From positions 1-64,000 of the forward strand of contig JAAMPI010000010.1 of the NCBI GenBank assembly GCA_013054445.1: DNA of 64,000 bases, written 5' to 3'. The notes under the pieces are model-generated. The model was not told the DNA's origin. It saw only the letters and a list, made by a program, of their open reading frames with translations, and searched no databases. The position numbers were made by a program, and so were the translations under genes. This document shows, in pieces, positions 1-64,000 of this stretch (positions are counted from its first letter, which is position 1; the number at the start of each line of letters is the position of its first letter). The DNA comes from Cudoniella acicularis (lineage: Eukaryota; Ascomycota; Leotiomycetes; Helotiales; Helotiaceae).

Positions 1-730
1 CAAATAGCAGCCAGACCCCAGATCGCGACAGCGTAAGCTCTCTCTGCAGGCCGATACATGTCGGCAAGGGAAGCCCCACCAGTTGCGAGAACGGGAGCCT
101 CAAAAAGTCCGGTCGAGAAACGGAAAGAAAGAAGCATTCCGAAGTTCTTGGCGTAAATGACAGCGAATTGGAAGAAGACGAAGACGAACAAGGCGCCTAT
201 ATAAACTGGATTTCGACCGATTTGAGGAATCTCCGACATAGGTGCCCAAAAAATAGGTCCTAACCCGTATCCAGTGACAAAAAGTGTAAGGCCAAGTGTT
301 ACTGCGACCTGAGAGACTCCGAATCTCTCTATAACACCCTCGAGACCAACCGAGTAGATCGCGGAACCAATGTAAACGGAGAAAGTAAGAAGACAGATCA
401 AGGCAGTGACGAAGAATTTCTTTGGCGTTGGCCAATTTATTGGATTCTACAAATCTTAGTGAGAGGTAAAAGGTTACGAAAAAGGTTTGAAAGTGCAAGT
501 GCCTACCTCTGGATCGTCATCCCCATACCAAGTGACAATTGTAACATCTCGACCCTTTTCAGGGTCGACAGGTAGGCCACTAACTTCGTTGCGCCGTTGA
601 TCCTGAATGCCAACACGAGTACTATTGGAACTGTTCCTTGAGGCATTCGGCCAGCCATCCTGAGGCGCGTCGTTATCGCTGGATTCGTTATTATCTTCCT
701 TTTCTTCTTCGCCTACATGGCCATGATGTG
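1..730 (-). CDS. MFS multidrug transporter (DHA1-like), N-terminal part, truncated by window edge
   Basis: Two exons are clear: 507-730 and 1-446, joined by a GT-AG intron (447-506). The hydrophilic N-terminus is acidic and ends in a WYGDDDPE|NPINWP junction, the usual start of fungal DHA1 drug:H+ antiporters. The first membrane spans follow, then a GYGLGPIFWAPMSE segment and the APVLATGGASLADMY motif typical of DHA1 transporters. The protein would export small toxic compounds across the plasma membrane. The rest lies beyond the left edge. The first coding exon is not resolved: the frame meets a stop just upstream of the acceptor at 730/731, so a start exon must lie further right, somewhere in 731-1079. 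Family call is firm, substrate unknown. Confidence 0.85.
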
Positions 731-1079
731 CTTAACAAATTTTATTAGCAATGTTCCACCAAAAATCCCGATTTAAATGAAAGACTGTTGCAATAAGGAA
801 TGAACAACCACTTAAGTACACAATCAAGTGATATCATCAATAGCTTTTGGCAGAGCCTCATGATACCCTTTCGGACATTTCGGACATTTCAGAAGTAGCA
901 CACCGCAACCCTAAATTCTCAGAGTCACAACTTTAGCACGACAAGAAACCATCTGCAGATGAAACTATATCAAGTTGAATATTCGCAGCATTCGATGGGA
1001 AAACGGTTGCCAAGAATATATTATATATGGTATGCTTAAGAAGCGTAGATATTGCCCATTTAAGCCCGAGATTTCCCAC

Positions 1080-2863
1080 TTAAATAGGTGGCCCTGCAAC
1101 TTTAAGAGGATGCGCTTCAGTGTTGAAAACGTAATGGTTGACACCATTATTGTTCGTTTGCCAAACATTATCCTATGTATAACATGAACAATTTTCCTCG
1201 CGATACAGATTAGAGCAGGACTTACAGGAGCGTGAATCAAATAAGCATACTTCATAACCTCCGCAAATAAGAAGGAGTCCTGGAAGTCACTATACCCACC
1301 ACCACCCGCCACATTAACATTGTTAAAGTCGGAGAATCCACTGCCAGTACGAGCTGTTGCGTTAATAGCCACAAAGGCATTCCATGCCCAATCCCTATAC
1401 TTTTGATCGCCAGTCGCTCTGTAAGCGTAGTAGATGCTCTCGAGAACCTCGGGTCGAAGATTATACTGTCCATTTGTGATGTAGTAGCCTGCTTTCCCAT
1501 AAAACGCAGCTTGACTGGTTGGAACTGGTGGGTTGTTTGTATCGTTCGATGCGGTGCCATTAACGACCCATCGGAACTCTTCTGGTCCAATGCCGGTTAC
1601 GGTTTGACTATATGTATCTTCGCAACCGTTGACGAGGGCCAGACCAAAGTCGGTGTACTTTTGTTCCTTGAGAACGAGACCCCCCAGGATAAAATTTCCA
1701 CCAGCAAAACAAGCAACTATTCATTGGTGAGAGGAGAACTATGGGGCGTATTCTATGGGACTTACGATGTTGAGAGTAATAGACCAGGTTCTTCCCACTA
1801 AAATATGACACGAACGTAAGGTCTGGTCGAGAAGATGGATGACTAGCAAGATAGGCGATACTCGAATCTGCAGCCAGGATCCAGCGGTCCCTGTATGCAG
1901 CAAATCTAGTCGAATCGTACACGTACATCTTGATCAAATATTCGTAAAAGCTGTCTGAGCCACCGACCCAGCCACCCTCTGAGTTGAGGAAGTTACCGGT
2001 ATTGATATCAATATTGCTGCCAACAAGTCCAGGGAATGGTTCAGAAGTAGCTGGTTTGGGGTTTAGTAAGTAAGACTCGCCTTTCTGCGATAACGTGGCA
2101 AAACTTTTGTTCCCAGTAAGGTCGGCAAGATGTGACCATTCCAGAACAAGGGTACCAATGGTCGCAAGTCCATTCGTCGTTCCTCCGTCTGTCCTTGAAG
2201 GGTTGAAGTATAGATTGTTGTTAGGCACTCCCGAGGGTGTATTGAAAGCAAATGCAAGATTGCCAGCAAGTCGCGCTGCCTGAGCAAGAACTGCATCAAC
2301 AGTGGTAGCATTTGAAGCTAGGTTGGCTAAGGGCCCTTTCAACAAATCGTAGCCTAGCTAAAGTCAGCTTGCGTAGAAGAATTTTGCCAGTCCTTTCACC
2401 TGCAAGCATTCCGCCAAGGTATCTGATAGTGGTTTCGAAGAGAGAGATCTGATCACTGGTCTGGTTGAAATTGATGGTTGGAATGTAGTTCAAGATAGTG
2501 TTGACAATCTCTGGGATTTGCATAACACAGGCTGTGCTGAAAGCATCAACAGCACTGGCGCCCCAACCATTCCTGCGAGAAGTCAGCAAATGAGCATGTA
2601 GAGTGGTGTTGTGGAAATTACCTCGAGTCACTGTAGCCATTGGAGATGGGATGTAGCTCATCATGGGGAAAGGCGTATTTCTTGTAGCCGTTCCACGCAA
2701 AAGTAAAGGCTTCCTTCACTGCGTCGGCCCGCTGTCTGTTCAGGACGTGGTCATCACGGCGCGATTGTCGACTCTGGAGATGCTCGTCGCTCACAGGAAC
2801 GGCGAGTGCCAATGGGAGAATGGCCAACACAGGCACAGCAGAAATCAACCGTAAGAAAAGCAT
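1080..2863 (-). CDS. Secreted GH47 class I alpha-1,2-mannosidase
   Basis: Five exons (2622-2863, 2400-2572, 1766-2353, 1226-1716, 1080-1172) give a continuous frame of 528 residues, the usual size for secreted fungal GH47 enzymes. The start at 2863 is followed by a signal peptide of about 21 residues ending in an ALA site. GH47 landmarks are present in order: the DELHP block, GWGASAVD, the [10 protein letters not shown] segment, [12 protein letters not shown], and a C-terminal FNTEAHP stretch whose Thr binds calcium in this family. The enzyme trims alpha-1,2-linked mannose from N-glycans, here probably extracellularly or in the secretory pathway. A longer in-frame start at 3031 exists, but it would bury the signal peptide behind 56 polar residues, so it was not used. 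Confidence 0.9.
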
Positions 2864-3463
2864 GATTGAGACACAAAAATGGTATGTTGAGCACTGGCTT
2901 TTTTCGCACAGACAATTTCTCTCACCGAGCTTGAGTGGTGGGGTAGCAATTAGAAGGGTCCTGACCACTCGGCGAGACGGGGAGGGATATATACAAGACT
3001 CTTCTCGCTCCAACGCGCTTGAATTGATCACGTCGCGCTCCTAAAGTGCAGCTCACTTGAACAATTTCATGTCTTCGGTCCGGAATAATAGTAGCGAGAA
3101 CTGGCATGCTCGTCATGACAGCCTACCTGGTATTATTCGATGGGCGGATTGGCTGCTTCCCCTGACTCGCCGGTAATGAGGGGAGGTTTGGTAAGTGCAT
3201 GCATCGCTTGATCGGATCTGACCAAAATCTGAGCGGGGCGGGTGAGATGCCACTTAGAGGAGGGGAACAAGGTTGACGGGCCATAGTGATCAGCAGGCGT
3301 GGTGATCAGTGAGCTTCCGCTTGTGTGCTAGAGCAGATGATAAGGTCGAGAAGGGCAGGCCGCGAGGGGCAGAATGCAGCAGTCCAAAGTCGCGCAGCGC
3401 TATACGAGGCGTGAGAGTGAGGTCTAAGTAACGTTGTACTGCTGAAAGAGTGGCCACGAGCTG
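2864..3463. other. Intergenic: mannosidase promoter and 3' side of the Zn2Cys6 gene
   Basis: This is the 5' region of the minus-strand GH47 gene (TATA box near 2990) and the 3' flank of the minus-strand regulator. Short open frames here lack family features. Nothing else was seen. Confidence 0.5.
2986..2993 (-). promoter_or_regulatory. Putative TATA box of the GH47 mannosidase
   Basis: On the minus strand a TATATATC element lies about 125 bases upstream of the chosen start at 2863, a normal distance for a fungal core promoter. This is position and motif only. Confidence 0.4.
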
Positions 3464-5678
3464 CTAAGTATACAAGACCGAAAATGAATGCGGTGTTGAG
3501 TTGGTGATGTGGTGATATACGGAGCAGAACTGATGTGGTATCATCAGCCTGAGTTGGCACTGGCTTGCCGGATATTTAGGCTCCGCTTCCCCACAGCATC
3601 GGCACCGCCACAGCATCGGCACTCGTTTCAGCCACCCGGGACCTTGCTGGGGGGGTGGCTGACCTTCGGGTTGCTGAAGGTCACTCGCGATCGAACTTGC
3701 TCCCGAGCTCCATCCTTCAACACCAACACCAACACCAACCCCCCCAAGATTCGCACTCATCCTCTCCGTTCGCAGTCCCTGGAAACCTGCAAAGAAATCG
3801 AATCCTTCCACTCCCTTCTCCAGCCACCGCCGCCGCTGCCTCTTGACCGATTCCACCATCACCAGCGCCTGCTGCACGCCCATTTCGTTGCCAATCACCT
3901 CCAGTATCTGCACCGCGAAGTTGTGCAGCGTCTCCGGCACCCCAATCGCCCCGCCCGCAACCACCAGCGGAAACAGCAGCAAGAAGAGGCCAGAAACCGG
4001 CGGCCCTGCCTTGTTCCACGATGCGTGCCGGCTGCTTCTTTGAGAAAATTGCGTCGACACGCTGCTGCAAATGTCCGTCGCCAGCACCAAGATGGTCTCG
4101 AGACTCTGCGCACGTTGTTGGTCATTCTCGTGTGAGAATGACCCGAGCCGGCCCAAGTGCACCAACATAAACGAGTGGATATAGATGCGTGCCCAGCGGT
4201 AGTTATTCCAGACGCGTGCAGTCCATGGATCCTGATGGCGATGGACTTGATTGTTATACACATATTGCCAGTGGTCTTCGGGTACCTCGACATCGAAGCG
4301 CCACACTTCCGGAAGCTGCTTTACCCACGTCTCCATTGCCGCGTCGAGAGCAAGAGTCTGTTGGACAATTTGTTGTGAATTGGTGAACCCGGTTTTATAT
4401 GAGGCTGCATGCAGATCAACAAAGCTGGCGACCGTTAGAGCAAGCTCTGCTGCTGGGGAATCTCGTGGTGGGAGGTGCCTGAGAGCCTCTTGTGTGAAAT
4501 CCAGCATCGAAGGACTCACGGGCTGGTTGTCTGCCAGGCATTTGGTAAACTGTGTTTGCGTTAAAAGCGGATAATCGAGTGCCATATTAGAGAGATACGT
4601 ACGCATGAAAATGCGAATTGTATTCTCATACGCAGTCCTGGCATCCAGGCCACCTTCTGCTGCTTGCCCATCATTTCCAGTAGAACAGCCTACCATAGGA
4701 AAGTCAGTAAATGACAATCTAAGCGGCTTTGGGGACAAGATGAGCAGAGATGTCTGCTTTGGGTGGTGCAACCCGATACGTTTCTTTGACTTAAAAGTCG
4801 AAGAATCAAGGAAACTCGATTATGCTTACCGCACCCTCTAAATGTATTCCCCATCCTGCTAGCTGGCTTGAGTTGCCATTCACTACCTAGATGAGAGGAT
4901 CAGACATTATTGCTTTTAATCTGGCCTGCAATACTTACCTCGAATGCTGCGAGAAGCATCACGGATTTCAGCGTCGTTTCTAGATCCGCCCTATGCATGT
5001 TTTCTAGTGCTGTTTTGACATCACTTATAGCTGTGGCATATTTGTTCCTTGCAATGATTTTGTGGTCCCGATTCTTGGTAACATTGGACAGTCCCGCGAA
5101 CCCAACGGATGATATTGCGTTACAGAAGGTATTGCTGGTTTGTATCTGATGCCAGAATGGAGCAGGGGATGGTTCAACTTGTCCTGTCAAGGGATTCCTC
5201 TTTACAACCGCCATATAATGGGTAAAGAAGAAAAGCAACCCCTCATCTTGAATGCCCATATTTGGTACATATTGGGTAGGGGAGGCCTGGGTCACCAGTG
5301 TCCAATTCGCCTCGTTCAGAGGACTTGAGCCTCTACTAGACGACAAACGGGGAGCGGTGTTGGGACTCTGACCTGGGGTTTCGATCTTTTTCTTGCCTCG
5401 TAGCTTGGGATGATGAGCTTTGTAGACCACCGTCTCGTTTTCGTTTCGAAATAAGAGAGCGAGTTGGTCTCGATATCCTGGACATTGTTTGCCTGCTCTC
5501 AAACATTGCGAACATGCAGGTTCTATTTGATCGCACTTGATGAGTGGTAAGAATGTGGTATAGGAGAAAGCAAGAGGCATGATTGGGTAGCTCGCTCCCA
5601 TAAGGTTGGTGAACTCACCTTAATTCTTCTAGCCCTGCAATGCGAACATCCTTTACTTGGTTTCCCACAAAAAACCAT
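3464..5678 (-). CDS. Zn(II)2Cys6 fungal transcription factor
   Basis: Five exons (5619-5678, 4939-5535, 4830-4886, 4603-4689, 3464-4549) give about 628 residues. The first two exons together encode the binuclear zinc cluster: CSHC in exon 1, then CDQIEPAC, CLRAGKQC in exon 2, giving the six-cysteine spacing CX2CX6CX6CX2CX6C. The intron splits the cluster after ARRIK, a common place in this family. Downstream is a middle homology region with a FEVVNG segment, an exon reading GLRMRIQFAFSC, and a long helical region. It would be a nuclear DNA-binding regulator; its targets are unknown. A hexanucleotide repeat near 3718-3741 encodes a Gly-Val run. The C-terminal ~40 residues (cysteine-rich, low conservation) may hide one more intron. 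Confidence 0.85.
3718..3741. repeat. (CAACAC)n microsatellite inside the Zn2Cys6 gene
   Basis: Nearly four tandem copies of CAACAC on the plus strand, read on the coding (minus) strand as a Gly-Val repeat, followed by a C-rich run. Confidence 0.8.
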
Positions 5679-6434
5679 GATCCAATGGCCAAGTGGCTCA
5701 GATAGGCAATTCGTGCGTGTAATACGTATAAAGCTGCAAGACTACCAAAAGGAATTCAAAAAGTTCGAATGCGGTTTGCTTGTCGCCGAAGATAGGGCAT
5801 CAGCAACTCGGCCTGCAGTCAGGGGCGGGTTCGCTAAATCAACCAATGCGGTGAGGCCTTTCAGCTATCTGTGTGCGAAACTCAGCGACTGCTCTCTTTC
5901 TCCCGGTTTCGGCTGTATCTTTCTTGTGAGGGGCGTTGAATTTGATGGAACCTTATGAAGTGTTGGAGATTTCCACAGCCTCAAAGCGTACGAGTCTATT
6001 ACTGTAGAAGCATGGACGTGCCAGATCCCAATGCGGACTGCAGTTCATGGAGCAGGGGTCATCATTGGTAATTTTCTGGCCGTGCGTTTTAAGGACTTGT
6101 CATCCACCGGGGTTTGGTATCCCCGGTTCCGACCGAGTCTCCGACGGCTTTGTCCAAAGTTCCCGAGTGGTCACTGATCAAGTCGTATTATTTTGATCAA
6201 CAATCAATTATGGATTTTGAATTAAACAATTAGATTGTGCTTCTCGAGATTCTGCAAGCACAGGAAGTTTCCACGCTAAAACTTATCAAATAACCAGAAA
6301 TAGTTCGCTCTATATGCTTTCTCGATTTTCACCTCCACACACAAAGATAATCTGCAATATGGATTCGAACGATCATCTCTTTCAAATGACTCCTTCTGTC
6401 CACTACACACACCTCCTGTTCCTTCAATAAAGTC
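5679..6434. other. Intergenic between the Zn2Cys6 regulator and the RTA1-like gene
   Basis: Promoter side of the regulator and 3' flank of the RTA1-like gene. An open frame at 5677-5958 on the plus strand has no recognisable domain. I see no further gene. Confidence 0.5.
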
Positions 6435-7601
6435 TCAACGAGCCTCCTTTGGCAGTCTGAATCCCAAGTATGGCAAGTACTTGCCTGGGTGCCAATAAAT
6501 AAAGAGCGATACGAGGGGAAAGATCATAAGCGCATCAAAAACGTACATGCACCACTCATGCGAAGACGTATACCCCGTTCTGCCAAGCGAGAAATCAACC
6601 ATACGATATACGGATCGAATCTACCTCATAGTCAGTTACGAACCACGGCTTTTTTTCGCTGCAGGAACACGAAAAAAGTGAGCTTACCAAGATAAGCACA
6701 CTAGCAATATTCGTCACTCTCAAAATTGCCTGCCAATTTCTCTTCACTAAGCGCTCTCTCCCATCAACCCTCACATATTTCACACTCTTACTACTGCCTT
6801 CTCCACCTTCCTCTTCCCCTTCCGCACTCCCACTCCCCACAGCCTGCAAACTCAACCTCTCCTCAAAAGCCTTACTAAACCGCTTGCTCGTAAAATTAAA
6901 CCTCACCGCAATGATGGAAAAGAGGCCAAAAAACGCAAGCTGCACCGCGACACCAATCTGCGCAATCCTCTTCCCTTTGTTGGCTTTCGAAACGGCGTCG
7001 CTGGTTCCGGTGGTAACGGACGTGACGATCACAGTGCCGATGAGTTGCAGGAAGAGCGCGATGATGTCGGCGGTTACGAAGAGGGGTGTGAGCTAGCGGG
7101 GGGAGACCTAGAGGAGGCGGAGTGAGCGGTGTTCGCGGGGTACGACGTGGAAGACGATGCGGCCCTGTTCACAACAATTTGTTATTAGCCCTCTATCCTC
7201 TCCCCTCTCACTTCCATCCTCTCCTTTTCACAAAAACCCTAAACGAGCCCCCTCCAAAAAGTCAAATAAAGTCCAAAAGAACTCACAAAAACAACATAAC
7301 AAGCCCCCGCCATCAGCACCGGCGCAAGAACCACCAGCGCAAACTGCACAATATACAAGCTCTTATTCGTCGGACTCTTAATACTTAGACACCTCGAAAT
7401 GTAACCCGCGGGCTCCATGGCCGAAGCCAGCACCATCACGAGCCAGACCCATGATTTGTATCGGAACCATTGGATGGCTGTGAGGATAAAGGCGAGGGAC
7501 CAGAGCGCCGAGACGACGATGGCGACGTCGAGGGAGGGGCTATAGGGATAGTGGGAGGGATCCTTTGTTGCGGCTGCTGCTGCTGCTGTTGAGTTTGGCA
7601 T
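6435..7601 (-). pseudogene. RTA1-like membrane protein with two in-frame stop codons
   Basis: Three exons (7287-7601, 6688-7164, 6435-6620) give a 325-codon frame with the seven hydrophobic spans of the RTA1/RSB1 lipid-exporter and stress-resistance family. Recognisable blocks are EPAGYISRC, LMAGACYVVF, GRIVFHVVP, TPLFVTADIIALFLQLIG and the C-terminal YWHPGKYLPYLGF. Splice joins keep phase throughout. However, two TAG codons (7108-7110 and 7093-7095), five codons apart, stand where the family has tryptophan (RALWVPPRFLTP-like region). Both are TGG-to-TAG changes. No frameshift accompanies them. Either the gene is inactivated at codons 124 and 129, or the sequence is wrong at both sites. The alanine-rich N-terminus comes from a short CTG-type repeat. 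Confidence 0.8.
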
Positions 7602-8887
7602 TTTGATGGAAAGTGGAGATAGGTAAGATTAGGTGACCACGAGGCGTTTTCAGGTGACTCGGAGGTGTTGAAGAAAAGTCAAGAAAAGCAAAGAAAAAGA
7701 CGATCACGCCAGATGAATAGCAGGGAGAACAAGACGACGTGAGGTGAAATATCTTAACTCAATCGCCCACGAGCTCGGGCGACGCAGATGAGGGAATAAA
7801 GCGAAGGTATGGGATCCGGAGAGGGAACTGGACCTTCAACATGATTTTTGGGGATGGGGCGATATATAGTCGTTTATCATGCAGGAATTGCGCACCACAC
7901 ATGTGGGGACGGACGAGATGCAAGCCTCCTTGAGGATGTGAGAAGCATACCAAAAACAACACCTACAGCCCGTGTGAAATTGTCTTGTATTTACAGGGGG
8001 TGTGTGGTGTTTTGTCGTCAACAAAAACCCGTACAACTAGCCAAACGGGTTGGTGGCGTTTGCCGCTCTGCAGCTTGTCTCAAAGGGGATACCACCTCGG
8101 CGGGCTTTGCACGCGACATAACTTCCTCGTCTTTACCGTATCTTTATTGCTTTGAAATAATGCCGTGTTCACGATGCCTCGTACAATGACAGTCTTGTGA
8201 AAGTCCTTTGCGCTGATTCTAGGGGCGAAAAGTTTTGCGCCCTTAAAGGGTCATTGGTGATCAACATCGCTATCGCGCCATCAATAAACCTCATTGGAAG
8301 TACACCGATCAAGGTCCAATCATCACTGACTAGAGCTGATTTATCGCAAGAGAATATCATAAGCTTCACCTAATTTCTCTTCCGAGTGTTCTCATCTTAC
8401 GTCAAGGAAACTTCAATCCCTTTTTTTTTTTAATAAAATCAACAAAAAAATAATAATACGAAATGAACTTCGCTAATGATGTTGAGAGAAATTTGATTGA
8501 TTAAATTAGGTGGTCTGAAAAGAATCCAAATTAAATATATAATAATTTGAACGAGTGTACTATGTAAACTAAACTTCTATTCAAATCGGAAGAGATACCA
8601 CTTTGCCTTCATCCCATCCAGCTCTTTTTGGACATGCCCCGATATAAGTCTTCTAATGCTAAACGCCGATGAAAGCAGCCAATGCAAATGCTCCGAATAA
8701 GTAAATAAATGCAAGATATCATAGATAGGAAATTTTAGCGGCCGTTGATGTGGGAGAAATTCCAAGATCAGAAAAGCGAAATCAACTCCGACCACTATCT
8801 CTGACAAAACATGCTCCAAAATCCCCCAGGAACAAAGGAAAAATAACCAGATGCATTTATATACAAGAATAAAAATTAGGGGCCACT
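7602..8887. other. Intergenic, AT-rich in its right half
   Basis: Contains the promoter of the RTA1-like gene and the 3' flank of the large glycosyltransferase gene. The stretch 8420-8580 is rich in A and T, with A and T runs. Short frames at 7848-8189 and 8577-8819 show no domain and are not called. Confidence 0.5.
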
Positions 8888-11800
8888 TTAAACTCTCTCT
8901 AGAGCATGGGTGATATCTCGAATGAAATTATCCTCATGAAGATATGGTTTTGCTTTCAGAGAAGCATTTGAAGACCTTCCAGATGACTCGTAACCTGCTC
9001 CGCTTCGCGCAAGCAAAGTGACACGAGCTGGCATGACTTTTTTGACTGGTGTATGCAGCATTGCTGATTGTGTGAAGAGAGTCGAGGCTCTGCTCCCGCT
9101 TGTTCGGTAACCAGCACTCGTTCCACTGTCGAACAAGCTTCTGATTCCAGGAGTCATCAGGGTCGTGGCTCCAAGTGAGTTGACCATCATGCTCGTTGTC
9201 TGTATAGAGCTTGCAGGTGCCCTGCGACTGGGGTTGTGAATCGCACCAATAGAAGCTGTTCCCCAAACATTACTAGGTATCGGCACTTCTGGAATTGAAG
9301 GTCTGAGTTCTGGCTTTCTGGATTTTGGTGCTCTGAGAAGATCGTATCGAGCTTTCCCGATCCAGAGCATTTGCTCATGTTCGCGGAGATATCTTTCTCC
9401 ACCGAAAGATTTCTGGACGATCTCCCGACTTCGCATTCCAAGTGCTTTTCTTTGCTTGGTTTTTTCATACATTCTCTTAGTAATTGTGGCAATATTGTCT
9501 GCCGTGGGCTTGTCGCCAATTGTTGGGGCAACAAAGCCTTCTGGGTCTTCTGCATAGGGAGCCCATTCGTCCAAGAGTGCCAGGAAATTGATTTGCGCTC
9601 GTGCAAGATTGCGAGCATCATTAGGGGCTACGACTGCACTGTAGCAAGCTCCAGTGTCGGGATCAGTGAGGACTCGTAGTGAAGCCCCTACATCCGTACA
9701 GACAACTGGCGCACCTGTGAGAGCTGCTTCGCCTAAAGCAAGGGGAAGGCCTTCGGAAATCGAAGAGTTGAGGAATACCCAAGTCTTTTCAAGGACTGTT
9801 GTAGGATTTGCTTCTCCGCGCATCACCACAAATCGAGGAAGAGACTTGGAGGCTATGATCTCGAAACAATCCGTCGAGTACGACGGGGCTTTATCGATGG
9901 CACCATAAATGTCAAGTCGGTAGTCAGTAAACCCCCATTCGTTGACTATGATATCGGCGGACAATATTGCGGTTTTGATATCCTTAGCATACCAAACGTG
10001 AGATAACATCGTGACTGTTGGGAGTTGTGACTTGATTTCCTTGATCGGAGCGAATTTCGACATATCTGGAATACCGTTGACGACAGGGTCAATTTTCCTC
10101 TTGAAAGTGTTTCGGTGCTCAAGACGACCTTGGCTACTGCCGATTTCGACTTCCCATCCGGGATTGAAGAAGTCCGCACAGGGAAGGATGGTATCGGCAT
10201 GGTGCAGAACCAATTGACTGGTGATTCTCATAAGTCCTAGCAATGCGTTTCTGACAAAAGGGGCCATCGCGCATAGGTCGGAGGAAAGATATAGATTCGT
10301 TTCACGCCAGCTAATAGCGTGATCCCAGATTTGTAGTGTGCATCCACGTTTGATTTTGCAAACAATACCATAGGAGGCACTGACACTGTGGTGAGAGGCC
10401 TGGAAGATGGCAGGAATCCTATCCGGTATTGGTATCGAAAATATGAATAAATAGCGATACCACAGGTCAAGGGCAGCATCCATTTGGGCAACTGTGGGAA
10501 TTTCCGTCTGAAACCACGATTCTGAAGGAGTTGGGCTGACCAGATCCTCACTGATCCACAGGTTACGCCAGGCGTCCTTCACTACATCACTTGTCCAGAT
10601 TGCGCCCCAATGCTTTGAATCGGAGAAATATGTGTTGAGATTGACCAAAGCTCGAGTGGTTTGATTAATGTCGCTTTTGGTAAAGTTGCTCGTTCTGGCA
10701 CCTTTTACCAATGCAGTGAGAATTGGTAGGAAATTTCGTTGAACATCCATTTTGGTTGCGTCTCTTGGAACATGTTCGACCTCCGAGTCTAGTCGATCCT
10801 TGAAGAGTCCATGGGTAGGGGTAAGAAAGTCCAAGCCCCAGAGCGGAATGACTTTAAGACTTCGAACATTCATTTCTGTCTGCATTATTTGTTAGCAAAA
10901 ACAGGAGCACGACTTCAGAATTGCTTTACCTGATGCTTGGGAAGTCCGGAATCGTTGGCAGACTCCGCGATCATGTACCAATTCACCGATCGAAGATTGT
11001 TAATCATGTCCCTACGACAAGCAGAAACACCACCACCTTCGTTCGGCCAAGTACCCGAATCGACAGCCAAAACTTGAAGGCCGCCGTCATCGAAATCAGG
11101 TGCTTTCGATCTCGTGCGACTGTTTGCGTCTCCGCCCTGACCAAAACTGTAGAGATCTGCGATCTTTATAGCAAGAGGTGCCCAGCCGGAGATAGAATTA
11201 TCCAAGTCAACCGTGGCCATGATTCCGTCTGCATTTTCATTTAGGAAAGCTTCTGCTGCAGCAAGATCTCCTCGGTCTCTTCTCCGCCAGTAGGGCCGTA
11301 ACAGTGGCTCGTGTCTTAGTAATTGTTCATCGAGATATCTCACCACAACACCATCGAACCCAGGGGTATTCTTCCACGCAGTCCACAATTTTGAGCGAGA
11401 CCTAGAGGTAGATACTGGGTTTTGATGTGTGTTGAGACCCAACCATCTCGGTAGAGCATGAGAGCTCAAAGACTTGAAGCTAATGAGAGGATCGTCATTA
11501 TGAAAGCTAGATCGGGTGGGCTTCTTTAACACTCCGAGATGGTCCCACTGGATGATTGGTGGCGTATCGATGGGCTCTCCATTAAGGGTCGTATGAATTG
11601 TGGGATGGAATTTGTGGTCGTAGCTCCAGTGCGATTCGTATACATCGGACCCGAGGACAAAGGTCGCTTCGGTCACCTGAGAATGTGGTATCCAAGTATC
11701 AAGTCTCTCCTGATGGGTTGCTGGAGGTGCAGACCAAGAGACCGTGCATGTTAGATGAGGTAAGACAAACTCTGCTCTTAATAGCTCATCCTCGAAATCG

Positions 11801-14800
11801 CTACCTTGTCGGTAATGGCAATTGAAACGGATCAAACTTCCGTGAAGAATATATGATCCACTCTGTATGAGGCCTCTGGAATTGAAGTTGACCTCTTCAA
11901 ACTCATCCTTTCCTTCAATACATTTTCGCAGGATCGGATAGCGAGGTTTGTTCACCCTTGAAAGCAGTCTCCGGTTTTGCTTCTGCTGTCCGGCTGCATA
12001 CTCGTAAACGTAGACATTGCCTTTGACGCCGTTCAAGTACTCTACCCGCCGTAACAAAAGCATGGCTTTATTGTAGGTACTGATCCGTTGAAGTTTAGCT
12101 GTTTCTGCGGGTTCTCTGTCCAGGTTGCCTGCGTATTGATAGATCTTGAATGTTCCCGCTCTCCCGTAAGGCGAGTGGATGAATGCTGTCGATAGCCCTT
12201 CTGTTGTCTCAATCGCAATTTTTTGGCGCTTCAAAGCCACTGTAGTTCCTCCAATTCGGCTCCATAATGTGCTGACATTCTTCCGGCCATAAAAGAGGAA
12301 AATAGGCATTGTCAGATCTTGGAGAAATTTGGAATACTTCCAGACGCCCGTGGCCACGAACATGATAATGTTTCGGATGATCCTGTTGTGTGAATGTAAC
12401 GCGAAATCAAGTTCACGCTGGAACTCAGGCTCTGCAACGAAGGCTATTGCCAAGAGTTTAAGACAGACCCCGATATTATGGTATAATAAGCTGAATGGGG
12501 CTTTTGAGCGGCGAAGGACTTCCCGGGTTGTTATTTTCGGTACCGTAGGCTTAAGGCGAAGAAAATCCAGAGATTCTAAAGCTTCTGGCGAATGATTCAT
12601 TTCGTCTGACTTCTCGTCGCGTGCTCCAAGAGCATATTTTCGACTTGACAAGGCAACGAAAGCACCAAAATTGCATCGAGTAAGGAATGTTTTGATAGCC
12701 ATCCCCCGGACTTGGTTGAAAACAAGCCATTCGTGTTGAGACCGAGTCAACATCTCCTCTTGACCGACGCATCTCCTTATCACCAATTCTCGGATATCGC
12801 GAGGAAGCAGATCCCACTGTATTTCAGGATCAAACTGTAATGCAAGATATTTCAGGGTCTGGTCTTCAAAGAATTTAGCTAGGGATCGTGCCCTGGTAGA
12901 CGACGATTTAGATTGATTCAAATAATCCTTGACGCGATTTGGGACTGGAGTGTGCTTGATTCGCTGCGACGGAGGCGCGGGCGCCAGTAAGGATTCGGCG
13001 AGTGAGGCATCGTCATGGGTCATGCTCATAAGTGTTTCCGCTACAGTATGAACCATAACTTCAGCAGTCCTGTTGATCATGAGCAAGATGCTTAAAAGTG
13101 GAATCCGCGAAGACTTACGTTTGGCAAAATCTCTTGATGCCTGACTGTTGCTCATCCGAGTGCATTATCTCGCATCCGACAATAATGTGCACTTCCCCTT
13201 GAATGGCGTAGGTGACAGCCTTCACATCTGGAAATGTATCCTTCATTGCTGCAACTGGCACACAATCTAGAACTAAAGTTCCACGCTCGAAGGCAAATGC
13301 AGTCAATTCCAGAAGCTCTGTGGCCTCAGGGAAAGCCTCGAGAGCAAATTTTATTAGTGTGGTCCGAGGGTCGCGATAATTTCCAAGGGCATGCAGTAGG
13401 ATTGATTGAATCTCCAATCCAGGGTGGGTTTGAGGGTCTAGTCGATAACGCTCTTCTTCTCGCATTGCTCTGAGGTTGTGATACACAATTCTCAATTCAT
13501 CCTGTGATAAAAGAGGATCTTTTCCAGGGTTGCTGAAGGAATGATAATATCCATCTGGGGACAATTTGTTGTAGCCATCTTCTGATCCTAGGCTCCTACC
13601 CTTTTTGTGAATAGCCTTCGTCTTGATACGGGCGTAATAGAGCGTTAAGAAAGCAGCCGTCCAACATGCGACACCAAGCGTTATTACATCACAGTACATG
13701 AATCCTGGGAAATAGTGTCGTAGAATTTGTCCGAGCGGGAGACCTATTCCAACAGCGACAATCAATGGCTTGAGGCTTCTCGGTCCCGAGAAGATTTTCG
13801 TGTACTAAACCAAATATTAGTGCCAGTTTTTGGGTTGACTTGAGCTATAGACCATACCTGATACCAGAGGAGACCTGGAAAGAATATTAGCATGGTATTC
13901 TTCGAGGGTTAACAAGATTTAGCATACCTGTGTAAGCGCCAATATATGATATGAATAATATCGTTGACTCAAGGGTGCTGTCGAAAGTCCAGAGAAGGGT
14001 TGATGCAATCGCTAAACTCCAGACATGCATTAAGAGGTACCGGCCGAGCATGGTCCAGTACAGGTATCGCCTAGCTTTGACCTCTCTCTTGACCGCCTCC
14101 GGGATTGACAAAACGTTCCCTATGAGCATATTTTGACCCTTTGCTGTCATGGTGTGAAGCTTAGCCGCGTTGAAGTCCAGAAGTACGGCTCCAATCAGGT
14201 AATAAGCAAGCGCAAAGCCAACAGGCATGCGGTACCTTGTGTTCAGAGCTGAAAGACCTAATAACTGTCCGCCGTCTAGCAACGAGCTCCATTTGTCAAG
14301 GAGAGCAACAATGAAATAAAGAAGACTGCACCCGACCTAAAAATCGAAAATTAGCGTTCGTCAATCAATAAAAGCACCGGCTACTTACTTCATCTCCTGC
14401 CTGGCGCCAATGAATGAAAGCATTGTGAAGACGAATGCCAGTTTGCAGTTGCTTCAGGGTCTGTAGCGCAACCTTCGTCTGCATGTTCCAGGTTGATGAG
14501 TACGGCATTGGCAGGGGAGTTCCAGAGTAGCCGCTATACCACTCCAACAAGAAAACAGTCGCATCGTAACTCTTGACAAGCGATCTCACAAGAGGGTCAT
14601 GCGATTTTCCGCTGAATGGCTGTCGATGTGCTGTTACTTCTCCGATCATAGCAGCTCGTGCCAGCTTAAGTACTGCAGGATCCGTCATGCCAGCCAAAGC
14701 CTTTTCATCGCCGTCCTCGTGAGTCTCAATGTACCACTCTCGTAAGGTTTGGTCGGTGAGCTTTTCAATGTCTAGATACCAAGTGGTCCATCGAGATCCA

Positions 14801-17800
14801 GTATATCGTACACCTAGGACTAGCAGGACCAGAAAGACATAAATTACGGACATGTATACGTAAATATCCTTGTTCGGGATCCATATTGTGATGATAGGGG
14901 AGATGAAGAGGAATGGAACGACCATGATGATGATTGGACGACCCTTTGCACTAGTGAGTATCAAGTAATATTGGAGAGCTCAAGAATTATCTTACCGACT
15001 GAAATGGAGAACCAGGATATTGAAAATTTGCTAAAGTCGCTAGTAGGCAAAGGTAGGAAGTCAACGCGACAAAATAAAGGAAAAATACTATTCCAGCGAC
15101 AATGCCATTTTTTGCTCCGACGGCAATAAAACCAATAATAGCAACTGCCAGCGTGAAGGCTAGACCACCAATGAGTCTTGTGAGCACGAACATGTTCATC
15201 GCTGAAAATGCCATTGATATCAAGTAGTAAGAGCCACCGCATGTGATCCAAGTACCAACAGCACCGGAAATCAGTAGAGATATCATTAGAGCCATTGTTG
15301 CAGAGTGTTGTTCCGTGTGGCTCATATAACCACTCAAGTATAAACCTCTCCCGGTTGTTGTAAGTAGGAGGATATCGATGAGAGCGGGAATAGCAAAGAC
15401 ACTCAAAAAGGTAAACCTTTTATGAGCAGACATTGATGACTTTTTTGCGTTTGGGTCAACATCTATTTTCGCAGCAGCGTACGCAGATTGTGTGGTAGGC
15501 TCCAGATCTGACCAGATAGGCGGTTCATGACCAGGTCGATGGTGGTAGGTTCGATACCGATCGGAGAGCAACTTCCCGAATGCACTTGGGGTAAGATCAA
15601 AGTATGCTTCGCATCGTGCACCTGTAGCGAAAAGCTCGGCAAATGCCGCCGCTTGGTCACTCTGATCGTTGAAGAGTGTATTTCGATCCGTAACTTCCAT
15701 GTACGCCTCGTCAAAAGCATGCTTTCTCATGGCGCAAAATATGGAAAAGGCCAGAAGATCCACCCGTGTATCTATTTTGTCGTGTAAAAGAACACCATCC
15801 AGGCAGTCGGTAATTTGTTGAAGCTCTGTTATCTTCCTTTCTTTCAACATTGCTGTGATTGTGACGTGAACTTGAAGAAAGTTATCCAATGCGATAGCCT
15901 CGTTAGGGTATTGACATCCATTCTGACGATACCACTGAATGCGGGAGGATATTAAGTCCTGTGCGGAGGCACGCCCACTTAAATATCCACTGGTGCTTGT
16001 ATCCTTGAGCTGCGCAAAATCTGTACATTCCAACAGTTGCGCCTCGCAAGCTCTCCGAATCAACCCAACCAGAGAGGGGTCTCCAGTTAGTGGGGTAAGG
16101 TTGAGAGATTGAAGGAATTTCAGCAGTTCTGATGGAGAGAGTAGTGTAATGTCATGGTAGAGCCTGGGGGGTAAACCTGAAGGCTGAACAAGGCTGTTTG
16201 ACCATTCGGAAAACAAAACCTCTGCCTGGAGACATTCATGTCTGGGACAACCTCGACTGGACAAGAACGTGTGCAAGATTGCTCCGGGTATCTCCTGCGC
16301 ATTTCTCGATAAGAAAATATCTAATGTCAAGTCGTCGTCGAGCGAGTATACACCCCAGAACCGGACTCCTGATTGGATCTGGAAGCCCGAAGCCAGGCCC
16401 GTGTGTACGCGTATTGAATTTGGTGTATTTAAAGCCATAGTGGAAAGCTGGTGAGCAAGCTCTTGTATAGCAGCAAGCCAATCTGACATTTGGCCTGTGT
16501 CTTTACCACTGAGAGCGTCGCAAAATTCTTGTAGTTTCCTCCCAATCTGATGTAAAACAGGTTGTTTCATTTCATCGAGAAGTTTCATTTCCTTCAATCG
16601 TTGCTGAAATTGGACGACCTCGACAAATGCTTTTTGTGTCACATCAAAACCCAAAGGAAAGCAGCCGAGGTAATCGTAAGATATGCCTTTCGGAGAGTGT
16701 GATATTGCGTGCCCAGATTGTTTGTCGAGTAGAGAGAGCCAGCTCAAGGAGCCAAGAGACATGGACGATCCGTCGAGAGAGGCATCTATAGACTCAGGTT
16801 GAGAGCCTGTAGGCGACCTGGAAGGCGTGGAAGACCCCGATGCGGCAGTGTTAGAAGACCAGCCAGCTACACTTTTCGAGTCAACCACACTTGCTGAGCC
16901 AAAACTGGACCGCTCGGTATACATCCGTGGCCGTGAGACTTCGGTTGATGCCCCGGCGTAAGTAGAGAGCAGTCGGTGTAGACGATTTAGAGCCTGCGAG
17001 TTTTCTGGCAAGTAATTTGGAGCAACCTAAAATTTGTTAGGATTTGATTTAGTTTCATTGATATTTGTCTTGAATTAACATCAACTCTTCGAATGTGGCA
17101 ACTCACAGTTTGATTAGATCGCCATAAATCGTGAAACTTCATAACACGGAGTTCTTTAAGCCAGTCGAAAGCACCCAGAGGTTCCATTTGATCGAGAGAA
17201 ATTTCAGCTGACTTGAGGGCAGATTTTGAGCCAATCCACGGTAAAGCGCTGTAGAACCTCGACCATTGATAGCTTCTTTTCACAATAGCATTCAGGGGTA
17301 TTTTATCATCATCCAGGGTTTCCCAAAGGAGTACCACAAAACTTCGCAAGCAAGCCTGAGAGACAAAGGCCTTGATTGTCGGACGCATCTCAGCCATTTG
17401 GAACGCGTCGCGTTCCTCGCCATTTGCCGAAATTGTGCCATTACGAATGACAATTCCCCGAACTTCATTCAGCTCTGCTAATGTAGGATCTGACAAAAAA
17501 ATTTGGAGCTTTAGTTTCAAGGTATGCCGATAATCCAAGATAGTTCGCCAAGTAAATGAACTCTATCAAGAGAGGGACTGTCAACAGCGTCTCCCAGTTA
17601 CTGATCAGGATACCAGTAACCACATTCTGGCCATTAGAGGTTCCTTTCCAAACTCTTGCCAAGTCAGAGAGCCATTCTACGATAGCGACAATGGGCTTCT
17701 GGGTCGTATAGGAAGCCACAATTTCGACGTCTAGTCGGGCCAGGGCTTGCGGTGGCAGTTTGTACAGGCCTGATGTCATTGCTTCCATGACGCCGCGCTG

Positions 17801-18424
17801 GAGGGGATCGAAAATGAGGAGGTCCCATTGCGCCAAGAGCTGTACCTGATACTTTGACGGAGGGCTGTCAAATTCACCAAGATACACCCCATAGCTCCCA
17901 GGTTTTGTTTCCAGCCTTTCAGTTTTGCAGTTCGAGAGTTCTTCGGCAGCATTCGAAATGTATTTTTTGACAGAGGATGAGACAGCTTTCGGATTTGACC
18001 TAAATTTCTACTTACTGTTAGCCTTCCATAAAGATATAGACAAAGGTAAAATTGATTTAGACATCATAGAAAACATTCTCATGAGCTCAAGAAACGGGCC
18101 AACTCACTATCCATCTTTTTCGAAGATCCAAAATTAGTATATATAAAATGAATAATGATCCGCACCCAATACAAATGATGATGAATCCAATGAGAACCTA
18201 AGTAACTGATCAGTCAAAAGACATTATAAAGCTGGAGAGAATCCAATACCCATGACCACCAGTCTATAAAAAGGTCGGTGTAGTCACCACCAGCAACACC
18301 CGTGATCGTAGCCATTGGGACACACAACGAGTGAAATGGAGAGCGAACAGAGATGGCACAATATAAGACAAAAGACGGAACGAGTGACGGATAGTAGTCC
18401 CCAATCAAGTCAAAATTGCGGGGC
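8888..18424 (-). CDS. gtb3: Giant membrane GT4 glycosyltransferase, galactosaminogalactan synthase candidate (Gtb3-like)
   Basis: Exons read as 18250-18424, 18108-18197, 17107-18007, 14996-17026, 14389-14943, 13928-14336, 13858-13874 (17 nt), 13119-13804, 10930-13069 and 8888-10879, about 3000 residues in all; the first coding exon, right of 18424, was not resolved. Order of parts: an N-terminal membrane span (around 18150), a barrel-like region (17.1-18.0 kb), a long soluble region, a block of membrane helices (13.1-15.3 kb), then a C-terminal GT4 glycosyltransferase domain of the PelF-like type. The GT4 motif EGLPLALGE (EX7E) lies near 9720-9760. In Aspergillus, Gtb3 is the GT of GAG synthesis and probably polymerises and exports it. 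A one-base frameshift in a run of seven A at 17495-17501 interrupts the frame. Neighbours agd3 and uge3 support the role. Confidence 0.75.
13858..13874 (-). other. 17-nt micro-exon of the gtb3-like gene
   Basis: The exon is flanked by an acceptor (…TTCCAG) and a donor (GTATGG) on the minus strand. Including it joins ISYIGAYTG to LLWYQ and YTKIFSGPRS in one frame; skipping it breaks the frame. Confidence 0.75.
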
Positions 18425-20579
18425 CTAGAGGGACACCATCAGCGTAAAGTGCCAGACGCAGCTCCACGTGGTGTGGACAAGGTCTTAGGATGGACAAGAA
18501 ATCTTCAAAAGTCTCTCGGCCCAAAAAGACGAGCGGAGGGGAGAGTAGCACGAAGCTGCGAACATCTCGAGAGAATGACATCCGCTCAGACGGAATACCA
18601 CTTTGGTGAAATGCTAGCCGAGCCCCAGATTGATGAGAAAAATGAATAGGCAGGATCCGCGTTAGCTTGACAGCTTACGATGCTCCAACATCGGGCCGCA
18701 TTCCAGACCTTGGCGGGCGCCAGCAAGGGAGGGCATAGCGGAGGCCATGATCCAGAGGAAGATGGACCTCCAGCGGTGGGGCAGCCGTTGCAAAAGGCTT
18801 GCGGATATTAGATCATTGGCTGGCTCGAAGGGCAGGAATTGCACCGTGGTAGCCAGAATTTTCGAGAACAGCACTCGAAGGCCTGGTTAAAAACAACACG
18901 TGGTTTGGGAGCCATTGCTACAGAACTCTTGCTGCACTGTATAGTGCTGGGAGATGCAAAGCAAGCAGTAAAACCAGCGCCCCGGCAGTACCCTGAACTC
19001 GCTCTGGACCGCCGTGTGGACTACCACACCACGAACAATGGAGGGCGGGGCAGTAAGCGGGAAGGCGAATGCAGTTATTGGCATCTGTAGCCATCGGCAC
19101 AAGCACAGGCACTGGCCTGGCGGTGCAGACTCCAGAGGGGGCCAGAGAGGCAGAGTGAGTTGTGACAATGGCAGATGCTGAGATGGGGGCTCCGAGAGCG
19201 AGCGGTGGACAGGAGCGTGATGCGGAGGTAATATGTCGATATTGTGTATGGACTTGATGAAAGTCTGGGCACGACGAGGGTCAGACCCATTTCGTCTGGA
19301 GTCCAAGGTTGTTTGTGGTGTTGGTATGTGAGGCTGGTTGGGATGGTTACTCGAGTATGGGGTAAAAACTTCGACGTCGTCAAACGCGCTGCTGTCCTTC
19401 TTACCCTTGTCGCATGGTCCGTGCCCTGTGGCATTTGAAACCAGCATTCTCGGAAGCAGCGCGGTGCGGTGCACTGGTGATCCACCAGGAGGATCTGCCA
19501 NGCCATCAGCCGAAACTCTTAACGAGACTCTTAACGCAACCTCAATCCTTCTCCACCTCCTACCACCCAGCACCACTCACTCTCACACTCCCTCTATCGA
19601 AATGCGAACAGAGACATTCCACTCTCCCATTACGAACTCGATGACGACCACTACAACACTGCGCCCGCTGGCGCTGACCCTCTGTACAGAGTATCGCTCC
19701 CCTTCCGCCGATCGGCACGGATGCAGAGCCATGCCTTGCAGGCCAGGATGAGAAACTTCGTGCAGACGATTTCAGCCAGATCATCACATCTACCATATCC
19801 ATAGCCTCAGCCAGTGTCGGCCACCACAGCGCGCAGTGCGGCCGTCTCTCGGCGGGCTCCACTCTTCATCTCCAGACCTCCAGGAACATAAATATCCAAA
19901 GTGGACTGTATATCGATATCGAGGCTTTGTCTATGGGCCCCAAGGCGAGCCTCCTGATTCGCCAGTGCGATGCGTGCCCGAATTTATCCATGATGACCCA
20001 TCGCGGCTATTCGAGTGACGCGCCTCGTTGGTCAAATGTCATGTGCAGCAATACATTGTATAGTACGGAGTACAAAACACTATGTTTTTTTTTTTCAATC
20101 CGTTTTCTACAGTCATTACTATGCGCCGGTCATTCGGTCCCCTATGGAATTGAGTCCAGTAAGATGGCATCGCTTGCTTTTCCGCTCCGTAGCGGCGTTG
20201 CTGGACGGCATTGCGGAGAGTGGCGGCGAACATTTATGGGGCAACATCTGGGGAACCAAGTGCAAAGGTGGAGTTTCTTGCTACATTGTCAATTCAAACA
20301 CCCTACACAGTATTTTGTTATTAGATTCAAGCTGTTGAGGTTAATATCCACCCCCCAATGCTCGGCCTTTTGCAACGTCAACAACACACGCGTCTTTTAC
20401 AGAATTTGGCCACCATAGTCCTCTTTACTATCGGTGTGAATTCATCCCGCGCAAGCGGATCTTTTTTTCTCAACGACGTTCCTTTATATACTGACCCGTC
20501 GTTCTTAGAAGGAAAGCCAGCACATGTTCTCTTGACTGACGAATGATTCGCTGTCTGCAAAGTTGAACTCGAAAACGCC
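18425..20579. other. Bidirectional promoter region between gtb3-like and agd3-like genes
   Basis: The two cluster genes diverge from this 2.1 kb interval. It must also hold the unresolved first exon of the gtb3-like gene, probably at its left end. An ambiguous base is at 19501. Long frames on both strands (for example 18887-19576 minus, 19338-19751 plus) run through GC-rich sequence, one crosses the n, and none shows domains; I do not call them. A TTATATA element sits at 20484-20490. Confidence 0.5.
20484..20490 (+). promoter_or_regulatory. Putative TATA box of the agd3-like gene
   Basis: TTATATA lies about 90 bases upstream of the ATG at 20580. Motif and distance only. Confidence 0.35.
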
Positions 20580-23442
20580 ATGTTATTGCAGCCAAATTTG
20601 TACTTGGCATTGGCCTTGTGCCTGCCTCTGGCCAACGGATGCCGTGATCACCGTCTCTCTGCCAGATCATTGGAGCTTGAGTCCGTCAACAATGAGCAAT
20701 CTCTTGCGCCCAGCATCAAAAACTTCGCACCTCTTGTCGAGGTCACTGTGGACCAGGTGACTGTCAAAGCAAATACCACATCTGTGGCTTCAGCTTCCGT
20801 TCAAGCGGGTGCTGCTGTGGTAGCCGAGACCGTCAGCAGTACCGTCCTGGTGATTGCTCGAGATAAGGCATCGGCATATTCGGCATATTCTGGCTTGAAC
20901 GATCACGCGATACCATACACTGTATTGCTTGTTCCCTCCACTGGGATAACTCTGCCGAAATTGAATGACTCAGCAACCGTGGGCAACTTTGGGCTCATCG
21001 TTGTCCAATCAGAAGTTAGCTACCTGAACAACAAGACGAATACCTACCATAGCGCGCTCACTGATTCGCAATGGGCACAAATCTACAACTATCAGACCGT
21101 GTTCGGCGTCCGAATGGTTCGATTGGATGTTGCACCATCAGCATCTACCGGAACTGCGTCGCTTGGCGGATGCTGTACCACAGGAGATCAGGAAGTGTCT
21201 ATTTCCAACGACACGGCCTTCCCAACTGCGGGTCTTCAAGTGTACGTATTATACCCGTCAAGAATAACTGCTTGTTTCTAACCTTTTTTTTAAGAGGGGC
21301 CGGGCTTAGCACCACGGGGCTGTGGCATTACCCAGCTAAAATTATTGATTCTTCAATTGCAACCGAGTTTGCACAGTTCTCGGCCTCCGTTCAGGATGGC
21401 TTCAATTCCAGCTCAACAGCTGCCGTGATCAATAAGATTAAAGGAAGAGAACAGGTTTGCGCCACTGCCCAATGCAATAAACAACTACTAACATTCTGAT
21501 AGATGGTTTTCTTCATTGGTTTCTCTACTGACTGGAGCGTGACATCAAACCTTTTGCAGCACGCCTGGATCCAGTGGGGTACAAGAGGGCTTTGTAGGCA
21601 ACTTGGAACCCAATGCGTGAGTTAGACTAATGCTATTAGATACGGGTTATCGCCGTGCGATGTTAACTCCACAAATCGATGACATGTTTCTGTAAGTGGA
21701 TGATTAATATCCCCATCTTTCTTTCTGTAAATAACCACCCTTACTGAAATGGCTACCAGCGAAACACCAATTTACGATGATAATACGACTAACTTTCGTG
21801 TATCCACTGATGATCTTGATGGCCACGTCCAATGGATTCCTACTGTATCCGCAAAGCTCAATAATGGCAGTGACTGGTTCTTGGAAGTGGGCCACAACGG
21901 CAATGGGAACATTGAGGTTCGTAAATAAACCGCAAGTACGAAGCTTTCAAGTTCAATTACTAACATATCTCGCAATTTAGACAGTTGACACGGCAAACAG
22001 GGGGAATGCCGTATGTGAACCTGGGCCAAGTAGGTGATTCGCAAACAAACCCCTTTTCCACAAGACACGTGATCGCCAACCATACCTGTCGCGTCAAGCA
22101 CTCCTTCATACATTGTTTCTCTATGGAGCAACTTTAACTAATACTTCGTAGTTGAATACGATGACCAAATCGATACTCCACTAGAATTTGCCAAGCCGAT
22201 GGGCACTGGCACAGATTTATATCCATCAAATATGACAACATATCCTAATTACAGCACGACATGTACTGGTGCAGATACTCTGCTGACTTGGTGGCAAACT
22301 ACTACCAATCTCGACTCTTTCGCTCATATTTCACACACCTTCACTCACCAGGATGAAAACAATGCAACATACGCCGATGTATACAGAGAGATCACTTGGA
22401 ATCGAGCTTGGCTTGCCGCTGTTGGCATTTCGAACGCGAAGAAATTTAGCCCCAATGGGATCATCCCTCCTGCAATCACTGGCATGCATAATGGAGATGC
22501 GTTGAAAGGCTGGGCTGACGGGGGGATCAAGAATGTAGTCGGTGACAATACCAGATCGGTCCTTATGAACAAAGTAAGCGGGTACAGCTATGTTTAGAAC
22601 CGTTCTTCCTAACATTTTTCTCTTTAGGAAAATGAGCACTGGCCTCTCATCTCAACAGTTGCAGCCAACGGTTACGCAGGAATCCAAATTACGCCACGCT
22701 GGGCGTCCAACATTTATTACAACGTGTGTTATTCGTCATCTCTACTATCATTTCATTATTAACAAATTGATATAGTGCGACCTTCCTGCATGTACCACTG
22801 CAGAATGGCAAAAGTATTCGGCTGGAAAGGGCAATTTCTCCGATCTCCTTACGCTAGAGAAAAACACCAATGTCCGACATCTCCTTGGCCTGCATCACGA
22901 CCCGTACATGTTCCATCAAGCCAATATGCGCTGGAACGATGTCGATGAAACCACTGTCAATGGTGTCACCGGCTCGTATTCGCTGCTAATGACTTGGGTT
23001 GAGACTGTTGTGACAGAGTATCTCAGACTGTATGTACTCTGGTAGTTCATTATGATGGCGTGCTAACCTCATTATAGTGTGAAATGGCCGCTTATCTCTC
23101 AAACACACGACACTGTAAGTCATATTCAGTATCGTATATTTATATAGAATACTAATTTTGTCTCAGCTCGCCGCAACTTTCATGTCACGAATGGCCCGAG
23201 ACGCATGCAAGCCTTCTTTGAGCTGGGTCATCGACCCTTCTCAACAAATCATCACTGGAATCACAGTTGGAGCTACTGGAAACACCTGCACAGAAGCTAT
23301 CCCAGTCACGATTCCTACTCCAGTGAAGAGCACCACGGGCGCCAGAGTGGAACAACTTGGATCGGATCCTCAAACTCTCTGGGTCACTTTGTCCGGGAAG
23401 CCAGTAACTTTTACATTCACGACACCCATTAGCGTTCTATGA
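20580..23442 (+). CDS. agd3: Secreted GAG deacetylase, CE18 family (Agd3-like)
   Basis: Eleven exons (20580-21241, 21295-21454, 21503-21593, 21640-21691, 21760-21916, 21981-22029, 22152-22573, 22628-22723, 22776-23029, 23078-23114, 23167-23442) join in phase to 751 residues. A signal peptide (LALALCLPLANG) opens the protein. An N-terminal beta-rich region and a Rossmann-like part follow. The deacetylase core has a STDDLDGH metal/catalytic block near residue 336 and an HTFTHQ block (HXXTH) near residue 451. Agd3 removes acetyl groups from GalNAc in galactosaminogalactan outside the cell, giving the polymer positive charge so that it adheres. The gene faces away from the gtb3-like gene, as expected for the GAG cluster. 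No lesion was found. The family match rests on recognised sequence, not a search. Confidence 0.85.
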
Positions 23443-26329
23443 ACGAGTATGAGCTTGCAATTGAACTTCTAGATCTTTCCAAATTTCCACCAGATATATT
23501 ATATGTACATGCATGTATAGCATTGCATCACCCGCATCACACAAATTTCTATCTCATTGTTTCATTTAAGCAAAACTTTGCAGGATACGATTGCATACAG
23601 TGATGTATCTCTGTTCGTGCGGCGCAGGGCGCGGTTTGGTAGATTGTAGAACTAGTACAAAAAGAATTTCTATATTTTTAAATCCAAACTCAAATCTTGG
23701 CTCGCTCTTCTGTCGCCAGTTGCGTGCAGTACAATGCAGCAAATGCAAATCCAAAGAAAAGCAGTGCAAAAAACTCAAATAATTCAAACTCAAATTCTTT
23801 ACTAGAGAGAAAGAAAAGGACTTCACGAGAAGCCGTGGCGCCAAGGTACATTTCCAAATCCACCGTTGAAGAAGGCTAACTAATGGCTGCAGCCACAAGC
23901 TGCCGGTTAAATTCCCCGCTGCGACCCAGCATCGTCCCCAGACCAAGGTCCACCTGCATGCTTGCACGTACCTGCTGTACGATCTACGCCCAAAGCGACC
24001 ACACGACATCTTGAAACACTCCACACCACTCCACACCAAATACCACGCCCGTATTTCGACTCTTCCAATTCGCCAGTACAGAAACCCTAAATTTCCAAGA
24101 GAGAATAAATTGTCAAAATTATGTCACAAAATACCAGTCTGCTTAAATTCCCACCAACCTCATCGATTTTTCTGTGACTCGCGCACTCACTCGCTCACTC
24201 GCAGGTGGAGAGAGGAAGGGAAAACGGGAATAAGGCTAAGGATTTCCAAGCCCCGATCGTTCAATCCGATTGATGGCGTTTTTGATCTGCTCGATTCCTC
24301 TTCTGCTGCACGAGCACGGCCGGGATTCACAATGTGCCTGGCCGGCCGGCCCAGAAACACCCTTCCTAGCCAAGGTTCTTCCAAGCTTTCCTTGCAGGTC
24401 AAAAAACCTTCTAGAACACGTACGGATGATCTCAGGGTTCCCTCCCTAGTTCCTTGTCAATGCCACATCATCTAGAATACCCCAGCAAAAAAACTGGGGC
24501 ATTTAACATCACGCCGGGGAAGCAGCTCAGCCTTTTTGAAAGCAGAAAAAGTCTTGGCATTCAGCCTGTGGGTATGTGGGGATCCTTCCCTGTGCTGATC
24601 ATATATCATCCCAATCCTTATTTCCCCTCGCCGAGCCCGACCCGTCCTCCTCCATGTCGCGATTTTCACCATTCCGTGCGTACCTGTCGTATCAGATCGC
24701 GCAATACCTTCCCGTGTCCCCCCTACTGTACGAAGTATCCTTGTAATGCTTGCCCTACCCTAAAAAGCTTACTTGCTCACTTGCGCACAGCAAGCAGTAT
24801 TGTCATGACATGACACGACATGACATGTTCTTTCTGTACGAGCTTACGCCTCCCACCCACTTACCTGCCTGTGCGTCCGAGATCAACCAGACTTCGAAAT
24901 CTGGGGATAAGCGGCGTAACGGCGTCGAGGGGGAAAAAGCTTAGTTACGCCTCAGGCTTGGGGGCGGAGAAGCAATGCAGAGGAGGGTAATGGGGGAACG
25001 ATGCTCCGCTCCGAGAACCGAACCGAATCTCGGTACTTTACTGTACACGTAACTCCCTACTTGTACATGTACATGTACATGCTGAATGGAAAGGGTAGGG
25101 AATAGAAAGGAAAAGAAAGGAAAGGGGGCGACGACGCGTACGTCATGTCATGTTGTAAATTGAACACTACAGCACTGTACTTTACAGTGCTTTTGCATAT
25201 ACCCAGGTGAAATTTCCCCGCGAACTCTTACTCTGCAAAATAGCACATGTCTGTCTGTCGTGTTAATGAGGGAGGGAGCGGGTCGTAGATGAAAAATGTG
25301 GAGTATGGAGGTGCAGACGGGGAGAAACATAGTTCCGGCACATCTCGACAATTACAGTTTCTCGACCTTGCCTTCGATCTCAGCACCATGCATGCTAGCA
25401 GTTGCAGTACAGCGGCAAAGTTGCTACCGCTCGCTCGCGCCGGCACTGCAACTGCTGCTGCGGCGCTGCATACTGTATGTCAGGAAAAAGGGTCATGCAG
25501 CGTGCAGAACATTCGGTGCAGATCATAGAAAGGCACGAACGAGTCAGGAGGCAGAGGTTCCTGGTTTTTAGTCTGTGTGCACTTGCTTGCCCGGAGTATC
25601 CTTCCCCGAGGCGCGGTGATCACTTTTTTGATTTTGATTTTGTGGGTCCTGTTCGGCAGGCCCCTGGTCTTTGCTTACTGCAGCGAAAGATGAAAAGGTA
25701 ATACAGTAGACAAGATGAAAATGTTCTTAGAGAAGCACCTGACTACGGAGTTGAGAAGGAGTTCAAGGGGTAAGTGTGAACTCGGTCTTTTCAGACGAAA
25801 GCAATTAAGGTTACCAGGGATGACGCGTCCTTTTGTCTAATCCTTTCCTCCGGGGCCTTCGAGGCTATTACTTGCATCTAGCCGTGTATTGCTCGGAACA
25901 CTTTTCGAAGGATAAGCGAAAGGAAGAGAGAGAACAGGAGAAGTTCAGCCTCGTGATTGTGAGGGTCCGAGGTATGAAGTACGAAAGAACCCCGAAGTAT
26001 CGGGCTGCGAGCCCTAAAGTATCTAATTCGCCAAATCGGGAAATAGTAGGCGCAGGGTTGCCAAGTACCAAGAGATCCTTCCTGCAAATCCCACGTGTTC
26101 TAAAAGCTGTTACTTCCGTGTGGGACGTAGACTGTAACCCACCGAATAAGTGTAAATAGTTTACTCCAAGCTTGGGTGCTCCATCCCACCGTGCAGGATT
26201 TATTGGCCTTGACCATACTTTGAATCCTTCCATCATACAAACCATTTGAAAAAAACCACATACCCTTCCCATTTCTCAGCACTTGACAACCACGCAATTT
26301 GCTCGGCAATCAGAAATACCTCAAAAATC
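23443..26329. other. Gene-free interval downstream of agd3-like gene
   Basis: Short frames occur on both strands (for example 24011-24475 plus, 25868-26272 minus), but none has domains, splice continuity or composition of a real gene. Simple repeats of ACATG and TGTACA units lie at 24800-24830 and 25055-25082. In the Aspergillus GAG cluster, as I recall it, the ega3 and sph3 genes lie between agd3 and uge3; nothing like them is visible here. Confidence 0.5.
25055..25082. repeat. Short (TGTACA)n palindromic repeat
   Basis: About three tandem copies of a self-complementary ACATGT/TGTACA unit follow a CTACTTG stretch. A microsatellite; no function inferred. Confidence 0.7.
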
Positions 26330-26515
26330 ATGTCTTCGGGTGGTATCTTCCCTTTTTCGAGACACCACACCGAGCCCGAGCCCAAGAGACGGCTCAGCTT
26401 GAGCTGCAAGATACTCGGAATAGCGATTCTGATTGTCATAGTGGGAGGAGTGGTGGGTGTAACTCTTGCTGCTCGAAAGATGCATGGACACACTCCACCA
26501 CCGGATGACAACTAG
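26330..26515 (+). CDS. Small single-span membrane protein, possible relic of a cluster hydrolase
   Basis: An ATG in good context (CAAAAATCATGTCT) opens a 61-residue frame. About 26 polar, basic residues (RRLSLSCK just before the span) come first, then a hydrophobic segment of about 20 residues rich in Ile, Val and Gly, then a short His- and Pro-rich tail and a stop. This is the layout of a type II membrane anchor with its extracellular domain missing. Ega3 and Sph3, the two glycoside hydrolases of the Aspergillus GAG cluster, are membrane-anchored and would lie in this interval. No GH114 or GH135 residues can be recognised after the stop. It may be a small real gene, a relic or chance. Confidence 0.35.
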   Translation: MSSGGIFPFSRHHTEPEPKRRLSLSCKILGIAILIVIVGGVVGVTLAARKMHGHTPPPDDN

Positions 26516-29500
26516 AACGAAAATTGCTGGGAAGAAGGATTGGTGGCAGGGAACCTCGGACCTTGATGAAGCCGCCCCCAACAAGAAGTATCTACCTACA
26601 TGTACGTTGCGGCAAAACATACGATACCAACATTTTACTCAGTTACTTCTCTTCAGCCCCTCCGGCATCAAGAGAGCCCAACACCGTCAGATCTCATCAT
26701 GCACACAATCGGAACATCATTTTACATCGAGTTTTTCCGGCCCGCGTTTCAGCGTTATCAGATGATCTTGAGAATCGGCACGCTCGTTTTGGGGATATAC
26801 CCGAGAGATGGAGATCAAATACGAAGTCTACATATCCTTCTAGAAGCATTCTGTAGAAGCCCCTCGATCCCGGATCCATAGATTAATAGCTGCGGTATTC
26901 GATCCCAGGACGGACATTGCAGATAGTGGGGGTGAGCTGAAAATCCCTCAGGTGTCTGTCAATGAGAGCACGAAGTGGATCCCTAATTGAGGTGTCAGCT
27001 TATGCGGATTGTTAGAGAGGCTATTGGGACCAGAGCATGGTGGTAATGATAAGTGGTAATAAGTGGTAGCCTTTCAATAAAACCATTGCCAATTCATTAA
27101 GATCGTGAACATCGAGATGCGTACGAGGGAGCCCAGTGACACAATCCTTCTTACCGCATTGTCATACAACAGAGCCCGAAATCCAGTCCGTCGGCCAAGG
27201 ATATGAATAAAGGCCGGCCATCAGCAAGGTTCTCCATCATTCTTCAATTCAGACGAAGCTGTGACTGGGTCGATTGCTTCAGTCTAAATTGATTGCGCGG
27301 CGGATTATCTTTATTGCTGATGATAATTGTGCGAAAGTTTAGGCAATTTTTGTGCATACAGCCTGCATCTTACTCCATAGATGGTAAAAGCCACTAGAAA
27401 CGCCACGGCGCGCGAATCAAGGTATCCTCATGCACGACATCTATTAAACGCACTTCGTGTGCTCATATTCGACATACCTTTGGAAAGGCGATTTTGACAT
27501 CCCACGCCATATTTAGTAGTATGTTGTGCTCGTATCGGCGGCGGCTGGAAACATGAATATCAGCCAGAACCTTGACAAGGAGGGATACTAGAGGTTTCCA
27601 AATAGTACATACTGCGGTAAATACACTGCTTTTCTCTGCTGAAATGTTTATTTAGGACCACCTCGCAAGTATGGTTGCCCGGCTGCTTTGGCTTTGACCA
27701 TATTCAAAGACAAAAAAATAAAAACCAGGCTTCTGCATGTGCATGAGCACATAATATGCAGATCATATATCCTAAACTAGCCTCTGTTCCGGATGCAACA
27801 GCTTAGACTTCCGCTAGGGAGTCAGTACTTCCAAAGAGGTCAAGTTTGTCTTCTTTTCGAGTCCTTTTGCCCCACATGTCGACTTTCTTGACCAAGATGC
27901 CGGAAACTTGACGCGCGGCCTGACCATGATGCCCTGTCTTTGTGGGGTATCATCCATGGAAGCTGCAGCCCCAAGAAAAATATAAAATTTGAAAAACAAG
28001 CTCTTTAGAGGCGAGGTAGTGCAAAGTAAACAACGCCACCTGGGTACAAGCTATTGAAACATAAATTAAAGACAGCTAAATTATGAGTCTTTGCTTTCAC
28101 GATGCACCATGGTCCGAGCTTCTCATGACCCATTTGCACGCATCTCCGATGTATAGCCCGGAAGATAGGGCCGTTGAACAGCTTCGAAATGGTGTAGTAT
28201 ATACACCTACAAACGTGGTCGCAGTGACTAACACGTTGAACAAATTCTATGATGTATTTGGCAGGAATGACTCTAAATAGAGTATAACGTGGGATTTAAA
28301 GTTTCTTCTTGCTGAAGTGACTAACGACCAACGCAGCGTGCAGTTCGTGGAATTTTTGATTCGCGCCAAGGTACCAGATCTGAGAATAATCAGCCCCTGG
28401 TTCCTAGATCGGTTTGATCGGAGACCCAAAGCCTAGGAAGGCGGCTGAGAAATCACCAGTCTCGTCCAATAAGCACTTTAATTCTCACCGACTGAAGCCC
28501 GACGGACCACAGACAACCCTGTTGGTGTTTTAGCCTCAATCGAGGCTGCTTTCGAGGTATCGCAAGAAATTCTCTCATCCTTGATGTTGCCCGACATTGA
28601 CTCAGCGGTAGTCCCGAAGACCGGTCAGTGTGTGCACCGCTCGAAGATTCTGACCATTCAGCCCATCGCTTGGATAAATCAACCGGCGTTCTTGTCTGAC
28701 CAAAATTCCCCGCAAATTCTTTCACTCCTTTGATTGCAGATACCACGCCGGCATATGTGATCATTGAAGAATTCAGCGCGGGGTGCGTCGAACTAAGGCT
28801 GCCAGGGTCAAACTGCCCCAGTAACAACCGAGATCCGTGGTCTCCCATAATTTATTTGCGTCCAGATGATGGGCAACGGCTATGTCTCCTCCGCGGCGCC
28901 TCGACTTGAGAAGCAATAGGAGCAGGCTCCCGAGGGCTAACCTGCCAGCCTTTGACAAAGCAATGCAACTGGTTCCTGCTTGACAACGAAGTCTCCAGGC
29001 TTTGGAGGCCGTGTGATAAAGCTGGGGTGAACAATGTATATGGTGAACTGGTGACATCCAAAACGGCCCGCCAAGATATTGGGCCTCATGAATTCAGTTG
29101 AGTTGGGAACTGGGTAGGTTATGAAAAGACCAAACCAAGTGCCTAATTGACTTCGGATCAAGGGCATTGCGTCAAGAGTGGCCAAAGATCAGGTGTTGGG
29201 TCACCAACTTCTTAACGGGACGGGACGCTGTGAACTAGTCAACGGGGTCGAAATGCAGTGAAAACAAGCTGGAACAAGATTCACTTTGCTTATTGATCCT
29301 CCCGTTGAATCAACCTATACAACCCCGGGATTTCTGGGGAAGAGGCACGCCGCGGACTCCTCGCCTCAATAGGCTGGATTTCTTTTCGACTCAGGTTCCG
29401 CGATTAAACCTTTGGCCGCCACAACGCGCGTCTCCATGGGAATGAGCAAATGCCATTAAGAATGGCAATATACCGCTGGTGCCAGGGCACTTGTCTAAAC

Positions 29501-29935
29501 ACAGAATCTCGGAGTTTTCTCTGACTTGCGTTGGCTAAGCCCCGTTGGAGCAAAAAGATGGAGGGCCGTACCGCGTGGTGAAAATAACGAAGAGGCGCCC
29601 AACTTTTTGCGAATTCTCCGTGCGTGCATTTCAGGGGGCTTCTAGAAGCAGCATTCCAATTTAAGACGCCTTCGAGCAATATACCGTGAAAATTCCCACG
29701 GCTGAGCGGGAATGAGAACCTGGAGCAGAGCCATATTAGTCTGACCAGCATCATTCGGGTCCGAGATTTATCACGCGAGAGAAACACGTTCTTGCGAGGC
29801 TGCACTCATACGCAGGACATCTCCGACCAAGAGCCAATACCGAAGTATAAAGAGTTGCAGAGGTTAAGGCCCACAAGAACCTCTCCAGCATATTTTTCAA
29901 ACTCTCTTCTTGCAAGGTTTAATTTTTTTTCAGAT
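26516..29935. other. Gene-free interval upstream of uge3-like gene
   Basis: Frames at 28083-28280 plus, 28453-28848 minus and 29404-29805 minus have no recognisable domain. The right end (about 29800-29935) is the uge3 5' region with a pyrimidine-rich leader. I looked for GH114 and GH135 motifs in all plus frames of parts of this interval and saw none. Confidence 0.45.
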
Positions 29936-31299
29936 ATGCCGTGCAGTACTTCTTCTGGCGCCTCGAGTCCTGGGCGATTCTCGTCCGGATCGGACTTTGG
30001 TGATCTTGATACCCCTTTCACCGAACGGTCAATCTTGTTCAATGACCACGACATTGAGATTGCTGTTCACCAGTCGGCACTTGAACAACACATTCTTGTG
30101 GTTGGTGGATGTGGATTCATCGGATCTCACACAGTATGGGAACTTGCAAAGGCTGGATATAATGTAAGCATGCCCTTATGTGCTGCTAAGTGTGGGGACA
30201 TACTCATAGTTGCGTACAGGTGATCATTATCGACAATCTCAGCAATGCCTTCAGCTCGGTTTTTCACCGACTTGATGCAATGATAAATCTCCACTATGAC
30301 ACGGTCAAAATTGGCTGTCGCCGACCATCACTCAAACTCTACGAGGCCGATTTTCGGGACACCAAGACGATCGAGAAGATTCTTGAGGCCTATGAAAGCC
30401 CCTTGGTATTTTCACAAGACACCGAAATTCAACGACATTCGCGCATTTCGGGCGTTATCCATTTCGCAGCTTTCAAGGCCGTCGGGGAGAGCATCAAACA
30501 CCCACTTAAGTACTATGCGAACAACGTTGGTGGCTTGATCGATTTTTGTAGCTTGCTCAGTGACTTTGGTATCAAAAATTTCGTGTTCAGTTCCTCAGCA
30601 ACGGTATACGGCACTGTGGCAGATCTCGGCATTCCCCTGCGTGAAGAGTACTGCAGTCAATCAAGAACTGTATTCATGGACGATGACGGGATAAAAAAGG
30701 TCGTGGAATCCGGATCTTCGGGGCTCACAAACGCATATGGCAGGACAAAATGGATGTGTGAGGCGATCTTGAATGACCTTGCACACGCGGATCCCGAGTG
30801 GACCATCACAGCGCTCCGATATTTCAACCCGATCGGATGCGATGAGTCCGGACTCCTCGGCGAAGATCCTCGGGCGGCGGCCACAAATCTGATGCCCGTC
30901 GTTCTGAGAGTCATCACTGGCGAGTCGCCTGTGCTCAACATATACGGCGACGACTACGACACACCTGACGGAACCGCCGTTCGGGACTATATCCACGTCA
31001 CAGATTTGGCGCTGGGGCATCTTGCCGCATTGAAGTCCCGTGCCGATCGAGGATTTCGAGTGTACAATCTGGGCAGCGGGACGGGACATTCGGTCCTTGA
31101 CGTCGTAGCCGCAATGGAGGCCGTTTCTGGGCGCAAAATCCCAACGCAGCTGGTCGGTCGGCGAGAAGGAGACGTCGGCATGTGTGTCGCGAAAGCAAAT
31201 CGCGCACAAGAGGAGCTTGGCTGGCGGACAGAAAAAACTCTCGAGACATGCTGTCGAGACGTGTGGCGCTTCCTTCAGGAGTCCAGAATAATTGTATAG
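29936..31299 (+). CDS. uge3: UDP-glucose 4-epimerase, GAG-cluster type (Uge3-like)
   Basis: Two exons (29936-30163 and 30220-31299) give 435 residues. The intron (56 nt) falls inside the NAD-binding domain after WELAKAGYN. The short-chain dehydrogenase landmarks are complete: GGCGFIGSH (GXXGXXG, about residue 56), IDNLSN, SSSATVYG, and NAYGRTKWMCE with the catalytic YXXXK near residue 248. An extension of about 50 Ser- and Asp-rich residues precedes the Rossmann fold, unlike housekeeping GAL10-type epimerases but like the GAG-cluster enzyme. It would interconvert UDP-Glc/UDP-Gal and UDP-GlcNAc/UDP-GalNAc, supplying both sugars for the polymer. The ATG at 29936 was chosen because it follows a pyrimidine-rich leader; an in-frame upstream start at 29792 is less likely. 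Confidence 0.88.
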
Positions 31300-31885
31300 A
31301 ATGGTCACGAGTACCGCATCTGCATTGGTGTTTTTGTTTCTGATTTTTCCACGGCTGTCATTGGGTGCGGTTCGTGCCGGTTGTGGTGTTCAGTTTTCTG
31401 GCGTTTAGAGCGGGTTGAGCAAATGGGCCTTGAAAGAAGGGAAGAAAATATCGCTGCATTGTTCTCTGGTGATTTGCTTTTGTTCTTCTGCTGTCTCAAT
31501 AAGATGAGAAGAGGGCGAGCTCGAGGTGATGAAGGCAGAAGAAATGGAAAGTTGAGGTCAGGTTGTTCTAGGCAGCTAAGCTTACTTGGCCGAATTGGGA
31601 ATGGTCACCTGCAGGGGGCAACCCAGGTGGGAAGGTTGTTGTTGTGGATGGGCAGATGAGAAAAGTCACTTGATATTCTAACTATATTGCCTTATGAAGC
31701 ACCAAACCATGTACTGTACAATGCATAATATTTGCTATAACGTTACATCTGTGGGCTGACATGAGCCTTGAATCATCTGGGTATCTCGTCTCAATTTATC
31801 AATGACAATGTTCAATTTCCTCGCCTTTTCCAACACATTCCCTCTCATCTCAGGAATCCGACGCACTTGCTAGTGTATTTGGCCC
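31300..31885. other. Convergent 3' intergenic region
   Basis: Lies between the ends of the plus-strand uge3-like gene and the minus-strand seven-span gene. Holds both 3' untranslated regions. No gene seen. Confidence 0.5.
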
Positions 31886-34800
31886 TCAATACCTAAATTC
31901 CACCTTCGAAACCCTCCTTGTAACCAGCCAGTTCCTTGGAGATTGTGGTATATCTCTAGAAGGTCGCCACATTTCAGTGCTCTCAATCGACTTCACCTTA
32001 GTCGGTTGCCTCTTCTTTCGATCCCACGGCGCTCCATGAGGATTCTGGAAAAGAATCGTTGGAGACTGCACTGTGACGTTGCGAGCTCCCCACATTTTGG
32101 TTGTTGTATCTGCTTTTGCCGCGATCATGGCAGGAGGCGCGGACCAAATAAGACCCTTGTGATCTGTTCTGAATGATGTCATAGCAGGACCATTAAATTC
32201 AGCCAAATTCGATGTACTATGAAGCCATGAATGGGTGCCATCAGATTTCTGGTCAGATCCTCGCTCAAAAAGTGTGCTTGAGTTCAGGCATGGAAGCGCA
32301 GAAGGGCGCGGGGTCGAAGTTTTCTTGATGCTTGCCATCTTTAGATGAGCAAATATTCCAGGAGAAAGTGAGACTGGCGTAGCTGGGGCAGACCACAAGT
32401 TGCGATCCTCAATCACTTCCGCGGAAGCTGATCGTGTCCATGTCCGGGCGTTGCTTTCCCGTGGAGCCAGCCAGTCGCGCTCGACAGTAACTTTTTCTGT
32501 TGGCTGCCAGAAATTCGATGACTCCAAGACAGGCAGGTCAAGAGCCCTGACGATAGTAGGCTTTCGAAGGGTGTCTTCCCTATTGAATCTGGCAAAGACT
32601 AATGGTGTATCCAAAGTGGGTATGGTGCTCTTGGACCAAAGAGCTCCGGTTCGCGGCGCTACAATGGTAGTAGGAGGGCTCCACATACAAGACTGTACTG
32701 CTCTGACTTCCAACCAGTTGCGCTCGGAGATTTTATAGTGCGTTGGCTGCCAAAAGCTTGAAGACTCCAAGGTTGGCAAGTCAAGGCCTCTTACAGAAAC
32801 CTTTCGGCTAGTGCTCTCCTCAAGCTTCACAAATTCAGTTGATACGTGTGCCTTGGACGGGTTGTCTTTAGACCATAGCGCTGCAACAGGTGCCGCTTCT
32901 ATACTTGGAGTTGGTTTCCACATTTGAGGCTGCACAGTCTTGACTTCCAGCCAGTTCCGTTTAGATGCGATCTTTTGCGGAGGGCTCCAGAAGGTTGATG
33001 ACTCTAGTGTTGGCAAATCATGCGCTCTGACAATCGGAGCCTTTCGAACGGGGCTCTCATCAAATGCTGAAAGGGTTGGCATATCTCTTTTGAAGGAGTT
33101 ATCTTTCGACCATAACGCCGCAACGGATCTCGTTCCGCTTGTGGCGGATGGAGCCCACAAAGAATCTTTCTTAGTTTTTGTTGAGTATCCCAATGCGACT
33201 GGGTGAACATCTGCTGAGCTTGAGGCAAGGTTTTCGGTGAAAAACACTGGGTGACGAACAGACGGATCGTACCGAGAAGTTTTGGCAGGAATACTAGGGC
33301 TTGATACATACCCAGTAGCAGCGGGGTGAATTTCTTGAGCGTTTGAAACGAGCTTTTCTGTGAAGAATACCGGGTGGAGAACTGAAGAATCGTAGTGAGA
33401 AGTTGTGACATACCCAAGTGCAGCCGGGTGGACTTCTTGAGCGCTTGAAACGAGCTTTTCTGTGAAGAATACAGGGTGAAGAACGCTGGGATCATAGCGT
33501 TGAGCATTTGAAGTGGCAGGGACTATGCTCCTGGAAATTGCTTCCTGAAGTGCTGCTTTCCACATATCTGGAGAAGCATTTGGTCTCTGTAACTGTAGTT
33601 TTGAGCTCATGATAGCTGAAGCAAGGGCATTTTCCCAGTCAACCTTTGTTGCTGTGGGTCGCGTCAGGAGCCTCTTTGGAGTGCCCGCAGCGATTGCTTC
33701 GGCGAGCGCAGCATCCCAATCAGCACGAAGAGCAATGACAGGTCTATGCTGCTGACGAAGTGGCAGGGTAGCAATCGGTTTAGAAATCGTTACCGGGCGT
33801 AGCTTTCTCACCGGAGTGCTTGACAAAGCTAAGGCTTTGGCCTCGAAGAGATCGCGGGATACAAGAACTCTTGATTCTCTGAAAGGCGCCATGGGGTTGA
33901 CCGGTGCTGGAATTCTCGATTCAATTGGGGTCTCCATTACAGGTTCGAGAGGCTTGACAGGCGATTGCCGAATAGGAATCCTTGAGGGATATTTAGGGTC
34001 ATCTACAGGGGACCGAGAGGGTGACTTCTTAGCGGATTTGGACTCCCACCATGAAGGTTTCGTGGAGTTTACAGCAGAGCCGATGGCACCCCACAGTGAG
34101 GATGCCTTCGTATCGGTGGTGCTAGTAGATCTAACCGAAGAGGTATCGGAAGCAGGAGATGATTGACCAGAAGATGCGCTGGAATATACTGATGGACTCT
34201 CTGGTCTTACAGATGATTCCGTAATCCAATGATGCTCTACGAGAGCAGCTCCATTGCATAAGCTCCACAGCTCAGTCGATTCCAATTGACTCATTGGTGC
34301 GCGTCTTGTGCGAGGCTTGCAGGTCATAGCAATTGCGGCAGGTTGTTGAGTGGTCATCCGATAATCAGATTTGGAACGATCAACCATGAATAAACCTGAA
34401 GCGACTACTCGTGATTCCCTCCTTGTAGGCGCCCACATTTTCTTCAATGATCCAGAGCTAGCACCCTTGTTGTTTGCTGCAACCTTGGTGATCCACATAA
34501 CGTCTTTACTTGGTACGAGGTTGGCTGACCATAGACTTGATGTCGAAAGGCTTGGAAGTGCGCTGTTGACCTTACGAGGAACTTTGATCATGCTCAGAGC
34601 GGCTGGGTTTGCTTGAGTTGCCTGGACCACGGCCTGGTTTACTGATAGCGTGAAAAGACCTGAACCGCGACGGTTTTCTACCTCTGGTGTGGATTTCCAC
34701 AATGAAGCCGTGACTAGGATATCTGAGGACTGCTTTTGTGCTTCAACGCCCCATATTGCAGTTTCTAACAGAGAGATGACACCGGAATCCTTAGCTTTCC

Positions 34801-37800
34801 ATAAAGCATTGGATGTGACAGTTGGCAACAATTCAGAAGTACGAGGCTTCATTCTAATCATGCCATCTGTAGATGGAACCAGAGACCTCCACGTGCTTTC
34901 ATCTGGCTGCGGAAGGCCAGAGACAAGAACGGAGCGTTCTGCTTCTTCACCGGCGGTCCAGAGTTGCGGATCTTTACCAATCACCGCAAGTGGTTGAATT
35001 GGAAATTTCTGGATAGGGGCTTTTGCGAATGTATTCGAGCCTGCTTCTTCCTCAGAACCACTTTCCTCATCGTAGTCCTCGATGATATCCTTGGTGGCTT
35101 TTCGTGAAAGTGGGAGTAGACTGCTCTTCGACGGAACATCTGTTGGTTTTAAGAGGCTTGCAATTTCCCACAGTGTCGTCTCGTCAAAGTCATCATCGCT
35201 CTCGGGGTCCATGTCCTCGTCATCTAAATCTTCATCATAGTCATCAAAGAAGGAGGATGAGTAATCGTCAGATTCGGGTTCAAGTTGACGTGATCTTGCT
35301 TCGAGATTGGCATTGATCATTGGATGGCCGAGTAGGGCTGGATCGAAAGCCGGTTGATACACGGCCGAGTCAGATTGCTCTCCCCAGGGGAATTGGAAGA
35401 TTCCCAAGGTATCTCTCTTATTTGGAAGTGGGACAGGGCTCTCCACTATAGGTGTGTTAGCTTTTTTTTTTAGAGCTGAGAGAGTATAGCTTACCAATAT
35501 CAGGTAAAAATGTGACGCGCTTTGATTTTCGTTGAGGTCGTTGAGTGACCCTTCGAGTTACAATACTTCTTGGTCGCACAAGTTTCGAACCCCACAAGCT
35601 AACTACAGGTCTGCTCTGTTCAGATGAACGAGGCTTCGTCCACAGGTTTGAGCTTGATATTGTCAAAGCATGTATTTCATAGCGCTGGCAAGGCCGTACG
35701 TTCTTCGCCGGTGGTTCAGAAATAGAGATTGTAGTTGAAACTTCGTACGGCGGATTCCACATTCGTCCTGCGGCTGCTCTAGGAGAAGATACCGGCATCT
35801 GCCATAGCGATGCAGGCTCCTTGTAGGCGATGGCAAATGATTGAAGGTACTTCAGTGGCTCATAAGCTGGTCGTTCTTCGGCCTCGATGTCTGTATCAGA
35901 ATCGACACTTTCTGGAGGCGTTGGACTACCTAGCTGGTGCGATTTCGAAACGGACAAGAAATTCACACTCTTCTCGCGGAGAAGAGCAGGGGCTTTCTCA
36001 AGATACTCCACTTGAGCTTCAGCCAGACGTTGCTGCCAAACGCTTGCACTAGAATTATCCGAGCTCTGGGTAGATGTAGTGGAGACTGAGTCTTCTCCTT
36101 TAGATCGTACTGTCATACTGCTCCTGATTCGAGCTCTGCGAGACGAGACTCGAGATGGTGTTCTATTCGATCTTTGGGAAGACTCCCTCGATAGATCTCC
36201 CTCGGACGGTACTGAAGCTTGTGGTGTCATGATAACAGATACCGAGTCCCGATCGAGGTTGCTTTGCATTTGCTGCCATTGATCTTCTTGTTGTCCCATT
36301 TCCTTCTCAAGATTCTCCAAGAGTCTGAAACGACCGCCTCGATCGTCTTTGGCGCTATCTATGTCGCTCGCGTTGGGTAGATTACGTATGATCGAGCCTA
36401 CTGATCCCCGGTTGGGATCTTCGAATCGCTTAAGTTGTTCTTGAATTTCTTGGATGGCACGCTCTGGCGAGTCCATAGGGGAAGGTTCTGCAGCGCGAAC
36501 GACGACTGTAGCAACCCTACCATTTTTGCTCAACAGCAAAGGAGTAGGCGGTGGCATCTTGCGAGGCCTAATGATGGATTTCCGCTCAGAAAATGTTGGC
36601 AGATCATCACCAATTCGTCGATGCCAATTTGGACCCTTGAGCGACATCACGGTCTTTCCTTCTGATAGTGATTCCTCCCTGTTAAGCAAGAATGACTGCT
36701 CATTCTCTGTTGGTTGAGACAAAATTGGATTACGGGATTCATTGGGGTCGAGCATAATAGCCATGATCTCTTCTGTATCGTTGTATTCCAGTTGAGGAAC
36801 CAGTGGGAGAGGTCGGGATTCATCATCTTTTGAGGGGATATCTGTTCTCTGTATGAACGTAGATCTCGCATTCTGCCTTGCTTTGGATAAGTCAACAGGT
36901 GGTATCTCGGAGTGTATTGACCCCCAATAAGTGGTTGAATCGTGAGAGCTTGCGTTTGAACCGGAGTTAGTCATAGCGGCAGACTTCCTGGCATCATAGG
37001 CGGACTCTCGCTTCGGTGATGTTCGGACCGAGTTTCGCACATCTACATCAGTCGAGGGAATACCCGGAATCCAAGTCTCACCCACTTCGTCAGCAATATT
37101 TCGATAAGTGTTTACGCTAAACCGATAGGCTTGATGCTCTTTAGTTCGATTTGGCGCCCACGCTGGAGAAGCAGGTTCACTTTTGAGATCAAATCCAAAA
37201 GATGCTATCGTTGAGCGTTTCGATGCTCTTTGGCTCTGCTGCTCCTCTTCTTTTGGGCTCTTTAGCCGCGGGACGTCAGCAACCAAGGCAGATGGAATCT
37301 GCGGAAGTGCCGGTACGGAAGATCGACGCTTTGGAATTATAATTCCGGGGGGTGCTGGGAAGAGCAATTCTATCTTTTCATCAAAGGTCATGCTCTTTGT
37401 ATCATTCGGCAGCAGTCGTCTTAATTTCTGTGCACTTGTTGGTGGGGGTGGAAGTGGAGGGAGATCTGTAGGGCTTCCCGGATGCGATCTGAGTATGGAT
37501 TTTCTTGTTGCGATTGAAGATCCAGATTTACTGCGTTTATGGTTCGGAGAAGGCTGACTGGGGAACAAGGCACGATCTTTCTCCGAATCCCTCTTGATGG
37601 GCCGAGGGCGATGTAGGATCGAGTTCGATGACTTCAGACCAGTGTTGTAAAGATCGAGTTTCTCTGAGGCATTGAGTCCCCTTGCTGAAGCATACATATC
37701 TGGGGCACCATTGATGATTTGACTGACCATAGCCGGGTTGTCGTAGACTATCTCATTCACAAACATAACAGTTTGGGCTTTCGGTGTTTCTGTTTCACGT

Positions 37801-39633
37801 GCCAAAGTAGCACGTTGTACTCTAGGGTTTGAAGGCAATCCAATAGTCCCCTTTCGTTGAAGAGTTGAGTTGGTGGTAGTATTGTTATTAAAACTATTCG
37901 CGTTTCGAGGTGATCGTCGTCGTACTTCGTCACGCCCAGGAGAAAGAGATGCGGATGTAGTACTACCATTAGCTGCTTCAATAGAACGCCCAGATGCATT
38001 CGATGCCGGAATCGAAGGCATTGGCTCGCTTGGGCGGCTTGGGGGATCCTTCCTTTTCACACTGATACTTCTTCGCAGCCCCTCTTGAGCTGGGAGTGAA
38101 GGCGGTGCAGGAGCTGGTCGACTGGCTTCAAGACGGGATCTGGCCACCGCCCCTTCGCGTCGTTCTCTCTCATTAACAGCCGCGGTTGCAAGGTCAATAG
38201 TCTGCATTCTTGCGAATGGTTGAATAGTTGACTCGTCGATAATACTCATGACCGGTGTTGAGATTTTCAAGCTTCGGACTGTTGTTTGCGCCGCGGGTTT
38301 CGACCAATTGAAAAGAGATCTTTTTTGCTGAACCACAGGAGGCGGTACGGCAGGTGCCGTCATATTGCGCGCTCTATCAAGTGCAGCAGGTTTGATTTGA
38401 GGCGCCATTGCCGCCTGACCTCCTGTTTGCATCGGAGTTGCAAGAATAGAAGGGAATACACCGCTCGAGCCTCTATAACCTGGGCCGTTTTTGGACTCCA
38501 TTTGACTGGTTTCATCTTCTCCAAGAGTTCGTACGGTAGTTTCAATGCTCAGCTTTGTGAAGCCCTTCGTATCTCCTTGATAGTTTCCTTGGAATTTAGT
38601 GGTTGGTGAGTCCCGTGGAGTTAAGGACGGATTGACTACGAACAAACTACCATTGTTTGTGTAGTTGTTTCCAGAAATAGGTGAACCATTACCTCCGTTT
38701 CCTCTGAAAATCTCTCGAGATGGTGGTGTGGGCATTATAAATGGTGATTGTGCTTCCGGTGTGGTTCCTTCCTCTGCCACTGTTGCCATCAAAGGTGCCT
38801 GGAAGACTAAGACGACGCCTAAAACGCGGTCAGATATCTGTTCGTCATGCCGAAAGCTCGAGGTACTAACCGACAAGGAGCACGAGCCCGCTGGCTGGTA
38901 CAGTAGTTCTGACGATCAGCGCGATTGTTGGAATTCCGAGAATCATTGGAACGCTTGTCTGTAGCGAACGATATCAGCGGTAATTCCAACATGATATGGA
39001 AGTACTTACTCCAGTCCATACCGCGAACCCAAGAATGCTCAGCATCAACGGTTTACTGCTCTCCCGTCGAGTAACTCGGATTATGGAAACTCCAATAATA
39101 ATAACATCAAGTGCGAGTACGACGATTGATATCGGAAGAACTGAAGTGCGAGCCACACACACAGGAGCGAAATCCGGCCTCGTAAATCCAACCAACAAGC
39201 CACCCACGATCATTCTAATAACAAGAATTCCCTGGAGAACGAGCTGTTGGGCCGTCACTTTCGTTCCCTGATTTAACGACCAAAGAAAAAACTGTTCCAT
39301 CACCACCCGCGCCATTTGATCAAACCCCGTCGTAAAAACCAGCAGAGCCTGGCAGCAGTCGGGAAGGAAGAGGTGACCATGAGGTTGAAGAAGCCGACTT
39401 GCGCCCACAATGCGCCAAACAATAAGAACAGCACGAGGACCAGCCTCCGGCCGTCCTGGAATATATGGGATCCATGCCCGTTGTAGTATAGAAAGAAGGC
39501 GCCAGACGCTGCGCAAAGAAGGATACCACTATGCAAATAGTTAGCAAGCAAAGAGCTGGCAATAAGGTTATTTCCATTCCACTGACAATGAAAAAGCCGC
39601 CGTCAAGGTCTGGATGGCATCAGAAAGGGCCAT
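31886..39633 (-). CDS. Seven-span membrane protein with very long repetitive cytoplasmic-type tail
   Basis: Exons: 39587-39633, 39010-39528, 38871-38958, 35495-38818, 31886-35460; about 2517 residues. I do not recognise a named family. The first ~225 residues hold seven hydrophobic segments, from GILLCAASGAFF to SGLVLLVGVVLVFQ, a 7-TM layout. The remaining ~2200 residues are Ser/Pro-rich and probably disordered, with an acidic patch (EDLDDEDMDPESDDD) and several repeat families: short SSxLW/ESSxFW motifs throughout, three units of about 80 residues at 32.4-33.1 kb, and three YDPSV-HPVFFTE units at 33.18-33.5 kb. Exon 2 needs one added base near 39362 to stay in frame (total length is one short of a multiple of three), so it is either damaged or misread. 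The last intron would be only 34 nt. Function unknown; possibly a membrane sensor or scaffold. Confidence 0.7.
32400..33130 (-). repeat. Three ~240-bp coding repeats (W-rich ~80-residue units)
   Basis: The blocks at about 33000, 32760 and 32519 all read as LDLP-LESSxFW on the coding strand, each followed by RNWLEV/RDWLAP, a second MW/TW motif and an ALWS/NLWS motif. Spacing is 240-241 bases, so the units are tandem. Confidence 0.8.
33180..33505 (-). repeat. Three tandem coding repeats (YDPSV-HPVFFTE units)
   Basis: Each unit encodes YDxSVxHPVFFTExL, then a Ser-rich stretch and a HPxAxGY segment. The two copies at about 33310-33500 are very similar at DNA level, repeating the string ACGAGCTTTTCTGTGAAGAA; the copy at 33180-33280 is more diverged. 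Confidence 0.85.
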
Positions 39634-42281
39634 TATGGCGCCGAATTACAAATGAAAAAAATTATATAGATAAGGCCCAGTCTATGGGGAGAATGTGAGT
39701 GAAAAGATAGAACGACAGCGCATCGTGGCCGATGGGTTCAGCAAATGTCCATGGTGGTGAACAACGGCGACGATGGAAAAGAGGCCGTCACGTCCAGCTA
39801 GTGGGTGAGAGAGGGCAGAGGGAGGGTGGAAATGTGGGGGAGCAGGTCGGGACTCGGTCGAGGGCGCCATAACTCACTGTCCCAGAGATTTCTCCAGTAT
39901 CGTGACATCTTCAGGGTTCTCGTCAGGGTTCAAACCTCGATTAGGTTCATCCTCCCGGGAGCCTCAAGGGAGGGGCACACTGGAACAGCACCTCAGACAC
40001 TGGCAGGTGGGGCGCGCTCTCGGCAGGCGTCGCCATTGGGCAGTTTGGAAGCCCAAAGCGTGCGCATCGTAGGGTTTCGGCGCGGATTATCCAGCGCCGT
40101 TTCAATTTAGAAACCTGAGGAGTTTCGTGCAACTCCAAATCCAACCCACGCCTGCTCCGTGCCACTGACAGACGCATTGCAGAATCAACTGGCCTACGCT
40201 CACGGACGTCGCGTCGATTTGTGAACGAATTGGTTTTCTGCTGCGTAAGATCTTCGTCGTGATGCATATGCACCGTTTTATTCTTAGGTGTTGCTGGTGT
40301 TTGTTTGGGAAAGAAGATAGAAAAGAAAGGAGGAAGAAATTCAAGTGAGCTGTTGATGTTCTCACGGCTCGCTAGACTCCTGTAGCGAGTGGCCTGTTCC
40401 CTTTCACAGGCGACGCGCTCTCTGGAGATGAGCAGTCTGATACTGCGGCCGCCTACGTATCAACTCTCACGGCAAAGTAGGTGGAAGTCTCACAACGACT
40501 TCAATTCTACCGAACTCGGAATTATTTGACCTCAAAAGAGCCAGCCGACCAGGACACTAGCCCTCGAAACTAAAAGATGGCTCGACGTTGCCTGAAGAGC
40601 AGCAAAGTTAAGACGTGTTGGAGGGCACAATTAAAATTGCGACAGACCACTCAACGCGACACTGGGCTTTTCGTCCCAAAATCGGAAAAATATCACAAAT
40701 ACTCAAGGTATGCATAAGTACCGAGACACCTCTTGTTCTCTCTACACGCAGCTTCAAACTCAACTAAAATTTGGTAGGCTTGGCGCCCTTGGAATTGACT
40801 TCATGCAAGTACTGTGTCTTGGCAGACACCTTTGCACGAGTGAGAAACTTTTGATCAAGAGTAGACTACTGATATAATTCGACAGTACTGATGTAGAGTA
40901 AGCTTATTTTATCAAGTCAGAACGCGCAACCAGGACGAACGTTGTTCTTTCTGACGTTCGAACCAGCATAAACCGGTTAGAGGCCTGCTTCTTTTGGTTC
41001 ACCAAGAGATCCTTAAAGAGTGCCCAACTCCCAACGCACCACCCGGGATTTGCCCCAAAGTGAGAGATTACCATCTGTTAGGAGTGTGAGTGTTCTCCTG
41101 AACTTGTGGTGAAGCCGTTCATATACTTTATGGGTATTTTTGAGGTTCAAAGCTGTGTTCTGGTGGTCTTTTCAAACGACAGTCCGAAAACCTCCAGTGT
41201 TCGCTCAGTCCTAACTACTAGGGTTGTTTTCCCGAAGAGTTAGATTGCAAAAAGCTAAGGTGCTCACAGTATATAGAAATAGCAAATCACAGTCATCATA
41301 GCAAGTAATCTGTCTTTAATCAGATAACCCGTGCTATTATCGGTTTCTATTTGTCAGTTGAAGCCGAATGATTCTACTGCTGTGATGTATCAAGATTCTT
41401 CATAAGTTGAAGCGGGAGCCCAGGCTGCCTAGCACTCAAAATGAGCTTTTAGGACATCACGATTTCCGCAGGAAATCTTTTCAGAAGCATGGCCTGGTAA
41501 CCCATACTTTCAAGTCAGTGACAACAAACATAATCTTCATCTAGTGGAATCCAAGCGCCTTTCTTCGGGGCTACCAACGAAGCTTGTGCTGTTAGTATGC
41601 GGCTGGACCCGTTCGTCCGTCGAATAGCAAACGTTAGCCGCTCTGGTAAGTCCGAAAATCGTCAACGGGATTTGCCTATTTCAAGGTCATGATTGGGAGT
41701 CAAGTTAAATGACGAAAACTCATCCTCCTCGTGGCTATGTGACTACTTGCCAGAGATCATTTCAATGCTGGGGGGTTATCGAGTCCTAGGTTGGCATCGG
41801 GAGTATCCTGCGAGATCGCACTTCGTACTCGTCCCCAGAACCTTGGCGCTTCGCTTAATATTCGGGACTTGTAATCAGCCAGTAATTCATTCTTCGAGGA
41901 TTTCCTGCGACGTTCAAAATTCATTGGTAAGTGGGAAGGAAGAGATTATTTTCTAAAAAGGAAAAGGATAAACTCAATCCTCTGAAAGTAAACTTTAAGG
42001 AAGATTGGAGGTGTTTTATGAGATTCCCGACGATCACGTGCGGCGGTACTTGCCCCACTCGGGCTAGGTCGTATCGGCTGGACCCGATAGAATATCAGCC
42101 CACTTCATAACTTAATCGTTCGATACAACAACGAAGTGAACTGTGAAGATCCTTAGAGAAGTCCCGTCTACCGTGTGATTGCGTTCAATCCTTGTCTTAC
42201 TCCCTTTCTTGCAGAAGTCTTCTGAACCACATCAGCTCAGAACCACAGCCAATATCTGCCCAGGTTGGCACCTCACCAAAA
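39634..42281. other. 2.6 kb intergenic between divergent seven-span and SREBP genes
   Basis: Promoters of both genes lie here. Frames on both strands are short and without domains. A CACGTG palindrome at 42035-42040 is the only regulatory motif I note. A long 5' leader for the SREBP gene is possible. Confidence 0.5.
42035..42040 (+). promoter_or_regulatory. E-box (CACGTG), possible SREBP autoregulatory site
   Basis: ATCACGTG lies about 245 bases upstream of the start of a SREBP-type bHLH gene. SREBPs bind both E-boxes and sterol-response elements, and fungal SREBP genes are known to be autoregulated. A single 6-base match could be chance. Confidence 0.3.
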
Positions 42282-45247
42282 ATGACCTCGAGGCACTCAG
42301 TCGATACCTCCGCCCTATCTGGAATTTCTGCAAGTTTCGACTCTTTGAACGCTTTCGACGACATCGTGGCGTTCACCGAAGCACTGGACGACGACCCTCT
42401 GTTCCCAGCTGACTGGGACCAGCAGGAGACTCCTCCTTACGACGGCAACTTGTACTCGACGCCCTTGAGTTGGGATCCTCCTGAGCCCAAGGTTGAGCCT
42501 CTGCCACCGACGCCTTACACAACCATGAACACGCTCACTCCTGCCCAACAAGAGAAGTTGCGCAATATCGCCATGCCTCAACACCTTCAATATCGCGGAG
42601 AGAACAGTCCCCAATCGACCACAAGCCGCAACTCAGTCTCTTCTCCCGAGAACAATGACAACAGTCGCAAGCGCAAATCATCGGCATCGGCAGACGACGA
42701 AGATGACGAGGACTCATCGGGTCAACATCCACCAGTCAAGAAGACCGCACATAATATGATTGAGAAGCGTTATCGAACAAATCTCAACGACAAGATTGCT
42801 GCGCTGCGGGACAGTGTACCGAGTCTACGAATCATGACAAAGAGTGCTCGGGGTGAGGATACTGCGGACGATCGGGAAGAATTACACGGCCTTACGCCTG
42901 CTCACAAATTGAATAAAGCTACCGTAAGTACACCCTGTTAGGTTGAAGGTGTTTAGAGGTGTTCGGTTATAGAGGCAAGTCGCCTTAATTTGATGGCGCC
43001 ACCTTTCGGCTAGTCACCGATCATCATTTACGAGTTCAGTGAACTTGGACAATTCTTCCTCGAGAAATCCATGGACAAGGTCCACTGGTATAGAGTGAAC
43101 TTTCGCAGGCGCTCATCCCAGGTATCCAACCAAAGAGTTATTTGTCTATTAAACTTTCAGATGAAATATCATTGCAGTGTCACAGAGTGCTGATGCAACT
43201 CTGCTAGGTCCTAAGCAAAGCAACTGAATACATTGGCCATTTGGAGAAGCGAAACAAGCGATTACAAGAGGAGAATATTGAGCAGAAAGCACGCCTTGCT
43301 GCATTCGAGACGCTGTTCCGATCCGGATCAATGGGCTTCACTCCTGGACCACCACTCACCAACCCATATCAATATCCTCGCGACTACAATACGCCAGGTC
43401 CTTCACCAATTGTTGACCCTCAAGGCATGATCCAGGTACCAGAGGATATTCGACGTCTTCAAAACCAGGCTAGCCAACAAATATATCCAATTTCTCAAGA
43501 GCATTATCAACAAGGCCGACAACCAATTGGACCTAACAGATGGCAGAATGGAGGTGGCTACTTCGGCAAGCTCATGGTTGGCTCCTTGGCAGGCCTCATG
43601 ATTATGGAAGGCTTCAGTGAGACTGAGCAAAGTGACGAAGCTCCTGCTGGCAGAGGCCTGTTTGCTTTCCCCACTCAGCTCATTGCTGGATTCGTACGAG
43701 CTCTATACTCATCTCTCGACTTCAGCGTGATGGGCTACCACGTGTCAGCTGCGGAATTCCTAGCATATATGAAGCTCTCGCTTGTCGTGGGCTCTTTACT
43801 ATATGTGTTCTTGCCATCATTGTTCGCATCAACGCCCAAGCCAAAGAGCAGCAAAACTCAAACTGCGTCCCTTGCAGCCGCTCCATCTCTGGCCTCATCT
43901 ATCCAAGTTCGCCGACAGGCTTGGCTCACCGCCATCCAAACTGTTTGGGTCCCTCGTCACAACTTCTTTCTTGAAGCCGCGGCACTATGCCTGAAGATGA
44001 TGAAACTAAGCATTCGAAACATTATTGGCGCCCATGGCTATGCATACCTTACAGGCATCACACAACAACAGGAAGTTGCCAGAATCAAGGCATGGGAGAT
44101 TGCACTTGATGCTCAGTTGGTCGGGGGAGATGTCGAGGTTAGCAAGAGTCGATTGACTTTGACGTTGTTAGCTTCCGGCACTTTGCCAGACACACCTGCA
44201 CGATTGATGCTCAAGGCCTTGCACATTCGAGTACTTCTCTGGGAGGTCGGAAATGCCGGTTTCAACGGTTTCCACATGTTCCACGAAGTTGCAGCCAAGC
44301 TAGCCAGATGGAAGTGGAATGAAGCCAAGGCCTTACAGAAGTTGATAACCCACACCAAAGAAAAGCAAGAGGATGCACTACCAGAATACTTGATTGCCCT
44401 ACTCGACCAAGAGTGTGACGACGTCCTCGCAGATAGCATTGGTCAACGCGCCTACAACCTTGCCTGGAATCTACCCACTACTTCTAATGTTCAAGGAGCA
44501 AGCGACGGCATGGATGGCGTTGTTGATGACTCGGCGATTCGTAGCCCACTTGATGCTGTCGCGGCTTGGTATTCTAGCTTGGTCATGGAGCGCGCCCTTA
44601 CTAGGAGTCTTGAAACCAAAGGTGAAGACACTGAAATCCAGCAATCTATTATCAAGGATATCGCCTTGGCTATCAAGGTCGCACCTACTGGTTCCCAAGC
44701 CCAAGTCCGAGCGTTGGTTGCACGTGCTGTCCTGGTCAAGGAGAGACGCGGTGCCAGCATCGCAGCTTCTCTCCAAGCACTTGGTCCCTTGGAGCCAAAG
44801 AGCAAGAATAACTCTGCAGAGCCTGCACTCATCAGTACTAGAACTTCAATTGCCAGCCTTCCGGATGTCAAGATGTCATTGAGCTGTGCAATGGCTATTG
44901 CCCACATTGAACGATTTCCTTCACCCGCCAACCCCTTCGCTGCTCATCGTCTCATCGACAGTATCGTGCCTTCCAACCTCACTCTCCTTGGCTTCACAGC
45001 TGCGTACAAACTCATGGAGGCAGTGGATGAACATGACAAGGTTTCCCTGAGCTGCTGTAGCTCGCTGGAAAAGCTCGCTGGCAGCCTACGAATCTGGATC
45101 GGTGGAAAGGACGGCGAGAAGAGTGGCTTAGAGAAGGAAATCAAGAGGGATATGGTGGAGAAGTGCTTGAGCATTACCAAACGTATCATTGGCATGGAGG
45201 AGGATGCGGGCTATGAGAGCATGAGTGAGGGAGCCGACGATTGTTGA
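42282..45247 (+). CDS. srbA: SREBP-type bHLH membrane-tethered transcription factor (SrbA/Sre1-like)
   Basis: Two exons (42282-42923, 43208-45247) give 893 residues. The ATG at 42282 has a good context (CACCAAAAATGA). An acidic activation region comes first, then the bHLH domain from about residue 152 with AHNMIEKRYR; the Tyr in this basic region is the SREBP hallmark. The helix-loop-helix continues across the intron into VLSKATEYIGHLEKRNK and a leucine zipper. Two hydrophobic spans follow (about residues 328-350 and 397-420), then a long C-terminal domain (DUF2014 type). In fungi the precursor sits in the ER and is cleaved under low oxygen or low sterol to release the N-terminal regulator of ergosterol and hypoxia genes. 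The intron inside the bHLH domain is 284 nt, long for this window. Confidence 0.92.
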
Positions 45248-46617
45248 TCAACTCCTCAAACTGTTTCTCTCCTCGGCGTCTCAAAATGTAATGGGGGGCG
45301 TTTTACTTTGCTGAAGTTTTTTCCATCGTGTAGACGGATTTCTTCACTGGCAATCTTCTGCGCATCTGGGTCTATTTCCTTTGTTAATGATTAACATAAC
45401 ATGGCGTTTGGGCGCTCATCATTCTGGCATGTACATCCGGTGGTTTCTGATTTTTTCAGGCAGTCTCCGATTTCTGGTGTGCCTTGTCTTGATAGAGCGT
45501 CTTTGAAGGGCTGTTATTTCGATGGCAGAGGCGTAAGAAAAGCTCCACACACTTCCCTTCGTATCAAATGAAAACTACCTGACTTTTAATGCTTTTCATG
45601 GGCACGTTTGCATGTATTCTATGACTCTATACTCGTTCTAGTTTTTTCCGAAAGGTAGTAAACTGTTACAGGCCAGCTATGTAGGTAGGGGACTGGCAGG
45701 AGGACAGCCACTCACAAATATATATCACAGAAAATAATCTCTTTGCCCTCTAAGAAATATGCTCCCTTTAGTACCTAGGTATCTCCTCAATAAATCTGAG
45801 AGTAGTTTTGCTCCTGTGGTGTATTATTATACTGCTCGACCAGATCGGCGCTCAGCAAAAAACCAAGCAAGTACCTACATATATGTATGTGTAACAGCAG
45901 CGACGAAGAGCACAAATTCATCAGCAATAACGTAATTAGAGATTCCGGAACTTTAATAAGCCTGAACCTATTGCAAAGCAGCTGAGATGTCGTGATGCCC
46001 ATTCATCAACCTGTCCCAGGAGAAAGAGGATTTCTTCCTCCTCGTCGCGAGACATTTCCGCCATCTCCGCTCACTTATCCACCTATCAACCAATCACACT
46101 TTTCGAGCGGGTCTTATCGGACGCCCCACTCAATATGGGTAATTTCTTCTTATCGATGAAGTTGATTCCTAGGAAATCGACGACGTCCCGCTTGGCAACA
46201 CTGCTGCGACCGAGTCACCGAGGGCCCCTCAAGTGAGGCCGGAGAATGCTGATTGCTGTGTTCTGGGGCGAACTAGTGAGCAATAGGGCGACGGGGATTG
46301 GAGGATTCGACGAGCCCTTTTGGAGGCAAGAAGCAAGAGGCGCGTTTCCGAGGATTCGGTGGGAGATACTCTCCCGGTATTGAGATTAATGCGAAAATTC
46401 TACGTAGGTGGTAGGTGGTAGATAGGTAGAGTGTTTCTTTCGTGCCTCGGGTCTTCTCTCTCTAATCTTCGTCGTTCTTTCTCAATTGCTTCATTCTTAC
46501 CTTTTTGGTTGAAGCGTCATAACATTGACGCCTCAGGTCTGTGGACGCGTGAAAGAGCTGACGACTTCGATCGATGCGCCATATTGAGAACAGCAGGATT
46601 GATAGAAATCGACCATC
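45248..46617. other. Intergenic: srbA 3' side and nitrite reductase promoter
   Basis: Contains the 3' region of the SREBP gene and, from about 46.0 kb, a promoter with several GATA elements (listed separately). Frames at 46431-46712 and others have no domains. Confidence 0.5.
46074..46157 (+). promoter_or_regulatory. Cluster of GATA elements upstream of nitrite reductase
   Basis: TTATCC (46075-46080), CTTATC (46113-46118) and CTTATCGAT (46149-46157) are GATA sites on either strand, about 460-540 bases upstream of the start. Fungal nitrate-assimilation genes are activated by AreA/NIT2 GATA factors. A near-match to the NirA site (TTCCGAGG, one mismatch to CTCCGHGG) lies further down, near 46346-46354. 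Confidence 0.45.
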
Positions 46618-49600
46618 ATGTCGGACAATTGGCAACCGCAGGTCCCTGTCGTGGAGATCAAGGCGGGTCCCACTGGGGGAGGACCGGATGGCGTGAAGGG
46701 GTCGGAAAATGAGAGCCATGGAGGGACAAGGAAGAAGATCGTGGTGGTGGGCTTGGGAATGGTGGGGATCAGCTTCATGTGAGTAGTCCTCTCGCTATCT
46801 GCCATTAAAATGCGGTGTAATTGTTGAATATTGGGCAATGGAGGGGAAGCTGGTGCTGACGACACATGTCTCACAGAGAAAAAATAATGAAGCTGGATGC
46901 GAGGCGACGGGAGTACGACATAATTGTCATCGGAGAAGAATCACATCTTGCTTACAATCGCGTGGGGTTGACAAGTTTCTTCCAGCACCGGAAAGTCGAG
47001 AATCTATATTTAAATCCAAAAGAATGGGTAATTTCTCAAGGCTTTCGTCTAATATATATTAGGAGTTAATATGAGATGAATAGTATTCAAGCTGCCCACC
47101 AGGCTCCCTCGACTATCACCTCAACACCAAAGTCACTGAGATTCATCTCGAACAGAAACTCGTATCGTGCTCGTCCGGCGAAACTGTCCCTTACGATGTC
47201 CTCGTCCTTGCCACGGGCTCAGATGCCCTTCTTCCTAAACATACACCTGGCCACGATGCTAAAGGCGTCTTCGTCTACCGCACGATTGAGGATCTGGAGA
47301 AACTAATCAATTTCTCTGCGCAGAGGAAAGGCACAGTTGGCGCTGTTGTTGGTGGAGGCTTACTTGGCCTCGAAGCTGCGAAAGCTATGATGGACCTAGA
47401 GAATTACAAGCAAGTCAAATTGATCGAAAGGAACAGGTGGGTGTTAAGTCGACAACTTGATAGTGATGCGGGTGGACTTGTTGTCGAGCAAGTGCGAGAT
47501 CTGGGTCTAGAGGTTCTGCTCAGCAAGCGAGTAGGCAAAATCGAAGTCACCGAAGATAATGCAGTGAAAGGTGTGGTATTTGAGGATGGGCAAAAGATGG
47601 GATGCTCGACTATCTGCTTTGCGATTGGCATCAAAGCTCGCGATGAACTTGCACGGAAAGCAGGAATGAAATGCGCAGATCGAGGGGGTGGAATTATTGT
47701 CAATGATGAGCTGAAGACCAGCGCTCCTGACGTCTATGCCATTGGTGAGTGTGCCAGCTGGGAGAACCAAACTTTTGGTCTCATTGCACCGGGTATTGAG
47801 ATGGCCGATGTTCTATCTTTCAACCTCACTCAAGCGAAAGTCCACTCCTACCGGAAATTCAAGCGACCTGATCTCAGCACGAAATTGAAGCTCCTAGGTG
47901 TCGAAGTCGCTAGTTTCGGTGATTTCTTCGCGGACAGAGACGGTCCTAAGCATCTCCCTGTTCGTGCTGGAAGAAACAGGGAGGGAAGCCCAGACGCCTT
48001 GCACAAACTCACCGATGGGCCAGCACCTTCTCCAGTCAAGGCCTTGACTTACAAGGATCCTTTCCAAGCTGTCTACAAGAAATACCTTTTCACGCTTGAT
48101 GGAAAATACCTCTTAGGAGGAATGATGATCGGAGATACCAAGGATTACGTCAAACTCGTCCCTATGGTTAAGAACCAGAAGATGTTAGAAGTCCCACCTA
48201 GTCAATTCATCCTTGGTGCAAGCAAAGAAGGCGATGACGGTGGTGATGACCTGGATGATGATACGCAAATTTGCTCCTGTCACAATGTCACCAAAGGCGA
48301 TGTCTGCAATGTCGTCAAAGATGGAAGCTGCAAGAGCATTGGGGATGTCAAATCTTGCACTAAAGCTGGGACTGGCTGTGGAGGTTGCATGCCGCTCGTC
48401 ACAAGCATTTTCAACTCTCAAATGAAGGCTATGGGTAACGAGGTTAAGAACCACATCTGTCCTCACCTCAACTATTCCCGTGCGGATCTCTACAACATTA
48501 TTTCCGTCAAACAGCTGAAGACTCTCGAGGAGGTGATGAAAGAAGTGGGTAATGATCCCGAGAGTCAAGGTTGTGAGGCCTGCAAGCCAAGCATTGGATC
48601 CATCTTCTCATCGCTGTATAACAAGCATGTGATGAGCAAACCACTGATGGGTTTGCAAGAAACCAATGATCGATTCTTGGGCAATATCCAGAGAAACGGC
48701 ACTTATTCTGTTGTTCCTCGAGTTAGTGCTGGAGAAATCACGCCTGATAAGCTGATTGTTATTGGAAACGTGGCCAAGAAATATAACCTTTACACTAAGA
48801 TTACTGGTGGACAGAGAATCGATATGTTTGGTGCTAAGAAGCAGGATCTTATTCCTATTTGGGAGGAGTTGATTAAGGGCGGTATGGAGTCTGGGCATGC
48901 GTATGCGAAGTCACTGCGTACAGTGAAGAGTTGTGTGGGTACGACGTGGTGTCGATATGGTATTGGAGACAGTGTAGGCATGGCTGTGCGGTTAGAGGAG
49001 AGATACAAGAGTATCAGGTCCCCACACAAGTTAAAAGGAGGAGTCAGCGGTTGCGTACGAGAATGCGCTGAAGCTCAAAACAAAGAGTAAGCTCTTTTCC
49101 AAGATCCCCAGGATGCAAACTAACAAGAAGATAGTTTCGGCCTCATAGCCTCCGACAAAGGCTTCAACATATTCGTGGGCGGTAACGGCGGTGCCTCCCC
49201 CAAACACAGCGAACTCCTCGCCAAAGACGTCCCTCCCGATGACATCGTGCCCATTCTCGATCGCTACCTCATGTTCTACATCCGCACAGCCGATAAACTA
49301 CAAAGAACAGCACGCTGGCTCGAAGCCCTCCCCGGCGGAATCAAATACCTACGCGAAGTAATCCTCGAAGATAAACTCGGGATCTGCGCCTCTCTCGAAG
49401 CGCAAATGGAAGAATTAGTTGGCACCTTCTTCGACGAGTGGGCCGAAGCCATCAAAGACCCTTCCATCCGCACCAAATTCCAACAATTCGACAACACAAC
49501 CGAAACGCTCGACACTATGGAAATGGAAACCGATCGCGGACAGACGAGACCCGTATACTGGGCCAAAGAACCCGCTAAAGAGGATTTCAAGAATACGAAA

Positions 49601-50152
49601 TGGACGAGTCTTACTTGGCAGCCGATGATTGAAGCTTCCCATTTTAAAGGTGCGGATGATACTCCCAGTGGCATTTCGGCGAATGTGAAGAGGGGTGATA
49701 CGCAGCTTGCGATTTTTAGAGTTAAAGGAAAGTGGCTTGCCAGTCAGCAGATGTGTCCTCACAAGCGGGCATTCGTGCTCTCAGACGGACTCATCGGCGA
49801 CTCGAAGGACAAACTCTGGGTTTCATGTCCGCACCACAAACGCAATTTCGAATTGACGGGTGAGCAAGCAGGGCGATGTCAGAATGATGAGGAGCTTAGC
49901 ATAGCTACGTTTCCGGCTGAGGAGAGGGAGGATGGGATGGTGTACTTGAAGTTGCCGCCTGTGCATGAGTTGGATGGTGTATTAGGGACGAAGAAGTGGA
50001 TGGTGAAGAAGGGGGAGAGTGGAGAGAGGCCGTTTGAGAAGTTGGATAGGAAGATTGGGCCGAATGGGACGAGGATGAAGGGGAGGAAGCCGGAGGCGGC
50101 GAAGGCGTTGGCTGACTGCTGGGGCCCGGGGGAGGGGAATATTGATTGGTAG
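46618..50152 (+). CDS. niiA: Assimilatory NAD(P)H nitrite reductase
   Basis: Four exons (46618-46778, 46877-47027, 47084-49086, 49135-50152) join in phase to 1110 residues, normal for fungal nitrite reductase. Order: FAD-binding fold ([10 protein letters not shown], residue ~42), second nucleotide fold ([12 protein letters not shown]), a BFD-like [2Fe-2S] domain with [12 protein letters not shown] and [11 protein letters not shown] (residues ~500-540), the siroheme/[4Fe-4S] domain with CVGTTWC and CVREC (residues ~720-773), and a C-terminal Rieske-type NirD-like domain with CPHKRAF and CPHHKRNF (residues ~980-1005). The enzyme reduces nitrite to ammonium in the cytosol. The last intron splits the codon after AEAQNK, right beside the siroheme cysteines. 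No nitrate reductase or transporter is adjacent in this window. GATA sites upstream suggest nitrogen control. Confidence 0.95.
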
Positions 50153-52657
50153 GTAGACTNGGAGGGGGAAATAGGGGGTTGGGGAAGAATGAAACTCCTG
50201 TGTAGAACAATGGATGTGGGGTTGGTTGTACATAGATTTTTATGGTGGGCTGTTTTCTCTAGATCTTAGAATGTGATGAATTCATGTGCTTGATTCTGTC
50301 ACAAACATACTGTCGAGAGAGAACGTGAAATGACACCACGTGTAACAGATGAAGCTTCCATAAGCGCAAAATGAGTCCTTCTAAAAGGCTGTAGCAAGAG
50401 CGCTATATCTTGGGCAAGTTCAGGGTGAGATGCGCACTGTCCGTAATAATTACGACCTCTACACCTATTTTCAAAAGTGATAATACACAAAAGTCGTGAA
50501 TTTAAGAATTATTGAAGCACTACATAAGTAACTATTTGTTCTCTGTTTATATAAATCAAGTGTATTAATTAAGACAGACCGGTTGGGGAGCTCGATTGAG
50601 AGAATCTTACGCGCAACACTTAAATGAATAAATATACTGTTATTTATAAAATGTTACGTAAAAATGAAGGGGTATTTTCCTTTTTTCTCTTGATTAGCTA
50701 ATATAGAGCCTTTTAATACACATCTCGTTATACGGTTAACCAGTTCTTTTTCGTGACTTGAATTTATGTGTGTACACAACACTTGCAAACATTTAAACAA
50801 CCATAAAATAAAACAACCTAAAATTCAAGCAAAGGCGGAAAAAGAAAGCCTCATATCAAATCTGATAAACGGGGCATTTTTTAGACTTTCGACTTAGGTA
50901 CGAGTCGAAGAGAAATCCTTAAAGGGTTACTTACGACCCGAGAGCCGGCCCCATCCAGCATTAGTGATCCCATCACCCCAATTCCCATTACCAAGACAGC
51001 AACTAATCTTGCGGGTGGCTGCTCCCCCACGCGATTGGCTACCGGTACTTGTTCATGAGTGGTTCAAGCGCAACCCTAAATCACTATCGTAACGGACCGC
51101 ACGTGGAATACACGAATTTCACCAACATCATCTTCAGCGGCACAGAGGGTTTGGAAGTGAGCGACCGAGCGAACACTCCTGCATGAGCTCCTTTTGAGGG
51201 GTTTTTGCAAGCGTAAAGCACCTGACGAATCGAAAAAAACAAGCAATACCCTCTGAGCTTAAGCTCCACTCTACCCCCACTACTGTACGCCCACTTTATG
51301 TGATGAGTTATAAGGTCCCTCCCGACTCCCGAAGGTTATCTGCAGCTCGGCTAGAGCCGTATTCGACCGGGGAGGATTCCAGGGGGCGCACGTTTTCTGC
51401 AGCCTTCCTCTTCGGGTCTCGCGACAATGCTAAGTAGCATTGGGGGCCGAAGCCGACAGTTTAGCTTTAAGTCTAGCAATCTCCTTCAAACTAAGCTGCT
51501 GCAAACTTTAACTTCTCTCTTCATAGCCTAAAGGTTTTGAAACCCCTATATTATATCTATGTCAACAGCTCAGAATCGAATCGCTATCATGTTTTGTGCA
51601 TCATCTCTTCTCTATTAATCAGATCGTATTCCTCGATTTCTCAACGTCGTACTGAAATAAGCAAGAATAAGCTTACTTTCGCCGCCATTTCCACTGGTTA
51701 ATTCTTGCCAGGATTGTTCTTCGTAAGTCCGAATCGAGTAGACCGAGGGGCGTGGCTTTTTTTTTTGTCACGAAGTACCTGCGAGAGCTACGATATCTCC
51801 ATGGTGGTGCTGAGGGGTTGCAGTCACAACCTAGTTGTCGTCCGATGTTTTTCAAATATTATTGGTTTACGTGGGAAACGTTGACCTCATGGTTGGGACT
51901 CAATAGCCGGATTGTCGTTCTTTGGGATGGATTCTTACCGATTACCAGGATCGCTCATGCGGTGTGATTCCACGCTGGGAATAGAACCATGTGGCCCATG
52001 CCGCACCGGGTATCTCCCTTGAAATCTCAGCAACGTTATGAAAGCAACTGCAGTTGTATCTTTCGACTATGGTTCCGATTTACGAGGTGGACATACGTCA
52101 CCCACGAGTTTGCTTCATTGTTCAGGGGCAGTTCTCATCCTGAGCTCAGCATTGCTGCGTATATTTCCCGATACCATATGTACCCCCGTATTGTCAGCGA
52201 ATCAGCGCGGGTATGAGTACTTCGAGGTGCAATAGCCTCACTGGAAATTCATGATTAGGAATGCAGGTAACCCCAATTCTCTCTGCATTTCAAGGATTCT
52301 CCTCTTCATAAGCTACGAGTATTGGTTTGTTAGACGAGCCGTCCCAAAGCCTCGGACTGATTTCTCAGGTCCAGATGCAGAAGTCTCAATTGGACCGTGT
52401 ATGCCAACCGAGAGGTCATCTTGAAAAGCTTTTGGCTTTCCCTTGGTGCTGGGAAAGATGGGATGGCCATTTGATAAGTCAAAGCGAAGCGAACTGGTGG
52501 GTGGTATCGTTTGATAGCTACCCCCTTAAAAATACCACAGGTATCAAGGGCTTAAGCTGAGAGCATATTCTCTTCTTCTATAAAGAGGCTCCTCCCTGAT
52601 CCCATCTCTCTTCATCTCTGTCATTCAGACTTCCAACCCAACCAACAACTCACCAAA
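50153..52657. other. 2.5 kb intergenic, AT-rich in part
   Basis: An ambiguous base is at 50160. The stretch 50480-50860 is AT-rich. Frames at 51752-52216 and 52327-52560 on the plus strand have no domain or splice support. The right end is the peroxidase promoter with a TATA box at 52579. Confidence 0.5.
52579..52585 (+). promoter_or_regulatory. TATA box of the heme peroxidase gene
   Basis: TATAAAG lies about 79 bases upstream of the ATG at 52658, followed by a C/T-rich leader ending in CACCAAAATG. Confidence 0.5.
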
Positions 52658-54748
52658 ATGTTGTTCCCTATCTTGCTCACTTTGGCCTCACTCTCCCAAG
52701 GTCTAAACGCTCAGGCAGTGGATGCTTTTGGCATCACTCAGTATGAAAAGATAGAGGCGATTGAACGACAGATCTTGAATCCCTTCACACTCGTGAGCGT
52801 CGTTTCTCCCTGCAGCGTCAACTTTGACGATGACCCTGCACGGGGTGAGCAGACCTCTGCAGAATGGGTCAGGATTGTGTTCCACGATATGATAACAGCA
52901 AATGCTGCTGGGCCAGGCTTAGGGTAAAAACCCTTTCTTTCTCCGTTTGGTCTTTAAATATGCTGATGAATGCAGTGGTCTTGATGCGTCTATTGGCTTT
53001 GAGTTCAATCGACCGGAGAATATTGGCATTTTTATTAATGTCACGTTGGGCCAGGTAAAACCACACTTGCCACATTTCAACATATTAGGCTAACTGGTAC
53101 AGTTCAGTCAATTTTTCAGTCCATTTTTGTCCATGGCGGATCTCATTGGAGTTGTAAGTTATTATTTCCTGTCAGCAAATATAATTTTGTTTGACGAGAG
53201 ATATAGGGAATAGCTGATGCTCTGGCTACTTGTGACCCAACTTCTCGACGTTTACCACTCCGCGTTGGTCGAATGGATGCTGCTGGGCCTGGACCTTCAG
53301 GTGTCCCAAAACCAACAGACGGTTTTGCTGTTGCTAAAGCCGCATTTGCTCAAGCGGGATTCAGCCAGTCAGAAATGATTCAGGCAGTGTAAGTGCCTCG
53401 TCGTCACTTCGTGTATTGCCAGGGCTAACCGGTTACCAGGGCATGCGGTCACTCACTGGGCGGCGTTCATCAATCCAACTTTCCGGATATTGGTATGTTC
53501 TCTTTGCCCTCATATATATTACAGTACTGATATTTGAGTTGTAGCGGATGGCGATCAGCCACTTGTCGGGTAAGCTTAATACAGCAAATATTGAACAAGC
53601 AATGCTAACAGATCAGTACCGATGGTCGAGAGTCATTTGATAGCACCCCAGCCGTTTTTGACAACGTTGGCGTCAACGAATATCTAAACGGCACTGGCCT
53701 TCAAGGTGGACCACTTGTCATTGGACCCAACGCCACAAATTCAGATCTACGCATATTTTCATCTGACGGTAATTTGACCATAAAGGCCATGTCCTCCCCT
53801 CAATCTTTCGAAAATACATGTTTCACCATTTTCGAAAAGATGATAAATACCGTACCTGCTGCAGTCACACTTTCCGATCCTATCGGCCCCAGGCCATGGA
53901 TTTTGCGAGAAAGCCATCTCGATCTCAATTCAGCTGGACTCGTCACTTTTTCAGGAACAATCACAGGCCATTCTGCCTCCCCCCTACCTGTTAATGCGTC
54001 GTACTTTTATGGAACAGTTGGAGGTGGAAACACTGGCCCAAAGCTCAGCCAGGGAGGAGGTATATACACACATCTCTACACCGCAGATCAAAACCGCATC
54101 TAATTTTTTCCATAGTTCCATATCCTCTCTTCCTGAACACCGTCATCGGTTTCAACACTATCACCGATTACTTATTCAACGATACCCTGAACAGTCCCAA
54201 TATCAACACCATCAACGTCCAGAGTTCTTACCAAGCACCAATTAATCAGAATATATTCATCTTGCCCTCCCAGAGTTTCATCGATGATATTCGCAACTCA
54301 GACGGCGTCGGTTTTGTTCAGATAAACTATGTCGTCCGTGTAGCAGTAAGTAACTCATCAACAATCCCCATCTCCTCCCCCTTCCCTTCCCCTTTCCCAC
54401 ATCAACAAACAAAACTAACCAAACCGCGCCTCCAACTAGATCCTCAAAACCCTCGCACCCACCACCGCCTCCCCAACCGCCAAAATCTGGTACGCCATCG
54501 TACAAGCCGGCAGCGTGGCCCCAGGACTAGCGGTCAAGACGTCCGGGCCCATGACTTTCAAGACCACGATCGGCGCGTACAATATTTTCCAGGTCGTGCT
54601 GACGATTGGTGATGGTGTGAATAATTTAGGTGCTGGAGAGCAGGTCTTGCAGGTTAATTTGGGGAGTACGCTTTCTAGTGCTAAGGTTAGTCCTTTGGAT
54701 CCGGTTACGTGGGCGAGTTGCTCGAATGCGAATTTACTTACTTGTTGA
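52658..54748 (+). CDS. Secreted class II-like fungal heme peroxidase
   Basis: Nine exons (52658-52923, 52976-53054, 53103-53153, 53207-53388, 53440-53492, 53545-53569, 53617-54059, 54116-54345, 54440-54748) join in phase to 545 residues. A signal peptide of about 18 residues ends in LNA. The plant-type peroxidase core has RIVFHD near residue 75 (distal Arg and His) and ACGHSLGGVH (proximal His). The C-terminal half, after the heme domain, is Asn-rich with N-glycosylation sites and has no domain I recognise, so the protein is longer than lignin peroxidases (~370 residues). It would oxidise small phenolics or similar substrates with peroxide outside the cell. Exon 6 is only 25 nt. Ligninolytic activity cannot be judged: I did not identify Mn-binding or surface Trp sites. 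Confidence 0.85.
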
Positions 54749-55242
54749 GTTCGGTGATGGGGTGCGGGTTGGTAAATGAGTGGTGAGTGGTGAGTGAGTT
54801 TGGATGATTAAGGGGGTGATATTGAGAGGTGGGTTTATGGGATTGGCTGATGGAGTCTGTTTTGGAAGGAGAGGTCTTCTTCGTAACTGCTTCCATTACT
54901 TTACGAATAGTTTTTTATAATGAAAAGTCTTTGCTACTTGAAAGCTTGACACTAACTACCTTAGATTTTTATATTCTGTAACTATCGTGTAATTTCCTCG
55001 AGCTTGATCGCAAGGACTTACTTATCGTTGGCTACCAAAGTTCTACAAACTCATGAAGTCGCGCATAACACTTCAAAATAATTAAACAACCACCAAATAA
55101 AATCGCGCTAAATTTATGCCAATGAATAATGATCAACATTTATTTTATCTTCCTAAATTTTCACAAGATTAACCAAGAGCACAGAGTTCTCATTGGATTG
55201 CAGCACTTTTACATGTGGGCACCCCTAAGCGAGCTGGAGAAA

Positions 55243-55355
55243 AAATAGCGCACCTCTCGCTAAAAGACTCCCCACAGTGGATGAACTACAGCGCATTCCC
55301 CACTGTAAAATAGCGCATGCATCGCTAAAAGACACCGCACACTGCATGATTACGG
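55243..55355. repeat. Two ~48-bp direct repeats
   Basis: Copies at about 55243-55290 and 55307-55355 share AAAATAGCGCA, TCGCTAAAAGAC and CCGCAC/CCCCAC blocks, spaced 64 bases. Between them is a related CAGCGCATTCCCCACTG segment. Confidence 0.7.
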
Positions 55356-55630
55356 CACACTTATGTATTGTAACTCGTGGACTGTAGCACTTACAAAATC
55401 ACAACAGATATTAATATTTAACTCCAAGCCCTCTCTTCCTCTATGATTCCCCAAGTATGCAATCCAATCAAAAACTCATTTCAATGAGCTACACGATGCC
55501 TAAGATCACGCAGCCGCCTCGATTCCGCCAGTGCTGTCACGGGCGTTACGGTCCTCGAAGGTAAAAAGGGTTTTATATCACGGCGTGTGTACTCTTTGAT
55601 CGTGAACTAACCACCCCTTTTGTGGATGTG

Positions 55631-55926
55631 TGCAGTGGTGGAAATTAGGTCAGCATCGTCAAAAAGGGGGTATAAATCGAGCCAATGAGTATAAACAAGA
55701 TGTCATAATAGGCAGAAATGGGGTGAAAATCAGGCCAACGAGTAATGATTAAGTAGTCACAATAGCCAGAAACGGGGTGGAAATTGGGCTAGTGAGTATA
55801 AATAATACGTTACATTTGTCAAAAAGGGGGTGGAAATTGGACAAATGAGTATCGACGTCCTCATAGTCGGAAAGAGGGTAGGAATCAGGCCAACGAGTAT
55901 TAATAAGATGTCCCAATAGCCAGAAC
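55631..55926. repeat. Degenerate ~53-bp tandem repeat, about five copies
   Basis: Each copy reads roughly CAGAAANGGGGTGGAAATNGGNCNANNGAGTAT followed by about 20 bases with AAGATGTCACAATAGC. Copies begin near 55659, 55712, 55766, 55818 and 55868, with a partial copy before the first. Copies differ by substitutions and small gaps, so the array is old. Confidence 0.75.
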
Positions 55927-55999
55927 CAAGTTTAACCAACCTCCCAAACCCCTTTTACTCACTCTTCAGTAACCACCCCAAAAACCTACCATAGCAATC

Positions 56000-57150
56000 C
56001 AATCACTCGCTTTCAACACTGCGATCTACTACATTTCTTCACCTACTAATTACACTCCTAAGAACTACTCATGCTGCGCCATCAGAGAACCAAGCGTGGC
56101 TCGTAGATTGTATCAATGAAAGGGGCGTGAACCATTCCGAGATAGCACTCTATCCCGGCTGGCCAAATGGCTATCCAAGTTTCACGGTTCTTGTCCGTAC
56201 GAAAGACAACAGCACCGCTGCTTGGGGGTATTCCCAGATCAAAGAGATGCTTTCAGATGGCGATGCCTTCTCGGTATCTGATATGGCGCTCCCTTTTGTT
56301 CAGAATGGCTTCAAGGTTCCCGCAAAGTTGGGCCAAAATGATGTAGTTTGTTCGCCCCAGGTGGTCAAAGATCTGTACACACGAAATTCGACCGGTCAGT
56401 TTGCTCGTCTGTTTTCCAGTGCGCCGATCCTGATTTCACCAAAGACGTCAATATACGGCAACAAGCGGACGACATGATGCCGGCACAGCATACAATGATA
56501 AGGTCGACCTCGGCTTCTTCCAATACTGCTGGTGGGACAAGCATTACCTTTTTAGCCTACAGCGACACGGTAGTCTTAGACGGGACGCTCTCGAATGCTG
56601 ATATCTTCTCAGGCATCTGGAACCAACGAAACGATCTCTATTTCCTCGGTGATAAGATGAACTTCAGGCCCTGCATTCCCTTCGACTAAGGACAATGCAC
56701 TATTCAGTTTACCGGACATGGAGACATCCCATGGACGACAATGAACGGTCTTTCAAATACCCTGATCGACGTCGCAGGAAAACCCGGCTTTCTTCAATAC
56801 ACCACCTCAAAAAGCCTTGAATGCACCGATCTTTGCCCTGACTCGCGTCCTGGCGTCACTCCAAAATGCTGTGAGAATTCATGAGTCACTCACGCAGACT
56901 CAAATCCCTACCAGAGTTGATCTTCAAGCCATCAATGGGCCACCAGCAGGTTCTGGCCGGAAACCGAGCGACCAAGGAATGCTTTCTTATTTCATTGAGT
57001 GTTCGGTCAGCACATTCAATTTAGGATGCCTCATATGCAACCTTTTGCAAGACGTGACGGAGGTAGGCATTTTTGCGCCGGAAGTAGGGACATACTTTGG
57101 GGTTGCAAACTTGGTTGTTGACATGGCTTGTCAAGTTCCGGGTTGTTGAT
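56000..57150 (+). pseudogene. Decayed gene for a secreted cysteine-containing protein
   Basis: The plus strand holds a coherent but broken protein of unknown family. A signal-peptide-like stretch (FLHLLITLLRTTHA) near 56030-56090 has no in-frame ATG. Frame A continues through LYPGWPNGYPSFTVLVRTKD to about 56390. The frame then shifts and continues (VCSSVFQCADPDFTKDVN) to a TAA at 56687-56689. Beyond the stop the same frame is still protein-like (CTIQFTGHGDIPWTTM ... CPDSRPGVTPKCC) to 56886. Another Cys-containing frame follows at about 56995-57149 (STFNLGCLICNLL ... ACQVPGC). Missing start, one frameshift and one stop argue for a pseudogene; an undetected intron could explain the shift. Function not recognised. 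Confidence 0.55.
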
Positions 57151-60100
57151 TGTCTTGATAGTGTGGCGAGTGTTGCTAGGGGATGGTTTCCTACGAGGAG
57201 TCGGATAATACTCCTTTATTCAGGACCTAACGCGGGGCTTTCAGAATCTAGATATATATACTAGATATAGATTATAATTACTACCCTCCCCCCGTTTAGT
57301 TGTTAGTTCCATCACCAGATTTTGCTGGCCCCACCTGACAACTAAACCCGGGGGAGGATAGGCATATAAATGTTTTTTATTCTTTAATTACCTGTTTTTA
57401 TAAGTATTTTAATTTTAAAAAGTTATTTATAAATTATTTCTAATTATAATTTAAAAAATTAATATAATATATAAATTAAAAGCATCACACACTAATGTTT
57501 TCCTTGAAAGGTAGAAGAAGTTTAAATATCACATATAAGAAGCTAACTCTTCTCATTGCTATGACCGAATTCAGTGCACCAACCTTGAGAAGAAAACAAC
57601 GAAAAGGAATACCAACAGCAGCAAGAGGAGTGAAATTTACTTTTAAACCCCAAAACTTGGCATAGCACTTTGAGACAACCCTTTGCAATCGGGGAAAGGT
57701 AAGAGAAAAGCTGGAAAGAATGACAGCAGAAAAAAGTTTGACAGTGAAAAATACTTCAATGAGCTTGCCGATGCATGGGCAAATATGGGTCGCTTCTATG
57801 GGCACTACATGACAGGAAATGGTGATAAGTAAGAGGAGCTTCTTTCGCACCAGAGAACCGGTGGTGCCTTTCCCGACAGCTTGAACGTAAGAAATTTTGC
57901 CCATCTTATTGCCTGTTTTAGACTCTCACTAGCACACTCATCGTTGGGCTCATTATTTAATTAAATCTTGGCCCTCGGTCGATCTTTGAAAATAACATGT
58001 GAAAGAGCGGGGATATGACGATGGCTTCGGGGAGCGTGTGTGGCTGGATGATATGATCGAGCCGGTGCTGGTACCTGACTCATTTTTAGGTGCTCGAGGG
58101 CCAGATCTTTAATCTTGACTCTGTCCACTAGACCTCTGGAGATTGGATTTTTGCCGTCTTGAAGGGTATGGCTGTCTTTTAATAGAGAGGCGAAGGAATG
58201 GGAGAGGATACTTGCGAACTGATGCACAATACAATACTTGAGAAAAGCTAGAGTGAGCTTGATGATGAAGTGAGATAGAGGAATACTATAGAATATAAAC
58301 CGGTAGAAGGTAGCTTGTTAAGTGCTAGAATAATTGGAAATGTAAAGAGATGAGAAATGAAAAACACGAAGAAGTATATTATTACTACTCTCGATTGCAA
58401 TATCGGGGTGAGAGCTGGCGATCATTCGGGAAAAGAGAGAAAGTATAAGTTACCAATAGGCCAATGTTTTCTTAAGCAGACGGATCGTAAGTTGCCGACA
58501 GCAACATAACTTGTGACAGCAAAATAGAAATTGATAGTAGAAAACAATCCAAAACAATAGCAATGTTTCTCATTTCAACTATACCTAATGAGCTTTACGG
58601 GATTCGCGAGGGATAACGAACAAGTGAAAAGCAAGCAATTCCCAAGATATGACTCAAATGCTCTTTTGGTGATCGAAATATCTCTCTATCTGGTAGCCCG
58701 CTCCGAGTCAGGCTTTTTTTATATTTAATGTTGATCGTGGCACTTTTAGCCTCTGCAAGGTGATAAATCGTCCCATCTTCATCTCACTATATCCACCTAC
58801 GGGGGTTTAATATCCTTTCACTCTCGCCGCTGCTGCCAATTTTTAAACTGCGGTTACTCTTGTTAATTGCTGTCATTTATTTTCCTTGTTCCACAAAGAC
58901 GGAATTCTTCTTTCTCCCTAGCTCACTCTTAAATGCCTTAGAAAAGCCGTGCTCCAGTTCAAACCCCAAGCTTGCCACAGCCTAGAGGTTCGGTGGTCGA
59001 GAGGAAGATTTGAGCCTGCCTTCGGCTGGACAGTCCTGCCGGACGGTTCCACAACTGCCAAATTGCCAGTTTGGGTCTCATTTCCTATAATTAATGAGAA
59101 ATGGTCTGTTAGAGGGCCAAATTAAACTCACGAATAGTGGTGTGAAAGTTCCTCACGACTGTGAGGGACCCCGGTAGTCTGGAACGATTTTTGCCGGTGT
59201 AGAAGAAAGTCCCTCACTACCTATTAAATTCATGTATTTGAATTGTCTAGCATTCAGCTAAGAGAAAAGCCACCGGGAAGTGTTACCGCTCGTGCAACCA
59301 AGTTTTAGTTTAGCATATGGATTCGAAGTATCAGGAATCTGCCTTTCCATACAAAATTGATCTGCCGCATTGTGCTCGCATTTGCAATTTAAAGTATGTA
59401 AAATTTTCTGTAAAGTCAAGCAACAACTCAAGTTGATTGTATTCTTTAAAAATTAAAACCAAAAATCTGCAACATAAAAACCTCGTTGTAATTTGCTCAA
59501 ATCATGTTGAGAAATAGCTTCTAATGAATATCAATACTAGCTACAATGCGAGGCTAAACCTAGATGTAAGAAATGTCTATAGATTGAGAGGAAACTGCTT
59601 CATTGCAGTAGGAGGATTTCAGCCGATCAAATCCAACTTTAGAGACGATACCTCAACATATACGAGATAAGGGACTTGCGCCTGTACTGTATTGATCTGA
59701 GCAATAGCCAGGCATCCCACAGTAGACTGGGGAGAAGACTCTGTAAGACGGCACAATAGCATACGTAAGGAAGCATACAATCCGACTTTATTGCGTCAGC
59801 ACGTCAAATGCAACGGCAGCAGTTGGTCCCATAGGAAATGCAATGCACCGTCTCGGATCTCGAGTATGTGTGGTTGCGGAGCGGATCATCATGATGTTCC
59901 TTCAGGCCATTCTGCCTATTCATTCACGTGTTGGGTACGTGGCTTACACCCAACACCGGCGTGCCGTACTAAAGATTCCCGAACAATGGAATTCAACACG
60001 TCGTGCAATCGCCGGGAAAATACTGATGACTGCGGGACAGTTTCCAGAACTCAGGTGGAAGAACTACCGCATTTAGCCACCTAACTTTCTAAATTGATCT

Positions 60101-63100
60101 TCCCTGCAATCCACGAGGAAGCCATCCGGCTGACCCAGACACAAACGTGGAAAGCTTACACTCTATGTGAATCGTGGAAAACAGATCCATCTTCTCAATA
60201 TCCGGCACTTATGTTTCTGTGGTATTCTTCCCCACCTGCCGGAAAAGGACGAAATAGATTGAGGCAGAGATAATGCAACCACATGAAACTTAAAGGAGAG
60301 AGTCAGACGGACAACTTTGTCCCTTGAAAACGTGGAATTTAGGAGCGTGTGCATGTACAAAAATAAATCGAGCACTTTATTTGAGAGGATGCCCCGCATT
60401 CGGGGTTGTGTAGTCAGCTATGCAGGTACATGACTCCCAAAAAAGGTCTGCAGCTTGTTAGCGATTGGTGATGTCTCGCTGCGAGTTTAAAAAAAAAAGG
60501 CGTAGCGGAATGCAGATGGGATGCAGGTAGGGTGCAGATACGGCCTGCGAAGTGCAAGCGGCATCGACAGCGCGATCATCTTGCCATCAAGCTCAGAGAC
60601 GAGGGGCAGCTTCACACGACGCTACGCATGGACATGCAGATATACTTCTGACTAACAGGGCCCTACGAATTACGACCACCAACGTCAGTTTCCACTATCC
60701 TGTCATCTGCCTCTCCTGCATGGCAGCGCGGCATTGGCAATTTGGCATGGTAGCCAACGATCCAAGGACCAAGAGAGGCACTTCGGGACGAAATACTGCA
60801 ACGCACAGGCAAACAAACGGACAGAGAGCGCGTTTTTGGAGTCGGATGCGAGAGGGAACGCGCAGGAACGCGTGCATCCTAGGTAAGTGAGCAGCGATCT
60901 CTCCGCAGTACCGCAGCACTGCAGCGCCGGATCATGGATGAGTGATTGAAGGATTGCCATGTGGCGTGGTCGTGCGCCTGGAATTTGGAGGATTACTCTT
61001 TTAATTTCCGAATACCAAAGTCACGGGTAATATCAGAAAGCTGCGAGGCTGTTATGGACGTGGGTGACCGTAGATTCGACATTTGAGAATCGGGAATCGG
61101 GGATACGGATAAGGAATCAGGGGGGACATTGATGGGGTGCCAAGCGTAACTTGGAGAGATCTCGTGGGGGGTTCGCAGAAGAGAGTTGAGAATCAAGACA
61201 AGGGCTTCGGGGTTGAAAGTTCGGGCTTCGTGAGCCGCAATTCGGGACCGCAGTGTGGATTGTGGAACGCTGAGACGAGGCGTAATATTTAGGAACGAAA
61301 TTCGGGTGACGGGCCAGCTGGAGATGAGGTTTGTAAGTTGCCAAGTTGTGAGTGGCGCGTCCGATTGTGGGGTGTACGGAGCAGGGAGGCACCCTACATT
61401 ATTACTCCGTATATGACGTGATGGGATCCCAACGATCGAGGATCCCTCTGAGATCTTCCTCACCATTTGGAGTTTTGGGTACGACTCTACTTCGGAGATT
61501 CTTCCGCCGGAGTCGCTGCTGCTGTTGTTCTGAATCTGATTTCGATTATTTTGTTACTCGTAACCTGTATATCAATCAAGGTTGACGTTGACAGCGGCAG
61601 ACCTCGCTTGATAATGAGTTGGCAACGCTTAGTGGAGAACCTAAAGTTTTTGTGAAATTAAGGGATCCAAAGGGGAAACTATAGGCCATGTATCAATACT
61701 AATAGTACTAGCAGAAGTCTAATAGCAATGTAGCACCTGGGCAGAGGCGGCCGGTGTTTCTGGAGAAAACGGCGCTGCAGACGCTGGATCTGAACTTTTG
61801 ATTCCATCAAAGTCTTCCGTCTAATCTTGACATCGGATGGAGATCCATGTCGGCCTGTCATCCAGCTCCTGAAATTTTAGCAGCTGATGGAGCTCGATTT
61901 CCAACAATTCAATTACGTAGAAGAGCTGAATAGACAAACTGTGGCAACGAAAATCGATTCGATTGTTGATTGGGTAGGACACGCAGTGAGGCGACTGCGA
62001 GGAGTATGTCAAGACGTCCCATGTGATTCTGCTTGTGATTCGTGCTAGACCTTTCGTGAATCTCCCAGGTCAAACATCTCGATGTCGCTTCAAAACCATG
62101 GGGAGCGTGAAACAAACCCCACGGAGCCTGTCTGTACTGGAGCGATCGTCGTTCAGCTGGAAGGAGAAAACCCAGTCCCGAGAGGATCGTCATTGAACCG
62201 TTGGTTGAGGTGCTCTTGACTTTTTTTTTGGACGCGAATTGTGTTCGAAAGTTCGACAGCGAGGGCGAGAGCGAGCCCTGAGAGCCAACTCAATCGCTGC
62301 CGAAGCGGGAGATTTGGGCCCAGGACTAAACGAGGCAAGCTTCAGGTACAAGCGTTGCAGCTCGCCATTTGACTGGTACGCGGCATGCCGGAACAGGGGT
62401 CAACTGAAAGGATGGACTGCCCGTCTTCGCGGGTCCGGCATCTCAGCCCCTTTTCGCCCAATGCCCACGCGACAGCATCCACACCCACGCTCCTTTTTGC
62501 ACCATTTGCGACAGACACCGTAAACCTCCGAAGGGAGGTTTGCGAACAATTCAGCAAATCGGGATACCTGCGAGCACAAAGCAAAGAGATCAAGAAGATA
62601 AGACGAGAATATTGGTTTTGATGGGAAGACCTGAAACCTGCAAAACCTCCGTGGGCTTCTCAGTGTCGTGATTGGCGTAGAGAAAAAAGCGATATCTGTC
62701 AGAGGGCACCGACCTTCTATCACAACACAAAAGAAAGCATCGTCGATGACAACGGCAAAAGCATCCGAGTTAGAAAGTTCTAGCGCCCGAGACACAACAG
62801 ATGCAAAACTGGGTAAAGGAGTCGATAGTGCAGGCTGATCGGGGCAAGTAAGGAGTTTTCTAGTCGTCGGGACGAGGCTTTTGCACGGGGCCGGAGCAGA
62901 GGAGGCCTTCGCGCTGTTTAGGAGTCGGGATTCGGGGGATACCTGGGCACACTTGAGATCCAGCGAAATGCCTGGCAGTGACAGCAGTGACAGGTGCCAA
63001 AAGGGTCACTGAAGCATCCCCAGTATGGAGGGGTAGATGAATAATGCTGCTATACTTCTCTCGTGATAACCTTAGAAGCTGCACTTAGTAAGCTGAGAAA

Positions 63101-64000
63101 GCCTTGATGAGATGCATGAGACTCTGTAAAGTATTTCTTGACGACAACCCGCCGGCATCGGCTTGTTGTTGGTTTGCTGTTTGTATTTCGCGGTGCCGTG
63201 CAAGCTGCACCTTCTGAAACGCGAGAGTGCCGACATCCCCATGCCGCTCATCCAAAGGTGTTGCTTGCTGAAGAATACTTCCAATCGTGCAGGCTGCAGC
63301 AGCACCTCCTGGCTGACTCGTTCGTTCTCGCGCACAAGTTACCAGTTAAGCTGCTGCTCACCTCACCAGCGCTCCAGCTCCAGCTTCTCCAGCGGCTGTG
63401 AGGCGGCTGTAGGCTTGTCGCGCTGCAATTGCAGACTGCCAACATCAGTCTTATTGGCTACTGCTGAGAGGAGTCGAGAGGGAAGTTCCAGGCGTGTAAG
63501 GACAATGCTACCCAGTAACCCAGTAAAAAAAAAGTAAAAGGCGCTTGATGTCTAGTGCTGGTGCGCCCCAATTTCCAGTTCGTGCATGTCGCTAAGGAAA
63601 GGCACAGGCACAGGCACAAGCATGGCCAGGGGCCTAGGGGGCCGTCCGCGAAAAAGATGGCCATAGAAGCCTTGGAGCCTTGAAGCCATGGACCTCCTTG
63701 TAATCTCTGCCCAATCCCGATTCCTCTGCTCTTCCTCTCCCCTCGACTTCAGATCCAGGACTCCTCGAGCAAATACCCTCGTCCTCGAAACACAAAAGCA
63801 TACCTCTGCTGGTGATCGAGAGTACTGTTGCTGTCCAGGAGCCACCACGTTCATTACTTTGCCTTCTTTTGCCCTCAGGTCTGTGTCCATTAATGCACTA
63901 TCATCACACGAAGCTCTGCCAATCGTCACTCAGCGTCTGCAGCAGCCCGTCCGGCTCTCCTTCAACTCGTTATCCAACTCTTTCTAAACCGTGTGTCGAG
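57151..64000. other. Gene-poor 6.8 kb with AT-rich patch
   Basis: The stretch 57360-57480 is almost pure A/T. Frames at 57485-57904 minus, 57961-58227 minus, 60993-61466 minus, 62385-62621 plus and 63688-63987 plus show no domain, splice continuity or signal peptide. On the plus strand, 57730-57825 reads like a short protein fragment (FNELADAWANMGRFYGHYM) between stops, perhaps a relic. A short inverted repeat is near 59147-59172, and GCACAG repeats near 63598-63622. The right end may be the promoter of a gene beyond the window. Confidence 0.5.
57360..57480. other. AT-rich tract
   Basis: About 120 bases consisting almost entirely of A and T, unlike the flanks. Such islands in filamentous ascomycetes often mark repeat-induced point mutation (RIP) or old mobile DNA, but no element is recognisable. 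Confidence 0.6.

What the first reader, a model, noticed from the sequence alone, without database searches (positions are those of the whole stretch)
8888..31299. Galactosaminogalactan cluster with gtb3, agd3 and uge3 but no visible ega3 or sph3
Seen: a giant membrane GT4 transferase, a CE18-type deacetylase and an N-terminally extended UDP-glucose 4-epimerase in the order known from the Aspergillus GAG cluster. Known: Aspergillus clusters carry two glycoside hydrolases, Ega3 (GH114) and Sph3 (GH135), and in Aspergillus Sph3 is needed for GAG production. Here the 6.5 kb where they belong has no recognisable hydrolase. Inference: a reduced GAG system that either uses hydrolases located elsewhere, makes a different polymer, or is being lost.
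Basis: partly seen in the sequence, partly recalled or inferred. Interest (0 to 1): 0.82.

Follow-up and report, generated by a model that had tools for sequence, protein, structure and literature searches.

The report
Fungal adhesive-sugar gene cluster split apart
In a fungus the genes that make a sticky wall sugar lie in one place, but relatives of the two enzymes that normally trim that sugar lie elsewhere in the genome, so the pathway looks split up and not lost.

Summary
The window (contig C2 of Cudoniella acicularis, Helotiales) carries open gtb3 (2867-aa model), agd3 (751 aa, active-site residues kept) and uge3 (435 aa). The 6.5 kb between agd3 and uge3 is single-copy DNA with no GH114/GH135 gene or relic above chance.

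The inference is partly right. The genome has 11 GH114 and 6 GH135 loci. Contig C1104 holds a second deacetylase (agd3B, with a frame break in the assembly), a membrane-anchored Ega3 and a membrane-anchored Sph3 side by side, without gtb3 or uge3. C1633 holds another anchored Sph3 beside a decayed uge3-type relic. One gtb3 was found. So the five-gene GAG set is present but spread over at least two loci.

A tree puts the two deacetylases in separate Helotiales clades. Window-type agd3 shares a contig with a listed Ega3 or Sph3 in 0 of 17 rows, the other type in 11 of 23. The split is therefore probably old and shared, not decay in this species.

Best reading: GAG is made by the window trio and trimmed by hydrolases supplied from elsewhere. 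Chemistry and expression were not tested; gtb3/uge3 placement in relatives could not be checked.

The parts
8888..18114 (-). gtb3: large multi-pass membrane protein with C-terminal GT4 domain, putative GAG synthase (10-exon model, 2867 aa)
   Evidence: GT4 Pfam hits; 10-exon model; 9 TM-like segments; best NCBIfam match PelF, below its cut-off; each of three pieces used as query matched only C2
20580..23442 (+). agd3 (clade A): CE18 GalNAc deacetylase with CBM87, 11 exons, 751 aa
   Evidence: Pfam PF25116 and PF25115 on single exons; gene model; 6nwz alignment keeps D377, D378, H510, H514, R613, M666, H668 (residues from passages, numbered by hand); tree
23443..29935 (.). interval where ega3 and sph3 lie in Aspergillus; DNA without hydrolase gene or detectable relic
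26330..26515 (+). 61-codon ATG frame with one strong membrane segment in the interval; not shown to be a gene or a hydrolase remnant
   Evidence: TM-like 28-46; best BLASTP E 0.028 to an Ega3 N-terminus without composition correction; 2.2 bits to the Ega3 profile, within chance
29936..31299 (+). uge3: UDP-glucose 4-epimerase with N-terminal extension, exons 29936-30163 and 30220-31299, 435 aa
   Evidence: gene model; Epimerase Pfam; TIGR01179 galE above cut-off; PDB epimerases to 1.4e-89

Best explanation
This is the synthesis half of a galactosaminogalactan (GAG) system whose five-gene set is dispersed over the genome. Uge3 supplies UDP-Gal and UDP-GalNAc, the membrane synthase Gtb3 polymerises and exports the chain, and the window's secreted Agd3 (clade A) deacetylates it. 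Cutting of the chain is done in trans by membrane-anchored Ega3 and Sph3 encoded on C1104, and by a second anchored Sph3 on C1633. The arrangement arose by an old duplication of cluster genes followed by complementary loss: C2 kept gtb3-agd3A-uge3; C1104 kept ega3-sph3 and a second deacetylase gene that is frame-broken as assembled; C1633 kept sph3 beside a dead uge3. Shown here: gene content, open frames, copy numbers found, two deacetylase clades, relics. Inferred: that GAG is made, that the distant hydrolases act on it, and the duplication-and-loss history.
For: Open trio in the window. One gtb3 found with three separate queries. C1104: sph3-like gene 6722-7850 +, ega3-like 8389-9381 -, agd3B about 10533-13166 -; E 8.3e-59 to Sph3 5d6t and 3.2e-81 to Ega3 6ojb, aligned acidic motifs kept. 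Of 11 GH114 loci only C1104's has the Ega3 layout (short tail, one TM, GH114); the other 10 start with what look by eye like signal peptides. Of 6 GH135 loci 2 show a TM anchor. C1633: anchored Sph3 beside an oppositely oriented uge3-type relic with four stops that aligns through a stretch (about Uge3 221-240) which the ordinary epimerase on C224 lacks; C1068: a second uge3-type relic, 72% identical over 75 columns, lacking the middle of the gene. Agd3 clades A and B supported 100/100 and 100/99. Linkage to listed Ega3/Sph3: A 0 of 17, B 11 of 23; 9 of 9 species (Cudoniella included) have agd3A and the listed ega3 on different contigs. At least 3 of the 21 tree rows outside both clades (P0025, P0054, P0075) also share a contig with an Ega3, so linkage looks ancestral and clade A the exception. 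Venustampulla locus tags BP5553_03073/74/75 are agd3B/ega3/sph3 while agd3A is BP5553_02026.
Against: No polymer, transcript or protein data. agd3B of C1104 has a frame break, as assembled, just before its HXXXH motif; Venustampulla has an unbroken frame there. So C1104 is not a fully intact module in this assembly. The C1104 Sph3 sits on a long branch, which may mean altered function, and its first exon is not settled. Placement of gtb3 and uge3 in relatives could not be checked, so clade B trios elsewhere may still sit next to a gtb3. The root between clades A, B and Aspergillus has weak support (87/74), so which deacetylase descends from the cluster gene is open. The other GH114 and GH135 enzymes may serve foreign polymers. 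The assembly has 1836 contigs; C1633 ends about 1.6 kb beyond the relic.
Confidence: 0.66

Rival explanations
1. The window locus is a true three-gene system that needs no hydrolase: its product is exported uncut, and the C1104 genes are a separate module for breaking down foreign or old GAG/Pel-type polymer.
For: Clade A agd3 shares no contig with a listed Ega3 or Sph3 (0 of 17). In N. crassa the GH135 deletion strain still adhered to glass while synthase and deacetylase deletions did not (passages). One GH135 is listed among CAZymes unique to M. laxa and M. fructicola in a comparison that included B. cinerea and S. sclerotiorum (passage), while Sclerotinia and Botrytis have clade A Agd3.
Against: In Metarhizium the Sph deletion lost GAG staining like the synthase deletion (passages), and Sph3 is reported essential in A. 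fumigatus (passages). The C1104 and C1633 Sph3 keep the membrane anchor that fits work beside the synthase. Mei et al. count B. cinerea among species with the conserved cluster (passages).
Confidence: 0.2
2. The window cluster is decaying: ega3 and sph3 were recently lost and the rest will follow.
For: Gap of 6.5 kb without recognisable genes where hydrolases would lie. Decay of other cluster copies is seen in this genome: two uge3-type relics and a frame break in agd3B.
Against: Three open genes with active-site residues of Agd3 kept; no relic above chance and no mutation signature in the gap; the separation is shared with distant relatives.
Confidence: 0.06
3. The polymer differs from GAG (for example pure poly-GalN or Pel-like), because synthase and deacetylase belong to a divergent lineage.
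For: Agd3A forms its own clade; the GT4 domain of Gtb3 is nearest to bacterial PelF among NCBIfam models, below its cut-off.
Against: Agd3A keeps the residues of Agd3; the linked epimerase is of the extended Uge3 kind, which in other fungi gives both UDP-Gal and UDP-GalNAc (passages).
Confidence: 0.08

Closest known systems
Aspergillus fumigatus GAG cluster (gtb3-agd3-ega3-sph3-uge3)
   Same: Same enzyme families, same relative order of gtb3, agd3 and uge3; relatives of all five exist in the genome.
   Different: ega3 and sph3 are not between agd3 and uge3; they lie on C1104 with a second agd3, and another sph3 on C1633.
Neurospora crassa GAG cluster NCU05132-NCU05137
   Same: Same five enzyme families in one genome (abstract and passages).
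   Different: N. crassa has them in one 30-kb cluster.
Metarhizium robertsii MrGAG cluster, with deacetylase paralog MAA_08880
   Same: A second Agd3-type deacetylase exists in the genome (passages; its place is not stated there).
   Different: There ega and sph are in the synthase cluster; here they lie with the second deacetylase.
Bacterial Pel system
   Same: GT4 domain of Gtb3 is nearest to PelF; Pel is also a partly deacetylated galactosamine polymer (abstract start).
   Different: Here synthase, deacetylase and hydrolases are separate eukaryotic genes and the synthase is one very large membrane protein.

Membership tests
GAG synthase Gtb3 | very large membrane protein with GT4 domain | tested here: met
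   2867-aa model, 9 TM-like segments, GT4 domain; no direct comparison with A. fumigatus Gtb3 was made
Agd3 / CE18 with CBM87 | CBM87 and CE18 domains with metal triad, base, acid and CM3 arginine | tested here: met
   window gene. The C1104 copy has a frame break as assembled
Uge3 epimerase | UDP-glucose 4-epimerase linked to gtb3 and agd3 | tested here: met
   use of UDP-GalNAc not testable
Five-gene GAG cluster | ega3 (GH114) at the same locus | tested here: not met
   the anchored one is on C1104
Five-gene GAG cluster | sph3 (GH135) at the same locus | tested here: not met
   anchored ones are on C1104 and C1633
Ega3 (GH114), C1104 gene | N-terminal TM anchor, GH114 domain, catalytic Asp and Glu motifs | tested here: met
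Sph3 (GH135), C1104 and C1633 genes | N-terminal TM anchor and GH135 domain with acidic motif | tested here: met
   PDB comparison made for C1104 only; first exon of the C1104 gene not settled
GAG production | GalNAc/GalN/Gal polymer on hyphae | not testable with these tools
   needs culture

The most novel reading that the evidence does not exclude
Helotiales run GAG as an ancient two-module system: a synthesis locus (gtb3-agd3A-uge3) and a separately placed, separately regulated processing locus (agd3B-ega3-sph3) with its own deacetylase, so that a fungus can make two forms of the polymer, uncut with one deacetylation pattern or cut with another, by switching the second locus. In Cudoniella itself the second deacetylase may have just been broken.
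Probability: 0.2. Interest if true: 0.66.

Novelty: new variant of a known kind. Interest (0 to 1): 0.5.

Why it matters
GAG clusters are described as five linked genes. A genome with one synthase found, two deacetylase lineages and the hydrolases linked to the other deacetylase lets one ask directly whether Sph3 must be coupled to the synthase, why its loss blocks GAG in some fungi but left adhesion intact in Neurospora, and whether deacetylation patterns are set by separate enzymes. It also warns that judging GAG presence or absence from the linked cluster alone may miscount in Helotiales.

Tried and rejected
Relic of ega3/sph3 in the interval: tblastn with the C1104 pieces gave only E above 1, and profile scans were within chance. 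The 61-codon TM frame at 26330-26515 was considered as a stub of an anchored hydrolase; its best match is E 0.028 without composition correction and rests largely on the membrane segment, and the profile score is within chance, so it was not accepted. Transposon or mutation decay of the interval: not seen. A near search of the interval in 'plasmids' found nothing, as expected for fungal DNA. Literature: searches, judged by titles and abstract starts, listed no paper on a split GAG cluster in Helotiales; the library lacks most subscription papers, and supplements could not be read.

Counting limits: 61 of the 120 listed Agd3 proteins (of 679 found) were put in the tree, chosen mainly because named; the Ega3 list shows 120 of 3865. 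The Sph3 search returned 80, none labelled Aspergillus, so absence from it means little. Contig length stood for contig identity; 27 Sph3 and 31 Ega3 contig lengths were typed by hand into, and the Ega3 of C1104 was added. The Fisher P of 0.0008 ignores relatedness, and one of the 11 clade B rows is Cudoniella itself.

Full report
What the window is. The Agd3 search returned a protein identical to the window's gene over 98% of the query, G7Y89_g292 of Cudoniella acicularis, on a contig of 101513 bases, the length of C2. The genome held is 53.2 Mb in 1836 contigs.

The observation. Gtb3 is a 10-exon, 2867-residue model on the minus strand, 8888-18114, with 9 TM-like segments and a GT4 domain at its end. 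The model-building script forbids stops, so the natural long frames (665, 746, 674 codons) are the firmer evidence. Its nearest NCBIfam model is PelF of the bacterial Pel system, at 59-60 bits against a cut-off of 100. Agd3 has 11 exons with GT-AG introns. Against A. fumigatus Agd3 (6nwz) it aligns over residues 84-749 at E 2.1e-254. I mapped the residues named in the paper (passages of PMC7229062) on that alignment by counting: D377, D378, H510, H514, R613, M666 and H668 are all kept. Uge3 has two exons and 435 residues. The public annotation runs agd3 on into the interval and adds residues in front (P0001, 1148 aa), which the models here do not support.

The interval. No GH114 (PF03537) or GH135 (PF12138) match falls on C2. 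Profiles built from 120 Ega3 and 41 Sph3 relatives give 2.2 and 2.1 bits at best in the interval, below the 95% points of 60 first-order simulated intervals (5.0 and 5.7). The same scan returns 509 bits (Ega3) and 189 bits (Sph3) on C1104 and 197 bits (Sph3) on C1633. The interval matched only itself in the genome, and its dinucleotide indices are those of the whole window. So the hydrolases are absent, and no relic can be seen.

The rest of the genome. PF03537 gives 19 matches at 11 loci on 10 contigs, PF12138 10 matches on 6 contigs. Both families meet on one contig, C1104, and a second Agd3 lies there too. The Ega3 of C1104 has a short tail, one TM segment at 33-51 and a full GH114 domain; the Sph3 of C1104 has a TM exon and a full GH135 domain, though its first exon is not settled. 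The agd3B of C1104 is not clean: as assembled, its frame breaks just before the HXXXH motif, where Venustampulla reads through without a break. The public annotation drops that stretch as if it were an intron and fuses agd3B with ega3 into one protein (P0045, 1095 aa). A pseudogene and an assembly error both remain possible. C1633 holds another anchored Sph3 (P0126). The other 10 GH114 loci start with what look by eye like signal peptides (no signal predictor was run). Of the other 4 GH135 loci, one has a signal-peptide-like start and a Ser/Thr-rich stretch, two show no anchor and one is cut by its contig end. Three more Agd3 paralogs lie on C1024, C740 and C1473, with no Ega3 or Sph3 match in the stretches read. 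Three separate pieces of Gtb3 each found only C2.

Relics. Beside the C1633 Sph3, on the other strand, lies a decayed epimerase stretch with four stops. It aligns to Uge3 214-294 at 31 of 82 columns and runs through about residues 221-240 of Uge3, where the ordinary epimerase on C224 has a gap. On C1068 a second stretch is 72% identical (54 of 75) to Uge3 141-211 and then, in another frame, matches residues 400-428, so the middle is gone. These dead uge3-type copies suggest that uge3 was once present more than once, and on C1633 next to sph3, as in Aspergillus.

Relatives. A tree of 61 Agd3 proteins has two Helotiales clades. A (17 rows, 100/100) holds the window gene, Sclerotinia, Botrytis, Monilinia, Venustampulla BP5553_02026 and others. 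B (23 rows, 100/99) holds the C1104 gene, Venustampulla BP5553_03073, powdery mildews and others. Using contig lengths, a listed Ega3 or Sph3 shares the contig in 0 of 17 A rows and 11 of 23 B rows. At least 3 of the 21 rows outside both clades share a contig with an Ega3 too. In the 9 species with both an A-type Agd3 and a listed Ega3, Cudoniella included, all 9 have them on different contigs. Consecutive locus tags support the B trio in Venustampulla (03073, 03074, 03075), Scytalidium (g9237-g9239) and a Mollisiaceae strain (004141-004143). Two Sph3 lineages pair Cudoniella with Tricladium: C1104 with one (98/100, long branch), C1633 with the other (100/99). Rows are related and the lists are partial, so this is a pattern and not a test. 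Whether gtb3 and uge3 travel with A in the other species is unknown and is the main gap.

Function. From the literature seen: Sph3 is called essential for GAG in A. fumigatus and proposed to act beside Gtb3 (passages, PMC12054363). The Metarhizium Sph deletion lost GAG staining while the Ega and Agd deletions kept it (passages, PMC8224951). In N. crassa the GH135 deletion still adhered (passages, PMC11356417). One GH135 is listed as unique to M. laxa and M. fructicola in a comparison of brown-rot fungi with B. cinerea and S. sclerotiorum (passage, PMC8959702). The most likely working of the present system is synthesis and deacetylation from C2, with chain cutting by anchored Ega3 and Sph3 made from C1104 and C1633. 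If the agd3B break is real, the five working functions are complementary between C2 and the other loci. That the enzymes meet at the membrane is inference.

Verdict. Observation confirmed. Interpretation partly supported: hydrolases elsewhere, yes; loss of the pathway, no. New variant of a known kind: a dispersed GAG gene set with two deacetylase lineages.

Noticed in passing
window 20580-23442 and contig C1104 (L017, L018): Public gene models look wrong at both loci: G7Y89_g292 runs agd3 into the intergenic interval, and G7Y89_g5585 fuses agd3B with ega3 into one 1095-aa protein and drops a stretch around a frame break.
   Followed up: yes
L018 about 1630-1680 (C1104): agd3B has a frame break as assembled just before its HXXXH motif; pseudogene or assembly error.
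   Followed up: partly
L020 1613-1867 (C1633) and L037 5566-5884 (C1068): Two decayed uge3-type epimerase stretches, one beside an anchored Sph3 gene, one with the middle of the gene missing.
   Followed up: partly
window 8888-10885: GT4 domain of Gtb3 is nearest to bacterial PelF among NCBIfam models; whether the membrane part matches PelG or PelE by fold was not tested.
   Followed up: no
window 31886-38876: Two long adjoining minus-strand frames (1203 and 1139 codons) next to uge3 without a Pfam match at E 0.001.
   Followed up: no
window 42192-45247: HLH domain followed by DUF2014, the layout of a fungal sterol-regulator (SREBP-type) factor as recalled, near the GAG genes.
   Followed up: no
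window 47387-50152: Frames matching nitrite/sulfite reductase and Rieske domains; an ordinary nitrate-assimilation gene by recall.
   Followed up: no
genome contigs C1024, C740, C1473 (L050, L051, L052): Three further Agd3-type deacetylase genes, at least two near contig ends, with no hydrolase match in the stretches read.
   Followed up: partly
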